In this document: positions 1 to 64,000 of the stretch, one piece after another | Position numbering within the stretch: the first letter of the stretch is position 1 | Layout: every line of letters begins with the position of its first letter | Assembly: GCF_000331105.1 (NCBI RefSeq) | Contig: NC_020054.1 | Span: forward strand, 2,512,813 to 2,576,812 | Origin: Fibrella aestuarina BUZ 2 | GTDB lineage: Bacteria; Bacteroidota; Bacteroidia; Cytophagales; Spirosomataceae | Reading direction: 5' to 3' | Length of the DNA stretch: 64,000 bases | Notes under the pieces: generated by a model | Told to the model about the DNA's origin: nothing | Database searches by the model: none | The model's input: the letters and a program-made list of their open reading frames with translations, nothing else | Translations under genes and position numbers: made by a program

Positions 1-1
1 C

Positions 2-355
2 GAACTGCTCGGTCGCCTGCCCGTGCTGACGCACCTCGACGCCCTCGACCGCGACGCGCTCTACCGCATCCTGACCGAGCCGAAGAACGCTATCACGAAG
101 CAGTATGATAAATTATTTGCGATGGATGATGTAAAAGTTATTTGGGATGATTCGGCCCTGAATTACGTCGTCGATCAGGCCATGGTTTTTAACCTCGGTG
201 CCCGTGGTTTGCGCTCCATTTGCGAGTCGATTATTACCGACGCCATGTTTGAAATGCCCTCGCAAACGGGCGAAAAAACGCTGATTATCACCCACGAATA
301 CGCTTCTGAGAAGTTCGGCCGCACGGCCGTGCAACAACTACGGCAGGCTGCCTGA
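2..355 (+). CDS. clpX: ATP-dependent Clp protease ATP-binding subunit ClpX (C-terminal part)
   Basis: This is the last ~117 residues of ClpX; the gene starts before the window. ClpX is the cytosolic AAA+ unfoldase that feeds substrates to ClpP. The visible part runs from the end of the AAA+ large domain (ELLGRLPVLTHLD) through the sensor-2 region with the motif GARGLRSICE to the small C-terminal domain and the family's typical ending 'TDAMFEMPS'. The arginine of GARGLR is the conserved sensor-2 residue. The N-terminal zinc-binding domain and Walker motifs lie outside the window. A perfect 19-bp inverted repeat follows the stop. The family call is secure. Confidence 0.95.
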   Translation, partial: ELLGRLPVLTHLDALDRDALYRILTEPKNAITKQYDKLFAMDDVKVIWDDSALNYVVDQAMVFNLGARGLRSICESIITDAMFEMPSQTGEKTLIITHEYASEKFGRTAVQQLRQAA

Positions 356-370
356 GCGCAACCACCCGGC

Positions 371-437
371 AACGACCGACGGCCATTTCTGGCGTGCGCA
401 TTCAGGGCGCATCGACCGGAAATGGCCGTCGGTCGTT
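371..437 (+). terminator. 19-bp perfect inverted repeat after clpX
   Basis: The arms 371-389 (AACGACCGACGGCCATTTC) and 419-437 are exact reverse complements with a 29-nt loop, 15 bp after the clpX stop. It probably ends the clpX transcript. It has no long T tract, so the terminator role is inferred from position and stem length. Confidence 0.6.
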
Positions 438-525
438 TAACGCTATGCTCGGTTTTCCGCAACAAAGCGAAGAGGTCAAGGTTATGACGCTGAAAACATT
501 TTTTTTTCACCAACACAGAAGCGTC

Positions 526-1128
526 ATGAACACGTCGACCAAACACACACTGATTGCCCTATCGTTTACTGCCCTCCTGGGTGCCTGCAGCCGTCCGGTA
601 GCGACCTTCCAGCCCTCGAAAGCCGAGCGTTTCTATACCCAGCAAACCACCGCCGCCCCGGTTGCCGCTGCTGAAACGGTAGCGCCTGAAGCCACGCCTG
701 TCGTTGCTGAAGCCTCAGCTCCGGCCGTTGCTGCCCCCGCCGCTACCAAAGCCGACATCGAAACGATGCTGGTAAAGGCCGAAGCCGTAGCGTCAGCCAA
801 AGCCCGCCCAGCCGAAGCCCGCAAACTGGAGCGCCGGATCACCAAAATCCGGGAGGTGCTGAACACCAGCCCGGCTTCTAGCCTCGCCCCGGCTGCCCCG
901 GTTAAGAAAGCGGGTCTGGCTCAACGCCTGATGATGAAGTCGATGGATAAGAAAATCCAGAAGCACCTGGCCCCCGAGCAACCCATGCGGAGCAGCACGC
1001 TCACCGCTGGTCTGGTTATCGGTCTGATTGGTCTGCTGCTGCTGTTGCTCACGACGGGTACGGCGGCGACCATCGGTCTGATCGCCCTGGTTGTGGGTAT
1101 CGTACTGGTGATTCTGGGTCTGTTGTAA
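526..1128 (+). CDS. Small lipoprotein with hydrophobic C-terminus, paralogue 1
   Basis: A 200-aa protein of unknown function. The start was chosen at the ATG that gives a clean lipoprotein signal (positive N-terminus, hydrophobic core, lipobox LLGAC); earlier in-frame starts at 394 and 484 only add an unlikely leader. After the cysteine comes SRPVATFQPSKAERFYTQQ, then an Ala/Pro/Val-rich linker, a charged helical segment, the block KKAGLAQRLMMKSMDKKIQ, and a strongly hydrophobic Gly-rich end (GLVIGLIGLLLLLLTTG...) that could form two transmembrane helices. The next gene is a clear paralogue. Lipidation at one end and membrane helices at the other suggest an envelope tether or stress-type protein, but no function can be assigned. 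Confidence 0.75.
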   Translation: MNTSTKHTLIALSFTALLGACSRPVATFQPSKAERFYTQQTTAAPVAAAETVAPEATPVVAEASAPAVAAPAATKADIETMLVKAEAVASAKARPAEARKLERRITKIREVLNTSPASSLAPAAPVKKAGLAQRLMMKSMDKKIQKHLAPEQPMRSSTLTAGLVIGLIGLLLLLLTTGTAATIGLIALVVGIVLVILGLL

Positions 1129-1147
1129 TTACCAACGAGTTTACCTA

Positions 1148-1224
1148 GACAGGTATACGGGATGAGTCGGTGGCTATTTTGCCCAAACGGATGAAATAAA
1201 AGTCGGCTCATCACGTATCCTGTC
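1148..1224. repeat. Imperfect inverted repeat between the paralogous lipoprotein genes
   Basis: Arms near 1148-1169 (GACAGGTATACGGGATGAGTCG) and 1204-1224 are nearly complementary. It may act as a terminator for the first lipoprotein gene; no T tract follows directly. Confidence 0.4.
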
Positions 1225-1266
1225 TGATACGATTTTTACTTTAACGCTGAACACAATTACTGTACA

Positions 1267-1908
1267 ATGATGAAACGCGTCCTCAACTCTGTCTCGATTG
1301 CGCTGGCTGGTGCCGCTCTGTTAACTGCCTGTAGCCGCCCGGTTGCCACGTTCCAACCCTCAAAAGCTGAGCGTTTTTATACGCAGCAAACCACGGCTAC
1401 GCCAGTAGCTATGCCCACTGAAGCGCAGGCGACTCCCGTTGCCGAAGCGACAACCAACGTACCTGTAACGGCCCAAACCGCGCAGCCGACGCCCGATATT
1501 ACGGTGCAAACCAAGCAGGCATCGGAAGCACTGGCTAGCCTGAAGGCGACGCACGCCACCGATAAGCGCATGACCCGGCGTATCGAGCGGGCCGAAACCA
1601 TGCTGGCGGAAGCTTCAGCAAAAGCCAACGCATCGGCCACGGCTCCGGCCCAACCCGTTGCCACGACCAAGAAAGCGGGTCTGGCCCAACGCCTGATGCT
1701 GAAGTCGATGAACCAGAAAATTCAGAAGCACTTGGCCCCTAAGGAGACGAAAGCTTCCTTCACCGGCTACGTGCGGCTTGGTGCCATCATCGGTCTGATC
1801 GGTCTACTGCTGTTGCTGATTGGCAATGGCGTGGGGGCCACCATCGGTCTAATTGCCCTGATCGCCGGTCTGGTGCTCCTCCTGCTCGGCGTTATCAACG
1901 AAGGGTAA
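1267..1908 (+). CDS. Small lipoprotein with hydrophobic C-terminus, paralogue 2
   Basis: A 213-aa paralogue of the preceding gene with the same plan: lipobox LLTAC, the nearly identical block CSRPVATFQPSKAERFYTQQ after the lipidated Cys, a low-complexity Ala/Thr/Pro linker, a charged helix, the block KKAGLAQRLMLKSMNQKIQ, and a C-terminal pair of hydrophobic Gly-containing segments ending LLLLLGVINEG. The ends are conserved and the linker has diverged, as expected after an old tandem duplication with the ends under selection. A terminator hairpin follows. Function unknown; localisation to an envelope membrane is inferred. Confidence 0.75.
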   Translation: MMKRVLNSVSIALAGAALLTACSRPVATFQPSKAERFYTQQTTATPVAMPTEAQATPVAEATTNVPVTAQTAQPTPDITVQTKQASEALASLKATHATDKRMTRRIERAETMLAEASAKANASATAPAQPVATTKKAGLAQRLMLKSMNQKIQKHLAPKETKASFTGYVRLGAIIGLIGLLLLLIGNGVGATIGLIALIAGLVLLLLGVINEG

Positions 1909-1920
1909 GCCTACCACTTA

Positions 1921-1972
1921 AAAATGGCTCTGCTGATGGACCCAACGGTGCATCGGCAGAGCCATTTTTTAT
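1921..1972 (+). terminator. Rho-independent terminator after lipoprotein paralogue 2
   Basis: The arms 1921-1938 and 1951-1968 pair with a single G-U position and are followed by a run of T. It lies between the lipoprotein gene and the hydrolase gene. Confidence 0.85.
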
Positions 1973-1983
1973 AACTAACCGCC

Positions 1984-2721
1984 ATGAACGATAAACCTAC
2001 ACTGGTGCTACTACACGGCCACGGGGTTGGCCCGGCCATCTGGGACGCCCTGCAAGATGCGCTGGCAGCCACGTACCGTATTTTAAAACCAGATTTCTCG
2101 GCGATGACCAGCCATACGTCGGTAGAAGGCTACGCGGAGCAACTCCACAGCATGCTGGCTGCCTCGCAGATCGACCGTTGCGTGTTGATTGGGCATTCGA
2201 TGGGTGGGTACGTCGCGCTGGCGCTGGCCGCGAGCCATCCTGAGCTGGTAGCGGGCCTCGTGCTGTTCAACTCGACTGCCTTCGCCGACCCCGATACCGA
2301 CGAGCAACGGGCCAAACGCGACGCCGCCAAAGCGCAGTTGCAAACTGAAGGGGCTGCGGCCTTTGTCGAAAAAGCCGTCACCAGTATGTTTTCCAAACCC
2401 GATCAGCAGAAAAAAGCCGATCTGGTGCGTCAGACCGTAGACCGCTACAAGACACTGCCGGCCGACGCTCTACTGGCCGGTTTACAGGCGATCCGCACCC
2501 GCCCCGACCGCTCAGAGATGCTGGCAAACGCAACGTACCCAGTACTCATCCTGGCGGGGCGTCACGACATGGCCGTGCCTATCGAGCGCTCACAGGCGCT
2601 GGCCGATAAACTGCCCAACGCCCAACTGGTCATCCTCGAAAACTCGGGGCACCTGGGTATGCTGGAAGAACCCGAAGCGGCCGAAGCCGCACTAAAGCGG
2701 TTTTTAATGAATGATGTATGA
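1984..2721 (+). CDS. Alpha/beta hydrolase
   Basis: A 245-aa cytosolic alpha/beta-hydrolase-fold enzyme. The oxyanion-hole motif is LLHGHG near residue 10, the nucleophile elbow GHSMGG at 70-75 (Ser72), the probable acid Asp195 in GRHDM, and the catalytic His223 in SGHLGM. The length matches the small esterase/3-oxoadipate enol-lactonase-like group. The substrate cannot be read from sequence. The last residues (LMNDV) and the stop codon lie inside the left arm of a 43-bp inverted repeat, so the C-terminus may have been created by that element. Confidence 0.85.
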   Translation: MNDKPTLVLLHGHGVGPAIWDALQDALAATYRILKPDFSAMTSHTSVEGYAEQLHSMLAASQIDRCVLIGHSMGGYVALALAASHPELVAGLVLFNSTAFADPDTDEQRAKRDAAKAQLQTEGAAAFVEKAVTSMFSKPDQQKKADLVRQTVDRYKTLPADALLAGLQAIRTRPDRSEMLANATYPVLILAGRHDMAVPIERSQALADKLPNAQLVILENSGHLGMLEEPEAAEAALKRFLMNDV

Positions 2722-2801
2722 TGGATAATGTATAATGGGGCTGGCGCAAACCTGCTAGTGCGCCAGCCCCATTATACATTATCCATCATACATCATTCAT
2801 T
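2706..2801. repeat. 43-bp perfect inverted repeat (AATGAATGATG-type)
   Basis: Arms 2706-2748 and 2759-2801 are perfect reverse complements around a 10-nt loop. The arms are built from AATGAATGATG / GATAATG / TATAATG units plus a GC-rich tip (GGGGCTGGCGCA). The element covers the hydrolase stop codon and probably acts as its terminator. It is related to the elements at 6181-6276 and 38032-38099. Confidence 0.85.
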
Positions 2802-2837
2802 ATCCCGTATCGCTCATACATTTTCCCGGACTACCCG

Positions 2838-2845
2838 TAGTTTTG
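2838..2845 (+). promoter_or_regulatory. Candidate Bacteroidota -7 box upstream of argD
   Basis: TAGTTTTG matches the TAnnTTTG -7 consensus of the Bacteroidota primary sigma factor and lies 26 nt before the argD start. No clear -33 TTTG is seen. Confidence 0.4.
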
Positions 2846-2871
2846 CGCCCTCAATCTGATGGGACATCACT

Positions 2872-4026
2872 ATGGCACAGCTTTTTAATGTATACCCGCT
2901 CTACGACATAGAGCCGGTTCGGGCGCAGGGCAGTTACCTCTGGGATAACAACGGCATCCGCTATCTTGATCTGTACGGCGGCCATGCCGTGATTTCGGTA
3001 GGCCATACGCACCCCCGGTATGTGCAGGCCCTAACCGATCAGCTCCATAAGATTCAATTTTACTCGAACTCCGTCCGGATTCCGCAGCAGCAGGAACTGG
3101 CTGACAAACTGGGCGAACTGTCGGGCCACCCCGATTATGCGCTGTTCCTGTGTAATTCAGGGGCCGAAGCCAACGAGAACGCGCTTAAACTGGCCTCGTT
3201 TCATACGGGCCGAAAAGGTGTTGTCGCCTTCACCAAATCGTTTCACGGCCGCACAGCCGGGGCCGTTGCCGCGACCGACAACCCCGCGATTGTGGCCCCC
3301 GTCAACGCGACGGATCACGTCACGTTTTTGCTCTTCAACGACCCCGACGCCGCTATGGCGGGTATCACGACGGACACTTGCGCGGTGATCGTCGAGGGCA
3401 TTCAGGGCGTGGGGGGCATTCAGGTAGCGTCTGACGCGTTTCTGAAAGCCCTCCGTCAGCGTTGCGACGAAACCGGGGCGGTGCTCATTCTCGACAGCGT
3501 GCAGTGCGGCTATGGCCGGTCGGGGAAATTTTTCTCGCATCAGTATAGCGGCATCCGTGCCGACATTATTTCGATGGCCAAGGGTATGGGCAACGGCTTT
3601 CCCATTGGTGGTATCCTGATCGCGCCCGAGTTCAAAGCGTCTTACGGCCTGCTGGGCACTACCTTTGGCGGCAATCACCTGGCCTGTGTGGCGGGTATTG
3701 CCGTGCTCGACATCATGCGCGAGGAGGGACTGATGGACAACGCCGCCCGCATCGGCACGTACCTGATGGATGGTATTCGGCAGATCGGGGGTTACAAAGA
3801 CCTGCGTGGCCGCGGCCTGATGATCGGCATCGAATACGATTTCCCGGTCGAGGCCCTGCGTCATCAGTTGCTGTTCGAGCACAAGCAGTTTACGGGCGTG
3901 GCGGGTAAGCACACCATCCGCCTGCTGCCCTCGCTCGCCCTCGGCACCGACGAAGCCGACCAATTCCTGGAGGCACTGGAGAACTGTCTGCTTAAACACA
4001 GAGATACAGCGACTGCACAGAGCTAA
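2872..4026 (+). CDS. argD: Acetylornithine/succinylornithine aminotransferase
   Basis: A 384-aa class-III PLP-dependent aminotransferase that converts the N-acylated glutamate semialdehyde to N-acylornithine in arginine synthesis. It shows the cofactor loop NSGAEANENALK at 95-106, the FHGRT motif near 124-128, PLP-contacting Asp208 and Schiff-base Lys237 in ISMAKGMGNGFP, and the TTFGGNHLAC motif. The usual ...DEVQ.GYGRSG motif reads DSVQCGYGRSG, an Asp-Ser variation next to the PLP aspartate. It is the first gene of an argD-argF'-argB cluster. Since the neighbouring carbamoyltransferase looks like the N-succinylornithine type, this enzyme may act on succinylated intermediates. Confidence 0.9.
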   Translation: MAQLFNVYPLYDIEPVRAQGSYLWDNNGIRYLDLYGGHAVISVGHTHPRYVQALTDQLHKIQFYSNSVRIPQQQELADKLGELSGHPDYALFLCNSGAEANENALKLASFHTGRKGVVAFTKSFHGRTAGAVAATDNPAIVAPVNATDHVTFLLFNDPDAAMAGITTDTCAVIVEGIQGVGGIQVASDAFLKALRQRCDETGAVLILDSVQCGYGRSGKFFSHQYSGIRADIISMAKGMGNGFPIGGILIAPEFKASYGLLGTTFGGNHLACVAGIAVLDIMREEGLMDNAARIGTYLMDGIRQIGGYKDLRGRGLMIGIEYDFPVEALRHQLLFEHKQFTGVAGKHTIRLLPSLALGTDEADQFLEALENCLLKHRDTATAQS

Positions 4027-4300
4027 CCTAGATAGATCAGCTTTCAGAGAAAGTGATTGGTTGTACTATTCAGGTTCATCGACTTATTAATTGACGAACA
4101 ACTCGTGGTGGATTTGAAAGCTGTTGACAGTCTTTTATCTATCCATACAGCGCAAATTCTAAAGTATTTGCGAGTTGCAAAATGCCGCTTCGGGCTACTG
4201 ATAAATGTCAATGTTACGCAGTTTGTAAATGGAGTGAAACGGATAGCCAACGGCCATTAACTCTGATTACTCTGCCTAATCTCTATATCTCTGTGTTTAA
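3992..4300. repeat. 15-bp inverted repeat flanking the GxxExxR remnant
   Basis: TTAAACACAGAGATA at 3992-4006 and its exact reverse complement at 4286-4300 bracket the broken gene between argD and argF'. The left copy lies inside the 3' end of argD. This looks like debris of the repeat-flanked GxxExxR insertion type. Confidence 0.6.
4057..4260 (+). pseudogene. GxxExxR-family protein, C-terminal remnant
   Basis: The reading frame encodes the C-terminal ~66 residues of a GxxExxR protein: DEQLVVDLKAVDSLLSIHTA, then ILKYLRVAKCRFGLLINVNV and GVKRIANGH. The N-terminal half with the GxxExxR motif itself is missing and the frame opens right after a TGA with only a TTG available as a start. Family members are normally about 120-130 aa, so I call it a truncated remnant. 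It lies between argD and argF' in the operon direction and is bracketed by an inverted repeat. Confidence 0.65.
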
Positions 4301-4306
4301 CTAACC

Positions 4307-5281
4307 ATGCACCATTTCATATCGCTTGCCGACGTAACGGACCTCGATGCCCTCATTCGATCGGGGCTGATGGCCAAAACAAACCCCTTTGCCGACGAAC
4401 ACCTCGGCCATCATAAAACCATTGGGTTGCTGTTTTTCAACTCCAGCCTACGTACCCGGCTCAGCACCGAAAAAGCCGCCCGCAACCTGGGCCTGAACGT
4501 GATGACCCTTAACGTGGGCTCGGATAGCTGGGGCCTGGAAATGGAAGACGGCGTCCTGATGAATGGCGACAAAGCCGAGCACGTCCGGGAAGCCGCCGCC
4601 GTGATGGGCCGCTACTGCGACATTCTTGCCATTCGAGCCTTCGCGGGCCTCACCGACCGCGCCCTCGACTACAAAGAGCAGGTCATGACGCAGTTTGCCC
4701 GGTTTGCCGGGGTGCCCATCGTCAACCTCGAATCGGCCACCCGCCACCCGCTGCAATCGCTGGCCGACTGCATCACCATCGAAGAAGCCCGGACAACGTA
4801 CCCACTGGTGCCGGTACGGCCAAAAGTGGTGCTTACCTGGCTGCCGCATTTCAAACCGCTGCCGCAGGCCGTGGCCAACTCATTTAGTGAATGGATGAAC
4901 GCCCGCGCCGCCGCCGGTAAGGTCGAGTTTGTCATCACCAACCCCGAAGGCTACGACCTCGCCCCGGAGTTTGTAGGCAACGCCCGCATCGAACACGACC
5001 AGAACAAGGCTTTTGAAGGAGCCGATTTCATCTATGGCAAAAACTGGTCGTCGTACGAGCACTACGGGCAGGTCCTGACGCAGGACCCTAGCTGGGCCGT
5101 GACAATGGACAAAATGAACCTGACTAACAACGGCCATTTCATGCACTGCCTGCCCGTGCGGCGCAACCTCAAAGTGTCCGACGAGGTGCTCGACAGCCCC
5201 CGGTCGCTGGTGATTGAGCAGGCCGCCAACCGCGAATGGTCGGCCCAAGCCGTGCTGCGTGAAATCTTATTGAGCTTATAA
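4307..5281 (+). CDS. argF': N-succinylornithine (or N-acetylornithine) carbamoyltransferase
   Basis: A 324-aa aspartate/ornithine carbamoyltransferase-family enzyme that transfers a carbamoyl group to an N-acylated ornithine. The carbamoyl-phosphate loop is SSLRTRLSTE near residue 47; the second motif HPLQSLADC and the C-terminal HCLPVRRN are present. HCLPVRR with an SxRTR loop marks the acylornithine branch, not ordinary OTCase (HCLP..RG..V). In the loop GDKAEHVREA the position that is Glu in N-acetyl- and Pro in N-succinyl-specific enzymes, as I recall the family, is Ala, which favours the succinyl form. It lies between argD and argB. Confidence 0.8.
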   Translation: MHHFISLADVTDLDALIRSGLMAKTNPFADEHLGHHKTIGLLFFNSSLRTRLSTEKAARNLGLNVMTLNVGSDSWGLEMEDGVLMNGDKAEHVREAAAVMGRYCDILAIRAFAGLTDRALDYKEQVMTQFARFAGVPIVNLESATRHPLQSLADCITIEEARTTYPLVPVRPKVVLTWLPHFKPLPQAVANSFSEWMNARAAAGKVEFVITNPEGYDLAPEFVGNARIEHDQNKAFEGADFIYGKNWSSYEHYGQVLTQDPSWAVTMDKMNLTNNGHFMHCLPVRRNLKVSDEVLDSPRSLVIEQAANREWSAQAVLREILLSL

Positions 5282-5288
5282 AAAACAC

Positions 5289-5395
5289 CGCGAAGGGCGC
5301 TAAGGTAGACGCAAAGGACGCAAAGACGTTTTACATCAACTGGTTGTGAAAAATCGTCGCGCCCTTCGCGTTCATCTTGGCGCCTTTGCGTTCTA
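5289..5395. repeat. CGCAAAG-type repeat cluster between argF' and argB
   Basis: The gap holds an inverted pair CGCGAAGGGCGC (5289-5300) / GCGCCCTTCGCG (5359-5370), tandem GACGCAAAG units at 5308-5324 and an inverted CGCCTTTGCGTTC at 5381-5393. Such 'acgcaaag' clusters commonly accompany GxxExxR genes; one remnant lies one gene upstream. Confidence 0.6.
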
Positions 5396-5402
5396 ATTCC
5401 AA

Positions 5403-6197
5403 ATGAACCCACTAACCGTACTGAAAATTGGCGGGAACGTCATTGATAACCCCGCCGCGCTGACGCGCTTCCTGACCACATTCTCGACCCTGACGGGCGA
5501 TAAACTGCTGGTGCATGGGGGCGGCAAGATTGCCACGCAAATTGCCGAGAAACTGGGCGTACAGACCACGATGGTCGATGGACGCCGTATCACCGACAAG
5601 CCCATGCTCGACGTCGTTACGATGGTTTACGGCGGATTGGTCAACAAGCAGATCGTGGGGCAGTTGCAGACGCTGGGCACCAACGCCATTGGGCTGACCG
5701 GTGCCGATGCCGGGGTGGTGAAAGCTAACAAGCGACCCGTCAAAGACATTGATTATGGCTTCGTGGGCGATATCACCGAAGTTGATTCAGGGCGGCTACT
5801 GTCTTTTGCCAACGAAAGTCTGGTACCCGTGATGGCTCCGCTAACGGTAGACGCGTCGTCAGGTACGTTGCTCAACACCAACGCCGATACGCTGGCGCAG
5901 GCCATTGCGGTAGACCTTGTTCATAAGCGCGACGTGACGTTGGTGTATTGCTTCGAGAAAAAAGGCGTACTCGCCAACCCCGACGATGATAACAGCGTCA
6001 TCAATCAGCTGACGCCTGAGGTGTATGCCGAACACAAAGCCGCTGGCAGCATCAACAAGGGTATGATTCCCAAACTAGACAACGCCTTTGCCGCCCTCAA
6101 CGCTGGTGTGGCACGCGTCATCATCTGCCACGCCGACGAACTAGCCGCCGCCCTGGCTGGCACCGCGGGAACGAGTATTGTAATGAATAATGAATGA
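5403..6197 (+). CDS. argB: Acetylglutamate (acylglutamate) kinase
   Basis: A 264-aa amino-acid kinase that phosphorylates N-acyl-glutamate in arginine synthesis. The N-terminal motif VLKIGGNVID (Lys8) binds phosphate, LVHGGGKIA near 37-45 is the second glycine motif, and DGRRIT near 60 contacts the substrate. NTNADTLA and the C-terminal GMIPKLDNAFAAL Lys are also present. Length and motifs fit ArgB of the short, arginine-insensitive type (no N-terminal extension). The last residues VMNNE and the stop codon come from the left arm of a 42-bp inverted repeat, indicating that the element reshaped the end of the gene. Confidence 0.93.
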   Translation: MNPLTVLKIGGNVIDNPAALTRFLTTFSTLTGDKLLVHGGGKIATQIAEKLGVQTTMVDGRRITDKPMLDVVTMVYGGLVNKQIVGQLQTLGTNAIGLTGADAGVVKANKRPVKDIDYGFVGDITEVDSGRLLSFANESLVPVMAPLTVDASSGTLLNTNADTLAQAIAVDLVHKRDVTLVYCFEKKGVLANPDDDNSVINQLTPEVYAEHKAAGSINKGMIPKLDNAFAALNAGVARVIICHADELAAALAGTAGTSIVMNNE

Positions 6198-6276
6198 TGG
6201 ACAATGAATAATGGGCTGACGCACGAGTGATTTCGCGTCAGCCCATTATTCATTGTCCATCATTCATTATTCATTA
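6181..6276. repeat. 42-bp perfect inverted repeat shared by two convergent gene ends
   Basis: Arms 6181-6222 and 6235-6276 are perfect reverse complements with a 12-nt loop. The left arm carries the argB stop (6195-6197) and the right arm the stop of the acyl-CoA dehydrogenase (6274-6276). The arms consist of TAATGAATAATGAATGATGG-type units with a GGGCTGACGC tip. It probably serves as a bidirectional terminator. Confidence 0.85.
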
Positions 6277-8070
6277 CAAAGCCAGCTCCTTCTCACTCAC
6301 AATTGTGAGGATTTCGGTGTCTTTGAGGCGGGCGGCGAGGCCGAGGGTTTTGGGGACTTCATAGTGGAAGAAGTACTTCATCGTGTGGATCTTGCCTTCG
6401 TAAAAAGCCAGTTCGTCGCCCTGCGGATTCTGGGTGAGCATGGCCTGTTTGGCCACCACGGCCTGCTTGAGCCATTGCCAGGCCACCACCACAATACCCA
6501 TCTGCTCCAGGAACAGCGTGGCATCGCTGAGGTAGCGCTCGTAGTCACCAGCCCCGGCATGCGGCATTAGCGCCTGCACCACCTCCTGCAACCGCCCCAG
6601 TTCCGCTTTCAACATGCCCGCATAGGGTTTGAACTCGTCGTGGGCCGAGGCGTCGGCGATGGTGCTGCCGATGGCCTGCATGAGCAGTTGGGCGGCTTTG
6701 CCCCCTTTCATGGTCATTTTGCGGCCCAGCAAGTCCTGCGCCTGAATGCCCGTGGTGCCTTCATAGATCGGCGTAATCCGGATGTCGCGGTAGAGTTGCT
6801 CGACGGGGAAATCCTCCGTAAAGCCGTAGCCACCAAAGGTTTGCACGCTTTGGCTCACCGACTGCACACCCATCTCCGAGGGATACGTTTTGGCCATCGG
6901 CATCAGGATTTCGAGCAGCAACTGTGCATTTTCTTTTTCCTCGCCCTCGGCTGCGTGGGCAATGTCGTACTGCTTGGCGGCTTCGAGCAACAGCGACAAC
7001 GAACCTTCCGTCACCGCCTTCTGGAACAACAGCATCCGCCGCACGTCGGGGTGGTTGATGATCGGTGTCTGAGGCGCGTCGAGGATGCCTTTCTCGTTCA
7101 GGCGGCGGCTTTGCGGACGCTCTTTGGCGTATTGCAGTGCCGCATGGTAGGCCGCCGTGGCGATGCCCGCCGCTGTCATGCCCACGCCGAGCCGGGCTTC
7201 GTTCATCATCTGGAACATGTAGGGCAGGCCCATGTGCGGTTGCCCCACCAGGTACCCGATGCAATCGTCGCGCTCGCCCATGGTCAGATGCATCGCCGGC
7301 ACACCCTTCTGCCCGAGTTTATGATACACGCCCGTCGACGTCACGTCGTTGTCGACCGGACCGTTTTCCGTATCCCGAAACTTAGGAACGACAAATAACG
7401 AAATACCCTTGGTGCCCTTTGGTGCCCCGTCGATGCGGGCGAGCATCAGGTGGATGATGTTGTCGGCGGCATCGTGGTCGCCAGCCGAAATAAACACTTT
7501 CTGCCCTTTGAGTTTGTAGCTGCCATCGGGTTGCGGCGTAGCCGTCGTAGTGATGTCGGAGAGCGACGAACCCGCCTGCGGCTCGGTGAGGGCCATGGTG
7601 CCCTGCCACCGCCCCGAGAGCATATTGGCCACGTACCGGTCGTTCAAGTCGTCGGAGCCGAAGGTGGCGATCAGGTTGGCCGCCCCCGCCGTGAGGCCGG
7701 TATACATCATGCCGTTGTTGGCCGCCATCAGGATGAAGCCAATGCACGAATTGATGAGTTCGGGCAGTTGCTGACCACCGCGCTCAAACGAAAAACCGGC
7801 GCCAATCAGGCCCGCTTCGCCCATCGCCTCCAGAAACGCCTTAATGCGTGGGTGCACCGTCACCTGCCCATTCTTTAATTCAGGCTGGTTACGATCCACG
7901 TCGCGCACGTAGGGGTACATGAGCGTGTCGGCAATGTGGGTAGCCGAATCGAGGGCCATGTCGAACGTACCCCGGTCGTGGGCCGAGAAGTACGGGTACT
8001 GCGTCAGGTCTTCGGCGTGGAAGACTTCATGCAGCAGAAAATTCAGGTTGCGTTTGCTGAAATAAGCCAT
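6274..8070 (-). CDS. Acyl-CoA dehydrogenase (large, AidB/FadE-like C-terminal extension)
   Basis: A 598-aa flavoprotein of the acyl-CoA dehydrogenase family, which introduces a double bond in acyl-CoA during fatty-acid or branched-chain degradation. The FAD/substrate motif is MALTEPQAGSSLSD near 157-170, followed by KVFISAGDHD; the C-terminal part holds QTFGGYGFTEDFPVEQLYRD and IYEGTTGIQAQDLLGRK, where the Glu of IYEGT is the likely base. The extra ~150 residues at the C-terminus match the longer subfamily with a C-terminal acyl-CoA dehydrogenase-associated domain. It stands alone, without other beta-oxidation genes nearby, and its stop is in the shared hairpin. Confidence 0.9.
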   Translation of the reverse strand: MAYFSKRNLNFLLHEVFHAEDLTQYPYFSAHDRGTFDMALDSATHIADTLMYPYVRDVDRNQPELKNGQVTVHPRIKAFLEAMGEAGLIGAGFSFERGGQQLPELINSCIGFILMAANNGMMYTGLTAGAANLIATFGSDDLNDRYVANMLSGRWQGTMALTEPQAGSSLSDITTTATPQPDGSYKLKGQKVFISAGDHDAADNIIHLMLARIDGAPKGTKGISLFVVPKFRDTENGPVDNDVTSTGVYHKLGQKGVPAMHLTMGERDDCIGYLVGQPHMGLPYMFQMMNEARLGVGMTAAGIATAAYHAALQYAKERPQSRRLNEKGILDAPQTPIINHPDVRRMLLFQKAVTEGSLSLLLEAAKQYDIAHAAEGEEKENAQLLLEILMPMAKTYPSEMGVQSVSQSVQTFGGYGFTEDFPVEQLYRDIRITPIYEGTTGIQAQDLLGRKMTMKGGKAAQLLMQAIGSTIADASAHDEFKPYAGMLKAELGRLQEVVQALMPHAGAGDYERYLSDATLFLEQMGIVVVAWQWLKQAVVAKQAMLTQNPQGDELAFYEGKIHTMKYFFHYEVPKTLGLAARLKDTEILTIVSEKELAL

Positions 8071-8329
8071 TTTAACGAAGGGTTTACCGTCTAGCGGTTA
8101 AGGTTGGGTTGCCAAATCGGACCGACACATGGGCGCGAAGCCGTTTTAACCGTCAGCCCTCAACCGTTATACACCACTTTATTATGCATGCATACTACTT
8201 TTTCAAAAGTAAGAAAAAATGGGACGTAAAACAGAAAAGGATATATTGACGTTCTCTGGTTGGGCTGCCCGCTGTATCGGTCTGATAAGGCAGCGCCAAC
8301 CAGATTCAAACCAAAAAAACCGTTTACTC

Positions 8330-8890
8330 ATGAAACGATTTGTTGCTTTTCTATTTGTATTGTCGGCCCTCACGATGGGGTACGGCACGGCCTCGGCCCA
8401 AATGAATAACCGCAAGAGTCCGCATATCACTGCCGAAAGCCCCGACAAGTCGATCAAAGTGGTCTATGGCCAACCCGCCAAAAAAGGCCGGGTGGTGTTC
8501 GGGCCGGATGGTCTCGAAAAATATGGCAAACCCTGGCGCACCGGTGCCGACGAAGCCACCGAAATTACGTTTAAAAACGACGTGATGTTTGGCGGTAAGA
8601 TGGTCAAAGCCGGTACGTACACGCTCGTGACCTTCCCCGACGCAAAGGAGTGGGGCGTGGTGCTCAACAGCCAATTGGGCCAATGGGGCGCCTATGATTA
8701 CGACAAGTTCAAAGAAAAAAACGTGGTCGAAGTGAAAGTACCCGTATCGATGAACAAAACGCCGATCGAGAAACTGACGATCACGCCAAGCAATAAAAGC
8801 CTGACCATCGCCTGGGACAACATGACGGTATCGGTACCGGTCATGGCCCACGGCATGAGTGGCGCGCCCGGTGCCGACAAAGGCAAGTAA
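8330..8890 (+). CDS. DUF2911-family exported protein
   Basis: A 186-aa protein with a Sec signal peptide (MKRFVAFLFVLSALTMGYG, cleavage after ASA). The mature part matches DUF2911: VVYGQPAKKGRVVFG, GKPWRTGADEATEITF, KAGTYTLVTFPDAKEW, LGQWGAYDYD. The start is the ATG that begins the signal peptide; an upstream in-frame ATG at 8219 would add a non-signal leader. The role is not known; members are predicted periplasmic beta-sandwich proteins. It is monocistronic, with a strong terminator directly after it. Confidence 0.85.
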   Translation: MKRFVAFLFVLSALTMGYGTASAQMNNRKSPHITAESPDKSIKVVYGQPAKKGRVVFGPDGLEKYGKPWRTGADEATEITFKNDVMFGGKMVKAGTYTLVTFPDAKEWGVVLNSQLGQWGAYDYDKFKEKNVVEVKVPVSMNKTPIEKLTITPSNKSLTIAWDNMTVSVPVMAHGMSGAPGADKGK

Positions 8891-8906
8891 GCGTATACTG
8901 GTTATA

Positions 8907-8948
8907 CAAGAAAAAGCCCCGCTGGTCAGCCAGTGGGGCTTTTTCTTG
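8907..8948. terminator. Strong bidirectional terminator
   Basis: Arms 8907-8920 (CAAGAAAAAGCCCC) and 8935-8948 pair perfectly and extend inward (CTGG/CCAG). A and T tracts on the two sides serve both the DUF2911 gene and the convergent glycosyltransferase gene. Confidence 0.9.
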
Positions 8949-8976
8949 TTGCCTTGCTAAGGCGAAGCAGGGTCGA

Positions 8977-9879
8977 TCACTTCAGCAGTTTGTAATTCTT
9001 CCACTCGCCAAAGCGGTGCTTAAGTCGGTCCTCGATGGCGTAGATAATTTTCTCTTTCAAGGATGGCTTGTAGGAAAGCTTAGTCGGATCGAAGTCGTAG
9101 TTGCCATTGGCGATCCATTCCCGCATAACGGCCGGGTGCGTGCCTTCAAACCGCTTGACCCGGAAGATGTTATAATAATTAAGCTGCTTGGGCGCGGCAG
9201 TGGGTTCGGTTGCTTCCTCAGGCTTGGCGCCGTAGAACGTTGAGAAATAGGCCCATTTCTTATACATGGCTTCTGGCGGGCGCACATAGCTATAGTGATG
9301 AACCGGCACAGGCACGTACCTGACCCAAAGTTTAGTCCCTTTTTCGCCTGACAGGTACGTCTCGTAGGACTGGTAACGCCGAAACCCCTGCGAATCGCGG
9401 TAGGCGTAGGCGTTCAGCCCATTACGAAATACCCGGATTTCCTTCTTATGCTGTTTGCGGGTATTGTTGAGGTAATCATAGCTGCCGTAGAAGTTCAGGA
9501 AATCAAACAGTAGTCCTTCTACCCGCGGATCGGGATCGGCATCCACGATCGCCTGCCGGATCGTGGGCAGGTCGCGTTCGTGGATAATCTCATCGGCCTG
9601 AATATGAAAGAGCCAATCGCCGGTGCATTCACGAAGGGCGGTATTGGCTTGCAGCGCGAAGATTTTACCGTTCTGCCGCATCGCCTCGTCCCAAACGGTG
9701 TCGACGATGCGGATTCGCGGATCGCCGAGGGCTTCAATGGCCTCACGCGTGCCATCCGTCGAATCGCCAACCGCCACTACAAACTCATCGCAGATTGGTA
9801 AAATGGATTGAATCGCTTCCAGAAACGGGTACTGATAGGAGAACCCATTCCGGATATAAGAAAAGCCGCTAATTGTCAT
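8977..9879 (-). CDS. Family 2 glycosyltransferase
   Basis: A 300-aa GT-A-fold glycosyltransferase. The N-terminal region has ISGFSYIRNG, then EFVVAVGDSTDGTREAIE (nucleotide-binding strand, DSTDGT near 40) and DWLFHIQADEII, whose acidic pair is the likely metal-binding DxD equivalent. The C-terminal half is rich in aromatic and basic residues and has no transmembrane helix. It probably adds a sugar to a cell-surface glycan or lipid. It follows tamL by 38 nt on the same strand and could be co-transcribed with tamB-tamL. Donor and acceptor cannot be predicted. Confidence 0.85.
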   Translation of the reverse strand: MTISGFSYIRNGFSYQYPFLEAIQSILPICDEFVVAVGDSTDGTREAIEALGDPRIRIVDTVWDEAMRQNGKIFALQANTALRECTGDWLFHIQADEIIHERDLPTIRQAIVDADPDPRVEGLLFDFLNFYGSYDYLNNTRKQHKKEIRVFRNGLNAYAYRDSQGFRRYQSYETYLSGEKGTKLWVRYVPVPVHHYSYVRPPEAMYKKWAYFSTFYGAKPEEATEPTAAPKQLNYYNIFRVKRFEGTHPAVMREWIANGNYDFDPTKLSYKPSLKEKIIYAIEDRLKHRFGEWKNYKLLK

Positions 9880-9917
9880 GCAGTAAAACTAATTGGCAAT
9901 TGCGACACTTCTGCCGA

Positions 9918-12326
9918 TCAGAACGGATAACCTACGGCGATGTTCAGCACGAGGTTTTCCTTCCGCCAGCTTGGGTCACGGAAATTGATCTGATTGAGCA
10001 CCCAACGCTGCCCCTCGTCCAGATACGGTTTGTGGAAGGGCGTCGCTAGGTCGGCACGAATCAGGAAATACGACAGGTCGATGCGCAAACCGACCCCGCC
10101 ACCGATGGCGAGTTCGCTCAGAAAATTTTTGTTGAACTGAGTGTCCAATCCACCGACGGTTTCATTCGTGTAGTTCCAGACGTTGCCAGCGTCGACGAAA
10201 GCCGCCAGTTGAAAGAGCGATCCCAACTTTGCCCGTAACTCGGTATTCACCTCCAGCTTGATGTCGCCGCCACCATCCTGCCGCAGAATGCCACTGTCGA
10301 CAAACCCAATGCGGCCCGGCCCGACGGCGCGGGGTCTGAAGGCTCGTACGCTGTTAGCACCTCCAATGAAATATTGCCTTACAAATGGCATGACGTTGAT
10401 GTTGCCGTAGGGAATCCCGATGCCGCCAAAGAAGCGGTTAGCCCAGGTTAGCTTGGGGGTCAGCTGGAAGTAATGCCGGGTATCAACGTCAGTCCGGAAG
10501 AACTGGGCAAATTGAATCCCAAAAATTCGGCGGTATTCGTCTTCGCCCAACGGGATCAGCAGACCGGCCAGATTTCCAGCGGGTTCTACATTCCACGTCA
10601 ACCGATTCGTGTAACGGCTCTTCGTTCTGGGATCTGAGTTGTAGTTGAGCGTGTAAATGCTGCTCAGAATAAACTGCGGATCTAAGAGCCGAATGGCTGC
10701 GCTCTGTATCGCTGGGTTAGGATCGATCAGTTGGTTAAAAAAGGCGGGTTTCTCGTTGAAAATGAACGCGTAGGCGATATTGAAGGGCGTAACACTATGC
10801 TCGATCCGATTACTGGTCCGAAAAGCGTAGCCAAATGACGCCCGGAACGAGTTGAGGTCGTAGAGCGAATCGCGGCGTAGTAGTTCATAACCTACTGTCA
10901 GCAGCGTCTTCGGCAATACCTGCCGCCGATCGTAGCGAATTTTGAAAGGCGACACCAACCGAGGAAACGACAGAGTAGCATCGACACCATAGCGATAATT
11001 GGTTACGCCTTGACCTAATGCCCCGATTTGTAGATCAATCCCCGCCGTACCGTTAATCGTCAACTGCTCGGCTCGTCCCAAGAAATTCCGTTGGATCCAG
11101 CTCAACGTAAGTACTGTTCCGGCCAGGTTATTCGACCGGGAGTTGCCTGAGAGCTCAAGGCGTAGCGACTTGCGGGGGAGGGGCGTCAGGTAATAATTGA
11201 CGTCGAGCAGGGCCGAGTCCTGCCCATACTGACCGGCCGGCTCAAAGCGATTACGGACGTACTTGAACGTACCCAGATTGACCAGCCGCGACAGCGACAG
11301 ATCCTGCGCCCGGCTGTTGTAGCGTCGGCCCGGCCGCAGACCGATTACATCATTGAACAATTGCGGTTTGAAGACCCGCCCCGAATCGACGATGAAAAAA
11401 CGGCGTAGCGACCGGCCTGTATCAGCCGCGTTTTCCACGGGCGGGCGGTAGGCTTCCGTCCGGTTGGTATCGGTGCGGGCCGTAGCCAGGTTATAATTCG
11501 GGAAAATGTAAATGTTGCGGATGAAGTAAGGCACCTTCGCTGCCGCCGGAATATCAGGTTTGACCGCCACGTAGAACCGGGCTTTGTGATTTCCCACCGC
11601 CGTATCGCTCAGAATCGCCACGTAATCGGGCTGGAAATAGTAAAAGCCACGCTGCTTGAGGGCCGTGCTGATACGTTCCTGCTCGGCTTTCAGCACATCG
11701 AGGTTAAACGGGTCGCCCGGCTTGATTAGGGTTCTGGGCGATACGTTGTACATCGCCTGGGCAACCTGCGTTGAATCGCCCACAAACGAGACCGAATCGA
11801 CGACGTACCGCTGAGGCAGTTGCACCGTGTAGCGCGCTTTGGTCTGGGATTTGTTCAAGTCGGCAAATTCACCCTGCACGCTGTTGCGGAAGTAGCCCGA
11901 ATTCTCGAGCACATTGCTCATTAACTGACTGTTGGCCGTAAGGCCCCGGGCGCTGGCTAACACGGGCGCTTCGCCAAACCGACGCCGCAAACTGGCCCGG
12001 AAGCCTGTTTCTTTCTTCGGCTCGCCAATCATATAGTAAATCCCTACCTTATACGGGTAGCCAAACAGCCGCTTGTTGGGCCGGGGCCGCGCCAGCGCCG
12101 CCAGTTGATCCTCAACGCGCTCCTGTTCATCCTTCGACACCGTCGAGTCGGCATTGACCACGAAATCGGCGCCAATGTACAGCTTCTCGCCCGCAGGCAG
12201 GTGTTTGGCCACGTTGCAGGACTGGAGGGAAAAAATGAATACTGTAAAAGGGAAAATGTAAAATCGGACGTTGCGTGGGCAAAGCTTAGTCAGGGAGAGA
12301 ATACTATGTTGAGCTGGCAAAATCAT
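9918..12326 (-). CDS. tamL: TamL: lipid-anchored BamA/TamA-family outer-membrane protein
   Basis: An ~800-aa Omp85-family protein that with TamB acts in outer-membrane assembly or lipid transport. The N-terminal region ends in a lipobox-like FIFSLQSC followed by NVAKHLPAGEKLYIGA, the feature that defines the Bacteroidota TamL group. POTRA-like repeats follow (VDSVSFVGDSTQVAQAMYN; RTLIKPGDPFNLDVLKAEQERI). The 16-stranded barrel carries the Omp85 signature QYFIGGANSVRAFRPRAVGP and ends in DPSWRKENLVLNIAVGYPF with a C-terminal aromatic residue. I chose the first ATG; an in-frame GTG 21 nt upstream lies inside an AATGAATAATG-like repeat. It starts 27 nt after the tamB stop. Confidence 0.85.
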   Translation of the reverse strand: MILPAQHSILSLTKLCPRNVRFYIFPFTVFIFSLQSCNVAKHLPAGEKLYIGADFVVNADSTVSKDEQERVEDQLAALARPRPNKRLFGYPYKVGIYYMIGEPKKETGFRASLRRRFGEAPVLASARGLTANSQLMSNVLENSGYFRNSVQGEFADLNKSQTKARYTVQLPQRYVVDSVSFVGDSTQVAQAMYNVSPRTLIKPGDPFNLDVLKAEQERISTALKQRGFYYFQPDYVAILSDTAVGNHKARFYVAVKPDIPAAAKVPYFIRNIYIFPNYNLATARTDTNRTEAYRPPVENAADTGRSLRRFFIVDSGRVFKPQLFNDVIGLRPGRRYNSRAQDLSLSRLVNLGTFKYVRNRFEPAGQYGQDSALLDVNYYLTPLPRKSLRLELSGNSRSNNLAGTVLTLSWIQRNFLGRAEQLTINGTAGIDLQIGALGQGVTNYRYGVDATLSFPRLVSPFKIRYDRRQVLPKTLLTVGYELLRRDSLYDLNSFRASFGYAFRTSNRIEHSVTPFNIAYAFIFNEKPAFFNQLIDPNPAIQSAAIRLLDPQFILSSIYTLNYNSDPRTKSRYTNRLTWNVEPAGNLAGLLIPLGEDEYRRIFGIQFAQFFRTDVDTRHYFQLTPKLTWANRFFGGIGIPYGNINVMPFVRQYFIGGANSVRAFRPRAVGPGRIGFVDSGILRQDGGGDIKLEVNTELRAKLGSLFQLAAFVDAGNVWNYTNETVGGLDTQFNKNFLSELAIGGGVGLRIDLSYFLIRADLATPFHKPYLDEGQRWVLNQINFRDPSWRKENLVLNIAVGYPF

Positions 12327-12353
12327 TATACATGTTTCATTATTCACTTTTCA

Positions 12354-15300
12354 TTATTCGGTCTCTGGTTCTTCCCGCCGCCGCCGGGTCAGGTCGGCCA
12401 GGGTATTGAAGTCGACGGTAATGACAAAGCCCACGCCGGTTTCCACCACAAACCCTTCCAGAATTGTCCGTTCGGTGTTGTTACGGCGGTAGGCACGAAG
12501 CGCGTAACGCCCATCGCGGGTAAGGTTGTAATTGAGCGACAGGTTATCGAACACGGCATTGTTGTTCTGGGCAGCCCGCACGTCGCTGGTGCCGTCGACC
12601 AAGAAGTTACGGCCCACCGAGACCGTCAGGCGCCCTTGCAGGAAACTCCGCGAGAGGCCGATGTTCAGGTCGGTGCGGTTGGCCGTTGCGCTACCCGTCT
12701 GCGCCAGCCCGCTTTTCGAGTCCAGGTTTACGTCCAGATCGACGCCCTTGATGAGACCCGAAGCGAACTGCTGCAACTGCTGCGAGATCACTTTACTCAC
12801 GCTGCTCCGGGCCAGGTTTTCGGCGGTGTTACCCACGTTGAAATCGGAGTTGGAGCCGTTCGACGTTTCGGCGATGAAGTTGCCCAGAATGAGCAAGCCA
12901 AAGACCTGCTTGTTCATGTCGTTGGGGTTGTCGCGCAGGGATTGCAGCTTGCGCGACACCGGATCGGCCGCCGCACCCAGGCGCGTCAGCGTTTCGCGCG
13001 GAGCCAATATGTCGAAGGTAATGCTGGGGGCCGAGAGGTTGCCGCTCACCGTCAGGGCCACGTTGTAAGGCACCTGAATCTTGGTGGTGGGGGAGGTTTG
13101 CGTCGAAACCTCGCTCGAAATTAGGGCGTCGGATGTCGTGCGTGCTTCGTAGATGGCCGTCAGGTTCAGGTCGGCTTTCAGCGGGTCGCCGGTGAAGTTG
13201 ATGTAACCCCCTTTTTGCAGAGCAAACTCGCGCTGAAGCACCTGATACGTCAGCGAGTAGCGGCCTTCGGTCACTTCATACCGCCCCAACACCGAAATCT
13301 CGCCACTGGGTGCTACGTTGACCGCCAGGCGCGCGTTGCCCCGTGCCCGCAGGTTGTCGCCGTTTAGCTCATCGACCACGATGGTGATTTCCGACTGCTC
13401 ATCGGCTTCGAGCGTCAGGTTGATGTTTGATTTATTGAGCTGGTCAAACTGCAACGGTGCCCTGACCGAATCGACGCGGGGTTTCAGGTACTTGCTCAGC
13501 GCCAGCGTGTCTTTGTGGTCGATGAACGTCACGACTTCGCGGGCATCTTCAAGGCTGGCGTCGTCGCTGGGCAGCACCGTCGTTACTTTGCTGCCGTCTT
13601 CCAGCCGCACGTTGCCGTCGATGGCGGGCGACGACCCTTTTCCTACCACGTGTAGGTTAGCCGAGATCGACGCCTGGCCGTAGACGAAATCATTGTCTTT
13701 GCGGGCGGCGTTCAGCGCCAGGAAGTTATTAGCCCGAACCCGCAAGTCGTACGACACATCGGGGATGTTACTCAGCACCACCTTGCCGTCGGTTGTCAGG
13801 GTACGGCCTAGCGTATCACGTAGGTTGAAATCAGTGAAGGTGACGGTTTGCCCCGCCAGCCGGATGCGTTCCTGATCGATCCGGTAGGTAGCATTCAGCC
13901 GCTTGATGTTGAAGGCAACCGAGTCGAATGAGATACCGCCATTCAATTGGGGCGAGGTGGTGCTACCCAAGATGTCGGCTTCACCGTGCAACGTACCCCG
14001 CGCCCGCCGCAACTCGCCAAAGCTGAAGGCCTCGATGGTGCGGGCATCCAGCCGGTTGAGCTGCAACAGAAAATCAAGATTGGATTTGGGGTCGTTCGGG
14101 TTGTAAAAGCCCGACAGTTTGGCGTCGTTATACGTACCCAGCAGGCTCACATCAACCGAGATACGCCCGTCCGATGCGTTGGCAAATTTGCCGTCCACAT
14201 TGCCGATAGGCTTATCCATCACCCGCAGGCTATCGACACGCAGATCACCCGTGAAACCCAGTTTGGTGAAGTAATCGCGCACGACCACGTTGCTGTTGAG
14301 CGTGCCCGACACCGTCGACGTATCCTGGTTAGCAATAGCCGCCAGGTCACGCAGGTTCAGGTTACGGGCCTCCACCCGTAGGGGGGTGTTGGGCTTCGGC
14401 TCGGTGCTGTTCACGACCAGCGTTTGCTCCCCTTGCCGGATCAGGAAGCCCTGCGCCAGCACCCCCGCCGGACCATATTGCAGGAAACCCGTGCTATCGG
14501 CCGTCCAGGTGCGGTAGTTAGTGAGCAGGCCGCGCTGCCCTACCTGTAGCCGGTAATCGTTGCCAACCAGCGACACTAGCCCCGCCAGCCCGTGTCGGTC
14601 GCGGTCGGCCGAGTCTTTGCTGACGACCGAGAACGTGAACTTGTTGTTGGCGGCTGAGCCGCTCAACTGGGTTTTGTAGAGTTTTAGGCTACTCGTCTGC
14701 ACGCCGTTGAGCTGCCCCGCCACGTTCAACTGGTTATTGTAAGCCAGCAGCGCCAATGAGGAGCCTTTGATTACTGTCGTGTCATAGTCGACGAGGCCGG
14801 TGTTGATGCGGGCCGCAAACGTGGTGTCGCGGGTATTGTCAAGGTAAGCGTCGAGTTTGACGGGTTCCAGCTTGCGGATACCGGGAACAAACGCCTGCAA
14901 CAGCGGATCCTGACGGACCTGCCCCGTGACGTAGAAACTATAGGGGGGCTGGATGGTCTTGTAAGTAAGGTTCGGAATGCGGAAATACTTCCCGATTTCG
15001 CCCGCCACGATATCATATAGATTGGTGTATTCAAACTGCCCGCTTAGCGCCAGTTGCCCAAACGGCAGGCCCAGCACCAGCGTCTTGCGGTTGGGGTTCA
15101 CGGTGCCTGCTTTCAGGTACAGCGTGTCGATGGGGTAGCTTTTGCCCTTCAGGCTCACCACCGCATCCTGGGCGTAGATGGTCCCCTCGGGCCGGACGGG
15201 GTCAGTCGAGGTCATCGCCAGCTGAATGTTGCCTTTGATCGAGAGCGGGTCGGCATAAAGCTTGAGCTTGTCGAGGTTCAGCTCGTTGATGTTGATGGTG

Positions 15301-17477
15301 CCGTCGATGCTGGGGTAATCGGTTTTTAGCCCCACGCGGGTGTCCAGCGCCAGCCGGATGTTGGGGTCATTGATACCCCCTTTTAGCGTCAGCGTACCAC
15401 CCGATAACGTACCGGCTACGTCGGCGTTCTTATAATTATAGCCATTAAGATCCGCCTGATCGACCACCGCCCGGAAGTTGGTCGAGAGCGTTTTGGGATC
15501 GATGCCGCGCCCGTTTACGGCAGCCCGGGCCGTGATGAGGCCAAACTGCTTCGGATTCATCAGCCACTTGCCCGCATCGAACTTGTCCAGTATGGCTTTG
15601 CCTTCGTAGGCTTGGTTTTTCCCCGCGTAAAAGTTGCGCAGCGTACCGTCGAACGCTGCCGTGCCCCAGTTGGTGGCTAGTTTTGCATCGGTCGTCAGGT
15701 TGTCCAACGTACCTCGGATGCGGCCCGTCAGGTTTAGTTGCGGCGCCAGTGCCACCGAGTCGGGCAACGTACCTGCGGGCAGGAGTTTGCGCAGGTCGGC
15801 GCGGTTGGTGCGGGCTTCGGTGAGGGTTATATCGAGGCCCAGCCGGTCGGGGACCGTAACGTTGGTGAAGCGCCCCGCCATTTTGAGCGATGTACCGGAG
15901 AGCATCGCCAGTTCGGCGTTGGGGATACGTAGATCGGCCAGCGTACCGCGTAGCTGCGTGTTGAGGCGGACCACCTCGCGGCTGTTGCCCGCTAGAGGCG
16001 GCGTGTTGGCCAGAAACGGGGCCAGTTGCAGCACGTCGGCAAAGGCGAGGCGACTCTGGCGCAGGTTTACGAGCACACGTACCCGGTTCAGGTTGCGTCC
16101 CTCGGTTGCCCGTGTGAGCTGGCCCAGCGAATCGTAACGCAGTTCGAGTCGGTCGCGGAGAATGGTGCCGGGGCTACCGGGCGAGGCCGTGCGGATAAAT
16201 AGGTTGCTCAGCAGAGTCTGTTTTTCGCCGTACTGCGCATCCACGTCGAAATGTTGCAGCACAAACCCACTTTTGTCGCGGAAGCGCCCTTGCCGAATCT
16301 GGCCCGAAATCAGGGCGGGGCTGTACAGCAGGTTTCGGCCTTCAATGCCCAGTCCCTGCATATCGAGGTGCCCATAGTCCAGCCCTTTGGCTTGCCGGGG
16401 CTGCGTTTGATCGTCGAACCGGAGCCGGTTGTCGGTGAAACGTACCCGACCCACGCGCGCTACCCAGCCCGCCGGTTGCGCTTCGGCGGCTTTAGCCGCA
16501 TTTTTCACGCGCGGGTCCGCCTGCTGAATGGCAACCGCTGCCGCCGTGGAGCGGGCCTCTTTTTTAGCCCGTGTCGGGCGCAGCAATGTGGTCGTGATGT
16601 CTGATTTATCGAGCAGCAGCGATTTGATGCCGACTTTTTCGCCGTTGAGGTAGAAATAGTCGCTTTCCATCGCCAGCCGGTTCACCTTACCCGTCGTGGC
16701 AAAATCTGCCGTTTCCACGCGAACGTCCCACAGGGTGTTGGTTAGCTGCCAGCTGCCCAGCCCCAGATCCAGTGTGTCAGATGACGTCTCGGGTGTTTCG
16801 GGGGTCGGCAGGCCTTCGTAAAGGCGGGTCTTGATGTTCAGCCGATCGCCCCTCACGTCCCGAATGCGGTAGCGCGACTGCGCCACGTTGACCGCCTCGA
16901 AGTTGACGTGCAGGCTGTCCATGTAGGCATCCACGTTGGCCCCGGCAACGTCGTCTTCGTACCGGATCAACACCTGCCGAAGCGCTACCCCCGACAGGCT
17001 GATGTCAAGCGGAGTCGAGGTGGTGTCGGCCGGTGGGGCCACTTTCGTCGCCAGGCTTGCGGTGTCGGGCTTAGCCGTATTGAAGGCGTCGAGGATGTAA
17101 TTGAAGTTGAACGCCGTGTCGGGCAGGGTGCGCGTCACGTGCAGCCGAACGCCTTCCAATTCAATCTGATTGAGCGAAATCTTATTTTGTAACAGCGCCA
17201 GCATGTCGACATCGACGCGCATCCGGCGGCCACTCAGCAGCGTATCGCCCTGGGGTGTTTTGAAAAAAACGTCCTCCAGTTCAATCCAGTCGGGAATTTT
17301 GTAGCGGATGCGCCCAATACGAAACGGCGCCTTTATCTTCTTGCCTAGATAATTGTTAACCTGCTGGGTAACAAACTGTTGCCCAAAAGGAGTGGTCGCA
17401 ATAACCGTGACAAAACCAACCACTAATAACACAATGGTTAGTATGACAAGGCCGGTTGTCAGCAGGAATCGTTTCAC
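12354..17477 (-). CDS. tamB: TamB (translocation and assembly module, DUF490)
   Basis: A 1707-aa AsmA/TamB-type protein that spans the periplasm as a long hydrophobic beta-taco groove, anchored in the inner membrane. The start codon is GTG; the first ~30 residues (KRFLLTTGLVILTIVLLVVG) form the membrane anchor, followed by the typical IGRIRYKIPDWIELEDVFF and DTLLSGRRMRVDVDMLALL segments. The long beta-rich middle has repeating 'G.l.l....' strands. The C-terminal DUF490 domain includes FDILAPRETLTRLGAAADPV and GLLILGNFIAETSN, ending with barrel-like strands (LSLNYNLTRDGRYALRAYRR). It is upstream of tamL with a 27-nt gap, the usual Bacteroidota order. Confidence 0.92.
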   Translation of the reverse strand: MKRFLLTTGLVILTIVLLVVGFVTVIATTPFGQQFVTQQVNNYLGKKIKAPFRIGRIRYKIPDWIELEDVFFKTPQGDTLLSGRRMRVDVDMLALLQNKISLNQIELEGVRLHVTRTLPDTAFNFNYILDAFNTAKPDTASLATKVAPPADTTSTPLDISLSGVALRQVLIRYEDDVAGANVDAYMDSLHVNFEAVNVAQSRYRIRDVRGDRLNIKTRLYEGLPTPETPETSSDTLDLGLGSWQLTNTLWDVRVETADFATTGKVNRLAMESDYFYLNGEKVGIKSLLLDKSDITTTLLRPTRAKKEARSTAAAVAIQQADPRVKNAAKAAEAQPAGWVARVGRVRFTDNRLRFDDQTQPRQAKGLDYGHLDMQGLGIEGRNLLYSPALISGQIRQGRFRDKSGFVLQHFDVDAQYGEKQTLLSNLFIRTASPGSPGTILRDRLELRYDSLGQLTRATEGRNLNRVRVLVNLRQSRLAFADVLQLAPFLANTPPLAGNSREVVRLNTQLRGTLADLRIPNAELAMLSGTSLKMAGRFTNVTVPDRLGLDITLTEARTNRADLRKLLPAGTLPDSVALAPQLNLTGRIRGTLDNLTTDAKLATNWGTAAFDGTLRNFYAGKNQAYEGKAILDKFDAGKWLMNPKQFGLITARAAVNGRGIDPKTLSTNFRAVVDQADLNGYNYKNADVAGTLSGGTLTLKGGINDPNIRLALDTRVGLKTDYPSIDGTININELNLDKLKLYADPLSIKGNIQLAMTSTDPVRPEGTIYAQDAVVSLKGKSYPIDTLYLKAGTVNPNRKTLVLGLPFGQLALSGQFEYTNLYDIVAGEIGKYFRIPNLTYKTIQPPYSFYVTGQVRQDPLLQAFVPGIRKLEPVKLDAYLDNTRDTTFAARINTGLVDYDTTVIKGSSLALLAYNNQLNVAGQLNGVQTSSLKLYKTQLSGSAANNKFTFSVVSKDSADRDRHGLAGLVSLVGNDYRLQVGQRGLLTNYRTWTADSTGFLQYGPAGVLAQGFLIRQGEQTLVVNSTEPKPNTPLRVEARNLNLRDLAAIANQDTSTVSGTLNSNVVVRDYFTKLGFTGDLRVDSLRVMDKPIGNVDGKFANASDGRISVDVSLLGTYNDAKLSGFYNPNDPKSNLDFLLQLNRLDARTIEAFSFGELRRARGTLHGEADILGSTTSPQLNGGISFDSVAFNIKRLNATYRIDQERIRLAGQTVTFTDFNLRDTLGRTLTTDGKVVLSNIPDVSYDLRVRANNFLALNAARKDNDFVYGQASISANLHVVGKGSSPAIDGNVRLEDGSKVTTVLPSDDASLEDAREVVTFIDHKDTLALSKYLKPRVDSVRAPLQFDQLNKSNINLTLEADEQSEITIVVDELNGDNLRARGNARLAVNVAPSGEISVLGRYEVTEGRYSLTYQVLQREFALQKGGYINFTGDPLKADLNLTAIYEARTTSDALISSEVSTQTSPTTKIQVPYNVALTVSGNLSAPSITFDILAPRETLTRLGAAADPVSRKLQSLRDNPNDMNKQVFGLLILGNFIAETSNGSNSDFNVGNTAENLARSSVSKVISQQLQQFASGLIKGVDLDVNLDSKSGLAQTGSATANRTDLNIGLSRSFLQGRLTVSVGRNFLVDGTSDVRAAQNNNAVFDNLSLNYNLTRDGRYALRAYRRNNTERTILEGFVVETGVGFVITVDFNTLADLTRRRREEPETE

Positions 17478-17549
17478 TAAATCCGTGTAAAGTCTGATGG
17501 ATTATCCATTGGTATAACGGCTAAGGGTGGGGGATGTTTGAGTGTTTTC

Positions 17550-17644
17550 AGTTTAGGGTTTGGGAGTTTTCTGTTTGGCGTTGGCTTACGCTGGTTGAGC
17601 TCACGCTGACAAACTCCAAACAGAAAACTCCCCAACGCTAAACT
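17550..17644. repeat. 34-bp imperfect inverted repeat between moeA and tamB
   Basis: Arms 17550-17583 and 17611-17644 match at 30 of 34 positions. It lies after the moeA stop and upstream of tamB on the same strand, so it may terminate moeA and insulate tamB. Confidence 0.65.
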
Positions 17645-17659
17645 ATCAAACTTCCTCCC

Positions 17660-18865
17660 TCACCCAATTGCCCACGCCTGCACGACCGTTCCGGCCGGGA
17701 AGTTGCTCTCCGTGGCCGGGAATTCCAGGAAGGCGTCGGCGGCGGTGAGGTTGGTGAAATCAGCGGAGCCACTGCCCGGTAACGGTTCGGCCAGCAACGT
17801 ACCCTCGGTCGAGGTCGTCAGGTGGGCGGGTGTGAAATAGGTGAGCGGTGGCGCAAACGTAACGGGCTTGGCCAGTTGCACGTAGAGCGGCGGTTCGCCG
17901 GGCAGACCCATCGCCGTTTCGAGGTAAGGGCGAACGTACCGGTAAAAGCAAAGCGTGGTGGAGACAGGGTTACCGGGCAACGCAAACACCACCCGCTGGT
18001 TATCGGGGCTGGTGCCAAACCACATGGGTTTGCCGGGCCGCTGTTCAATTTTATGGAAGTGTTTGCGAATACCCAGCCCCGCCAGGATATCGGGTACGTA
18101 ATCGGCTTTGCCGGCCGATACGCCGCCCGTCATCACCAGCACGTCGTGGCCCGACAGTAAGGCCGACAGACCGCTCGTGATGGTGGCTACGTCGTCGGGG
18201 TAATGATGAATCGAGGCGTCGATGCCCATCTCGTGCAACGCCGCCCACAGCAGGTGCGCGTTGGATTGCCGAATCTGGTGGGGCAACGGTGTTTGTTCAA
18301 TCGTAACCAGTTCGTCGCCCGTCGAGACGACCGCCACGCGGGGCCGCTTCCGCACCGACAGCGACGTTTGCCCCACCGACGCCACCACTGCCAGATCGAC
18401 GGGCCGCAGGCGCACCCCTGCCGACAGGACTACGTCGAAGGTGCGGCGGTCGGTGCCTTGTTTGTGCACGTTGAGGCCACGGCTTATCTCTGCAGCTGGG
18501 ATCGTCAGCGTGGCAATGCCGTCGGTGATGGACAGGTCTTCGTACCGGATGACGGTATCGGCGCCGCTGGGCAACACCGAGCCGGTCATCACCTCCATGC
18601 AGCCGGTGGGGTCGGGGAGGGGTTGCTGGGGTTCGCCCGCCCGCCCGATCGCCAGGATCGAAAAAGCCGTTTGGCCATCGGCCAGCGCGTCGTACTGAAT
18701 GGCAATGCCGTCCATCGCCACCCGGTCAAACGGCGGGAAATCGCGGTCGGCCAGAATGGTCTCGGCCAGTACGCGGCCCGGCGCCTCGGTAAAGGCAACG
18801 GTTTCGGTCGTGAGCGATAACTGGTGCGACGCGAGCAGGTCGTCGGCTTCGGCAACGGTCAGCAT
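17660..18865 (-). CDS. moeA: Molybdopterin molybdotransferase MoeA
   Basis: A 401-aa cytosolic enzyme that inserts molybdate into adenylylated molybdopterin. The start was set at the ATG before LTVAEADDLLASHQ; the upstream in-frame region does not resemble MoeA. Motifs are PPFDRVAMDGIA at 44-55 (the conserved substrate loop), MTGSVLPSGADTVIRYED near 93-110, the MogA-like domain with VVSTGDEL, VMTGGVSAGKADYVPDIL, and PGKPMWFG, VFALPGNPVST. The C-terminal domain is present. No other molybdenum-cofactor genes are in the window. Confidence 0.93.
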   Translation of the reverse strand: MLTVAEADDLLASHQLSLTTETVAFTEAPGRVLAETILADRDFPPFDRVAMDGIAIQYDALADGQTAFSILAIGRAGEPQQPLPDPTGCMEVMTGSVLPSGADTVIRYEDLSITDGIATLTIPAAEISRGLNVHKQGTDRRTFDVVLSAGVRLRPVDLAVVASVGQTSLSVRKRPRVAVVSTGDELVTIEQTPLPHQIRQSNAHLLWAALHEMGIDASIHHYPDDVATITSGLSALLSGHDVLVMTGGVSAGKADYVPDILAGLGIRKHFHKIEQRPGKPMWFGTSPDNQRVVFALPGNPVSTTLCFYRYVRPYLETAMGLPGEPPLYVQLAKPVTFAPPLTYFTPAHLTTSTEGTLLAEPLPGSGSADFTNLTAADAFLEFPATESNFPAGTVVQAWAIG

Positions 18866-18975
18866 AAGGCAGTAGAGACAGTTTGAAGAGCGAAGAAACA
18901 CGCATTCTGGTAAAGAAGCAGCATTAGCCAGACCACTTTTGGGATACAAAGTCGTTTTGACCGCACAAAGAAAGA

Positions 18976-19020
18976 GCGCCGCCCTCACTGACTATTAGGC
19001 AGCGGGGGCGGCGCAAGACA
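18976..19020 (-). terminator. Terminator after the thioredoxin-fold gene
   Basis: Stem 18976-18984 / 19006-19014 (GCGCCGCCC / GGGCGGCGC) lies 12 nt past the stop at 19033, followed on the minus strand by a T-rich stretch. Confidence 0.8.
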
Positions 19021-19032
19021 AACGGATACAGG

Positions 19033-20415
19033 CTACTGCTTGAGCGCTGCCAGCGTTTTTTCGTAATCAGCCGCGTCTTCTCCGGTCTTTTTGGCGAGGG
19101 CAAGTGCCTCTTCTTCATACTTGATCGCTTCCGGCTTGCGCCCCAGTTTACCGAGCAGTTGCGCGTAAGTGTCGAGTGAGGCCGCCGACCGATTTAATTC
19201 CAGCGAGCGTCCCGACCAGGCCAACGCCTGGTTCAGATCGGCAGGGTCGGTAAGGGTTTCGAAGTAGCCCCAGGCCAGACTGTTCAGGGCCTGCGCTGTT
19301 TGTTGGGTAGCCCCGTTTTTCATCTGATCGGCATACCGCTTGAAATTGGCGGTTTTCTTCACGGAGTCGGGGAGCGATTGCGTCTGGGTTAGAAACCGCT
19401 GATAGGCTTCGTCGTTCCTGGTCTTCAGCGAGTCGGCAGAGACGGCCATCAACGGCTGGGCCGATTTGGTGGCGAACTCGCGGTATTTGGGTACGTTTTT
19501 GGTGCGTTTGTAAAAATTGAGCCACATGCCGTCTGTCGCTGTGGTGCCCGCTGGCCCTTTCATGCCCAGTTTCTGGGTCAATTTCATCCGATTGGCAATC
19601 ACGCGCTCCATCTCGGCTTCGGAGGTGGCTTTGCGCTCGTCGCGGGCCAGTAGCTGGCTAACCGCCATCACGGCTTTCTGAACGGCAGGTGCCGACGTGC
19701 GCTGGCCCTGATTGGCCTTGATCCCATCCAACAGCCAGTCAAACCCTTTCGAGTTTGTGGTGGTCAGGTTACCGCTGATGAGTTCCAGCCCAGCCGGGGT
19801 GGTCAGGTCGGCTTCAGGGGCCGCAAGCAGGTAGGCGTCCAGTGCGTCGCCATTGGGGAGGCCAAGTTGAGCTCGTTGGGCCAGATACGTCTTCAGAAAG
19901 TCAGCATCACGTTTACCATTAGCAAACTCTTTGTCCCAAAGGGCAATCGGTTTAGCCGTTCGGGCCGCTTCGATAGCTTTGTTGGCTTCATCGACCAGGC
20001 CCTTGATGCCGCCATATCCTACTGTGCGCTGAATCAGGTCGCCGTCGGCTGATACGAACAGCGAGGTTGGGTAAGCCGTGACGTTGTATTTTTTCGCCAC
20101 CTCAATGCCTTCGCCTTTCTCGGCGTCGATCTGGTAAGAAATGAAATTGGCGTTGAACAGGTCGCCCACGGCCTTGTCGGGGAAAGCCTGCTTTGCCATC
20201 AGTTTGCAGGGGCCGCACCAAGTGGTATAAACGTCGACAAACACGGGCTTCTTCTGCTTTTTGGCCTCAGCCAGCAACTCGTTCCACGTACCCGTAAAGA
20301 AGTGGATGCCTACGTGGTCATCGGGGGGCAACGAAGCGAAGACGTGGGACGGGGCGGTCAGACCCAAAAGCGCCAGCCACAGGGCCAGCACACGGACATA
20401 AAGGCGTGTTTTCAT
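19033..20415 (-). CDS. Exported thioredoxin-fold protein with TPR-like C-terminus
   Basis: A 460-aa protein with a signal peptide (MKTRLYVRVLALWLALLG..., cleavage near VFA). A thioredoxin domain follows at ~40-150 with the redox motif WCGPC at 66-70 and the cis-Pro loop VTAYPTSLFV. Residues ~150-460 are helical and end in repeats of TPR type (ALNSLAWGYFETLTDPADLNQALAWSGRSLEL; SLDTYAQLLGKLGRKPEAIKYEEEALAL). The likely role is disulfide reduction or isomerisation in the periplasm, with the TPR part binding a client; that is an inference. The gene is monocistronic, divergent from the ABC exporter, and closed by a terminator. Confidence 0.85.
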   Translation of the reverse strand: MKTRLYVRVLALWLALLGLTAPSHVFASLPPDDHVGIHFFTGTWNELLAEAKKQKKPVFVDVYTTWCGPCKLMAKQAFPDKAVGDLFNANFISYQIDAEKGEGIEVAKKYNVTAYPTSLFVSADGDLIQRTVGYGGIKGLVDEANKAIEAARTAKPIALWDKEFANGKRDADFLKTYLAQRAQLGLPNGDALDAYLLAAPEADLTTPAGLELISGNLTTTNSKGFDWLLDGIKANQGQRTSAPAVQKAVMAVSQLLARDERKATSEAEMERVIANRMKLTQKLGMKGPAGTTATDGMWLNFYKRTKNVPKYREFATKSAQPLMAVSADSLKTRNDEAYQRFLTQTQSLPDSVKKTANFKRYADQMKNGATQQTAQALNSLAWGYFETLTDPADLNQALAWSGRSLELNRSAASLDTYAQLLGKLGRKPEAIKYEEEALALAKKTGEDAADYEKTLAALKQ

Positions 20416-20548
20416 GGGATTGCTTGTGCGTAGTTATACGGAGATTTAGTAAAGTAGGGGTAAGGTAGTAAACTGTTTTGTTAAATCCATGTAGTAAGGG
20501 CCGTTGAGACGTTGAACCAACCGGCGAATTGGCTTGTCCTATAGGTGT

Positions 20549-22429
20549 ATGACACCCACAACAAATACCCATGAAAAAGGAGGCAACCGCCGGTCGGCAT
20601 CAACCAAACCCACTGGCGACGTAAGCGATCAGGTCAGCTGGCGCGAACGCTTTGCCGCCCTCGGCAACCTACCCACGTTTTTTCGGCTCGTCTGGGCTAC
20701 CTCGCCGCCGCTGTTTCTGGCCGATGCGCTGCTCCGGCTCGTGCAGGCAGCTATCCCGGCGGCCACGCTCTATGTCGGCAAACTCATTATCGATCAGGTC
20801 GTTAGTCGCACGCAGGGCGGCGCTGCCGACACCACGTACCTGTGGGAACTGGTGGCCATCGAGTTTGGCCTGGCCGTGCTCTCAACGGCCATCGGGCGGG
20901 CGGTGTCGCTCATCGACGGGCTGCTGGGCGACAAGTTTGCCAACCAGACGTCGATCCGGCTGATGGAGCACGCTGCTGAACTCGATCTGGAGCAATTTGA
21001 AGACGCCACCTTCTACGATAAACTCGAACGCGCGCGCCGCCAGACCAACGGCCGCACGGTGCTGTTATCGGGCGTGTTTGGGCAGGTGCAGCAACTCATC
21101 TCGGTGGGCTTTCTGGCGGCGGGGTTGGCCGTGTACAATCCCTGGCTGTTGCTGCTGATTGCCGTGGCCGTGACGCCCTCGTTTATCGGTGATAATTACT
21201 TCAACCGGAAAAGCTACTCGCTCTCGCGCAGCTGGACGCCCGAACGTCGCGAACTCGATTACCTCCGGTACGTTGGGGCCAGCGACGAAACAGCTAAAGA
21301 AGTCAAGATTTTCGGGTTGTCGGGCTTCCTCATCGACCGCTTCCGTACGCTGTCGACCGAGTACCTGAAGAAGAATCAGGCCATCGCCGTGAGTCGGGCG
21401 GGCTGGGGTACGTTGCTCACGGGCCTCGGCACGGCGGGCTACTACGGCGCCTACGTCTGGATTGTGCAACGCGCCGTGACGGGCCAGATTTCGCTGGGCG
21501 ACCTCACGTTTCTGGCGGGGTCGTTCCGGCAGGTACGTAGCTCGCTCGAAGGCATTCTGTTGCAGTTCAGCAGCCTGACGCAGGAGGCCGTTTACCTACA
21601 GGACCTGTTCGATTATTTCGCCATTCAGCCGCTCATTCATTCGCCCAAGACCGCCCTGCCGTTTCCGGCTCAGGTACGTTCCGGTTTCACGTTCGAGAAT
21701 GTGGGCTTCAAATACGCTAACAGCGACCGCTGGGCGTTGCGCGGGCTGTCGTTTACCCTACAGGCGGGCGAAAAACTGGCGCTGGTGGGCGAAAACGGCG
21801 CGGGCAAAACTACGCTGGTGAAGCTGCTTGCCCGCCTCTATGACCCCACCGAAGGCCGGATTCTGCTCGACGGCCATGACCTGCGCGACTACGACCTCGA
21901 CGATCTGCGCCGCCACATTGGGGTGATTTTCCAGGATTACATCCGGTTCAAAATGTCGGCGGGCACCAACATTGCTGTGGGCGACATCGACGAGCGCACC
22001 AATCAGCCGCGCATCGAAACGTCGGCGCAGCGCAGCCTGGCCGATACGGTCATTGCCAAGCTGGCCGGGGGCTACAGTCAGCAGTTGGGCAAGAGCTTCA
22101 ATCAGGGCGTCGAACTGTCGGGGGGCGAGTGGCAGAAGGTGGCGCTGGGCCGGGCCTACATGCGCGACGCCCAACTGATCATCCTGGACGAACCCACCGC
22201 CGCTCTCGACGCCCGCGCCGAATACGAGGTGTTTCAGCGGTTCAACGCCCTTACCGAAGGCAAATCGTCGGTCATTATTTCGCACCGGTTCAGCACCGTT
22301 CGGATGGCCGACCGTATTCTGGTGCTCGAAAACGGGCAGTTGCTCGAAATTGGTTCGCACGAGGCGCTGCTGGCGCAGAAGGGTCGTTACGCCGAACTGT
22401 TCACTTTGCAGGCTCGGGGGTATCAATAA
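20549..22429 (+). CDS. ABC transporter, fused permease/ATPase (exporter type)
   Basis: A 626-aa half-transporter with an N-terminal six-helix membrane domain (~30-340) and a C-terminal ATPase domain. Walker A is GENGAGKTTL, the Q loop VIFQDYIRFKMS, the signature ELSGGEWQKVALGRA, Walker B LIILDEPTAALD, and the switch His is in IISHRFST. The signature LSGGEWQ, with W in place of the usual Q, and the region between Q loop and signature match the group annotated as lipid A/multidrug-type exporters in Bacteroidota. It probably acts as a homodimer in the inner membrane. The substrate is unknown. The ATG chosen is the first after a non-conserved TTG. Confidence 0.88.
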   Translation: MTPTTNTHEKGGNRRSASTKPTGDVSDQVSWRERFAALGNLPTFFRLVWATSPPLFLADALLRLVQAAIPAATLYVGKLIIDQVVSRTQGGAADTTYLWELVAIEFGLAVLSTAIGRAVSLIDGLLGDKFANQTSIRLMEHAAELDLEQFEDATFYDKLERARRQTNGRTVLLSGVFGQVQQLISVGFLAAGLAVYNPWLLLLIAVAVTPSFIGDNYFNRKSYSLSRSWTPERRELDYLRYVGASDETAKEVKIFGLSGFLIDRFRTLSTEYLKKNQAIAVSRAGWGTLLTGLGTAGYYGAYVWIVQRAVTGQISLGDLTFLAGSFRQVRSSLEGILLQFSSLTQEAVYLQDLFDYFAIQPLIHSPKTALPFPAQVRSGFTFENVGFKYANSDRWALRGLSFTLQAGEKLALVGENGAGKTTLVKLLARLYDPTEGRILLDGHDLRDYDLDDLRRHIGVIFQDYIRFKMSAGTNIAVGDIDERTNQPRIETSAQRSLADTVIAKLAGGYSQQLGKSFNQGVELSGGEWQKVALGRAYMRDAQLIILDEPTAALDARAEYEVFQRFNALTEGKSSVIISHRFSTVRMADRILVLENGQLLEIGSHEALLAQKGRYAELFTLQARGYQ

Positions 22430-22491
22430 CGGGTGCGTCAGCAATCAACCAGAAATCTTTCTAACTTGATTCGCCTAAGCCAGCCTTGACC

Positions 22492-23103
22492 ATGAACCGT
22501 TTACTACTGCTGATTGCCGCCCTACCTGGGCTGTCTACTGTCCTGTATGCGCAGAATTCTGTCGTACCGTCGCCCGATGTTCAGGTGAAAACAGCCGTGC
22601 TGGCTGCGCCTGAAGACAAACGGGCTGGGGCAACCGTCTACGGCTACTCACCGACGAATGCATTTGTGTTACTGCGAAAAGGAACCAACGAACTGATCTG
22701 CCTCGCCGACGATCCGCGGCAGAAAGGGCTCAACGTATCGTGCTACCACCGGGACCTGGAGCCCTTTATGGAACGCGGCCGGGTGTTGAAAGCCGAAGGA
22801 AAGAAGCCCGACGAAATCCTGAAAATCCGCGAGCAGGAGGTGAAGGAAAAGAAACTGACCATGCCGGCGCATCCCTCGTCGCTGTATGCGTATACCGCCA
22901 AAGAGGAAGAGTACACGCCCGCAACGGGTGAGGTCAAAAACGGGTATTTGCGCTACGTGGTCTATATCCCCTACGCCACCGCCGAGAGCACCGGCCTGCC
23001 GCTGAAACCCGAAGCCCCCGGCATGCCCTGGATCATGGATCCCGGTACGCACCGCGCGCACATCATGATCAACCCGCCCGTTTCGGCAACGGCAAACCGC
23101 TAA
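22492..23103 (+). CDS. Exported protein of unknown function
   Basis: A 203-aa protein that I do not recognise. It begins with a Sec signal peptide (MNRLLLLIAALPGLSTVLYA, cleavage before QNS). The mature part contains TVYGYSPTNAFVLLRKGTNE, a probable beta domain with two Cys (LICLADDP, NVSCYHRD) and a charged helical segment (KKPDEILKIREQEVKEKK). It ends in GMPWIMDPGTHRAHIMINPP, which suggests a small beta-sandwich. The next gene, a lipoprotein, starts 21 nt later, so the two are probably co-transcribed. Confidence 0.65.
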   Translation: MNRLLLLIAALPGLSTVLYAQNSVVPSPDVQVKTAVLAAPEDKRAGATVYGYSPTNAFVLLRKGTNELICLADDPRQKGLNVSCYHRDLEPFMERGRVLKAEGKKPDEILKIREQEVKEKKLTMPAHPSSLYAYTAKEEEYTPATGEVKNGYLRYVVYIPYATAESTGLPLKPEAPGMPWIMDPGTHRAHIMINPPVSATANR

Positions 23104-23124
23104 CCGCCTTTACCACCTCACCCC

Positions 23125-24435
23125 ATGCTGTTCACTACGCGTAGTTGCCTCCTCGGCGGGATGCTGTCGGTGCTGTTTGCCTGTTCGTCAACTCAGGAAC
23201 GTGAGCAGACGAAGCCGTTCAGCCCGGCTTTCAAACTGATCAAAACCAAGCCCATCTACTTCAACTCGTTTGTCGACTGCAACATGGCAGAGGCGTGGGT
23301 GGGCGACACGTTTCGGATTTTTCCGGGCAAATACGGCGAAGATCCGCTTTGGGGCGATGCCCGCGACCTGAAGTTTGCCGATGGCCCCAACGCCGAAGCT
23401 ACGTTCCGCAACAAAGCCGAGGCCTTCACCGAACCCCAATTGCCCAAGAACGCGCCCGTTGGAAAGCCGGGCCTGCACGGGGCCATCTGGTTTGAGACGG
23501 TGTATCAGGCCAAAGCCGATTCGTCGGGCCGGACGCTGTATGCCGTTTACCACAACGAAAACTACCCGTCGACGCTGCCGTACGATGCCAAAACGGGTGA
23601 GGGCTACCAAATAAAGGACTGGCCCGAAGGCATCAAGGAACCCGGCTCGATGGCCGCCGTTTGCCGGATCGGCATCATGAAATCGACCGACGGCGGGCGT
23701 AGCTGGACCAACCGCGGGTTATTCCTGGAAGACAAGCAGCCGCGCATGATTCTGCGCAAACACAACACGGGCAATACTTTCGCCGGGGGCGTAGGCGACC
23801 CGTCGGCGGTGGTCAGCGGCGATTACCTGTACCTGTTTTACGGGGAATATGGCTACCCCGGTACGTATCAGGCGGCGACCTACGACCCGCAGGTTGAACG
23901 GCGTGGGCAGTGCATCAGTGTGGCCCGTATCCGGCTGGCTGACCTCGATCAACCGCAGGGCAAGGCCCGCCGCTGGGATGGTAAGGCGTTTACGGTTCCC
24001 TTCGACGAGGTCGGTAAACCTGTCGCCAGCCTGCAAATCCCGGAAGCGGCGGGGGGCGGCCCCACGTCGTCGCCCAAAGCGGGCTATCATTGGGGGCCGT
24101 CGGTGAGTTGGAACACGCACCTCAACGCCTGGGTAATGCTCATGGCGAAAGCAACGGGGCCCTCCTGGGCGGGCAGCAGCATTCACATTTCGTTCAATCC
24201 CCACGCCGATCTGGGTGAAGCGCTGAATTCGCAGGACTGGACCCAACCCAAGCAACTCCTCGACCGCCCCGGCTCCTTCCTCTGGTACCCGTCCCTGCAA
24301 CCCACCAAAACGCCCGACGACATCAAAAACCGGCACACCTGCCTGCGGCTAGGGCAGCGGGCCCGGCTCTTCGTCAAAGATATTCAGTCCAAACAGAGCC
24401 AATACCTGTCGGAATACGTGATCGAGTTTGAGTGA
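23125..24435 (+). CDS. Lipoprotein with sialidase-like (Asp-box) beta-propeller
   Basis: A 436-aa lipoprotein: signal peptide with lipobox SVLFAC followed by SSTQERE, whose polar/acidic residues after Cys fit Bacteroidota surface export. The body contains an Asp-box-like motif STDGGRSWTNRG near 190, GGVGDPSAVVSGDYLYLFYGE and HWGPSVSWNTHLNAWVMLMA, which resemble the blades of a sialidase/arabinanase-type propeller. I infer a glycan-binding or glycan-cleaving surface protein. It lacks a recognisable FRIP motif, so a true sialidase is not supported. It is the second gene of a pair with an exported protein of unknown function. Confidence 0.65.
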   Translation: MLFTTRSCLLGGMLSVLFACSSTQEREQTKPFSPAFKLIKTKPIYFNSFVDCNMAEAWVGDTFRIFPGKYGEDPLWGDARDLKFADGPNAEATFRNKAEAFTEPQLPKNAPVGKPGLHGAIWFETVYQAKADSSGRTLYAVYHNENYPSTLPYDAKTGEGYQIKDWPEGIKEPGSMAAVCRIGIMKSTDGGRSWTNRGLFLEDKQPRMILRKHNTGNTFAGGVGDPSAVVSGDYLYLFYGEYGYPGTYQAATYDPQVERRGQCISVARIRLADLDQPQGKARRWDGKAFTVPFDEVGKPVASLQIPEAAGGGPTSSPKAGYHWGPSVSWNTHLNAWVMLMAKATGPSWAGSSIHISFNPHADLGEALNSQDWTQPKQLLDRPGSFLWYPSLQPTKTPDDIKNRHTCLRLGQRARLFVKDIQSKQSQYLSEYVIEFE

Positions 24436-24486
24436 GAATTGCGTGCGGTCAGATCGGATATTGGGCAGCACATCCGTTCGCTTGGC

Positions 24487-26856
24487 TTACCGCAACAGCA
24501 TAAGTTTACCCCGCAAGGGCGGAAAGAGGGGCGAATACCGGATGACGTAGGTATACACGCCGCCGGGCAACTCAACGCCATCGAGCCGCCCGTCGAAGCG
24601 GGGTTGATCGGCGCCGCTGCCGTGAAAAATGGCCGAGCCCCAGCGGTTGAAGACCGTCACGTCGAGGTCGGGGAAGGCGGCGGCATTGACGATTTCCCAT
24701 TGGTCGTTGTCGCCATCGCCGTTGGGTGTAAAGGCATCCGGGGCATAGAGCCGGTCGACCACGTCGATCTCGATGGTGGCGGTGGCCGTGCAGCTACCGG
24801 CATTGGCTACCCAAAGTGTGTAGGCAATGGGCTGCCGGATATCGTCGATCTGCGCGTTGGCCACCTGCGCGTCCCGCAGCCAATCGGCGGGCGACCACAG
24901 AAATTGCGTGGGGTCGCCGGTTAAGCCCGGTTGTAGCGTAAACGAGTTGCCCCGGAACGTCAGCATCTGTTCGGGCAGATCGATCGTCGGGATGGGATAC
25001 ACGATGGCCGTCTGCGACGTGGTCACCGCCACGCACTCGGGGGCGGGGCGCAGGCTGTAGGTGATCGTATGCTGCCCTACGCCCGCCGCCGCCGGGTTGA
25101 ACTGCGACCCGGTGACGCCCGGTCCGGCAAACGTACCGCTGAGGGGTTGGCCGATCAGCGTTTGCGCGGCGGCCACCGTGCCGCACATCGGCGGAAGCAC
25201 GTCGAGCGCGGGCGCAACGGGTGGAACGGCACTCAGCGTGAGCGGTGGCGACGTACCCGTACAACCGTTGGCATCGGTGGCCGTCAGGCTGAACGTACCC
25301 ACCGCGCTGGTACTGTGGGTGCTGCCCGTTTCGCCCGCAAGCAACTGCCCATTGGCCGTCCATTTGTACTGGATGCCGCCATCGGCCAGCAAGTCGAGGC
25401 TGCCGCTGGGGCAGATACGGTTGAAGCCACTCGCCGACAGCAGGGTTGCCACCACCGCCGGGGCGCGGGTAAGCTGCCGGGGCTCGCTAAGCACGGAACA
25501 GCCCAGCGTGAGGTGGGTGAGCCGGGCCTGGTACGTACCTGGCTGGCTAACGAGCAGTTCGTCGGCGATGGCCCCCGGTACTACCTGCCCATTGACCAGC
25601 CATTGATAGCCCATGTCGGGGAGCGTCGAAACCGTCATCGTTACGGATCCGTCGGTCGCGCACAGCTGTCCTTTAGCCGTCAGTGTCGGCGTGGTGTTCA
25701 TCGAATTAATGGTCAGGCTCTGGGTGCCGCCGGCCTGCGTGCAGGTGTTTTTGAGCGACACCTGCACTGTATACACGCCCTGATCGTTCACGGTCAGCTC
25801 GCTGTTGGTCGCGCCGGGCATATTCAGGCCGTCGCGTTGCCACTGGTAATTCCAGGTTGGGTCGTTGGTGACCACGAGCGTGGCCGATTCGCCGGGGCAA
25901 AGCGTGGTTTTGGTCGCCGTAACGGGCAGGCCTTTGATCTGCGCCGTGGGGGTGGGTGTTTGGGTAGGGGGGCAGTCGACCACCAGAAACTGGAAATCGC
26001 GCCGCACTTCGCCGATCTTTTGCCCGCCCCGGTATTCTTCCACCAGCACGGCGAAAACAAACAGTCCCGTTTTGGTCGGCGTTACCGACAGTTGACCCGT
26101 TGCCCGATCGACCGAAAGCGACGGGCTCCCCGGAATGGCGTTGTCGGCCGAGTACCCTGACCCGAAACTAACCGATGGGTAGGGGCCCGCCGAAACGCCG
26201 TTATTGCTGTTGGTGCGCTGATTCAGCGGCGTAATCATGCTGTAACGCAGCTCATCGCCGTCGGGGTCGGTGCCACCAAACGGGAACGTGAACGGGTTGT
26301 TGAGACATAGGTATTCGCCGTTGACCGGCGCAAACGACGGCGACGAGTTATTGCCAAATTTGCCCGTTGTGCTGAGCGCCGGAAATTCAAGGTAAAACGT
26401 AAAGCCCGTGTTCAGCGGATTCACGAGATTATCGACGCTGCCGTTGCGGTTGCGGGTCTGGTAGGCGATGTAGTAGCCCTGCGAGTCGTTGTACTGCGCT
26501 GGCGACAGCTGAAGGTCGGCGACAAACGTGGCCGAGATGAAATTCAGGTTTCGCTGGCTGGCGCAGAAGGCGTTGGCGTACACGATCGGGCTGCGCTTGA
26601 CCGTCCCCGTTTCGTAGGCGATAAACTGCGTCATCTGCACGTTGTCGCGCTTCCGATAAATGCCGATAGCCCCGTTGGAAACGGCCGCGGCCCGGTTGTT
26701 ATTCTCGAAATAGTTGGTAACCGTAACGATGAAATGACCGGGTTGGTCGCCCACCGCCCGCATCTCCAGATGGCCGCCCACCAGGTGCGTGGCCGACGTA
26801 AACCGGGGGCACAACAGACCAATCAACAGAAAGAGTGCGTAAAACGTACAGCGCAT
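24487..26856 (-). CDS. Large secreted protein with gliding-motility-type C-terminal domain (T9SS substrate)
   Basis: A 789-aa secreted protein. The signal peptide MRCTFYALFLLIGLLCPRFTSA is followed by THLVGGHLEMRAVGD, the usual N-terminus of these proteins. The centre has GGTDPDGDELRYSMITPL and a run of Ig/PKD-like repeats with a Cys every ~80 residues (TTLCPGESATLVV, GQLCATDGSVTMTV, NRICPSGSLDLLA). The C-terminus is the CHU_C type: YAPDAFTPNGDGDNDQWEI, VFNRWGSAIFHG, PGGVYTYVIRYS. That domain directs export by the type IX system and surface attachment. A role in adhesion or gliding is inferred. Confidence 0.88.
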   Translation of the reverse strand: MRCTFYALFLLIGLLCPRFTSATHLVGGHLEMRAVGDQPGHFIVTVTNYFENNNRAAAVSNGAIGIYRKRDNVQMTQFIAYETGTVKRSPIVYANAFCASQRNLNFISATFVADLQLSPAQYNDSQGYYIAYQTRNRNGSVDNLVNPLNTGFTFYLEFPALSTTGKFGNNSSPSFAPVNGEYLCLNNPFTFPFGGTDPDGDELRYSMITPLNQRTNSNNGVSAGPYPSVSFGSGYSADNAIPGSPSLSVDRATGQLSVTPTKTGLFVFAVLVEEYRGGQKIGEVRRDFQFLVVDCPPTQTPTPTAQIKGLPVTATKTTLCPGESATLVVTNDPTWNYQWQRDGLNMPGATNSELTVNDQGVYTVQVSLKNTCTQAGGTQSLTINSMNTTPTLTAKGQLCATDGSVTMTVSTLPDMGYQWLVNGQVVPGAIADELLVSQPGTYQARLTHLTLGCSVLSEPRQLTRAPAVVATLLSASGFNRICPSGSLDLLADGGIQYKWTANGQLLAGETGSTHSTSAVGTFSLTATDANGCTGTSPPLTLSAVPPVAPALDVLPPMCGTVAAAQTLIGQPLSGTFAGPGVTGSQFNPAAAGVGQHTITYSLRPAPECVAVTTSQTAIVYPIPTIDLPEQMLTFRGNSFTLQPGLTGDPTQFLWSPADWLRDAQVANAQIDDIRQPIAYTLWVANAGSCTATATIEIDVVDRLYAPDAFTPNGDGDNDQWEIVNAAAFPDLDVTVFNRWGSAIFHGSGADQPRFDGRLDGVELPGGVYTYVIRYSPLFPPLRGKLMLLR

Positions 26857-27007
26857 AGCGTAGGGGTTACTGGAATGACGTAGGAAAGCGATCCCGGCTC
26901 TCAGATGAACCGGTTGTCAATCAAGAGAATACGGCGATGGGTGGCGTACGGTTTACTGCGTCAAGATACGCAGAAAGCAAACCAATGGTTGCGGTCATTC
27001 TACTAGA

Positions 27008-27046
27008 AAAAGGGGCCGCACCAATCGAATTGGTGCGGCCCCTTTT
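27008..27046. terminator. 18-bp perfect hairpin after the outer-membrane barrel gene
   Basis: Arms 27008-27025 and 27029-27046 (AAAAGGGGCCGCACCAAT / complement) enclose a 3-nt loop with A and T tracts at the ends. It lies 24 bp past the stop of the minus-strand gene at 27070. Confidence 0.88.
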
Positions 27047-27069
27047 CCGAACGGGCGTATGTGGTTGTT

Positions 27070-29661
27070 CTAGTACTCTTCGCCGTTGCCGTTGCCGCCA
27101 CCCTCGCGGTTGGTACGGCGCTTCTTGGGCTGGAACGTCATCTTGCCGAAGCGGTAGTTGAACGTCAGCTTCACGTTCTGGTTGTAGAGCCGCATCACGC
27201 TCTCCTGCTGCAAGGTGGGCGACGAGAAGGTCGATACCATCTGCACCCCACCGGCAAAGTTTTCGGCGGCGAGGCCAATGCTCCCCTGTTTGTTGGCGAA
27301 GTTGCGCAGTACCCCCACCGAGTACATGTACATGCCGCCCTGCTGCCCCTGTAGCTGAATCCGTGGTCCGCTCACGAAGCCGTTGGCCTGAATGCCCCAT
27401 TTGCCCAGCGACCACTGGCTGGTCAGGCGGCCGCTCAGGATCGTACCGGCATTCTCGCGGGTTTCCGACCGACCGCTGGCGTCGGTTACCTGACCCCGCA
27501 TGAGGCGGTAATACAGGTCGACGCCACCGTTGATGCTCCACTTCGGCGTCAGCTGCACGTTGCCAAACACGTTGGTGCCGATCGTCCGCTCGAAGCCGAT
27601 GTTGGCAAACGTCGTGATGATGGCCCCCGGCACCGAATCCGACGCGATACGTACCTGCGTGATTTCGTTGTTGGTCTGGCGGCCAAACACGCTCCAGTTC
27701 AGGTACACCTTCTTCACCGTCGTGCTGAGGCTCAGCTCCACGTTGTCGGTCAGTTCGGGGCTGAGGTAGGGGTTCCCCTTCGTGATGTTCAACGGGTTGG
27801 AGGCGTTTACGTTGGGGTTCAGCATTTGTAGGAAAGGCCGTTGAATACGCCGGTTATACGCCGCCTTGAGCGTGGTGGTCTGGCTCAGTTGCTTCGACAG
27901 GTTGACGCTGGGTACCAGGTTGCCGTAGTCGGGGATACCCAGTGACTTGCCGTCGGTGCCGAAAGCCGAGATGCCCGTGTGTTCGTAACGTACCCCCGCT
28001 TTCAGGGTGTATTTGCTGCGGCTGGCGTAGGTATACGACACGTACCCAGCCTGAATACCCTGCTGGTAGTCGAGCGAACCCGACGGGCTGTTCAGGTCAG
28101 GTACAAACAGGTCGCTGTTGCCGGTTGCGGCCAGGTACTCAAACTGGCTGTTTACCTGCCGGTTGATGGCCTTACCGCCCACTTCGAGCAACTGCCGGCT
28201 GCCCAGCGGCGTCTGGTAATCGGCCTGAAACGTCAGCTCCTGGTTGGTATTGTCGTTGACGTTGCGTTGCCGACGCAGAATCTCGCTCGACGTGCCGCTC
28301 AGCAGGTTGGCCGTGTAGTTGTTATCGACATTGGCGCGGCTCAGTTGCAGCGACAGGCTCAGTTCGGGGCGGGTCTGGTTGCCCTCGCCCGAGCCGTAGG
28401 TACGTAGGTAGTCGAGGCTGGCGTCGATGCTGTTAGACAGGTTCTTCTGCTGGATGTCGCGAGTGGTGGGGTTGCCGTTGTATACGTTGTTAAGGTACGT
28501 CTGCGTAAACTGGCTCTGCGACTGAACGAAGTTGCGGGTGCCGTAGCGCACGCTGGCCGAGAGCGACTCATCTTTCTTTAGGTCGTAATCGGCGCTGAGC
28601 GAATAGGAGCCAAACAGCGGGTTGTCGAAGTTGCTGTTCTGTTGCAGGCTGCGTTGGGTGCCGCCGCCGGGCAGCAACGTCGTCTGGTCGAAGGTCGAGG
28701 AGGCGCGGTTGTACATGTAGCGGCCAAACCCGCCCAGGCTGATGCCCAGTTTCCCTTCGCGGTACGAGCCGTTCAGCCCCAGGTTGGAACCCCGCGTACC
28801 GGCCCCGGCGTCGACGGTCATCGTCATGCCGTGTAGCGTATTTTTCTTCGTAATGATGTTGATAATCCCGGCGGAGCCTTCGGCGTCGTACTTGGCCGAG
28901 GGGCTGGTGATCACCTCCACGCTCTTGATCATATCAGAGGGCAGTTGCTTCAGGGCGTCGGCCACGTTGGCGGCTACGATGGTGCTGGGCTTGTTGTTGA
29001 TCAGCACCCGGATGTTGGTGCTACCCCGCAGGCTCACGTTGCCGTCGAGATCGACCGAGAGTAGTGGCACTTTCCGCAACAAATCGGCGGCATCGCCACC
29101 GCGGGCCGTCAGGTCTTTTTCGGCGTTGAACACCAGCCGGTCTACTTTCTCTTCGATCATGGCCCGCTGCCCCGTCACGGTCACTTCGCCCAGCAGCCGC
29201 ACGTCGGGCGCCAAGGTTACCGTTCCCAGCTTCATATCGGTGTTTTTCTCCAACTGAATCGGTCCGGCGTTGCGCGTCTGGTAGCCGATGAACGAGTACT
29301 GGAGGCGGAACGTACCGGCGGGCAGGTTCTTGAGCGAAAATTTGCCCTGTCCGTCACTGACTCCGCCATCGACGGGTTTGCCGGTGGTGGCGTCGATCAG
29401 CGCGATCGTGGCGTATTCAACGGGCTTACCCGAGGCCGAGTCGGTCAGTATCCCGCCTAGTTTGGCCGAGCCTTTAGGCGCGTTGCTGTCGACGCCCGGC
29501 ACAAATTCTTTTGTTTTCTTGCTGTCCTGCTGCCCCTGTCTGTAGCCGCCCATGCCCGGAGGGCCGCCCATACCGCCGCCCCCGCCGCCGGGAGGGCCAA
29601 ACTGAGCATAAGCCGGTGCCGATAAGGCGACCAACAGGATGAGAGCGGAGAGACGATTCAT
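27070..29661 (-). CDS. TonB-dependent receptor-like outer-membrane barrel (CarboxypepD_reg + OMP_b-brl_3)
   Basis: An 863-aa outer-membrane protein. The start is the ATG before NRLSALILLVALSAPAYA. After the signal peptide there is a Gly/Pro/Met-rich tract (FGPPGGGGGGMGG), then a carboxypeptidase-regulatory-like domain (GGILTDSASGKPVEYATIAL ... FSLKNLPAGTFRLQYSFIGY). A plug-like region follows (GEVTVTGQRAMIEEKVDRLV, LLRKVPLLSVDLDGNVSLRG, GSAGIINIITKK), then a long barrel. It ends KLTFNYRFGKMTFQPKKRRT with a charged tail instead of a terminal Phe. No SusD partner is adjacent, so the substrate is unknown. It belongs to the same broad family as the barrel at 41592-44051. Confidence 0.85.
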   Translation of the reverse strand: MNRLSALILLVALSAPAYAQFGPPGGGGGGMGGPPGMGGYRQGQQDSKKTKEFVPGVDSNAPKGSAKLGGILTDSASGKPVEYATIALIDATTGKPVDGGVSDGQGKFSLKNLPAGTFRLQYSFIGYQTRNAGPIQLEKNTDMKLGTVTLAPDVRLLGEVTVTGQRAMIEEKVDRLVFNAEKDLTARGGDAADLLRKVPLLSVDLDGNVSLRGSTNIRVLINNKPSTIVAANVADALKQLPSDMIKSVEVITSPSAKYDAEGSAGIINIITKKNTLHGMTMTVDAGAGTRGSNLGLNGSYREGKLGISLGGFGRYMYNRASSTFDQTTLLPGGGTQRSLQQNSNFDNPLFGSYSLSADYDLKKDESLSASVRYGTRNFVQSQSQFTQTYLNNVYNGNPTTRDIQQKNLSNSIDASLDYLRTYGSGEGNQTRPELSLSLQLSRANVDNNYTANLLSGTSSEILRRQRNVNDNTNQELTFQADYQTPLGSRQLLEVGGKAINRQVNSQFEYLAATGNSDLFVPDLNSPSGSLDYQQGIQAGYVSYTYASRSKYTLKAGVRYEHTGISAFGTDGKSLGIPDYGNLVPSVNLSKQLSQTTTLKAAYNRRIQRPFLQMLNPNVNASNPLNITKGNPYLSPELTDNVELSLSTTVKKVYLNWSVFGRQTNNEITQVRIASDSVPGAIITTFANIGFERTIGTNVFGNVQLTPKWSINGGVDLYYRLMRGQVTDASGRSETRENAGTILSGRLTSQWSLGKWGIQANGFVSGPRIQLQGQQGGMYMYSVGVLRNFANKQGSIGLAAENFAGGVQMVSTFSSPTLQQESVMRLYNQNVKLTFNYRFGKMTFQPKKRRTNREGGGNGNGEEY

Positions 29662-29887
29662 GGCTAGTGTATTTTTAGTGCTTGTGCCACAAAGGTTTAC
29701 GTGGCTTTTGTAGGAAAAAAATGAGTGTAGCGTTACACCCGAAATGTGTCGATAATCATCAGAAATGCATTTCATCGACACATTATCCCCGTTTATCGGC
29801 GGTGTGCACAAAGACGTGCCAGAAGCCCGTACCTTTCGTTATGTGGTCGGCTCACCACGGATTGGTGGGTCGATAGGGAGATGAATT

Positions 29888-30979
29888 ATGAGAGCAATTG
29901 AACGCTACCAGGGGGCATTGCATACCGTTGGCTGGCTGGTCTTCATCGGCCTGCCATTCCTGACCTTGCCCTCTTTTCTATGGAATCCGCAGGACCTGAT
30001 TAGCATTGGCACCGCACAATTGCTGACGGGCGGCGTGATGATCGTCTTTTTCTATTACAACCTGAATCAGCTGACGCCCGCGCTGCTGTTGCAGCAACAA
30101 CGCCGCCGGTTTGTGCTGGTGCTGCTGGGGGCGCTGGTGACCGTTTGTCTGGTGAAACTGGCCTGTTTTTACGGCCTGCCCCAGGCGCCCCGCCCCTGGG
30201 CCAAGCCCGGCGGCCGCCATAAGCCGTTTGGCCCCTGGCCGGGTGTGCTCAGCGTGAGTTTTTCGTTTAGCTTCATCACCATGCTCAGCTCGCTGATCGC
30301 CCTGAGTCGCCACCACGCCCGCCTGCGCGATCAACAGCAACAGATGGTGATTGGCAAAGTATCGGCCGAACTGGCCATGCTGAAGTTGCAGGTCAGCCCG
30401 CATTTTCTGTTCAACACGCTCAACAACATTCGCTGGCTGGCCCGCCAGAAAGCCGATCAGACCGAAGCGGCGGTGGTGAAGCTTTCGCAGCTGCTGCGGT
30501 ATATGCTCTATCAGGCGCAGCGTGATCGGGTATCACTCACACAGGAAATCGAGCAGTTGCACTACTACATCGATCTGCAACGCATGCGCCTCACCGACCG
30601 TCAGACGGTGACGTTTACCGTGCAGGGGCCCGTCGAAGGGTTGCTGATCGAGCCGTTGCTGTTTATCCCGTTCGTGGAAAATGCGTTTAAATACGGCCTG
30701 CACGGGCAGGAAAAGAGCAGCATCAGCATTCAACTGGCCGTTGATGGGCAACAGCTTACGTTCATCGTCGATAACCCGACGTTTGCGCAGGCAAGCATGT
30801 CGACTGAGGATTCTGGGATTGGGATTACCAACGTGGCGCAACGCCTGACCCTGCATTACCCCGGTCGGCACATCCTGACTTATGGGGAAGACGATGGTCG
30901 TTTCCGGGTGAAACTGGTGCTGGAAGCCGAAGGGTCACCCGCCACCAAAGCCCCGCGTCCCGCGCCGATGAATGTGTGA
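29888..30979 (+). CDS. LytS/YpdA-type sensor histidine kinase
   Basis: A 363-aa membrane kinase with about four predicted helices in the first ~145 residues and a cytoplasmic His_kinase domain. The H box is LQVSPHFLFNTLNNI (phospho-acceptor His), followed by LSQLLRYMLYQ, IDLQRMRL, an N box in FIPFVENAFKYGLHG and a G box in GIGITNVAQRL. This family normally pairs with a LytTR response regulator in the same operon. None is present; the next gene is a small protein of unknown function starting 16 nt after the stop. Its partner must be elsewhere or absent. Confidence 0.88.
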   Translation: MRAIERYQGALHTVGWLVFIGLPFLTLPSFLWNPQDLISIGTAQLLTGGVMIVFFYYNLNQLTPALLLQQQRRRFVLVLLGALVTVCLVKLACFYGLPQAPRPWAKPGGRHKPFGPWPGVLSVSFSFSFITMLSSLIALSRHHARLRDQQQQMVIGKVSAELAMLKLQVSPHFLFNTLNNIRWLARQKADQTEAAVVKLSQLLRYMLYQAQRDRVSLTQEIEQLHYYIDLQRMRLTDRQTVTFTVQGPVEGLLIEPLLFIPFVENAFKYGLHGQEKSSISIQLAVDGQQLTFIVDNPTFAQASMSTEDSGIGITNVAQRLTLHYPGRHILTYGEDDGRFRVKLVLEAEGSPATKAPRPAPMNV

Positions 30980-30995
30980 CGGGCCAACTCCTTCT

Positions 30996-31403
30996 ATGCT
31001 TCCCGACGATATTGAATGGCCCATCTGGCCGTTGGTGGAGGCGCTGACCCAAACGGGACTGGTGCAGACGTTTTCCAGCTGCGCGGGTCATTTCGAGCCG
31101 ACGGAACAACGCCTCCGCGACCGCAACCACGCCGAAGTGCGCTTTATGCCAGCCGCCAACGTACCTGAGGCTTCCGTAGAGGTGGCATTGGGGCAATGGC
31201 TGGCGCGGTTCAAAGCCCGGCATGGCCTGATGCCCGTGACGGCCGTTGGGTACAAACTCTTCACCCCACTAGATGCGGAAACGGTTGAACAGACGTTCGT
31301 ACTCGAACTACGTCCGTTCAACCGTTTCGATCAACCCGCTACCAAACGTGCCGACATCGATAGGGCCATTGGGCAGTTGGTAGGGGTAATTGGTGGTCAT
31401 TAG
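30996..31403 (+). CDS. Small protein of unknown function behind the histidine kinase
   Basis: A 135-aa soluble protein (LPDDIEWPIWPLVEALTQTG, then VQTFSSCAGHFEP, AEVRFMPA, TFVLELRPFNRF). The FSSCAGHF motif faintly recalls the SSCxGR loop of TYW3-like proteins, but the rest does not support that. I used the ATG 16 nt after the kinase stop; another in-frame ATG at 30972 overlaps the kinase stop (ATGTGTGA) and would give translational coupling. It lies in the place normally held by a LytTR regulator. No function is assigned. Confidence 0.6.
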   Translation: MLPDDIEWPIWPLVEALTQTGLVQTFSSCAGHFEPTEQRLRDRNHAEVRFMPAANVPEASVEVALGQWLARFKARHGLMPVTAVGYKLFTPLDAETVEQTFVLELRPFNRFDQPATKRADIDRAIGQLVGVIGGH

Positions 31404-31411
31404 GCTTCGCC

Positions 31412-31480
31412 GTCATTGATGGTCATTCGTTGTACAAAACAATTAATGACAACGAATGACCATCAATGACCATCAATGAC
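31412..31480. repeat. 22-bp perfect inverted repeat with a 10-bp tandem unit
   Basis: Arms 31412-31433 (GTCATTGATGGTCATTCGTTGT) and 31449-31470 are exact complements. The unit CATCAATGAC is then repeated at 31471-31480. It separates two convergent genes and probably terminates both. Confidence 0.75.
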
Positions 31481-31491
31481 AATGCCCCCCA

Positions 31492-32367
31492 TTAAATCTT
31501 CAGCACCTTCATGTAATCGGCGTCGATCTGCATGCTGGCCATCGGCGACTGCGGGTATTCTTCCTGCTCAACCAGAAAATGCTTCATACCGCTTTTCTTA
31601 GCCTGTTTCAGAATCGCTTTGTAGTTGACGACGCCCTTACCCAGGTTCTGCTGCACCACTTTGCCGTCGGCTTCTTTCTTGTAGTCTTTGATGTGGCACA
31701 ACTCATAGCGTTTGCCATGCTGTTTCAGGTGGTCGACGGCGCTCTGACCGGCTGCTTCGATCCAGCACAGATCGAGTTCAAACATAACGTTGATCGGGTC
31801 GGTGTTGGCGAGCAGGTAATCCTGCGGCAACCGGCCGTCGGGCATGGGGCGGAACGAATAATCGTGGTTGTGGTACCCAAATTTCAGCCCACCATTGCGA
31901 ACGGCTTCGCCCACGCGGTTGAAGCTGTCGGCGACGCGCTTCCAGTCGTCCCAGGTTTTCTGCGGGCCGATGTATGGGCAGAGCATGTAGCTGAGTCCGG
32001 CACCATTGGCCATGTCGATATACTGCTGGAGCTTATCGGCGTCTTTAGCCGCACCCCCAAAGTCGAAGTGGGTACTCACCATCTTCACACCCAGTCCGTT
32101 GAGGAACGATTTCATGGCGGCGGGCTCCATGCCCCACAGGAAACCCTGCTCGCCCTGATAGCTCTCAAACTGCTTATAGCCCATTTTGGCCAGTTGGGTC
32201 ATGATGCCTTTCGGGTCTTTGGGCAGCACATCCCGAACGCTGTAGAGTTGGAGGCCGAAATTACGGATAGTGCCACCGAAGGCATCGGTCAGCGACGAGG
32301 AAAGCGCAAGCGTACCGGCTGAAAAAAGGCCCGCCTGCTTCAGAAAATCACGTCTGTTGGTTTGCAT
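31492..32367 (-). CDS. Exported sugar phosphate isomerase/epimerase-like TIM-barrel protein
   Basis: A 291-aa AP-endonuclease-2/xylose-isomerase-like protein. The N-terminus NRRDFLKQAGLFSAGTLALS is a Tat-like signal (RRDFLK). Barrel motifs include FGLQLYSVRDVLPKDP, MVSTHFDFGG, KFGYHNHDYSF, VMFELDLCWIEAAG, YELCHIKDY and HFLVEQEEYPQ; the acidic and His residues form the usual metal site (E/D/H/E). Such exported homologues are common in Bacteroidota next to Gfo/Idh/MocA oxidoreductases and are thought to act on sugars in the periplasm. Here the nearest such oxidoreductase is ~4 kb away. The substrate is not predictable. Confidence 0.82.
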   Translation of the reverse strand: MQTNRRDFLKQAGLFSAGTLALSSSLTDAFGGTIRNFGLQLYSVRDVLPKDPKGIMTQLAKMGYKQFESYQGEQGFLWGMEPAAMKSFLNGLGVKMVSTHFDFGGAAKDADKLQQYIDMANGAGLSYMLCPYIGPQKTWDDWKRVADSFNRVGEAVRNGGLKFGYHNHDYSFRPMPDGRLPQDYLLANTDPINVMFELDLCWIEAAGQSAVDHLKQHGKRYELCHIKDYKKEADGKVVQQNLGKGVVNYKAILKQAKKSGMKHFLVEQEEYPQSPMASMQIDADYMKVLKI

Positions 32368-32563
32368 GAAACTAAGATTTGAAGCGAAAAGATACAGCGC
32401 CGACCGTTCTAATGAATAGCCTGCCCGCGCTAAACCGGCCCTTAGACACGATTTTTAGCGCAGGATTAATGCCCCGCCCAAACAAATCCCCCATTTGCCG
32501 AAAATTCTGACGTGAAACTGCTGGCCCCGTGCCGACCTTTGCGGTTTGCTTTTCAATCGACGC

Positions 32564-33760
32564 ATGACATTTCCTAAAGTACATCTGCAAAAAGGCCGCG
32601 ATGAGGCAGTACGGCGGTTTCACCCCTGGGTCTTTTCGGGAGCCGTAGCGAAGCGCGACGACGGTATCGACGATGGCGACGTGGTGGAGGTATTCGACAG
32701 CCGTGGCACGTACCTGGGCACCGGGCATTTCCACGATGGTAGCATCCAGGTACGTTTGTTTTCGTTTGCCGCGCATACCAACAGCCAGCCCATCGACCCC
32801 GGCGTGCCGTTCTGGGCGCAGAAACTGGAACGTATCCGGGCCGTGCGGCGTAGCGTCGTGCCCGCTCAAACCAACTGTTACCGGCTGGTGCACGGCGAAG
32901 GCGACGGCTGTTCGGGGCTGATCATCGACATGTACGACGGTGTCGCCGTGTTTCAGGCGCACTCGATCGGGATGCACCGGCACCGGCAGGCCATTTGCGA
33001 GGCCCTGGAGCAGGTGTTTGGTACCGAACTGGTGGCCATTTACGACAAAAGCGCCGAAACCTTGCCCGACCAATACGCGGCGGGGGTACAGAACGGCTAC
33101 CGATTCGGTCGCGCCCAAACACCGCGCCCCGTGCGCGAAAACGGCCACACGTTTCTGGTCGATTGGATAACGGGCCAGAAAACGGGCTTCTTCCTCGATC
33201 AGCGCGATAACCGCCAACTGCTCGCCAGATACGTTGCCGATAAGCGGGTGCTGAACGCCTTCTGCTATTCGGGCGGCTTTTCGGTGTATGCGCTGGCCGC
33301 CGGTGCCACGCTGGTGCATTCGGTCGACGTGTCGCAGAAAGCCATCGACCTCACCAACCAGAACATCGCGGCCAATCCCGGTTTTGCGGGCGAGCACGAG
33401 GCCATCGCCGACGACGTGATGCATTACCTCAAAGCGCACGACCATCAGTATGACGTGGTGGTGCTCGATCCGCCCGCCTACGCCAAGAGCCTGTCGGCGC
33501 GGCACCGGGCGGTGCAGGGCTACAAACGCCTCAACGTGGAAGGGCTGAAGCGGGTCGCGGCGGGTGGTATCCTGTTCACGTTTTCGTGCTCGCAGGTGGT
33601 CGACCGGGAGCTGTTCTACAACACGGTGGTGGCGGCCGCTATCGAAGCCGGGCGGCAGGTGCGGGTGTTGCACCACCTGAGCCAGCCCGCCGACCACCCC
33701 GTGAGCCTGTTTCACCCGGAAGGCGGTTATCTCAAAGGGCTGGTACTGTGGGTTGAATAA
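32564..33760 (+). CDS. rlmI: Class I rRNA (cytosine-C5)-methyltransferase, RlmI family
   Basis: A 398-aa SAM-dependent methyltransferase. The N-terminal PUA domain (VHLQKGRDEAVRRFHPWVFS, DVVEVFDSRGTYLGTGHF) is followed by a linker with YRLVHGEGDGCSGLIIDMY and the catalytic domain: WITGQKTGFFLDQRDNR, VLNAFCYSGGFSVYALAAGA (SAM motif), VVVLDPPAYAKS (motif IV) and FTFSCSQVVD. This order is typical for RlmI, which makes m5C1962 in 23S rRNA. The start was chosen at the ATG before TFPKVHLQKG. It stands alone. The family is clear; the exact target base is inferred. Confidence 0.88.
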   Translation: MTFPKVHLQKGRDEAVRRFHPWVFSGAVAKRDDGIDDGDVVEVFDSRGTYLGTGHFHDGSIQVRLFSFAAHTNSQPIDPGVPFWAQKLERIRAVRRSVVPAQTNCYRLVHGEGDGCSGLIIDMYDGVAVFQAHSIGMHRHRQAICEALEQVFGTELVAIYDKSAETLPDQYAAGVQNGYRFGRAQTPRPVRENGHTFLVDWITGQKTGFFLDQRDNRQLLARYVADKRVLNAFCYSGGFSVYALAAGATLVHSVDVSQKAIDLTNQNIAANPGFAGEHEAIADDVMHYLKAHDHQYDVVVLDPPAYAKSLSARHRAVQGYKRLNVEGLKRVAAGGILFTFSCSQVVDRELFYNTVVAAAIEAGRQVRVLHHLSQPADHPVSLFHPEGGYLKGLVLWVE

Positions 33761-33861
33761 ACAATTTCGACTGTACGGTGTATACTATACGATTTTCACT
33801 GACAGGTCTGCTGCATCGCGTCGGCACCCCGTCGATCGTCTAGTCTACACTGTTCACTCGA

Positions 33862-34971
33862 ATGGCTTCTACAGATACCAACACCGTCACTAACACCATT
33901 TACACGCCCAAACAGCAGCGTATTCTGCTGATTGCCAGCTTACTTGTGCTGGGTGGCTTCATCATCGCCGGTCTACAGGGCTACGTGTCGGCCTTTTTTG
34001 GGGCGGGCATCCTCTACGTCATTTTCCGGCCCGTATTTTACGGGTTGGTGTACAAGAAAAAATGGAACCGGACCTGGGTTACGTCGGGCATTATGTTCTT
34101 TTCGCTGTTTGTCATTATCCTGCCGTTTCTGGTGCTGAGCCTGTTGCTCATCGACCGCATCCAGTACTACTCGCAGCATACCGATCAGATTCTGGGCCTT
34201 GTCAAACAGGCGGAGCAACTGACCGGCTTTAAAATCACCAGTCAGCAGAATATCCAGCGGATGTTGCAGCAGGGGGGCACTTTTGCCAGCCGTCAGCTGC
34301 CGTCGCTGGCGGGCGGTGCACTCGACTTTCTGGTGATTATCGGCCTGATGCTCTTCACGTTGTTCTACATGTTTTCCGATGAAGAAACGTTTCTATCGGG
34401 CCTGCGCAAGCACCTACCGTTCAAACGCGACACCCTCCGCGAACTGGGCGATCAGCTGAAAAACAACGTTAATGCCAACGTGCTAGGGCAGGGGATCGTC
34501 TCCTTCGTGCAGGGCGTACTGACGGGGTTGACGCTGATGGTTTTCGGGGTGCCCGACGCGGCGTTCTGGGGCACGGTAGCCTTCTTTCTGGCTTTTATTC
34601 CGGTACTGGGTACACCGCTGGTTTGGGCACCGGCCGGCCTGATTCAGCTCTCGCAGGGCAACACAACCGACGGAGTCGGCATTCTGCTGGTGGGGGCCAT
34701 CGTGATCACCAACATCGATAACCTGCTGCGCATCATGCTAGCCAAGCGCATGGGCGACGTGCATCCGCTGGTTACGCTGGCGGGCATCGTGATTGGTGTG
34801 CCCATCTTCGGCATTCTGGGTCTGGTAATCGGGCCTACCATTCTGTCGTTCTTCATTGTGCTGATGCAGGTCTTTGCCCGCGAAAACCAGGAGTCACGCA
34901 TTGAGGCAGCGCAGGACGAAGCCACCGTGCGGGAACGAGCCGAAGAAAAAGCCGAACGAACTGTACGGTAG
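33862..34971 (+). CDS. AI-2E (PerM/TqsA) family permease
   Basis: A 369-aa inner-membrane protein with about seven or eight helices and the typical AI-2E order: two N-terminal helices (ILLIASLLVLGGFIIAGL; FFGAGILYVIFRPVFYG), a third (MFFSLFVIILPFLVLSLLLI), a soluble loop, then LDFLVIIGLMLFTLFYMFSD and the conserved block AAFWGTVAFFLAFIPVLG followed by TPLVWAPAG. The C-terminus is charged and soluble (RIEAAQDEATVRERAEEKAE). Members export small molecules or sodium; AI-2 itself is established only for some. The substrate is unknown. Confidence 0.88.
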   Translation: MASTDTNTVTNTIYTPKQQRILLIASLLVLGGFIIAGLQGYVSAFFGAGILYVIFRPVFYGLVYKKKWNRTWVTSGIMFFSLFVIILPFLVLSLLLIDRIQYYSQHTDQILGLVKQAEQLTGFKITSQQNIQRMLQQGGTFASRQLPSLAGGALDFLVIIGLMLFTLFYMFSDEETFLSGLRKHLPFKRDTLRELGDQLKNNVNANVLGQGIVSFVQGVLTGLTLMVFGVPDAAFWGTVAFFLAFIPVLGTPLVWAPAGLIQLSQGNTTDGVGILLVGAIVITNIDNLLRIMLAKRMGDVHPLVTLAGIVIGVPIFGILGLVIGPTILSFFIVLMQVFARENQESRIEAAQDEATVRERAEEKAERTVR

Positions 34972-35094
34972 ACACAGGGCAGCGCCTCGCCGTGTGGCGG
35001 GGCGCGAAAACCGCGTTGATCGGCACTCTAATTTTTATAAAGGAGTGACGGATTAGTCGTATTTTGTGTTTTGATTTCACAAAACACAGATACG

Positions 35095-35943
35095 ATGGAG
35101 CGCATTGTCAGCTATTTTGAACACATTCCGTCGGCGCACCGCAGCCTGATTCTAGTCGGGGGTATTGCCTTTTTCTGGCTCATCGAAAGCGTGGTGCCGC
35201 TCTTCCGGTTCGATTACCACAAGTCCCGGCACGCGGGCGTCAACTTGTTCTTCACGCTCACAACCATCATCGTCAACTTCGCGCTGGCGTTTGTATTGGT
35301 CAAAACCAGCGATTGGGTGGTGACCAACCATAGTGGCGTGTTGTCGTGGGTGTCATTGCCGCTCTGGGCCGAAGCGGTGATCGGTCTGTTACTGCTTGAC
35401 CTGATCGGCGCCTGGCTTGCCCACTGGACCGAACACCATGTGAAGTGGATGTGGCAGTTCCATGCCGTGCATCACTCCGATCAGTATGTAGACACCACCA
35501 CGGCCAACCGGCATCACCCCGGCGAAAGCGTGATTCGCTTTGTGTTCACAACGCTGGCGGTGATCGTGGTGGGGGCGCCCATGTGGCTGGTCTTCATGTA
35601 TCAGGCCTTTTCGGTGTTGCTCTCGCAGTTCAACCACGCTAACATCGAGCTGCCCCGCTGGGCCGACCGCGCCATTGGCTGGCTGATGGTGACGCCCAAC
35701 ATGCACCACGTGCATCATCACTACGTGTTACCTTATTCCAACACCAATTACGGGAACATTTTTTCGATCTGGGACCGGCTGTTCAATACCCACGCCGAGC
35801 GAGCCGGTAAGGACCTGGTGTATGGGCTCGACACCCACCCCGATACCCATGAGCACAGCCATATCGGCGGCATTCTGAAGACGCCTTTTCAGGCTTACCG
35901 GCCACCCGTTGGCGAAAAACAGCGCGTGTTAACCGACGACTGA
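35095..35943 (+). CDS. Sterol desaturase / fatty acid hydroxylase family protein
   Basis: A 282-aa membrane di-iron hydroxylase. The histidine clusters are HWTEHHVKW near 120, FHAVHHSDQYVD near 135-145, RHHPGES, and NMHHVHHHYVLPYSNTNYG near 205-225, which together coordinate two irons. Helices flank these at the N-terminus (LILVGGIAFFWLIESVVPLF; LFFTLTTIIVNFALAFVLV). It likely hydroxylates a lipid such as a fatty acyl chain or carotenoid. The ATG after the short TTG-led extension was used. No operon partner is apparent. Confidence 0.88.
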   Translation: MERIVSYFEHIPSAHRSLILVGGIAFFWLIESVVPLFRFDYHKSRHAGVNLFFTLTTIIVNFALAFVLVKTSDWVVTNHSGVLSWVSLPLWAEAVIGLLLLDLIGAWLAHWTEHHVKWMWQFHAVHHSDQYVDTTTANRHHPGESVIRFVFTTLAVIVVGAPMWLVFMYQAFSVLLSQFNHANIELPRWADRAIGWLMVTPNMHHVHHHYVLPYSNTNYGNIFSIWDRLFNTHAERAGKDLVYGLDTHPDTHEHSHIGGILKTPFQAYRPPVGEKQRVLTDD

Positions 35944-36071
35944 AGAGAAGTAACTAGGAATAAGTTGAATTGTCTTTTTGCCTATTTTTAGGGTTTGGCT
36001 CCCCCTATTCGGCAGCTAATCAACTTACTACTATTCATTTGGCAGGCCTCGACCTGCCACACGGCCACTTT

Positions 36072-36494
36072 ATGTCTGCACATGGACCTATTCTGATTAT
36101 CGAAGACGATGAAGATGATCAGTACATGATTAACCTGTCGCTCGAACGACTCAACGTATCCAATCCACGCCTCTTTTTTTCGAACGGTCAGGAGGCCCTG
36201 ACGTACCTGGAAGTGACAACCGAACTCCCTTTTCTGATTCTCTGCGACGTGAATATGCCGCTGATGAACGGGCTGGAACTGCGGCAGTGCATCACCGACA
36301 ACGAGACGCTCAAACGGAAGTCGATTCCGTTCGTTTTTTTTACCACCGCATCGAATCCGGAACTGGTGCGGGCTGCCTACGACGAAACGGTTCAAGGGTT
36401 TTTCAAAAAATCGACCACCTTCGGGTCGTTGCAGGAACAGATCGGGCTGATCATCGCCTACTGGCAAAATTGCCTGCACCCCAATAATTGTTGA
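36072..36494 (+). CDS. CheY-like single-domain response regulator
   Basis: A 140-aa receiver domain without output domain. The acidic pocket is IIEDDEDDQYM near residues 8-18, the phospho-acceptor Asp is in LCDVNMPLMNG near 60, the Thr/Ser switch is in FVFFTTASNP, and the conserved Lys is in GFFKKSTTF. This matches the Rcp1-like family that serves phytochrome-like or hybrid kinases. The start is the ATG directly before SAHGPILIIEDDE. The LytS-type kinase at 29888-30979 is a different class and an unlikely partner. Confidence 0.9.
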   Translation: MSAHGPILIIEDDEDDQYMINLSLERLNVSNPRLFFSNGQEALTYLEVTTELPFLILCDVNMPLMNGLELRQCITDNETLKRKSIPFVFFTTASNPELVRAAYDETVQGFFKKSTTFGSLQEQIGLIIAYWQNCLHPNNC

Positions 36495-36506
36495 GGCTGC
36501 GTCAGG

Positions 36507-36514
36507 TACGTTTG
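36507..36514 (+). promoter_or_regulatory. Candidate -7 box upstream of the Gfo/Idh/MocA gene
   Basis: TACGTTTG fits TAnnTTTG and lies 41 nt before the start, with a TTG about 18 nt upstream. Part of it coincides with the over-represented GGTACGT motif, which lowers confidence. Confidence 0.35.
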
Positions 36515-36555
36515 TTTGTTACCTTTAACCAATTTACTAAACCTTCCTGTCCATT

Positions 36556-37650
36556 ATGGCTTCTCGCCGCACAGTGCTCCAAACCTTATCGGTGGCTTCG
36601 GCCTCAACACTTGTGTCGCCCCATACGTTGCTGGCGGCTACAGCTCCCAAGAAAGACAAGTTAGGCGTGGCCCTGGTGGGGCTAGGCTATTACAGCACCG
36701 ATCTGCTGGCCCCCGCGCTTCAGCAGACCAAAAACTGCTACCTCGCCGGCATCGTGACCGGAACGCCCGAAAAAGCTGAAAAGTGGAAAAAGCAGTACAA
36801 CATTCCCGATAAGAATATCTACAACTACCAGACGTTCGATCAGATCGCCAACAATCCCGACATCGACGTGGTGTATGTGGTGCTGCCGCCGTCGATGCAC
36901 GAAGAATACGTGGTGCGGGCGGCCAAGGCGGGTAAGCACGTGTGGGTGGAAAAGCCAATGGCCGTAACGGCGCGCGAATGCCAGAACATGATCGACACCT
37001 GCCGCAAAAACAAGCGGGTGCTGACGGTCGGCTACCGGCTGCACCACGAGCCCAACACGCAGGCGTATGTCAAGTTTCTGCGCGACGGCAACATCGGTAA
37101 GATTCAGCTAGTAAACTGCGCAGCGGGGTATTTCGACGCCCGCACCGACCACTGGAAGCAGAAGAAAGAAATGGGGGGTGGTGTGATGTACGACATGGGC
37201 GTTTATGTGTTGCAGGGGGCGCGGCTGGCAACGGGCGAAGAACCGATTGCCCTGACGGCGCAGCAATACACGACCCGGCCCGAGATATACAAAAACGGCC
37301 TCGATGAAACCAGCATGGTTCAGCTGGAATTCCCGAGTGGGGCACGGGCGTCGGTGCAGAGCAGCTACGGCATGAACATGAATTTCCTGCAGGTGACGGG
37401 GCAGAAAGGCTTTTTGCGCATGGAGCCATATTCGGCCTACGACGGCGTGAAAGGGGAGGGGAGCAACGGCTTCAAAACCAATGTGGCCTTCAAAACGCCC
37501 TATGAGCAGACCATGCAGATGGACAACGACGCCAAGGCGATCATGACCAACTCACCGGTGCTGGTGCCCGGCGAAGAAGGGCTGGCCGATATTCGGATCG
37601 TGGAGGCGATCTACAAAGCTGCCAAAGAAGGCAAGCGGGTGACGCTGTAA
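36556..37650 (+). CDS. Exported Gfo/Idh/MocA-family oxidoreductase
   Basis: A 364-aa NAD(P)-dependent sugar dehydrogenase of the glucose-fructose oxidoreductase type. The N-terminus MASRRTVLQTLSVASASTLV is a twin-arginine-like signal. The Rossmann motif is VALVGLGYYSTDLLAPAL, with DIDVVYVVLPPSMHEEYVVR and the conserved HVWVEKPMAVTARE (catalytic Lys of EKP). The C-terminal domain includes GGGVMYDMGVYVLQGARLA and PVLVPGEEGLADIRIVEAIY. It probably acts in the periplasm on a sugar. Its monocistronic unit ends in a long hairpin. Confidence 0.87.
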   Translation: MASRRTVLQTLSVASASTLVSPHTLLAATAPKKDKLGVALVGLGYYSTDLLAPALQQTKNCYLAGIVTGTPEKAEKWKKQYNIPDKNIYNYQTFDQIANNPDIDVVYVVLPPSMHEEYVVRAAKAGKHVWVEKPMAVTARECQNMIDTCRKNKRVLTVGYRLHHEPNTQAYVKFLRDGNIGKIQLVNCAAGYFDARTDHWKQKKEMGGGVMYDMGVYVLQGARLATGEEPIALTAQQYTTRPEIYKNGLDETSMVQLEFPSGARASVQSSYGMNMNFLQVTGQKGFLRMEPYSAYDGVKGEGSNGFKTNVAFKTPYEQTMQMDNDAKAIMTNSPVLVPGEEGLADIRIVEAIYKAAKEGKRVTL

Positions 37651-37654
37651 AAAT

Positions 37655-37755
37655 AGTTTGCCGTTTGTTGGGTAGCGTTTACGGTTGCTAATCAATCCGA
37701 TAGCTGACCGGATGACCAACGCCAAACGCTACCCAACGAACGGCAAACTGTTTTT
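37655..37755 (+). terminator. 26-bp near-perfect hairpin terminator
   Basis: Arms 37655-37680 and 37724-37749 match at 25 of 26 positions (the exception can pair G-U) and are followed by GTTTTT. It lies directly after the oxidoreductase stop and before the next small gene. Confidence 0.85.
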
Positions 37756-37785
37756 CCTTCTATCTTCGCTTGAAATCGACGCCGT

Positions 37786-38025
37786 ATGACCCCCGCCCAT
37801 TTTACCAGCCTTGACACCGACGATCAGATGAACGCCCTGTATTTCGAGGGTAGTATTCTGGCCAACCGGTACGAAGACGAGTTTATTTACCTGCTTTACA
37901 GCCTCGACTCCTTCTACGTCGAGATCCGGCACGACGCCTACACCAATCAGATTCTTCAGGTAACCGCCTTTAAATCCACCGATAAACTCGAACCCTATCT
38001 GCCCTATCTGGCGGAAGTCGAGTGA
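37786..38025 (+). CDS. Small acidic protein of unknown function
   Basis: A 79-aa soluble protein, rich in Asp, Glu, Tyr and Leu (LDTDDQMNALYFEGSILANR, YLLYSLDSFYVEIRHD), with no signal peptide or known motif. Codon use resembles the neighbours and the frame is clean between two hairpins. The pattern suggests a small alpha/beta domain. The stop codon overlaps an AATGAATAATG unit of the following inverted repeat. Confidence 0.6.
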   Translation: MTPAHFTSLDTDDQMNALYFEGSILANRYEDEFIYLLYSLDSFYVEIRHDAYTNQILQVTAFKSTDKLEPYLPYLAEVE

Positions 38026-38031
38026 ATGAAT

Positions 38032-38099
38032 AATGCACAATGTACAGTGTATAATGGGGCCTGAGGCGAAAACCCATTGTACATCGTACAGTATACATT
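38032..38099. repeat. Imperfect 27-bp inverted repeat (ATAATG/TGTACA-type)
   Basis: Arms 38032-38058 and 38073-38099 match at 21 of 27 positions. The composition (AATGCACAATGTACAG..TATAATGGGG) resembles the perfect elements at 2706 and 6181. It separates two convergent genes. Confidence 0.6.
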
Positions 38100-38108
38100 A
38101 CCCTTTTA

Positions 38109-38972
38109 TCACTGTAACCGCGCGTCTTCGTTGCTGTTGAAGGTATCCCCCTGTTTGATGTCGCCGGTTTTGTAGCCTTTCATGAACCAATAGGCGCGCT
38201 GGGCGGCGGTGCCGTGGGTGAAGGCATCGGGCTGAACGTACCCCTGCGTTTGTTGCTGAATGCGGTCGTCGCCGATGGAGTTGGCCGCGCGCAGGGCCGC
38301 TTCAATATCCCCCTCTTCAAGCCGATTCTCGGTTTCCTGATAATACCGGGCCCAGACCCCCGCCAGAAAATCGGCCTGGAGTTCGAGCCGCACCGATAGC
38401 CGGTTGGCCTCTACCTCGCCCATGCGCTCCTGGGCCTGATGCACCTTGTCGAGAATACCCCACTGATCCTGGATGCAATGTCCCACCTCGTGCGCGATCA
38501 CGTAGGCCATGGCAAACTCGCCCGGCGCCTGAAAGCGTTGACGCAGTTCATCGTAAAACGACAGGTCGATGTAGATTTTCTTGTCGACGGGGCAATAGAA
38601 CGGGCCCGACTCAGCAGCGGCGGTGCCGCAACCCGACCGGGTACGTTGCCGAAACATAACGAGCGTGGGGGCGCGGTACTGATCGCCGTCTTTGTTGAAT
38701 AGCTTGGCCCAGACATCCTCGGTGTCGGCCAGCACCACCCGGGTAAACTTGGCCGCCTGATCATCGGCCTGCGAGTTGACCTGCGCCGACGGCATGGTGG
38801 GGCTGCTGGTATCTTGCTGATTGAGAATGGTGGATGGGTCGCCGCCCAGCAAATACACAACGAGGGCAATGACCAGCGTGCCAATGCCGCCACCGACGAT
38901 CATGCCACCACCGCCGCCTTCACCCCGGCGATCTTCTACATTTCCGCTTTCGCGATCTCCTAACCAACGCAT
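38109..38972 (-). CDS. ypfJ: Neutral zinc metallopeptidase (YpfJ family)
   Basis: A 287-aa membrane-anchored metallopeptidase. The N-terminus MRWLGDRESGNVEDRRG with a Gly-rich stretch and one helix (IGTLVIALVVYLLGG) is typical. The catalytic motif is YVIAHEVGHCIQDQWG (HExxH) near 160-175, with RLSVRLELQADFLAGVWARY downstream supplying the third ligand. The C-terminal FTHGTAAQRAYWFMKGYKTG block is conserved. The substrate is unknown. The family call is strong. Confidence 0.92.
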   Translation of the reverse strand: MRWLGDRESGNVEDRRGEGGGGGMIVGGGIGTLVIALVVYLLGGDPSTILNQQDTSSPTMPSAQVNSQADDQAAKFTRVVLADTEDVWAKLFNKDGDQYRAPTLVMFRQRTRSGCGTAAAESGPFYCPVDKKIYIDLSFYDELRQRFQAPGEFAMAYVIAHEVGHCIQDQWGILDKVHQAQERMGEVEANRLSVRLELQADFLAGVWARYYQETENRLEEGDIEAALRAANSIGDDRIQQQTQGYVQPDAFTHGTAAQRAYWFMKGYKTGDIKQGDTFNSNEDARLQ

Positions 38973-39308
38973 TTAGTTAAATAGGTTATGGGCACCTTGG
39001 CCCGTGAACACAGGTCTTACTGTGGCGTATAAACTGCGTTTGCTAACAAAGAGTTAGACCAGCACAAAACATCAGTGATACGCGGCAACTGGCCGAAAGG
39101 TAAGCAATTCGGCGATATTGGCCACAGCGGGGTTCAGAACCCCTATTTTGCCGGGTCAGGCCGGAATCGTCAATTTTTCTGAAAAATTATGGCGTATTCT
39201 TCCAAGTGCCGAACTTTTGCAGGCCATAGGTCGTTTACCTCATAACTGCATCAGAGAAGCCCGTCAGCCCAAACGCCGACGGGCTTTTTATTTAGGGGAT
39301 TGGGCTGA
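38973..39308. other. 336-nt gap with structured region, possible small RNA
   Basis: No convincing protein gene is here. From about 39110 the plus strand shows a stem GGGGTT-CAG-AACCCC (39129-39143), a stem AATTTTT-CTG-AAAAATT (39172-39188) and a terminator (39257-39290). The neighbouring genes are both on the minus strand, so the plus-strand terminator has no coding owner. The 5' part near the metallopeptidase start probably holds that gene's promoter. Confidence 0.5.
39257..39290 (+). terminator. Plus-strand terminator without a coding gene upstream
   Basis: Stem AAGCCCGTC (39257-39265) / GACGGGCTT (39278-39286) is followed by TTTTTA on the plus strand only. It points to a non-coding plus-strand transcript. 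Confidence 0.7.
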
Positions 39309-40529
39309 CTAGCCTCCCACAAATTCCTTCGGCGACAGGCCGGTAAACTTCTTGAAAGCCCGGTTGAAAGTGGCTTTAGAGTTGAACCCGCAGTCGAGCG
39401 CCAGCCCCAGAAAACTGAGGTGTGCATTGGCTGGCTCCCGAACCTGCCGCTTGAACTCATCGACCCGGTAGGCATTGACAAAATCATTGAAATTCTTGCC
39501 GGAGCCTGCATTGATCACCTGCGATAGTAACACAGGGTTGGTGTGTAGCCGCCGGGCCAGATCGGGCAGGGCCAGGTCGGGGTCGAGGTAAGGCTTTTCG
39601 GCGTCCATATAGGCCAGCAGTTCATTAAGGCGCTCAGATAAGTCGGGTAGCGTCGTTTCGGGCCGACTTGTCCCCGCCAGAGCGGGTTTCACCGGCTCGG
39701 CACCAGCAGGTGCGCTAACGGGCTCGGCCAATACAGGAGGCTGGCTAATGGGGGAAAGGCTGGGGCTATCCGGGCTGGGTACGTTGTCGGGCCGAAAGGT
39801 GAGCTTCCGGGCGGTTTGGACCTGCGCATACCCCTCGATGCTGACGTAATAAATCAGGAATACGTCAACGAGATTACCCCACCAGTCTTGCCAGAACGAC
39901 AGGTTAAGCCAGAGGTCGATGAGGGTCATCACCACGCTGAAGGTCAACGAAACCGACAGGGCCACCAAAAAGTTACGGTACCACCGGAAACTCACCGATT
40001 CGGTTTCGGAGAACTGCGTCTTGATCCAGGCGCGGTAGGCTCGGTACAGTTGAAACGACCAGTACAGGTAGAGGTACTGCTGACCGGTGCTGGTCAGAAA
40101 CTCCAGGTCATCGATGCCGTTGTCGTGTACGTTCTGCTGCCACTGTCGCACAAACGCTGGCCCCTGCGCGAACACAATGAGGTGATAAGTCAGATTGATC
40201 GCAAACGGCAGGGCATGGACCAGATCGCGGCGCCGAAACCGAAACGAGGCATCGAACTGGCTTTTGAGGTAGAAATAAGTGAGCGGCGGCAGCAGGTACG
40301 TCAGGTTGCGGGGGAAAAAATCGAGTTGCTGCCAGAAGATCTCGATACCCCCGAACCCCAGCATGTAAATCCAGATCTGGAAGCATAGAGCCACCAATAC
40401 CCAGCCCAGCAGTTTATCCGACAGGCGCTCCTCGCGGTACCCCCTCAGCCAGAGCAGGACTGCATACACCCAACCCTGAATGAAGCCGAATAAGAGCGGT
40501 GTCGAGTAAGCAGAAAAATAAAAGGTCAT
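39309..40529 (-). CDS. AraC-family regulator with membrane-embedded N-terminus
   Basis: A 406-aa regulator. About seven hydrophobic segments fill residues ~10-235 (YSTPLLFGFIQGWVYAVLLW; LLGWVLVALCFQIWIYMLGF), followed by a Pro-rich linker (PSPDSPSLSPISQPPVLAEP) and a C-terminal AraC DNA-binding domain: DLALPDLARRLHTNPVLLSQ, GKNFNDFVNAYRVDEFKRQ, LALDCGFNSKATFNRAFKKF and TGLSPKEF. The Bacteroidota group with a 7TM sensor region and cytoplasmic AraC domain matches. The signal is unknown. It is upstream, on the same strand, of nothing except the orphan terminator region; the operon at 40591-44051 ends just before its start. Confidence 0.88.
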   Translation of the reverse strand: MTFYFSAYSTPLLFGFIQGWVYAVLLWLRGYREERLSDKLLGWVLVALCFQIWIYMLGFGGIEIFWQQLDFFPRNLTYLLPPLTYFYLKSQFDASFRFRRRDLVHALPFAINLTYHLIVFAQGPAFVRQWQQNVHDNGIDDLEFLTSTGQQYLYLYWSFQLYRAYRAWIKTQFSETESVSFRWYRNFLVALSVSLTFSVVMTLIDLWLNLSFWQDWWGNLVDVFLIYYVSIEGYAQVQTARKLTFRPDNVPSPDSPSLSPISQPPVLAEPVSAPAGAEPVKPALAGTSRPETTLPDLSERLNELLAYMDAEKPYLDPDLALPDLARRLHTNPVLLSQVINAGSGKNFNDFVNAYRVDEFKRQVREPANAHLSFLGLALDCGFNSKATFNRAFKKFTGLSPKEFVGG

Positions 40530-40590
40530 GGAGGGTGAGTGGCTTTATGACTCTCGGGTCCTGTAGGCGTAAAAGACGCCAAGCGGCGCG

Positions 40591-41193
40591 TCAGTTGCAA
40601 TGAATCACCTTGCCCTGATCGTCTTTTTTTACAATCCAGAACGGTTTCCCGTCATCGATTCGCTTGCCGCTCATCACGACATCGACCTGTTCGCTGTTGG
40701 CCAGATACAACTTCGTACCAACCGGAAAGGTGAAAGAACGGCTTCCCTTCGGAGCCAGCATGAACCCCGTTGTGCTGTTGCCCGGCTCACCTGGTGCGTA
40801 GCTGATCAGGGTGAATTTGCGGGGTAATAGACTTTTGCTGGCCAGCCGAAACGTGACGGATGGGAGCGACGTAGCGGACTGCGCTGGCGTTGACTGGTCG
40901 GTTGGGATGGTGTTGCCTTCATCGGCCGCCGTAACGGTCGTAATTAGTCGACCCTTTACGGTGCCATCCTCACTGAAATAAAGCTTCGAGCCAACGGGCC
41001 AGTTGCAGGGCGTGGTAGCATGTTTCCCCATGGTGAATCCATAGGCCATACCGGGTCCTTCGGCCCGAAACATGCGGCTGTAGTTCAACGTGTTTTTTAG
41101 CAGGAAAGATACCCGGTCGACGGGGAGGATGGTCTGGGCGACGCAGGTGGTACACAGCTGAATGGCCAGATACAGAAGGGGGATCGCTTTCAT
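40591..41193 (-). CDS. Secreted protein with two copies of a small repeated domain
   Basis: A 200-aa exported protein, not recognised. After the signal peptide (KAIPLLYLAIQLCTTCVA) it has two related halves: VSFLLKNTLNYSRMF...WPVGSKLYFSED and VTFRLASKSLLPRKF...FPVGTKLYLANS, each ending in a K/G-rich beta strand region (GKPFWIVKKDDQGKVI in the second). The one-domain protein encoded just upstream has the same pattern (VTLLLKNNGLLPREF...LKVGTSL). Spacing of 21 nt to that gene and co-orientation with an outer-membrane barrel suggest one operon. A periplasmic or surface beta-sandwich is likely; the role is unknown. Confidence 0.65.
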   Translation of the reverse strand: MKAIPLLYLAIQLCTTCVAQTILPVDRVSFLLKNTLNYSRMFRAEGPGMAYGFTMGKHATTPCNWPVGSKLYFSEDGTVKGRLITTVTAADEGNTIPTDQSTPAQSATSLPSVTFRLASKSLLPRKFTLISYAPGEPGNSTTGFMLAPKGSRSFTFPVGTKLYLANSEQVDVVMSGKRIDDGKPFWIVKKDDQGKVIHCN

Positions 41194-41214
41194 GGGGATG
41201 TATGGGACTTAGAC

Positions 41215-41565
41215 TTAACGTTTCTGAATCAGGTTGATGGTTTTGTCGGCATCGGTTGCTTTGACAAGCAGTAGTGGCTTGCCCGTTACATCAGACCCGC
41301 GCATGCTGGCATTAATCTCGTCCTGGTTGACCTGGGCGAGCGACGTACCCACCTTTAGCTGCACCTTGTAGGTCTGGCCAGGCAGCAGGTACGTGGTGAA
41401 GACGTTGGGGTATTTGTCGTCGGGGTGGCGCTCCAGAAACTTAAATTCTCTGGGCAGCAAGCCGTTGTTTTTTAGGAGCAACGTTACTTTTTGGTTGCTC
41501 TGGGCGAAGGCGGTGATCGCGAGTAGCCACACCAGCAGGTACGTGACGAAGCGAATCGGTTTCAT
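41215..41565 (-). CDS. Secreted single-domain paralogue of the downstream protein
   Basis: A 116-aa exported protein with signal peptide KPIRFVTYLLVWLLAITAFA. The mature ~95 residues form one copy of the domain seen twice in the next gene (SNQKVTLLLKNNGLLPREF, YLLPGQTYKVQLKVGTSLA, GKPLLLVKATDADKTINLI). An ATG two codons upstream is an alternative start. It begins 26 nt after the barrel gene's stop. Function unknown. Confidence 0.65.
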   Translation of the reverse strand: MKPIRFVTYLLVWLLAITAFAQSNQKVTLLLKNNGLLPREFKFLERHPDDKYPNVFTTYLLPGQTYKVQLKVGTSLAQVNQDEINASMRGSDVTGKPLLLVKATDADKTINLIQKR

Positions 41566-41591
41566 GGGCATTGGTTGTTTATCGGGTTGAT

Positions 41592-44051
41592 TTACAGGTT
41601 TCCTTTGGTTTTGATACGGCTGGCATCGGTGCCGGTTTCGCGGTCGCGGGCTGCTTTTACGTCGTTGCTGCCGAAGCGATAGCTAAACCGGAGCGTAAGG
41701 CGGCGGCTCTCCCATTTGCGCGCCAGATCGAAGCGTTCAACCTGGCCGGGTGTGCCATTGAACGTACCCGACTGCCGCCAGCGCATGGTGTTGAGCACGT
41801 CGTCGGCGGTGAGCGACACTTTGCCTCGCTCGTGCATTACTTTGCGGCTCAGGCTCAGGTTGAGCGCCCCCAGCCCGCCATTGCGGTAAAGGGTTTGGGT
41901 GGTCGGGGCATTCCAGAAGCCCGACACCTGTGCCGACATCAGTTTCGACAGCGTAAACGAGTGTTGCATGTACCCCTCGAAGGCAAAAGCCCGCCGGTCG
42001 AATGCTCCTGCCGGGTCATTGTTCGGAAAAACATTGCCCTGGAAGCGCGTCCAGGTAGCCCCGGCGTAGAAGTAGGTGTCCCACCATTTGGTAATGGGCA
42101 GCGGCGAACTGAACGACAGGTTCAGGGCGTCGGCGGTGCCCACGTTGGCCACGGTGCTGTAGGTGACGAGGCCCTCCTGCCGGATCACGTCGGTGGCGAA
42201 GTCGTCGGTGAGGCTGTAGGCGAGCTTGAGCGTCGTGGCCCATTTATACGTGTAGCTCACTTCCAGGTTGTGCGTATAGGTTGGGCGCAGGTAGGGGTTA
42301 CCCCGCTGGCTGGTATAGGGGTCGACCTGGTAGATGAAGGGGTTCATGTCCTGATAGCTGGGCCGACCGATACGCCGCCCGTAGTTTAGGCCAAACTGGC
42401 TTTTATCGCTCGCCTGATACTGCACGAAGGCCGTCGGGAAGAGGTTCAGGTAAGTAGTGTCGGGCTTTGGCACAACGTTCTCGGCCAGGTCGGTCGATCG
42501 GCCCCGCACGGTCGAATGTTCGGCCCGTAGCCCTGCCTGTACCGTCCATTTGCCCATAGCGTGGTTTAGTGAGGCATAAGCGGCACTCACAAGTTCGCGG
42601 TAGGTAAAGCGGTTGGTGCGGGTCGCGTCGGGGCGTTCGGGTGCTTCGGGCGTACCACCCACAAAGGCCAGCAGGTCGTTGTCGGTCGAGACATCGGTGT
42701 GTTTCAGGCCCGTTTCCAGTTTGAGGCGACGCGCTTTCCATTCGTTGATGAAATCACCTTTCAGCGTAAGAATGCCGATGGTGGTGCTGGCATCGAAGCG
42801 ACTTTGCCGACGCAACAGCGGCTGCCCACTGGCCGTGCGGTAATCGGTGCCGATGAGGCTGGGCGATTCATTACCGAAGCGGGTGTAGTCGACGTCGATG
42901 TTCAGATCGTGGCCGAGGGTATCAACGAAATGGTAATTCAAGGCAGCGTTGACCCGCTTGTTCCAGCTTGGATTGTCGATGCCGTTGATGAGGGTGGTGT
43001 CGAGTCGACCGCCGTTGCTGAACAGGTTGGAAGTGGTATAGGTGCCGAACTGATTCGCTGCCGCATTGCCCGATACAACCAACCCCAGGGTGTGGCTTGC
43101 CCCAATGAAATAGTCAGCCCCGGCTTTGTAGACGATCGCCCTGGTTCCGTCGCGGTCATAGCCCCGCTGACTAAGCGCCGCGCCCGCTGCCGACCGGTCG
43201 TAGGCCACGTTGGTGATCTGGTAATTGTCGCTCAGGCTGGTGTTGCCGTAGAGGTTAAGGTGGCGGGCCCGGTAGTTGAGGTCGAGGGTCGCGAGCGCCC
43301 GGTGGTGGTCGCTCTGCCCGTAGCTGGCGGAGGCGTTACCGTTCAGCCCCAGGCTTTTGTCGCGCCGGAACCGGATGTTGATGATCCCGGCCCCGCCCTG
43401 CGCATCGAACCGGGCCGACGGGTTGGTGATGAGCTCAACCGTAGCGATGTTGCTGGCGGGGGTAGCGCGCAGCAGGTTGGCCACGTCGGCCGATGAGAGG
43501 TTGGTGGGTTTGCCGTCGATGAATACGTTGACGCCCTGTTTGCCCGCCATGCGGATGTTATCGTTGGGGTCGATCACCACGCCGGGCGCCTGCTGAAGCA
43601 GTTCGTAAGCTGTTTTGCTCTGAGCTGCGCCATTGGTGGCTACGTTCAGTACGGTCTTGTCGGCCTGCTGTTCGATGTACACTTTGCGCGCCCGCACGGT
43701 CACGGCGTCCAGCGTTTTCTCGTCATTGCCCAGTAGCAACGTACCTACCGCGGTCGTCTGGCTGGCCAATACGGTTACGATTGGGCTGCTGGTTTCGGTC
43801 ATGCCGACCAGCGAGGCCCGCAGCCGGTACGGGCCCACAGGTACGTTGCTGAGCTGGTAGCGCCCGGCCTGGTCGGCGACCGTGCCCGTGACGAGGGTCG
43901 AGTCGGAGGCGCGGAGCAGTTTCAGCGCGGCATACGGGGCGGGCTGGTGGTGGGTGTCGTGTACCAGACCGACGAGGGTGCCCGAAGGCGTTTGCCCCCA
44001 TGCCGACAGCGTGACCGTAAAACCGAACAGGAGTAGACAGAAGCGAGCCAT
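41592..44051 (-). CDS. TonB-dependent receptor-like outer-membrane barrel (OMP_b-brl_3 type)
   Basis: An 819-aa outer-membrane protein, first gene of a three-gene operon. The start is the ATG before ARFCLLLFGFTVTLSAWG (signal peptide). A carboxypeptidase-regulatory domain follows (GTLVGLVHDTHHQPAPYAAL ... YQLSNVPVGPYRLRASLVG), then a plug-like region (LDAVTVRARKVYIEQQADKT, LLQQAPGVVIDPNDNIRMAG, GGAGIINIRFRRD) and a barrel ending RLTLRFSYRFGSNDVKAARD. The two small secreted proteins downstream are likely functional partners. No SusD-type lipoprotein or TonB box is obvious. Confidence 0.83.
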   Translation of the reverse strand: MARFCLLLFGFTVTLSAWGQTPSGTLVGLVHDTHHQPAPYAALKLLRASDSTLVTGTVADQAGRYQLSNVPVGPYRLRASLVGMTETSSPIVTVLASQTTAVGTLLLGNDEKTLDAVTVRARKVYIEQQADKTVLNVATNGAAQSKTAYELLQQAPGVVIDPNDNIRMAGKQGVNVFIDGKPTNLSSADVANLLRATPASNIATVELITNPSARFDAQGGAGIINIRFRRDKSLGLNGNASASYGQSDHHRALATLDLNYRARHLNLYGNTSLSDNYQITNVAYDRSAAGAALSQRGYDRDGTRAIVYKAGADYFIGASHTLGLVVSGNAAANQFGTYTTSNLFSNGGRLDTTLINGIDNPSWNKRVNAALNYHFVDTLGHDLNIDVDYTRFGNESPSLIGTDYRTASGQPLLRRQSRFDASTTIGILTLKGDFINEWKARRLKLETGLKHTDVSTDNDLLAFVGGTPEAPERPDATRTNRFTYRELVSAAYASLNHAMGKWTVQAGLRAEHSTVRGRSTDLAENVVPKPDTTYLNLFPTAFVQYQASDKSQFGLNYGRRIGRPSYQDMNPFIYQVDPYTSQRGNPYLRPTYTHNLEVSYTYKWATTLKLAYSLTDDFATDVIRQEGLVTYSTVANVGTADALNLSFSSPLPITKWWDTYFYAGATWTRFQGNVFPNNDPAGAFDRRAFAFEGYMQHSFTLSKLMSAQVSGFWNAPTTQTLYRNGGLGALNLSLSRKVMHERGKVSLTADDVLNTMRWRQSGTFNGTPGQVERFDLARKWESRRLTLRFSYRFGSNDVKAARDRETGTDASRIKTKGNL

Positions 44052-44344
44052 AAGCGAAGTCCCCGGTTGGGGCGTTTGCGATTGATGGCTCAAAGGTTGC
44101 GGTTGACACCCCTACGCTTCGACTCAGGATAATTTGAGACGGCTCAATGTATGATTTGAGCCGTTTGAGCAAATGCCGCTATTCCTGAAAAAGCATACGA
44201 TTTATCGGTTAGGAAAGAATACCGGAAACGCCTCATTGCTTTACCTCTTCTATTCAGGAAGCCCTCTGTGGTAGGCGGTATTTTGAGTAAAGTCGTTGAT
44301 GGTCAGTGTATATGTTTCGTGGCCGTCGCGGTTGCCCAGGTACG

Positions 44345-46387
44345 TTAGCGGGCCGGATTGGGTGCTTCGACCGCCGTAAACGGCTTGTAAGGGCTCAGAT
44401 TGAACGTAATGTTGCCAGTCGATTCGGTGCCTGTTGCACCGGCGATGTCGGCCTGGAGGACGTACCGGGCTTTGGGTTTGTAGTTGGGTACGTTCAACAG
44501 GTAGAAAAACATATTTTTCTTGAACGGCGTACCCCTGAATTTATCGGCCAGCGATTCGTGGTTATCCGACGCTATTTCGACGCCATCTTCTAGCAGTTTT
44601 ACATTTTTTACTTTCAGAAACGAGGCGCCGCCAGTAAAGAAAAACCCGGCCTGCGCCCGGCCATTGGCGTACACTTTATTGGTAACGTCGATGCGAATCG
44701 GCGTAAACGTCGTGCTGATCGTAGACGGATTCCAGGTGGAAACGATATAGCCGCCGGGCTTATAGTAGTCAACGTTCAGGGCGTCTAATCGGGCGTAGTG
44801 CGCGTTGAGCCGGGTGAGGAATTCAGCCAGATTTTTAGCCTGTCCGGTCGTCCATTCGATTTCTGAGGCCGCCAGTAAGCGGGGGAAATTCTGAACGTTT
44901 ACGTCTTTCACTTCCTGCGGCACGGCGGGCCACATATTGGCCTGAATGCCCAACACGTATTTCTTTTCGTGTTCGCTCAGGTCCGCCAACGGCTGGTACG
45001 CGTATACCTGCTCCAAGGTGTTGGCCTCGCCATAGTTCAAATCGGCCATGGTTCCGTCGCTGCGGTCTTTTTGCGCGATGTCGAAGTAGAGTGGCCCGGT
45101 GGGGCAGGCCACCGTATAGAATTTATATTTGGCGGCCTCCCGAACGGCGTCGGCTCCCAGCCACGACATGATCGCCGTATTCTTGGGCAGATGGCCGGCG
45201 TCGGCGAGGATGTCGTTCCAGCCAATTGGCCGTTTGCCCTTTTTGGCAATGATGCCGCTCACCCGACTGACAAAATAGCTTTGTAGGGCCTTTACGTCGG
45301 CCATGCCGTGCGCCTTCATGAACGCCTGAATGTGCGGTTCGTTTTTCCATAATTTATGGACCACTTCATCGCCGCCAAAATGAATGTAGGTCGAGGGGAA
45401 AATGGCTGCGATTTCGGAGAAGATAGAATCCAGAAACGTATAAACGGCTTCTTTCGTCGGGTCCAGCGTATTGGGGGTATACTGCGCGCCCCAGTAGCTG
45501 TACGAATCCATAAAGGAGATTACGTAGTCGGGGTGGGTTCTCTGGTTCACGCCCAGCTCCGGGTGGGTGATAATGATCGGCCAGCAGTGCCCAGGTACGT
45601 CTATTTCAGGCACAATGGTAATGTGCCGGGCCTCGGCATAGGCAATCAGTTCGCGTATGTCGGCCTGGGTGTAGTAGCCGCTTCGCTCGGCTGGCTGCTG
45701 GCTGCTCTCGCCAAAAACGGTCGTTTTTTTCGAGGTTAGTTCGGGATGATTTTTTAGCTGAATCCGCCACCCCTGATCGTCGGTCAGGTGCAGGTGGAAG
45801 ACGTTCATTTTGTAGAGCGCCATGATGTCCAGGTACTTCTTCAGTACGTCGAGGCTGTAAAAAGTCCGGCTGACGTCCTGCATGTAGCCCCGCCACTGAA
45901 ACTGTGGCCGATCGCTGATGTGCAGCTCCGGTATGGTCCAGGCCACGTTTGTAACGGGCGTTTCGTGCTCAACGGCCGCTGGCAACAACTGCCGGATCGA
46001 CTGGATCGCGTTGAACAGACCGGCTCTGTCGGCCGCTCTGGCAACCACCGCTTTTGCCGTTACGTCGAGGGTGTACGCGCCTTTGGTGGTATCCGCGACG
46101 TTAGTCACCAGCAGCAGGGCGATGCCCGTCTGGACATTGCCTGACGAGGTAGTGACGGCGCGCAACGGATAACCGGTTGACTGTTTAAGCAGAGCCAAAA
46201 GGAAAGAGGCTTCCGGCATGGCACCCTTCGAGGCATAGATGGTCGTGTTGGCCGCTACGGTGAACCGTCCGGGACCGTTTGTTACGTGCAGGGGTTTGGG
46301 GATAATGGCGATAGAGGCTTGCTGCGCATAGACCGATTGGATGAGAAAAAGTATGGGTAAGAACGTAGTAAGCCACTTTCCTGTCAT
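44345..46387 (-). CDS. Beta-N-acetylhexosaminidase, GH20
   Basis: A 680-aa exported glycoside hydrolase that removes terminal beta-linked GlcNAc or GalNAc from glycans such as chitin oligosaccharides. It starts with a signal peptide (MTGKWLTTFLPILFLIQSVY, cleavage after AQ), followed by the GH20b domain (IAIIPKPLHVTNGPGRFTV). The catalytic barrel shows FHLHLTDDQGWRI near 197-209, EIDVPGHCWP and HFGGDEV at 336-342, in which Asp340-Glu341 are the substrate-assisting Asp and the acid. The C-terminal ~120 residues form a likely carbohydrate-binding domain. It is divergent from lacI and shares with it a double operator. Confidence 0.93.
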   Translation of the reverse strand: MTGKWLTTFLPILFLIQSVYAQQASIAIIPKPLHVTNGPGRFTVAANTTIYASKGAMPEASFLLALLKQSTGYPLRAVTTSSGNVQTGIALLLVTNVADTTKGAYTLDVTAKAVVARAADRAGLFNAIQSIRQLLPAAVEHETPVTNVAWTIPELHISDRPQFQWRGYMQDVSRTFYSLDVLKKYLDIMALYKMNVFHLHLTDDQGWRIQLKNHPELTSKKTTVFGESSQQPAERSGYYTQADIRELIAYAEARHITIVPEIDVPGHCWPIIITHPELGVNQRTHPDYVISFMDSYSYWGAQYTPNTLDPTKEAVYTFLDSIFSEIAAIFPSTYIHFGGDEVVHKLWKNEPHIQAFMKAHGMADVKALQSYFVSRVSGIIAKKGKRPIGWNDILADAGHLPKNTAIMSWLGADAVREAAKYKFYTVACPTGPLYFDIAQKDRSDGTMADLNYGEANTLEQVYAYQPLADLSEHEKKYVLGIQANMWPAVPQEVKDVNVQNFPRLLAASEIEWTTGQAKNLAEFLTRLNAHYARLDALNVDYYKPGGYIVSTWNPSTISTTFTPIRIDVTNKVYANGRAQAGFFFTGGASFLKVKNVKLLEDGVEIASDNHESLADKFRGTPFKKNMFFYLLNVPNYKPKARYVLQADIAGATGTESTGNITFNLSPYKPFTAVEAPNPAR

Positions 46388-46790
46388 GGTGCTCTGCTGG
46401 TTACCTGGTTGGCGATTTCAGTGGGTGCGGCTGCTGGATTCCTGAAGCGGAAGGTTGTTTTTTACGCCCGTCCTCAGGACAAGTGTTTAAATGTAGTGAC
46501 ATAGGATAGCTTCAGAAAGAGGGAAATAAGGACAAAACAGGTATATTGACAGGAGTAGAAGTGCGCAAACGTTTGTACAAGGCTGAACAAACGTTTGTCT
46601 AAACCCAATCTTTTTGGGTTGACGCTACCTGACGATCAAACACGGCTCGCACCGTGACCGGGACCGCCTACGTCAAGCTGGGTTAGCAAGCGGTGCGTGC
46701 TGAAACGTACCACCGCTTCGTTAATCGGGTACCTGACGGCGCGTGGCCCGATCGATCAGCCCTGTTTTTTGTATTGACTGTTGACCGTTG
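46388..46790. other. 403-nt divergent control region of GH20 and lacI
   Basis: There is no gene here. The region holds the twin operator at 46565-46598, 177 nt from the GH20 start and 192 nt from the lacI start, and a weak CGCACCG/CGGTGCG inverted pair near 46648/46691. Promoters for both genes must lie here. Confidence 0.7.
46565..46598. promoter_or_regulatory. Twin LacI-family operator, copy 1 (GH20/lacI)
   Basis: GCAAACGTTTGT (46565-46576) and the perfect palindrome ACAAACGTTTGT (46587-46598) are separated by 10 bp. The central AACGTT-type palindrome with flanking C/G is typical for LacI/CcpA-family operators. The same 34-bp architecture occurs at 56492 and 61123. Confidence 0.85.
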
Positions 46791-47801
46791 ATGAAAGAAG
46801 CCGTTACGATAAAAGCGATTGCCCGTCAATTGAGAATCTCACCCTCTACGGTCTCGCGGGCCCTCCAGGATAATCCCCGGATTAGTCAGAAAACCCGTGA
46901 TGCGGTCCAGGAATTGGCGACTCAGTTACGCTATACACCCAGCCAGACGGCCCGCAACCTGCGCAGTGGCCGGACCGGGGTTTTTGCCATGGTGCTGCCG
47001 GAGATCCGGGAAAGCTTTTTCTCGGAAACCGTGAATGGGGTGGAGGAACTGGCCTTTCTGCATCATTACAGCGTCGCCCTGTACCAGTCGCACGATTCGT
47101 ATGAGCGGGAAAAGCAGATTCTGTCCAGGCTGACGCGCAATCAGGTCGACGGGGTGATGCTCTCGGTGGCGAAGGAATCGCAGCAGTTTGTGCACATTCA
47201 GGACCTGATCGACCGGGGCGTGCCAACGGTTCTGTTTGACCGCATTGCGCCGGGGATCAACACGCATCAGGTGTCGTGCGACATTGAAAAAGGGGCTTAC
47301 GAGGCTACCAAATGGCTGGCTGGCCGGGGTTTTCGACGCATCGCGCTGCTCAACGGCCCCTATCAACTGGTAGCCAGTGAAGATCGGTACCGGGGCTACG
47401 TGAAAGCGCTCATCGACGAAAAGCTGCCCGTTGAAAATGCCCTCATCAAACGGGTCGATTTGACGACCGACGACACGTTCCAGAAAATGGGGCAGCTCAT
47501 CAACCTGGAGCACCGGCCGGATGCCGTACTGACCTTCAACGATTACGTGGCGCTGGATGCCATGCAGGCCACCCGGAAACAGGGGTTGCGCGTCAATGAG
47601 GAGATTGCCTTCGTCAGCTTCGCAAACCTGCCGCTGACGGCCTACATGGATCAATCACCGCTTGCCTCCGTTGAGCAGCATCCTTACCAGATCGGGCACG
47701 AAGCGGTTGACATTCTGCTGAACCTGATGGCGCTCAAGGAAGACCACACCACGGATCCGTTTGCGTGCGTGACGCTGGAACCGAAGCTGGTGATTCGGTA
47801 G
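46791..47801 (+). CDS. LacI-family transcriptional regulator
   Basis: A 336-aa DNA-binding repressor or activator. The helix-turn-helix is TIKAIARQLRISPSTVSRAL near residues 6-25, followed by the hinge helix RYTPSQTARNLRSGRTGVFA. The periplasmic-binding-protein-like sensor domain (FAMVLPEIRESFFSETVNGV, QVDGVMLSVAKESQQFVHI, EHRPDAVLTFNDYVALDAMQ) extends to the end. The start is the ATG three bases after an in-frame TTG. It lies between GH20 and the SusC/SusD operon and is divergent from GH20. The twin operator at its own promoter and two more copies at neighbouring operons make it the probable regulator of the amino-sugar locus. Confidence 0.92.
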   Translation: MKEAVTIKAIARQLRISPSTVSRALQDNPRISQKTRDAVQELATQLRYTPSQTARNLRSGRTGVFAMVLPEIRESFFSETVNGVEELAFLHHYSVALYQSHDSYEREKQILSRLTRNQVDGVMLSVAKESQQFVHIQDLIDRGVPTVLFDRIAPGINTHQVSCDIEKGAYEATKWLAGRGFRRIALLNGPYQLVASEDRYRGYVKALIDEKLPVENALIKRVDLTTDDTFQKMGQLINLEHRPDAVLTFNDYVALDAMQATRKQGLRVNEEIAFVSFANLPLTAYMDQSPLASVEQHPYQIGHEAVDILLNLMALKEDHTTDPFACVTLEPKLVIR

Positions 47802-47840
47802 ACGTGAGGCTAGTGTACGTCAGCAAAAGCGGGCGCTCCG

Positions 47841-50800
47841 TCATCTGTTCAGCCGGAACGTGCGAACGGGCTGGTCAATTCCACCGACCAGCAAGGTGGT
47901 GTGGTTGGCAACCAGCAGCGTGACCATGTCCCGAATGTCGCCGTCCCACAGCAGCCCCGCCTGGGCCATGGGTACGTACCTGAACTGGCCTTTCCCCCGG
48001 TTGATAAACAACTGCCCCCGGTTGGCGTCGCTTTTGCCGATCCGAACGCGGTTATACGTCCGGTTGCCACCCAGGATAAGGTCAGGCAGGCCATCGCGGT
48101 CGACATCGGCCGTGGCCATGGCGTATACCGGGGTCATCTGCGCCTCGATTGGCAAGGGCTGAACCCGAAAACGCGGGGCCTTTGAACTGCCATCGTTCAG
48201 GAAAAGCACGGTCTGCAACTGCGCGGCGTCGAGTTGGTGCGCCTGCTTCAGTTCGGCGGGGCTGAACAGGTCGGCAACGGTGGCTTTGGCGTAGGACGTA
48301 TAATCAGTAAATTTCTTTCGGAGCGTCACGACCTGATCGAGCATTTCGTCGCGGGCGTTGAACGGATACAGATTGGCCGCTGCGTTGCCCGTGGTTTCGT
48401 AGTCGGCCAGAATGGGTAACACCGTCCCCGCCGCCGTGTTGATGCCGTACAACCGCAACGGGTACGTCGCCGAAGCGCTCAACTGGCTGTTCAGTCCCGC
48501 GTTTGCCGCAACGATGTCCAGGTCCTGATCGCCGTCCAGATCCTGCACAAGCAGTCGGTTCCAGCAGCCGGTGGTGCCGGGGATACCGCCCATGGGTTGC
48601 AGTGTGTTGCCCACGAAGCGAAAAGCCTGCACTGCCCCGAAATCCGTTGTCAGTATCAGTTCGGGGCGGTTATCGCCAGTCAGGTCGGCAAAAACGGCGT
48701 CGGTAACCATCCCAACGGTGGTCAGTACTGGCTGGCTGCCGGGTACGTCCGAGAAGTGGCCGTGGCCGTCGTTGAGCAGCAGGTGGCTGGTGGGTCGGTC
48801 GGGGTAGCGACCGGGCACAACGCGCGCGCCAATGAACAAATCCTGATCCCCGTCGGCGTCGATGTCGGCCGCCCGCACGCAGGAAGCACTGACCCGCACA
48901 TCGGGGAAATCCGTTGCTCTCGTAAGCCGCCCCGTGCCGTCGTTGCGGTACAGGCGCGTTTGCAGGCGTAGGTCGGTGGCGGTCAGTTCATAACCGGCGC
49001 TGGCTACCACCAGGTCGAGGTCCCGGTCGCCGTCGGCATCGAACCAAGCGGCACCGGCATCTTCGTAACTTCGGTCGTTTAGCAAAGCGGGCTGAGCAAG
49101 CGGCGAAAACTGGCCGTTGCGCTGGAGCAGCGTTTGGCCGCCCCGCCCCCGGCTACCACCCACCCAAACATCCGCCTGCCCGTCGCCGTTCAGGTCGCCC
49201 ACGGCAAAATGGGGGCCTGTGGCCGAGAGCATATAGGGGAGTAGCGGCTGATTCTTGAAGTCGTTGACCGTATCTTCCCGACTCACCACGTTCAGCCCCG
49301 TTGCCCGTTGCCAGTAAGGGGCTGAGGCGCTTACCGGCTGCTCGCTGGCCGTGGGTACGTATCGGATCGTGAGTGACCCGGCTGGCTGAGGCCCGATACG
49401 CTGGCTTCGGCCATCGGCCCAGCGCACGTGAATCGAGTCGACCCGCGCTGCCTTGCCCAGACCGAACAGGAGCGGGCCGTACATCGCCGACTGAAACCCC
49501 CGCACCGGCATAAACTCCTGCAACTGCTGGCGCTGCCCCGCCCACACGCTCACCCGCGCGCCCATCAGTTGGGCAGGATTGGGGCTTTTCAGGTGGATCG
49601 TGAGGGTGTGGTGCTGGCTCAGTTTGTCCGTGTGGTTTTCGTAAATACCCGCCTCTGCGTTGACATTGTTCACCACCAGGTCCAGGTCGCCGTCGTTGTC
49701 GAGGTCGGCGTAGAGCGCGCCGTTCGACTGGGTAAGCTCGTTCAGGCCCCAGGCGGTGGTTTCGTTCGTAAACGTCAGTTGGCCCGTGTTGCGGAAGATG
49801 TAATTGGGTTCATTGATGCTCGGCATCTGGGCAATGACCGCCATCGGATCGGCCCGAGCGCCGGTCTGGCGCGCTTTGAGTTGCTCGTCCATCGTAAACT
49901 TCAGGAATTCCATGTTCGTGTAGTCGCGGGCGTAGCCGTTGGTCACGAACAGGTCTTTCCAGCCGTCGTTGTCGAAGTCGGCAAAAAGCCCGGCCCAACT
50001 CCAGTCGGTATTGGAAATGCCCGCCAACTGCCCGATTTCCGAGAATACCGGAATGGCCGCTGCTGCCGACGTACCCACGGGCGCGGTGGTGCTGGCTTCC
50101 TGCCCGACGTTCAGTTGCAGCATATTGCGCATGGTCTGGTGGTGAAACCCCGCCCGAAGCAACTGCGCGTATTTGTCGTAATTGTCGTCGCCGGCCGTCA
50201 GTTTGATGCGCTCGTTCCGTTCGGGGAGCATGTCGAGCGTCAGCAGGTCGACCCGCCCATCGTTGTTGATATCGGCGGCATCGGACCCCATCGAGTAAAG
50301 CGACGTGTGGCCCATCGACGACCGGATGGTTTCGCGAAACGTCCCGTTCTGCTGGTTGATGTACAGGTAATCGTTTTCGTTGTAGTCGTTCGACACGTAC
50401 AGGTCGAGCCACCCGTCGTTGTTGACGTCCGTAGCCGCCACGGCGAGGCCAAAACTCAGCACGTTGGCGACCAGGCCCGCCGCCGCCGACACATCGACAA
50501 ATTTTCCTTGTTGGTTCTGGTAGAGTTTACTCGTATAGTTGGGGTTGGTCTGCTGCTTATACTGGCCGATCAGCCGACTGAATCCGGCGTATTCCTGCAC
50601 GGAATGGTTCAGCAGAAAACAGTCGAGGTCACCATCGCGGTCGTAATCGAAAAAGGCGGCCTGGGTTGAATAAGCCGGATCGGCAAGGCCGTATTCGGCT
50701 GCTTTCTCCGTAAACGTCGGGGAGCCACCCGGCGTGGTTTTGTTGTTGATAAAGAGCAGGTTGCGGCGGAGCCTGGCGTCGGTGGCCGCCGACCGGCAAA

Positions 50801-51194
50801 CGTACAGGTCGAGCCAGCCATCGGCGTTGATGTCCACCACCGAGACGCCCGTATTCCACCCGTCGGCGGCGGCTACCCCGGCTTTGTCGGTGATATCTTC
50901 GAACGTGATCGCCCCCGACCCCGGCTCGGTTTGGTTCAGGTACAGCCTGTTGGGGTTCAGGTTACCGGTAAAGTACAGGTCGGTCAGGCCATCGTTGTTA
51001 AAGTCGCCCGCTGCCACGCCGCCGCCGTTGTAGAAATAGCCATATTTCAGCACGTTGAAATCCGGCGCTTCCTCAAGCGCATTCGTGAATGTAACCCTGG
51101 TCTGAGACGACGGTAGCTTCTCGAAAACGGTATCGTCGTGCGTGCAGGCCGACACCAACAGGGCCGCCGCGACCAGGCATAGGAATGTCTTCAT
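47841..51194 (-). CDS. FG-GAP/VCBS-repeat lipoprotein with ASPIC/UnbV domain (CRTAC1-like)
   Basis: A 1117-aa surface lipoprotein. The signal peptide has lipobox LLVSAC followed by THDDTVFE (acidic residues after Cys, as in surface-exposed Bacteroidota lipoproteins). Many FG-GAP/VCBS repeats with Ca-binding DxDxDG-like loops follow: GGVAAGDFNNDGLTDLYFTG, VVDINADGWLDLYVCR, ALYADLDNDGDLDLVVNNVN, VQDLDGDQDLDIVAANAGLN. The ASPIC/UnbV domain (KSPNPAQLMGARVSVWAG) is near the middle. Such proteins follow SusC/SusD pairs in many Cytophagales loci and may bind glycans; the function is not established. A hairpin separates it from susD. Confidence 0.88.
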   Translation of the reverse strand: MKTFLCLVAAALLVSACTHDDTVFEKLPSSQTRVTFTNALEEAPDFNVLKYGYFYNGGGVAAGDFNNDGLTDLYFTGNLNPNRLYLNQTEPGSGAITFEDITDKAGVAAADGWNTGVSVVDINADGWLDLYVCRSAATDARLRRNLLFINNKTTPGGSPTFTEKAAEYGLADPAYSTQAAFFDYDRDGDLDCFLLNHSVQEYAGFSRLIGQYKQQTNPNYTSKLYQNQQGKFVDVSAAAGLVANVLSFGLAVAATDVNNDGWLDLYVSNDYNENDYLYINQQNGTFRETIRSSMGHTSLYSMGSDAADINNDGRVDLLTLDMLPERNERIKLTAGDDNYDKYAQLLRAGFHHQTMRNMLQLNVGQEASTTAPVGTSAAAAIPVFSEIGQLAGISNTDWSWAGLFADFDNDGWKDLFVTNGYARDYTNMEFLKFTMDEQLKARQTGARADPMAVIAQMPSINEPNYIFRNTGQLTFTNETTAWGLNELTQSNGALYADLDNDGDLDLVVNNVNAEAGIYENHTDKLSQHHTLTIHLKSPNPAQLMGARVSVWAGQRQQLQEFMPVRGFQSAMYGPLLFGLGKAARVDSIHVRWADGRSQRIGPQPAGSLTIRYVPTASEQPVSASAPYWQRATGLNVVSREDTVNDFKNQPLLPYMLSATGPHFAVGDLNGDGQADVWVGGSRGRGGQTLLQRNGQFSPLAQPALLNDRSYEDAGAAWFDADGDRDLDLVVASAGYELTATDLRLQTRLYRNDGTGRLTRATDFPDVRVSASCVRAADIDADGDQDLFIGARVVPGRYPDRPTSHLLLNDGHGHFSDVPGSQPVLTTVGMVTDAVFADLTGDNRPELILTTDFGAVQAFRFVGNTLQPMGGIPGTTGCWNRLLVQDLDGDQDLDIVAANAGLNSQLSASATYPLRLYGINTAAGTVLPILADYETTGNAAANLYPFNARDEMLDQVVTLRKKFTDYTSYAKATVADLFSPAELKQAHQLDAAQLQTVLFLNDGSSKAPRFRVQPLPIEAQMTPVYAMATADVDRDGLPDLILGGNRTYNRVRIGKSDANRGQLFINRGKGQFRYVPMAQAGLLWDGDIRDMVTLLVANHTTLLVGGIDQPVRTFRLNR

Positions 51195-51210
51195 ACCATT
51201 CGTAAAAAGT

Positions 51211-51240
51211 CGGCAGCGGACGATGCATCGTCCGCTGCCG
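51211..51240 (-). terminator. Perfect 30-bp palindrome between susD and the FG-GAP gene
   Basis: CGGCAGCGGACGATG and its complement meet without a true loop at 51211-51240; on the minus strand ACTTTTTACG follows. It lies between co-directional genes, so it is probably a partial terminator that lowers expression of the downstream gene. Confidence 0.75.
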
Positions 51241-51266
51241 CGACCTGTTTAGCAAGATACCCTTCG

Positions 51267-52820
51267 TTAGTTCTTATCCCACCAAAGGGGCGTCGTCACT
51301 TTGTCGGGGCCGTTCAGCAATGCTGCCCCTTTGGTAGCTTCGGCGGTGTTGGTCTGCTGCTCGATGAGCAGAATCGGAATCCGGCGCAAGACGCCCCCGG
51401 CCGGAATGTCTGGATTGTCGGAGTTGACGACCGGATACAGTTTGGGGTAGCGCGTCCGGCGGTATTCGGCCCAGCCTTCAAACCCGTCGGGGAAGAGCGC
51501 CAGCCATTTCTGGGTGCCGATCTGCTCCCGCTGAATAGCCTCGGTGCTGCCCCAGGCGACGGGTATGTTGCTCAACGGTGCCGATTTCAGGTAGTCGTTC
51601 GGAGCCACGGGCGTTTTGGTGCTGCTCTGATAGGCCGTGATCGCCGCCGCATCCGTTACGCCCCACTGCTTCATCGAGTTCTCGATGCCCTTGTTGTAGA
51701 AATCCTTCGCCGTGCCGCCCATGTTCCAGCCGTTCAGCGCGCCCTCGGCCCGCAGGAAGTACGACTCGGCGGTTGCCATGACGTTCTGCGGCGTTTCCAG
51801 ACCGGTCGAGGTCCAGCGCTGGCCAACGTGCGAGTTGTAATCGGCGGTGTTGACGGGGTCGGTCAACTGCGTCGAGGTCAGGCCGTTGCGTAAGCCTTCG
51901 TATGACTTGGTCTTGACAGCGGGCAGAAAGTACGTACCTATGCGCGGGTCGTCGTAACCTTTCAGCACCGACTCCATGGCGGCGCTCATTCGAAACTCGT
52001 TCCAGTCTGACATGATCGACAGACCATTGCCGTCGTCGCCTTTGGTGCTGCGTGAAACGAGCGCGTCGTCGGTGGGGCTATTCGTGAGCACCCCGCCCGC
52101 CACTGCGGCTTCAGCCTCGGCTTTGGCGCGGGCGGGGTCCGCTTTGGAGATGCGGAGCGCCAGCCGGAGCCGGAGGGTGTTGGCAAACATGATCCATTTG
52201 TTGACATCGCCTTTGTAGACCAAATCGTAGTTGCCGTAGGGCGTTTCAGAGACTTTGCCTTTCAGGACCGCCGTGGCGGCAGCCAGTCGCTTAAAGAAGT
52301 CGTCGTAGATTTTATCCTGCGCGTCGTAGGCGACCGCCGTGGCGGGCTCACCCGCTTTGAAATACGGGATAGGGCCGATGTAGTCTGTCCAGCGGTGAAA
52401 CGAATACACCCACCAGATACTGGCCAGCGCGTATTCGGCCGAGCTGGGGTCGGTGCTGCTCATGATTGTTTTCAACTGCGGCACGACTTCCGTGTATTGT
52501 TGGGTCCAGGGCCCCTGAAGCCAGTCCATCCGAATCACGAACCGATCGGAGGGGAAATACGTGGCGACGCAGGCGAAATACTGGGCGTACTGATCGGAAA
52601 ACAGGTTCTGCCCAACCTGGTAGGTCCATTGGCTCAGCGGCGCGGCTGACTGCGCTTTGGAGAACAGGTACGGAATCTCGGATTTACCAATGACCGTGAT
52701 TTTGGTCTGGTTGGTGTTGATCTGGTCAAACTTATCCGTGCAACCTGCTGCCAGCCAGAGCGATGTGGCGAGGCAGCTTCCTGCCAGCGTTCGTAAAACG
52801 ATTGTTTGATACAAGGCCAT
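51267..52820 (-). CDS. susD: SusD/RagB-type nutrient-binding lipoprotein (SusD-like 2)
   Basis: A 517-aa outer-membrane lipoprotein that caps the SusC channel and binds oligosaccharide. The lipobox LWLAAGC is followed by TDKFDQINTNQTK, characteristic of the SusD_2 group. Helical repeats contain ASIWWVYSFHRWTDYIGPIP, NKWIMFANTLRLRLALRIS, SYFLRAEGALNGWNMGGTA and the C-terminal PDGFEGWAEYRRTRYPKLYP and GGVLRRIPI. It starts 21 nt after the susC stop, the usual arrangement. In this locus chitin- or N-glycan-derived oligosaccharide is the expected ligand, by inference. Confidence 0.93.
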   Translation of the reverse strand: MALYQTIVLRTLAGSCLATSLWLAAGCTDKFDQINTNQTKITVIGKSEIPYLFSKAQSAAPLSQWTYQVGQNLFSDQYAQYFACVATYFPSDRFVIRMDWLQGPWTQQYTEVVPQLKTIMSSTDPSSAEYALASIWWVYSFHRWTDYIGPIPYFKAGEPATAVAYDAQDKIYDDFFKRLAAATAVLKGKVSETPYGNYDLVYKGDVNKWIMFANTLRLRLALRISKADPARAKAEAEAAVAGGVLTNSPTDDALVSRSTKGDDGNGLSIMSDWNEFRMSAAMESVLKGYDDPRIGTYFLPAVKTKSYEGLRNGLTSTQLTDPVNTADYNSHVGQRWTSTGLETPQNVMATAESYFLRAEGALNGWNMGGTAKDFYNKGIENSMKQWGVTDAAAITAYQSSTKTPVAPNDYLKSAPLSNIPVAWGSTEAIQREQIGTQKWLALFPDGFEGWAEYRRTRYPKLYPVVNSDNPDIPAGGVLRRIPILLIEQQTNTAEATKGAALLNGPDKVTTPLWWDKN

Positions 52821-52841
52821 AAAAGCGAAAGAGATGTCGGA

Positions 52842-55800
52842 TTAGAAGGAAAGTTTCAGGTTCGCGCCCAGGCTGCGGTTGGAAGGCAGGGTGCCGTATT
52901 CAACTCCCTGGAAGTTGCCGTTGCCCATGTTGACGTCGGGGTCAAACCACATGGTGCGTTTGCCAACGCCGGGAATATCCAGAAGGGATTTGCCGCGGTA
53001 TAACCAGAACAGGTTGCGCGCTACGAACGACAGTTGCGCCGATTTGATGAATAAGCTTGAGGGGACCGGAATCCGGTAGCCGATTGACAACTCACGCACG
53101 CGGAAGTTGGTCGCATCGTAGGCGAAAAACTCGCCCCAGCCGTAGCGTTTCCCCGACACGGTCTGCCAGAACTTCTCGGCGTTGATGGCCGTTGCATTGG
53201 TCTTGCCAGCACCGATCAGCGTTGATCCATCGGCCCCGGATACCCCCGCCGTAATGCCCGGCAACACCCAATTGCCTGCCCGGTTGATGGCCGTAGCCTC
53301 CGGTATGCCACTGAAAGCCAGGTTCATTTCGGTACCCGACACGGCAATGCCACCTACCCGTCCGTCGATCAGCAAGCGCACAGAGAGGGGGCCGAACGTA
53401 AACGTATTGGTCAGCCCCAGGATCGCTTTCGGGTTAAAATTGCCGATGTATTCCTGGTTTTTGGTGGCAACGGGCAGTCCCGTCGACACAACCGACGCCT
53501 CGGTTACGTTGGTGGAGGTCGATTGTGAAGCGATCAGAAACTGCCCTGTCGACGGATCGCGCTGCCAACGATACGACAGCATATCGCCGTAGGAACCGCC
53601 TTCTGCCACCACCGGAGAGGCCGCCCGGCCATAGCCCCCCGCCAGGAAGGCCTGCTTGACGTCGGGCGCCAGACTCAGAATTTTGTTCCGGTTCATGCCG
53701 AAGTTGAACGCCACATCCCACCCGAACCGATCGGTCTTGATGGCCGTGCCGTTGATGACCACTTCAAGGCCCATGTTGCGGATGTCGCCCGCGTTGATGT
53801 ACTGGTTGCTGAAGCCCGATGCTGGCGCCAGACCCAGCTTGAGCAATTGGTTGATGGAGTTGGTTTTATAGGCCGTAATCGTGGCGCCCAGTCGGTTGCT
53901 CAGGAAGCGCACATCGACCCCCAGTTCTATGCTCCTGGTGATTTCGGGCTTCAGATTCCCGATGGCCTGGGTACCGTCGCGGCTGATGAAGCCGTTGCCC
54001 GCCCCCTGGCTGTAGGAATAGTTGGTCTGCAGCAGATACGGGCTGGCACCGTTACCAACCTGCGCATACGAGGCGTTCAGTTTCAGAAACGACACGGGTC
54101 CGCTCATCTTCAGCAGGTCGGAGAGCACCACCGATGCCCCCACGGAAGGGTATTGGAACGAGTAGGGGGCGGGCAGTGTCGAGGTCCAGTCGTTGCGCAG
54201 GCTGGCATTCAGGAAAATGGCATCGCGCCAGGCCAATGAGGCTGATCCGAACAACGACTGGGTCTGCGAACGCGAGAAGTCATCGCCGAGCGTCTGGTTG
54301 GTGCCGAAGTTCAGGTTAAACCGGTTGGGCAGGTTCAGGCCATTGGCAATCGCGTTCGTCGACTGGTAGCGGCTGTCCTGGATGATACCACCCGCCTGAT
54401 AGTCGAGGGTGAGGTCGGCCCCAAATCGGTTTTTGCCTTCGATCAGCAGATCGTACCAGGTTTGCGTAGTGACGATGTTGTTGCGGTTGAAATAGCCTCC
54501 CGGCTGGCTCGCCCACAGGATCGTGCCCTGCGAGTAGCTCTGCTCGTTCTTGTCGAAATACTTGTCGAGGTTGGCGCGGCCCTGAATGCTGAGGAAATCC
54601 AGTAGCTGGTATTTGGCCGACACAAACCCCATCACCCGATCCCGGTACTGGTTGATGGCCGTCTGGTTGACCATCCAGTAGGGGTTCTGATAAATCGAAT
54701 TCAGCGTTGAAGGCCAGGCGGTCGGAACGGTCTGCCCGACGTTATTGGTCGTCGCGTAGGTCTGCGCATTTGCCAGATTCACGTTACGTGGAATCTGATA
54801 CAGGTCGATCACCGGTGAGTTTTCTTCCCCCGTGCGCGGCTTGTTCAGCACTGACTGGTTGATGTACGTCACCTTGGCATCCGTCGACAGTTTTGAACTG
54901 ATCTGGTTCGACAGCCGCAGGTTGATGGTATGCCGGGTCAGGTCGTTGTTGGGGACAGTCCCCTGCAAGGAGTTGTTGGTATACGACAGGTACGTCTGCG
55001 AACGCTCGGTGCCGCCCGTGATGCCAATCGAGTTGTTGAGGCTGACAGCCGTGCGGAAGAAATCGCGGATGTTGTTGGGCTGTGCCGAATACGTATCCTG
55101 CTTATCCAGGTAATTCTTGTACGATTGTCCGGTCATCGCGGCCCCCCAGCTATCGCCTTTCTCGGGGTTCAGCACGCCGCCAACGCCCTGCCCGTAGGTG
55201 TTCTGCACAGTGGGCAGCGCAAACGGCTTATCCACCGCCACGCCGGAATTGATGTCGACAGAAACCCGGCCCGCCTTACCCCGTTTGGTGGTGATCAGGA
55301 TGACCCCGTTGGCGGCCTGACTGCCGTATAAGGCGGCGGCCGAGGCACCCCGCAGCACCGTTATGTTCTCGATGTCGTCGGGGTTGATGTTGGAGGCCCC
55401 ATCGGCATTGGCCACGCTCCCGAAGTCGCTGGTTACCTGCCCGTAGGTGTCGTTGTTAATGGGAACACCATCCACCACCATCAGGGCATTGTTGGTGCCC
55501 TGAATAGACCGGTTGCCGCGCAGCACAATGCGGGAGCCGGTGCCAGGCCCGCCCGACCCCTGGGTAATGTAAGCACCGGCGATTTTTCCCTGTAAGGTGT
55601 TCAGCACGTTGGCATCGCGCACCTCGTTGATCTGACCCGGTCTGATCGTCTGGGTGGCGTAGCTCAAGGCTTTGGCTTCCCGCTTGATACCCAGGGCCGT
55701 CACCACAACCTCTTCCAACTGCCGGTCATCGGCTACCAGCGTGATGGTCACCTGCGTCTGCCCGGCGGAGAGGGGTACGTCTTTAGCAATGTAGCCAACG

Positions 55801-56024
55801 GAAGACACCGTTAACACCGCATTGTCATCAGGAAGGCTCAACCTGAATTGGCCATTGGCGTCGGTGCTGGTGCCGCGTGAGGTGCCTTTGATGAGTACGT
55901 TGGTGCCGGCAATGGCCTGCGACTGATCATTGAGTACAACGCCGGTCAGTTGCCTGTTCTGAGCCCAGGACGGGCCCGCAAAGGCAGCTACCAGTAACAT
56001 ACAGCAGAGTAAGCATCTTGTCAT
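52842..56024 (-). CDS. susC: SusC/RagA-type TonB-linked outer-membrane transporter
   Basis: A 1060-aa TonB-dependent transporter. Signal peptide MTRCLLCCMLLVAAFAGPSW, carboxypeptidase-regulatory domain (LTGVVLNDQSQAIAGTNVLI ... GYIAKDVPLSAGQTQVTITL), then the SusC signature EEVVVTALGIKREAKALSYA, the plug (DANVLNTLQGKIAGAYI, GSRIVLRGNRSIQGTNNALM, NPDDIENITVLRGASAAALY, GSQAANGVILITTKRGK) and a 22-stranded barrel. It forms a pair with SusD. A 467-nt leader separates its start from the nearest twin operator. The transported glycan is inferred from neighbouring GH20 and NagB. Confidence 0.94.
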   Translation of the reverse strand: MTRCLLCCMLLVAAFAGPSWAQNRQLTGVVLNDQSQAIAGTNVLIKGTSRGTSTDANGQFRLSLPDDNAVLTVSSVGYIAKDVPLSAGQTQVTITLVADDRQLEEVVVTALGIKREAKALSYATQTIRPGQINEVRDANVLNTLQGKIAGAYITQGSGGPGTGSRIVLRGNRSIQGTNNALMVVDGVPINNDTYGQVTSDFGSVANADGASNINPDDIENITVLRGASAAALYGSQAANGVILITTKRGKAGRVSVDINSGVAVDKPFALPTVQNTYGQGVGGVLNPEKGDSWGAAMTGQSYKNYLDKQDTYSAQPNNIRDFFRTAVSLNNSIGITGGTERSQTYLSYTNNSLQGTVPNNDLTRHTINLRLSNQISSKLSTDAKVTYINQSVLNKPRTGEENSPVIDLYQIPRNVNLANAQTYATTNNVGQTVPTAWPSTLNSIYQNPYWMVNQTAINQYRDRVMGFVSAKYQLLDFLSIQGRANLDKYFDKNEQSYSQGTILWASQPGGYFNRNNIVTTQTWYDLLIEGKNRFGADLTLDYQAGGIIQDSRYQSTNAIANGLNLPNRFNLNFGTNQTLGDDFSRSQTQSLFGSASLAWRDAIFLNASLRNDWTSTLPAPYSFQYPSVGASVVLSDLLKMSGPVSFLKLNASYAQVGNGASPYLLQTNYSYSQGAGNGFISRDGTQAIGNLKPEITRSIELGVDVRFLSNRLGATITAYKTNSINQLLKLGLAPASGFSNQYINAGDIRNMGLEVVINGTAIKTDRFGWDVAFNFGMNRNKILSLAPDVKQAFLAGGYGRAASPVVAEGGSYGDMLSYRWQRDPSTGQFLIASQSTSTNVTEASVVSTGLPVATKNQEYIGNFNPKAILGLTNTFTFGPLSVRLLIDGRVGGIAVSGTEMNLAFSGIPEATAINRAGNWVLPGITAGVSGADGSTLIGAGKTNATAINAEKFWQTVSGKRYGWGEFFAYDATNFRVRELSIGYRIPVPSSLFIKSAQLSFVARNLFWLYRGKSLLDIPGVGKRTMWFDPDVNMGNGNFQGVEYGTLPSNRSLGANLKLSF

Positions 56025-56244
56025 AAAAAAGTGCGAGTAAAATGGGTGAAGAGATTCAGAAAAGGGTGTGGGTTAAGCGGAAAAGTAGCGGGTTTGGGTG
56101 AGCGTTTCTATCGCTTGAAAAGGCGCGAATCAGGGACTATAATAAATCGGATTGTCAGGCATATTTTTGGGTTATAGCACCTGGCCAATTCGCCAGAAAG
56201 CAACTGAGCTGTGTACGGCACCAAGACGTTGGTTTCAGCAGGAG

Positions 56245-56258
56245 TGCCGTATACGGCA
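56245..56258. promoter_or_regulatory. 14-bp perfect palindrome in the susC leader
   Basis: TGCCGTATACGGCA is self-complementary, unlike the LacI-type sites, and is followed by a T-rich run on the plus strand. It may bind another regulator or form an RNA structure in the leader. Confidence 0.35.
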
Positions 56259-56491
56259 TCATATTTTTTTGGTCGCTTGTGAACGCCTTTTTCGGCCGTT
56301 TCCTGAAACCTGTCGGAGTGCCCTTCCACCAGTTAGCCTGCGCACGTATTAGTGCTGAATGATACGCGGGTTTTTGAACTAAATCAGCGCGTTGTGTTTC
56401 GTTTAAAACCCGATGAAAGTTATTGAAAGTAAGGCGATTAGTGCGTTGTATCGTGCAGGGTCAGACGTTAAAATAGCCTTAATTATGTTGC

Positions 56492-56525
56492 ACAATCGTT
56501 TGCATAAGTTTGTGCAAACGATTGT
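56492..56525. promoter_or_regulatory. Twin LacI-family operator, copy 2 (susC)
   Basis: ACAATCGTTTGC (56492-56503) and GCAAACGATTGT (56514-56525) are exact reverse complements separated by 10 bp, so the entire site is one large inverted repeat. Architecture is identical to copies 1 and 3. Confidence 0.82.
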
Positions 56526-56680
56526 ATAAAGCTTAAGAAAAATGACTTTTTAGCACGGCGATAGGCTGCGACGAGCTTAGCAGCTTCAGACGAGGTTGAC
56601 GAAGGTCATTGGTTGGTATAATTCACTTCGTCGCACGGCCGATGAAATAAAGGGATAAGCGCAGGTAGCGGTAAAAAGAA

Positions 56681-56703
56681 AACGCCACTCATCGGAGCGG
56701 CGC
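56681..56703 (-). terminator. Terminator hairpin downstream of nagB
   Basis: AACGCCACTC and GAGCGGCGCTT pair with one mismatch around a short ATCG loop; T-rich sequence follows on the minus strand. It lies about 250 nt past the nagB stop. Confidence 0.55.
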
Positions 56704-56954
56704 TTTGCCTAATTGCATAAACCTAATTGCTAATCGGTATCGTTATTGCCTAGCAAATGCCAGGATTTTCAGGCGTATTTTCTACGCTTGCCCGCCTCGT
56801 TTTCTGAGTTAGCGGCATCGGTGCAGATGGCGACAAGGTGGCCGGGCTAACGGGGAGGTGTCTGGTAGGGTAGAAACCAGCCAAGATTTCGCCTAGATTT
56901 AGTGACCATGTTGAAACCATTGTTCTACTGACTGTTGGCGATGGTGCAGCTGGC

Positions 56955-58895
56955 TTACAGAAAGTGGTAGCGAACGAAGGCTTCCATCGCGGCATAATCG
57001 GCCAGCCCCAACTGGTTGTAAAGGGCGGCGGTATCGCGGTTGCGGTCTTCGGCCCGTTGCCAGAATTCGCGGGCGTCGTTGCCCTGAAACACAACGCCAT
57101 CTTTCTGCGACTGATGCTTGAAAATGCCGTATCGCTTCTGTAACACCTGCTCCGGCGACATCGGTACGGCCATTTCAATCTCGTGAATACCCCATTCGGC
57201 CCAGGCGCCCCGGTACAGCCATACCCAGCAATCCTGCATATAGGTCTCGTGTTTCAGCTGTTGTAGCGCCGCGAAAATGCCATCCAGACATACTTTATGC
57301 GTGCCGTGTGGGTCGGCCAGATCACCCGCTGCGTAAAGCTGATGCGGCCGAATCCGGGCAATCAGGTCGGCAATGAGGCGGATGTCGTCCGCACCAATCG
57401 GGTTTTTCTCAATGCGACCTGTCTCGTAGAAAGGCAGGCTCAGAAAATGGGCGTTCTCGGTCGGGATACCCACAAACCGGCACGTATTTTTTGCCTCGCC
57501 CCGTCGGATCAACCCTTTGACTTTTCGGACGGCATCGGGGTCCTGCTCCGAGGCTTTCTTGGTTTCCAGCGCCCGCTTCGCCTCCGAAAAGAGCGTGTCA
57601 ATCGCAGTGGCTTCGATGCCAAACTGCTGCTTGAAGTCGACCACAAACTCCAGAAACCGCAGGGCTTCATCGTCGGCTACGGCGATGTTGCCCGACGTCT
57701 GGTAGGCCACGTGTACCTCGTGACCCTGATCGACCAGCCGTTGGAACGTACCGCCCATCGAAATAATATCGTCGTCGGGATGAGGGCTGAAAAGCAACAC
57801 CCGTTTTCGGGCCGGTTGGGAGCGCTCAGGCCGGTTCGTATCGTCGGCGTTTGGTTTGCCGCCCGGCCAGCCCGTAATGGTGTGCTGCAACCAGTTGAAC
57901 ACTAGTATGTTGATGTCGTAGGCTCGCCCATGCTGCGCCAGCAGATCGCTCAAGCCGTGCTCGTTGTAATCACTATTGGTCAGTTTCAGCACGGGCTTGT
58001 TGAGGCTGAGCGCCAGTTGCGTCACGGCCTTCTTGATGAGCGTGGGTGTCCAGGTAACCGCATCGAATAGCCAGGGCGTTTTCTGGATCGTCAGTTCCGA
58101 GGCGCCCGCTTCATCGACAATGATGGTCGCGTTTGGGTGCGTTTGCAGGTAAGAGGCCGGTAGCAGTTCTGAAACGGGACCTTCAACGGCGCGTTGCAGA
58201 ATCGTGGCTTTGTGCTCACCCCAGGCCAGTAAAACGATACGTTTCGCCGCCAGAATGGTGCGTATCCCCATCGTAATGGCTCGTTTGGGCACCTGCGCCA
58301 GCCCCCCGAACTCAGCGGCCGCATCGGCCCGCGTCAAGAAATCGAGTGTAATCAGCCGCGTGGTCGACTGCTGATGGGAGCCCGGTTCGTTGAAGCCAAT
58401 GTGGCCGTTTCGGCCAATGCCCAGTAACTGAAAATCCAGCCCGCCCACATCCTGAATTTTTTGTTCGTAGTCGGCACAATACGCTTTGAGGTCGTCGGCT
58501 GGCAACGTACCTGTGGGGATATGAATGTTTTCCGGACTGATGTCAACGTGGTCAAACAGATGCTCGTGCATGAAGCGGTGGTAACTTTGCAAGGCATCCG
58601 GCTGAATCGGGTAATACTCATCAAGATTAAACGTGATGACCCGCCGAAAGCTCAAGCCTTCCTCACGATGCAGACGAATTAACTCGGCATACACTTTTTT
58701 GGGCGATGAACCGGTGGCCAGCCCCAGCACAGTCCAGTCGCCGGTTCGCTGGTGGCTAACGATCAGGTCGGCGATCTCCTGCGCAACAGCTTTCGACGCC
58801 AGATCGGCAGTCGGGTAGAGTTGCAGCGGCACCCGTTCGAAAGAGAGGGTAACTGGCGCGGTAGCCGTGGCTAAAGAGGGTTGCGAATAAGTCAT
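56955..58895 (-). CDS. nagB: Glucosamine-6-phosphate deaminase fused to a PIG-L/LmbE deacetylase domain
   Basis: A 646-aa two-domain cytosolic protein. Residues ~20-300 are NagB (GlcN-6-P to Fru-6-P plus ammonia): LGLATGSSPKKVY near 57, TFNLDEYY (Asp92) and GIGRNGHIGFNEPG with His165 and Glu170. The residue that is Asp141 in E. coli NagB is Asn163 here. Residues ~365-640 are PIG-L/LmbE-like: FSPHPDDDIISMGG (zinc ligands at 372-376) and DPHGTHK (His530, His533). PIG-L enzymes remove N-acetyl groups from GlcNAc-containing compounds, so the fusion could deacetylate and deaminate in sequence. Such fusions are known in Bacteroidota. Last gene of a three-gene operon, 8 nt after the nucleotidyltransferase stop. 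Confidence 0.88.
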   Translation of the reverse strand: MTYSQPSLATATAPVTLSFERVPLQLYPTADLASKAVAQEIADLIVSHQRTGDWTVLGLATGSSPKKVYAELIRLHREEGLSFRRVITFNLDEYYPIQPDALQSYHRFMHEHLFDHVDISPENIHIPTGTLPADDLKAYCADYEQKIQDVGGLDFQLLGIGRNGHIGFNEPGSHQQSTTRLITLDFLTRADAAAEFGGLAQVPKRAITMGIRTILAAKRIVLLAWGEHKATILQRAVEGPVSELLPASYLQTHPNATIIVDEAGASELTIQKTPWLFDAVTWTPTLIKKAVTQLALSLNKPVLKLTNSDYNEHGLSDLLAQHGRAYDINILVFNWLQHTITGWPGGKPNADDTNRPERSQPARKRVLLFSPHPDDDIISMGGTFQRLVDQGHEVHVAYQTSGNIAVADDEALRFLEFVVDFKQQFGIEATAIDTLFSEAKRALETKKASEQDPDAVRKVKGLIRRGEAKNTCRFVGIPTENAHFLSLPFYETGRIEKNPIGADDIRLIADLIARIRPHQLYAAGDLADPHGTHKVCLDGIFAALQQLKHETYMQDCWVWLYRGAWAEWGIHEIEMAVPMSPEQVLQKRYGIFKHQSQKDGVVFQGNDAREFWQRAEDRNRDTAALYNQLGLADYAAMEAFVRYHFL

Positions 58896-58903
58896 GAGGA
58901 GCT

Positions 58904-59779
58904 TTAAAGAGCGACGTGATACTGGTTGGCGAGATACTCCTGCACCACTTTCAGGTCCGTTTTACTGGTCAGGTCAGGTACGTGTTCGGCGAGCGGGATC
59001 GTGTAAAACCCCTGTCCGTATTGCTGCCCATACAGGCTGACGGCGGTGGGCAATTCTTTCTCGTTACGAACCGGGTGAAAGGGCGTTGCTTCCAGAATGG
59101 GCAGCATAGTAGCGGCTTCCATCACGAACAGATTCATGCTGACGCCCAGTCGGCCCTGCGACGCCAGTACCGCTTCGGCTTCGTCGTCGGTTGGCTTCTC
59201 GATGATCTCTTCCAGAAAACCATCAGGGTCGGTCTTAATGAGCGCAAACGCTTTGATTCGGTCGATGGGAAATGCCAGCGCATCCCGATCGTAACTGATC
59301 AGTGCGTTCGGGTGGGACGATTCCCAAAGCGTTTTCAAGGCCGTGACGGAGTATAAGTTATCGCTGTTGCAGACCACCAACCGCCCCGTCTGCCAGTCTG
59401 GATGTTGCTTGAGGGCCTGGTATACGGCATCGGCCGTACCAGCCGGTTTCTGCCGGTCGGGCGGGATCAGCTGCCGGGCAAACCGAAACGTCATGTTCCA
59501 GAGCTGATCGGTTTCGGCCAACCGCTCGTAGTAGTCCTGCGTGACCGTGTCGGTTGGATGCAGTAGCAGGAGAACGTCTGTAAAACCCGCCAGATGTGCG
59601 TTGAAGAGCAGGTAGTCGATGAGCGATTTACCCTGTTCCCCGACGCCGATCATTCCCTTGGTGAGCGAATCGGCCTGTTCAAGCAGGGTGGCGTCTACCC
59701 CGACCGGGGCGTCTGAACGTTGTTTCATGCGCGACGAGGCACCCCCCGCCAGAATCAGTAATCGTTTTTTCTCTGCCAT
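58904..59779 (-). CDS. Sugar nucleotidyltransferase (GT-A, MobA-like NTP transferase)
   Basis: A 291-aa nucleotidyltransferase. The N-terminal pyrophosphorylase motif is LLILAGGASSRMKQ (residues ~7-20), followed by GKSLIDYLLFNAHLAGF, the nucleotide-binding KPAGTADAVYQALKQH, VVCNSDNLYS (metal Asp) and EEIIEKPTDDEAEAVL. The normal role is NTP plus sugar-1-phosphate to NDP-sugar. The loop after GGASSRM carries an insertion (KQRSDAPVGVDATLLEQADS), unusual in short UTP-sugar transferases. It lies between the GHMP kinase and nagB; the kinase probably provides its sugar-1-phosphate. Start chosen at the ATG before AEKKRLLILAGG; another in-frame ATG lies 18 nt upstream. Confidence 0.8.
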   Translation of the reverse strand: MAEKKRLLILAGGASSRMKQRSDAPVGVDATLLEQADSLTKGMIGVGEQGKSLIDYLLFNAHLAGFTDVLLLLHPTDTVTQDYYERLAETDQLWNMTFRFARQLIPPDRQKPAGTADAVYQALKQHPDWQTGRLVVCNSDNLYSVTALKTLWESSHPNALISYDRDALAFPIDRIKAFALIKTDPDGFLEEIIEKPTDDEAEAVLASQGRLGVSMNLFVMEAATMLPILEATPFHPVRNEKELPTAVSLYGQQYGQGFYTIPLAEHVPDLTSKTDLKVVQEYLANQYHVAL

Positions 59780-59829
59780 CTTGGGTAAACGGAGCAATAA
59801 GGATTGGTTGAGTAAGTACGTAGCTGGCC

Positions 59830-60945
59830 TCAGGAAACTGACAGGGACGACTGCGGGCTTGGCGTGGGAAGCGCTTCCAGGCGGGTACCTTCGGCCAGTT
59901 GCACGATGAACGCCTCGCCCCCAGCCCGCTCAATGGCTTCGGCAACCTGCTCCGGGGCGTCAGGGGCATAGGCAAACATGCAGCCTCCACCCCCGGAACC
60001 GTTGATTTTACCCCCCAGCGCACCAGCCTCGAGCGCCGCCTCGACCATCCGGTCGATTTTAGGGGTCGATATGCGCTGGGCATCGCGCAGATTCTGGTGG
60101 TGGGCCGTCAGGAGTTTGCCAAACTGCTGATGGTCGAGTGAATCGGCTTCCAGAAGCACCAGCGCCTGCCGAAGAATATCCCGGTTATCGAGGGTACCCG
60201 CCAAGAGGCGCTGCTCATCGGCCGACAGCAGGTGGCGATAGCGCGCTACATCCTGCTGCCCGGCGTGCTGAAGTGAAAAGTCGGGGTTGAGCGCCTGGAT
60301 GCGGGCCACAAGCTGGCGCATCCCGCCTTTGACCCGGCCCAGGATACCGATGGTATCTTTCGGCTGATGCGAATTGCCCAGCACGAACGTACCCAGCTTG
60401 GGATGCAGGGGGCGCAGTTCGGGCGTGGGCGACGTAGCCAGGTAGATAACCTGCCCAACGGCCGTGGCGTAGTGGTCCATCATGCCGCCCGGCTCCCCAA
60501 ATTCCAGTACTTCGGCGCGGTAGGCCAATTCGGCCAGCCGCTGGGGAGAAAGCGTCTGCGGCTTAGCCGCTAGCTGGGTCAGAACATGCAGCCACGTAAC
60601 CAGCAGGGCCGACGAACTGGACGTACCGGCGTTGATGGGAATGTTGCCACGTACCTGCCCCTCGATGCCGCCCGAAAACCGAAAGCCCTCCTGCCAAAGC
60701 ACGTTAAGGGCACTACGGAAATAATCGCGCTGGCGCTGATAGGCTAACGGCGCTGTCGTAAGCGCGAAACATACTTCGGTGCCCAGGTCGGGCAAGTGCA
60801 ACTGGACGTAGGGGGCCGAGGTCGCCCGGGCCGTCAGTTGGATCCGGCAGGAAATGGCGGCGGCAATGATGGGCATACCCAGGTAATCCTGGTGTTCACC
60901 AAACAGGCAAATGCGGCCAGGCGTTGAAGCAGTTACGGAGATCAC
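59830..60945 (-). CDS. GHMP-family sugar kinase (galactokinase-like)
   Basis: A 371-aa cytosolic kinase. The galactokinase-type signature is PGRICLFGEHQDYLG at 9-23, the ATP loop PINAGTSSSSA at 103-113, GMMDHYA with probable catalytic Asp157, and motif 3 GGKINGSGGGGC at 311-322. This fits anomeric (C1) sugar kinases such as GalK, GalNAc kinase or related kinases. Its place in an operon with a nucleotidyltransferase and NagB-PIG-L, under the same operators as GH20 and SusC/D, suggests an N-acetylhexosamine or amino sugar as substrate; that is an inference. First gene of the operon, with the twin operator 177 nt upstream. Confidence 0.85.
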   Translation of the reverse strand: MISVTASTPGRICLFGEHQDYLGMPIIAAAISCRIQLTARATSAPYVQLHLPDLGTEVCFALTTAPLAYQRQRDYFRSALNVLWQEGFRFSGGIEGQVRGNIPINAGTSSSSALLVTWLHVLTQLAAKPQTLSPQRLAELAYRAEVLEFGEPGGMMDHYATAVGQVIYLATSPTPELRPLHPKLGTFVLGNSHQPKDTIGILGRVKGGMRQLVARIQALNPDFSLQHAGQQDVARYRHLLSADEQRLLAGTLDNRDILRQALVLLEADSLDHQQFGKLLTAHHQNLRDAQRISTPKIDRMVEAALEAGALGGKINGSGGGGCMFAYAPDAPEQVAEAIERAGGEAFIVQLAEGTRLEALPTPSPQSSLSVS

Positions 60946-61122
60946 ACCAGCGTTGATTAGAACAGATTTTACGGTTTCAGCTCAAATGGCTGCTTGACAG
61001 GTCTCTACATGCCGCATCGGCGGCTGTGTAGGAACCTGAGTGAGGGCAAACTACGCGACAATGCATGGCCTTCGGAAGCACCAACAGGCGGCTCGAACCG
61101 AAAACCGAGGCGTTTTCTGCTG

Positions 61123-61156
61123 ACAAACGTTTGCGCATCCCTACGCTAACGTTTGC
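61123..61156. promoter_or_regulatory. Twin LacI-family operator, copy 3 (GHMP kinase operon)
   Basis: ACAAACGTTTGC (61123-61134) and GCTAACGTTTGC (61145-61156) separated by 10 bp. Distance to the kinase start is 177 nt, the same as between copy 1 and the GH20 start. Confidence 0.83.
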
Positions 61157-61475
61157 ACAAAAGGCCACTTTTTTGCGCCGCTGCCACTGGCTGAAGGCAG
61201 CCCTGCCGAATCGTTGCCAAAAGAACCCGCCTGGCCAGCCAGGATTGAGGCGTGCGCGCGGGGAGGTCGCCGAACAGACCAGGCGGGTGGGGCCTTCGAG
61301 GGCGTGGGTTGGTACCGTCGGCACTGAAAGACGTTCGTAAACCCCGACAGGCGGCCCCCGGAGCAGGAGAGCGAGTGGCCCTTGTAGGTTCGGCTAAATG
61401 CGGGCGTTCTGCGTTCCGTTCGCCGCCCTTAAACTTGTCCAGCGTCTCATTTACCGCTTTCGGCCTAGTTTGCGT

Positions 61476-61483
61476 TATCTTTG
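61476..61483 (+). promoter_or_regulatory. -7 promoter box of the penicillin-binding protein gene
   Basis: TATCTTTG is an exact TAnnTTTG match 52 nt before the start codon. A TTTA at 61450-61453 is a possible weak -33 element. Confidence 0.55.
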
Positions 61484-61535
61484 GGCAACGGTCATTGGCA
61501 CTGATCCATGGCCAGTCAGAGTCCACTAACATCGC

Positions 61536-64000
61536 ATGAGTGAATATAGAGATCGGCTGCGCGCCGTCCGGCATGCCTTTGGCGCGTTTCGGCAACGGGT
61601 TCGCAGTCGCCGCCAGCAGTTGGGCGGCCGGGTCACGCGTCTTGTTGGCGAAGAGCGTGTCGACAACTGGAAAGATAAACTTATGGCCCGTCGCAATCAG
61701 TTTCGGGCTTTCGTTCACCAATACATTGATCCTGAAAGCTGGTACTACCCGTATGCGCGGGGGCTGGCTAAATACAGCCTGATTCTTTTGGGCGTGCTGG
61801 TCGGGTACGTCTTTGTGCTGCAAACCAATTTTCTGTGGCTCACTGGCTCTCTACCCGACCCGGAAGATCTGCGGAATCCCAAGCTGAATCAGGCCTCCGA
61901 GATTTACTCGCTGGATGGGCAGATGATTGCCAAATTCTACGCCGAAAACCGGACCCCTATCGAGTATAAAAACATTCCCAAACACCTGATCGAGGCGTTG
62001 ATTGCCACAGAAGATGCCCGGTTTTATGATCATGGTGGCATTGATCCGCGCGCCATTGGCCGCGTGGTGTTCAGTTTTGGCCGGGAAGGTGGTGGCTCCA
62101 CGATTACGCAGCAATTAGCCAAAAACCTGTTCAAGACTCGCCGCCGTGATACAGACGGGCTATTGAACCGCATTCCTGGCGTGCGCAAAGTGATTTATAA
62201 ATCGAAGGAGTGGCTGATGGCGATCAAGCTGGAAAGCAACTTCTCGAAGGAAGAAATCCTGAAATACTATTTCAATACGGTTGATTTTGGGTCAAACTCG
62301 TTTGGGCTAAAAACGGCCGCCAAAACATTCTTCAACAAGGCACCCGACAGCCTGAGTGTGCAGGAGGGGGCCGTGCTGGTGGGTTTGCAAAAGGCCACCA
62401 CGTATTACAACCCGCTTAAGAATCCGAAAAACTCGCTGACGCGGCGCAACGTGGTGATCCGGCAGATGGCGAAGTATGGCTATCTCACCAAAGTGCAGGC
62501 CGATTCGATCAGTGAACTGCCCCTGAAGACCGATTACACGCCCGAAAACCCCTATGCCGGGCCGGCCAGCTACCTGAAGAATGCCGTCGTGGAGTTTGTG
62601 ACGGAATGGGGCAACCGCAACGGCTATAACCTCTACACCGACGGCCTGAAAATTCACACGACCATCGACTCCAAAATGCAGCAGTATGCCGAAGAGGCCG
62701 TTAAGGAGAAGATGAAGAAGCTGCAAAAAACCTTTGATAACCACTGGCGGGGTCGCAGCCCCTGGACCGACGAAGATGGCAACGAACTGCCCGGCTTCAT
62801 TGACTCCGTAGCCCGCCGTACGCCGCGTTACAAAGGGCTGGTGAAGCGGTTCCAGATCTACCCGGATTCGATCGACTATTATATGAAGGTCAAAAAGCAG
62901 AAGATGCGGGTGTTCGACTGGAGTAATAAAGGGTCGCACGAGGCGGAAATGACGCCTTATGATTCGATTGCCTACTACAAGCACTTTTTACAGGCGGGCA
63001 TGGTCGCCATGGACCCTCACACGGGCCATATTCGGGCTTGGGTGGGCGGCCTGGATTACGACTATTTCAAATACGACCACGTGAAGCAGGGAAAACGGCA
63101 GCCGGGGTCCACGTTCAAGCCATTCGTGTATGCCACGGCCATCGACGATACGGCTTTCAACATGACGCCCTGCGACCGCATCCGCGATAAGCCGTTCCGC
63201 AAACCGTACCGCGAAAACGGTGAAGAGAAGGTGTGGGAGCCCAAAAACTCGACGGGTGGGTTCTCTTATTCGAACATGACGCTGCGCCGCGCCCTGGCCC
63301 GGTCGGTCAACTCCATTACGGCCCAGCTGACCGATATGGTTGGTCCGGAGCGCGTGGCCGAATATGCCCACAAGCTGGGTATCACCAGCAAACTCGCTGC
63401 TGTGCCCTCGATTGGATTGGGCTCAAACGATGTGTCGCTCTATGAGCTGGTGTCGGCCTATTGCTCATTTGTCAACGAAGGGCAGTACACCAAACCCATG
63501 CTGGTGCAGCGCATCGAAGATCGCAACGGCACCGAGATTGAGTCGTTTAAGGCCGAGCGTCGGCCCGCCATTTCGCCCGAGTCGGCCTACCTGATGCTCT
63601 ATATGTTGCAGGGTGGGTTGCAGGAGCCGGGTGGCACGTCGCAGAACCTGTGGTCATTCGATCTGTTCAAGCACAACCATCAGATGGGTGGCAAAACCGG
63701 TACCACCTCCAACAACTCGGATGGCTGGTTTGTCGGCGTGTCGGATAAGCTGGTAGTGGGCGCCTGGGTCGGTGGCGACGACCGGAGTATTCACTTCCGA
63801 TCGACCGATCTGGGCGAGGGCGCCAAAACCGCCCTGCCGCTGGTGGGTGGTTTCCTCGAAAAGGTGTATGCCGACCCCAAATTCCGGAACTTGCAGGGAC
63901 CTTTTCCGAAGGCTACGGTCGATATTTCGAAAGAATACGACAACTGCGTAAATGAGTATGATGAGTCGGAGGGTTTCAGTACCGACTCGACCGGAACCGA
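61536..64000 (+). CDS. mrcA: Bifunctional penicillin-binding protein 1A (partial, runs off the window)
   Basis: At least 821 residues of a class A PBP that polymerises and cross-links peptidoglycan at the inner membrane. A long basic N-terminus is followed by one transmembrane helix (YSLILLGVLVGYVFVL, ~80-95). The GT51 domain shows ATEDARFYDHGGID near 157-170 and GGSTITQQLAKNLF near 186-199. The transpeptidase domain shows RQPGSTFKPFVY (SxxK), RSVNSITAQL (SxN) and MGGKTGTTSNNSDGWFVG (KTG). The reading frame stays open to the last base. It is divergent from the amino-sugar kinase operon, which may be coincidence or may link amino-sugar use with wall synthesis. Confidence 0.94.
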   Translation, partial: MSEYRDRLRAVRHAFGAFRQRVRSRRQQLGGRVTRLVGEERVDNWKDKLMARRNQFRAFVHQYIDPESWYYPYARGLAKYSLILLGVLVGYVFVLQTNFLWLTGSLPDPEDLRNPKLNQASEIYSLDGQMIAKFYAENRTPIEYKNIPKHLIEALIATEDARFYDHGGIDPRAIGRVVFSFGREGGGSTITQQLAKNLFKTRRRDTDGLLNRIPGVRKVIYKSKEWLMAIKLESNFSKEEILKYYFNTVDFGSNSFGLKTAAKTFFNKAPDSLSVQEGAVLVGLQKATTYYNPLKNPKNSLTRRNVVIRQMAKYGYLTKVQADSISELPLKTDYTPENPYAGPASYLKNAVVEFVTEWGNRNGYNLYTDGLKIHTTIDSKMQQYAEEAVKEKMKKLQKTFDNHWRGRSPWTDEDGNELPGFIDSVARRTPRYKGLVKRFQIYPDSIDYYMKVKKQKMRVFDWSNKGSHEAEMTPYDSIAYYKHFLQAGMVAMDPHTGHIRAWVGGLDYDYFKYDHVKQGKRQPGSTFKPFVYATAIDDTAFNMTPCDRIRDKPFRKPYRENGEEKVWEPKNSTGGFSYSNMTLRRALARSVNSITAQLTDMVGPERVAEYAHKLGITSKLAAVPSIGLGSNDVSLYELVSAYCSFVNEGQYTKPMLVQRIEDRNGTEIESFKAERRPAISPESAYLMLYMLQGGLQEPGGTSQNLWSFDLFKHNHQMGGKTGTTSNNSDGWFVGVSDKLVVGAWVGGDDRSIHFRSTDLGEGAKTALPLVGGFLEKVYADPKFRNLQGPFPKATVDISKEYDNCVNEYDESEGFSTDSTGT

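Follow-up and report, generated by a model that had tools for sequence, protein, structure and literature searches.

A twin LacI-type operator and a predicted dispersed GalNAc regulon in Fibrella aestuarina BUZ 2

Genes and twin operators at the locus

The window analysed here is a 64-kb stretch of the Fibrella aestuarina BUZ 2 genome. In it, a GH20 beta-N-acetylhexosaminidase gene on the reverse strand (44345..46387; PF00728, 8.2e-102) diverges from a forward-strand gene for a LacI/GalR-family regulator (46791..47801), whose reading frame is listed from TTG 46788 and more likely starts at ATG 46791. The initial annotation had placed a LacI-family gene inside the cluster, and the domain matches of the protein bear this out (PF00356, 43.4 bits against a cut-off of 27; PF00532, 89.3 bits; PF13377, 86.3 bits), with the N-terminal LacI helix-turn-helix and the periplasmic-binding-type sensor domain expected of the family. 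Among proteins of solved structure, CcpA is its nearest homologue by sequence. The further genes of the window described here lie on the reverse strand. They encode a TonB-linked outer-membrane transporter, SusC (52842..56024; TIGR04056), a SusD-like outer-membrane lipoprotein (51267..52820; PF12741) and, following susCD, an FG-GAP/UnbV-ASPIC repeat protein (47841..51194), which adjoins susCD in two Fibrella relatives too. Next to these lie genes for a GHMP-family sugar kinase with a galactokinase signature (59830..60945), predicted to be a GalNAc kinase, a nucleotidyltransferase-like protein (58904..59797) that weak family matches place with the sugar-1-phosphate type and that had no match in the PDB at E≤0.001, and a fusion of NagB (glucosamine-6-P deaminase) with a PIG-L deacetylase (56955..58895; NF002557, 1046 bits, cut-off 384).

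Three twin operators, assigned to neither strand, accompany these genes, each consisting of two 12-bp palindromes separated by a 10-bp spacer. Operator 1 (46565..46598) lies between the divergent GH20 and lacI genes and is predicted to act on GH20, operator 2 (56492..56525) lies upstream of susC, and operator 3 (61123..61156), whose second half-site reads CTAACGTTTG, lies upstream of the GHMP-kinase operon. The 10-bp cores, two per site, follow the pattern CWAWCGWTTG and start at 46566/46588, 56493/56515 and 61124/61146; these six were the only exact cores found in a scan of the window. The scan thus reproduced the sites, their placement upstream of these genes and the 22-bp distance between palindrome centres that had been claimed for them.

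The operator across the genome and the family

The initial annotation had described three copies of the operator and proposed a genome-wide scan. When we scanned both contigs (6,937,263 bp), the exact 22-bp twin pattern occurred at four places, the three of the window and C2:790517, all four upstream of glycan genes, and the reversed-pattern control gave no match at up to one mismatch in the whole genome. Allowing one mismatch added two 22-bp twin sites, C2:6453262 and C2:6618291, and C2:5035274 carries a one-mismatch version with centres 21 bp apart; at up to three mismatches, the true pattern gave 9 forward and 7 reverse matches in the genome against 2 and 4 for the control. All three copies are therefore real, but the genome holds at least six regulon sites. 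We left C2:6618291 out of the regulon by judgement rather than proof: the likely ATG of a Ppx/GppA gene follows it after 9 nt, it has two mismatches in one reading and no box (see below) toward either neighbour, and it is probably a chance match.

Spacing between half-sites is rigid. In 188 kb of the genome (the window plus seven fetched stretches), seven pairs of half-sites were found at up to one mismatch and 11-120 bp apart, six of them at 22 bp and one at 21 bp, and 893 kb of loci from genomes with an orthologous regulator gave 50 pairs, 47 at 22 bp and one each at 21, 70 and 72 bp; within the stretches covered, pairs at 21-22 bp thus account for 7/7 and 48/50. Each half is an even palindrome whose central CG is invariant in 29/29 aligned promoters, the selecting pattern itself containing CG. 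TTTR/AAAW is conserved beside the operator.

The genes at the sites outside the window point to the likely sugar. C2:790517 precedes a GH109–GHMP kinase pair, C2:6453262 a GH109–SusCD–DUF3472 group and C2:5035274 a SusCD–M60–GH29 fucosidase group, so that genes of this set occupy four regions of the genome with an operator at each. A common twin site at GH109, SusC/D, kinase and M60 peptidase genes is what a GalNAc/O-glycan system would show; the kinases adjoining the sites belong to the GHMP family, and no APH-family GalNAc-1-kinase was found among them. On the strength of GH109, M60, GH29 and the GHMP kinase, we favour α-linked GalNAc or O-glycans over chitobiose as the sugar, and a reading confined to chitobiose was rejected because of the GH109, M60 and GH29 genes at the sites.

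We next consider which protein is likely to bind the sites. The genome search found only three LacI genes, and the two outside the window adjoin pectin-type (GH28, pectinesterase) and molybdopterin-oxidoreductase genes, respectively, with no strict twin site within 500 bp upstream of either. Among 200 family genomes, 40 carried the site and three a control match. The site was present in 34/36 genomes with an orthologue of the local regulator (best E<1e-120) and in 6/164 without (Fisher 8e-30); within genus g5 alone the figures were 13/13 and 0/21. Shared ancestry may inflate both these and the promoter counts given below. Of 35 relatives that carry the orthologue, 24 have the site immediately between lacI and GH109. 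Among these 24, 16 have the full GH109–SusC–SusD–DUF3472–GHMP set, four lack the kinase in the fetched stretch and four have GH109 and the kinase only. An order-level search outside the family gave twin sites in three genomes and control matches in one, none convincing.

Chance or a non-regulatory repeat could be suspected from looser matches near non-glycan genes, such as C2:6618291 at the Ppx/GppA start and sites in likely coding sequence (L197, L212). We consider this origin extremely improbable in view of the exact sites against an empty control, the family counts, a looser pattern present in 47/222 family genomes with no control match among those listed, and the conservation of position and gene content across relatives. 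That the sites are bound by another LacI paralogue, or shared among several regulators recognising one PurR-like sequence, is also improbable, if less remotely so. The half-site CAAACGTTTG, which we take to be a generic LacI-family core, would allow it, as would the twin sites near non-orthologous LacI genes (L128, L157, L162, L163, L169, L171, L177); against it stand the small number and unrelated neighbourhoods of the other LacI genes, the co-occurrence within one genus and the adjacency of the site to lacI and GH109 in relatives. The comparison thus supports the earlier proposal of an amino-sugar regulon under the local regulator, and we regard a dispersed GalNAc regulon under the protein encoded at 46791-47801 as very probable.

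A box at a fixed distance from the operator

On the enzyme and transporter side of each window operator, a −7-like box starts 70 nt beyond the operator edge: TACATTTA (46488..46495) toward GH20, TAACTTTC (56415..56422) beyond operator 2 and TAGTTTG (61047..61053) beyond operator 3, all on the reverse strand. The box is at the fixed distance in 6/6 twin-site promoters of the genome. Overall, 18 of 26 non-redundant promoters have a TAN1-2TTT that begins 69–71 nt past the operator edge (scored window 67-71), compared with a mean over offsets of 0.65 and 0/1000 in a rotation null, and 0/26 have one in the same window on the far side of the operator. For this count all 46 sites were grouped into 26 clusters; the first box scan had covered 36 of the 46, near-identical ones omitted, and L020 and L122 (no site), L138 and the non-orthologue loci L124-L130 were left out of the box counts. 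The box is absent at 67-71 in eight promoter groups, five of which retain a looser A(N)TTT there, and L110, L097 and L100 lack even this. When columns past the operator edge were ranked without any motif, with offsets 0-3 set aside (26 representatives plus L132, L133 and L136), the strongest on the enzyme side were 71 (A 23/29), 74 (T 27/29) and 75 (T 27/29). The stretches between operator and box in these six promoters of the genome show no relationship to one another (mean identity 0.298, shuffled 0.265±0.056), and no conserved −33 element was seen in the aligned promoters.

Two of the window operators do lie 177 nt before a start codon, as had been pointed out, but this match is a coincidence: the start codon lies anywhere between about 130 nt (GH109 at C2:790517, taking its likely ATG) and 468 nt (susC) from the operator, yet the box keeps to 69-70 nt irrespective of where the gene begins. 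The fixed operator-to-box distance in promoters of genomes with the LacI orthologue is a new observation.

We infer that the −7-like box is the promoter and that the local LacI protein binds the twin sites. If the box itself begins near −11, the half-site centres would fall near −87 and −109. At that distance RNA polymerase would not be blocked, and the phasing is that of an activator site; activation of these operons is thus the most likely role of the regulator. Overlap with a promoter on the enzyme side was rejected, as −7-like boxes are not enriched next to the operator. The best explanation, to which we give moderate credence, would be a LacI-run regulon for uptake and breakdown of GalNAc-containing glycoproteins or O-glycans, comprising at least six operons scattered over four chromosomal regions, with two LacI dimers bound as neighbours on the same DNA face (22 bp being two helical turns) and activation upon sensing a GalNAc-derived effector. 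The layout appears to fit such an activator, somewhat favoured here, better than the usual LacI blocker.

A less likely version of the same regulon has LacI as a classical repressor, freed by a GalNAc-derived sugar, that blocks an unseen activator, forms a loop or hinders polymerase from upstream. Most LacI-family proteins are repressors. In addition, the known tandem 21-22-bp sites of RafR and ScrR belong to local sugar regulators (PMC4052901), and CcpA, bound upstream of lev in B. subtilis, represses it by interfering with LevR (PMC3463425). Blocking, however, needs no fixed, helically phased distance, the operator ends about 70 nt before the box, outside the core promoter, in those 18/26 promoters, and the operator-to-box stretch shows no separate strong conserved motif, apart from a weak column at offset 9.

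On the lacI side, a −7-like match lies at 14 nt in 9/17 orthologue loci, which is consistent with blocking of the lacI promoter and would suggest autorepression of lacI alongside activation of the operons. The lacI-side box has the TAN1-2TTT form in only 5/12, and in the window a tentative, weak box TCTTTTTG (46609..46616, forward strand) lies 11 nt beyond operator 1.

Twin sites of LacI paralogues show a related distance, TAnnTTTG at 58–59 nt in 11/19, one helical turn closer than 69–71. Fifteen of these 19 sites were those in which the 59-nt pattern was first noticed, and the 11 matches form about eight groups at 50% identity under a loose redundancy filter (L129/L175, L162/L163 and L157/L162 are 52-67% alike). 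When the regions upstream of 42 paralogue lacI genes were searched for strict twin palindromes, 1/42 had one, and relaxed patterns gave more. Ten degenerate twin sites (L197-L201, L211, L212, L215-L217) were examined only once the rule had been recognised, and one of them (L211) obeys it; L197 and L212 are likely coding sequence, and the others need not be. Fibrella twin sites between susC and lacI lack a box at both 59 and 70. We put forward only tentatively that Spirosomataceae LacI regulators share an activation platform, two dimers on one face of a 22-bp twin operator whose edge lies 59 or 70 bp, one helical turn apart, upstream of a Bacteroidota −7 box, since the later, looser sites mostly disobey and not all can be dismissed as coding. 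If true, a whole set of LacI regulators would activate SusCD/glycoside-hydrolase operons in a class-I-like manner and repress the genes that encode the regulators themselves.

Comparison with known systems

Regulation of glycan loci in Bacteroidota is mostly discussed in terms of SusR, hybrid two-component systems and ECF sigma/anti-sigma pairs, and our literature searches gave little on LacI-type control outside Bacteroides. The predictions made here outline a regulon, open to testing, by which free-living Bacteroidota may use GalNAc/O-glycans, and a promoter rule in which 59 or 70 bp separate the twin operator from a −7 box. Co-regulation suggests functions for uncharacterised GHMP kinase, nucleotidyltransferase and DUF3472/DUF5077 proteins, and the predictions may also help to find α-GalNAc-acting enzymes such as those tried for blood-group-A conversion.

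Both the half-site CAAACGTTTG, which corresponds to the PurR box, and the protein length resemble those of E. coli PurR, a purine repressor known for single sites. At 337 aa the local protein is about as long as the matching PurR and CcpA chains, so a tetramer is not indicated; of the two dimers or tetramer first suggested for one DNA face, it is cooperative dimers that agree with the published comparisons (PMC4052901). Twin 21–22-bp LacI operators are already known from RafR of Enterobacteriales and ScrR of Burkholderiales, sugar regulons with paired even palindromes and a central CG, where tandem sites are read as obligatory cooperative binding of two dimers (PMC4052901). The same source predicts the positive or negative mode of the LacI-type PckR from site position; its Bacteroidetes sample is Bacteroides alone, sites are placed relative to start codons, and the parts consulted report neither a fixed −7-box distance nor a 59/70-bp register.

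For activation, the nearest parallel is CcpA, a LacI-family protein that activates B. subtilis ackA, pta and ilvB from sites upstream of −35 in a helix-face-dependent manner (PMC3463425). Activation of ackA also needs sequence upstream of cre, which may be compared with TTTR/AAAW beside the twin operator. CcpA differs in its single cre sites, its HPr-Ser-P partner and its mixed positions (PMC3463425), whereas the operator described here is a twin placed at either of two distances.

A functional anchor for the GalNAc reading comes from the assayed Spirosoma linguale α-N-acetylgalactosaminidase Slin_6637, a GH109 enzyme (PMC6521355). Its His225 and the context of this residue agree with the GH109 next to the L110 twin site, which, taken from the Met giving 435 aa, has histidine at 225 in DLYPTHGLGPV. 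Since DLYPTHGLGP is common to both Fibrella GH109 proteins, only the numbering points to identity of the L110 protein with the S. linguale enzyme. The sections seen of that paper concern use of the enzyme on red cells and do not report regulation (PMC6521355).

As a gene system, the closest counterpart is the mucin O-glycan locus BT4240-50 of Bacteroides thetaiotaomicron, with a GH109 α-GalNAcase, an M60-like peptidase, SusC/D and a GalNAc-1-kinase (PMC11992087). Its kinase is of the APH family, its control likely by an ECF sigma/anti-sigma pair, and it includes GH2, in contrast to the GHMP kinase, the LacI regulator and GH20, GH29 and NagB–PIG-L of Fibrella (PMC11992087). Judged by the GHMP family of its kinases, the Fibrella GalNAc system would work like BT4240-50 and not be an orthologous copy of it.

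Twin operators and the genes that they face

The initial annotation had described three twin operators in the window, each made of two palindromic half-sites with centres 22 bp apart, and a sequence check found positions (starts at 46565, 56492 and 61123) and make-up exactly as claimed. Scanning the 64 kb for the exact core returned these six half-sites only. In the whole genome of F. aestuarina BUZ 2 (6.94 Mb, two contigs), where the window occupies C2:2512813-2576812, the 22-bp twin pattern occurs exactly at four places, namely the three in the window and C2:790517 on the same contig, and with one mismatch at two, C2:6453262 and C2:6618291. The reversed pattern, used as a control, had no match in the whole genome at up to one mismatch; at up to three mismatches, the true pattern gave 9/7 matches and the control 2/4. 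When the spacer was shortened by one base, the search also returned C2:5035274, with centres 21 bp apart and one mismatch. Of the six 22-bp sites with no more than one mismatch, five point at glycan genes, and the 21-bp site does likewise.

Operator 1 lies between a GH20 gene and the divergent lacI (46791-47801), operator 2 precedes a SusC–SusD–FG-GAP/UnbV set, and operator 3 precedes a GHMP kinase–nucleotidyltransferase–NagB/PIG-L fusion operon. C2:790517 adjoins GH109 and a second GHMP kinase gene, C2:6453262 a GH109–SusC–SusD–DUF5077/DUF3472 cluster, and C2:5035274 a SusC–SusD–M60 peptidase–GH29 α-L-fucosidase cluster. These genes fall into four regions with six operators. The remaining site, C2:6618291 (L020:9292-9323 in the fetched locus), separates metH from a Ppx/GppA gene, whose likely ATG follows at 9 nt, and a −7-like box is absent at 70 nt in both directions; we judged it to be probably a chance match.

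Some other features of the window were recorded. The NagB–PIG-L fusion (56955-58895, minus strand; NF002557), which stands after the GHMP kinase and nucleotidyltransferase, joins deaminase and deacetylase domains in one protein. A TamB-like protein of 1707 aa (9918-17477, minus strand) adjoins an Omp85/POTRA protein, and a 789-aa protein (24487-26856, minus strand) has a C-terminal signal for type IX secretion, besides weak matches to Ig-like domains.

The regulator and its relatives

A family search found three LacI genes in the genome: that of the window, one adjoining a GH28/pectinesterase/mannitol-dehydrogenase cluster and one adjoining a molybdopterin oxidoreductase. In a set of 200 genomes from the family, 36 encode an orthologue of the window's LacI (E<1e-120, ≥59% identity). 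Relatives with a name belong to Spirosoma, Rudanella, Larkinella and Fibrella. A twin site at up to one mismatch was present in 34 of the 36 orthologue-bearing genomes, compared with 6 of the 164 without the orthologue (Fisher 8e-30, a value inflated because the genomes are related); the control pattern matched in 3 of 200. The two orthologue genomes lacking a 22-bp site are G016 and G174, of which G016 carries a 21-bp site. The split within genus g5, where all 13 genomes with the orthologue and none of the 21 without it have a twin site, is cleaner evidence than the overall P value. Judged from sequence, the sites very probably form a regulon of the LacI protein, whose binding to them is predicted.

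Of the 35 relatives with the orthologue, 24 carry one twin site placed between lacI and GH109. Sixteen of these 24 loci hold the full GH109–SusC–SusD–DUF3472–GHMP set and four only GH109 and the kinase; in four the kinase is missing from the fetched stretch, two of these stretches stopping at a contig end. The DUF5077/DUF3472 protein (L019:15529-16836 and relatives), found within the GH109–SusCD cluster at 20 of the 24 loci, is a candidate GalNAc-glycan protein. In genus g20, lacI is followed by GHMP, nucleotidyltransferase and GH109 in that order; the twin site before GHMP has diverged further in L132-L136 (two mismatches), and SusCD and GH20 have sites of their own elsewhere. The single cluster may represent an older state than the four regions of F. 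aestuarina. One contig of G091 bears the twin site together with a GH20-like gene at two places, in opposite orientation (C2:23277 and C2:119001; L100 and L123).

Distance from operator to −7-like box

TAnnTTTG is the Bacteroidota −7 consensus. Each of 46 orthologue-group sites was read in the direction of its target genes, and clustering at 50% identity left 26 groups. In 18 of these, TAN1-2TTT starts at position 69, 70 or 71, inside a 5-nt window 67-71 nt past the operator edge. Averaged over offsets, the count was 0.65; the next best count outside 60-76 was 2, and none of 1000 rotations reached 18. On the opposite side of the operator, no group had a box in the same window. Five of the eight groups lacking the box have a looser A(N)TTT there and three do not. 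All six F. aestuarina promoters have the box at 69-70 nt. Their operator-to-box stretches show no relatedness (mean identity 0.298, against 0.265±0.056 for shuffled stretches; up to 0.42 for GH109a/b), so it is the spacing that is kept and not the sequence. A motif-free column scan of the enzyme side was strongest at the operator edge (offsets 0-3) and at offsets 71, 74 and 75, followed by offsets 9 and 86 (0.50 and 0.54 bits), and had nothing conspicuous at −33. Across 29 pooled promoters, including window 46566, 56493 and 61124, the far side conserves TTTR at 3-6 nt and an A-rich AAAW at 17-20 nt, possibly a sign of a bend or an alpha-CTD contact.

At twin sites outside the orthologue group, strict TAnnTTTG stands at 58-59 nt in 11 of 19 (about 8 groups at 50% identity; rotation null 0/1000), a test that was not blind since the pattern was first noticed in a set that included 15 of the 19; two of the four new sites obey it. 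Two further sites, L127 and L128, have the box at 69-70 nt. At 59 and 70 nt, the two distances stand 11 bp apart, which is one turn of the helix. At L157, L162, L163, L169, L171 and L177, the box is directed away from the adjoining lacI. Of ten looser twin sites looked at after the rule had emerged (L197-L201, L211, L212, L215-L217), a single one, L211, obeys. Two, L197 and L212, look like coding sequence; open frames overlap L199 and L215-L217, but these sites may precede true starts, such overlap being weak evidence against a site because operator 3 and C2:790517 overlap frames too. L198 is intergenic. L200 (G056 C23:142790) and L201 (G008 C33:251763) are a second twin site of the CAACCGTTTG..CAAACGGTTG type at Fibrella susC–lacI, and they look genuine, with a −7 box at neither 59 nor 70 nt.

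A box starting near −11 would put the centres of the operator halves near −87 and −109, or near −76 and −98 in the 59-nt class, outside the footprint in which a LacI protein blocks polymerase. Activators typically keep a fixed helical register. The closest solved homologue of the window's LacI is CcpA (5.5e-45), which, in the accessible text of PMC3463425, acts as an activator at cre sites that lie upstream of −35, in a helix-face-dependent manner, ackA additionally requiring sequence upstream of cre. The same text gives a counter-example, lev, at which CcpA represses from an upstream site by interfering with an activator. We lean towards activation of the enzyme and transporter operons by the regulator. 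Towards lacI, 9 of 17 orthologue loci have a −7-like match (5 or 6 of 6) that begins at 14 nt; for the TAN1-2TTT form the count is only 5 of 12, and the window has just a weak box, at 11 nt; a box at 14 nt would place the operator over the lacI promoter, predicting autorepression.

GalNAc as the predicted sugar, and known LacI systems

GH109 enzymes are described in the available part of PMC6521355 as NAD-dependent α-N-acetylgalactosaminidases, and the S. linguale member Slin_6637 is reported to act on α-GalNAc and to lose its activity through H225A. The GH109 protein of locus L110, numbered from the Met giving 435 aa, matches Slin_6637 in residue and context (DLYPTHGLGPV, His at 225); DLYPTHGLGP is also found in both F. 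aestuarina GH109 proteins, so this motif alone cannot identify the L110 protein. The B. thetaiotaomicron PUL BT4240-50 joins GH109, an M60 peptidase, SusC/D and a GalNAc-1-kinase (PMC11992087, in part). From the GH109 activity and this gene set, the GHMP kinases are therefore predicted to act on GalNAc. The best matches of the window's GHMP kinase are galactokinases, human-type GalNAc kinase matching more weakly.

Among the open-licence papers that our searches listed, we came across no LacI regulon for GalNAc in Bacteroidota and no constant spacing from operator to −7 box. The B. thetaiotaomicron regulon paper (PMC3878776) tabulates LacI regulators for uronates, and its accessible portion had no match for GalNAc. 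Twin LacI operators of 21-22 bp are already known: as far as the consulted sections of PMC4052901 go, inter-site distances peak at 13, 22 and 32 bp, RafR and ScrR have double sites only, and the positive or negative mode of PckR was predicted from site position.
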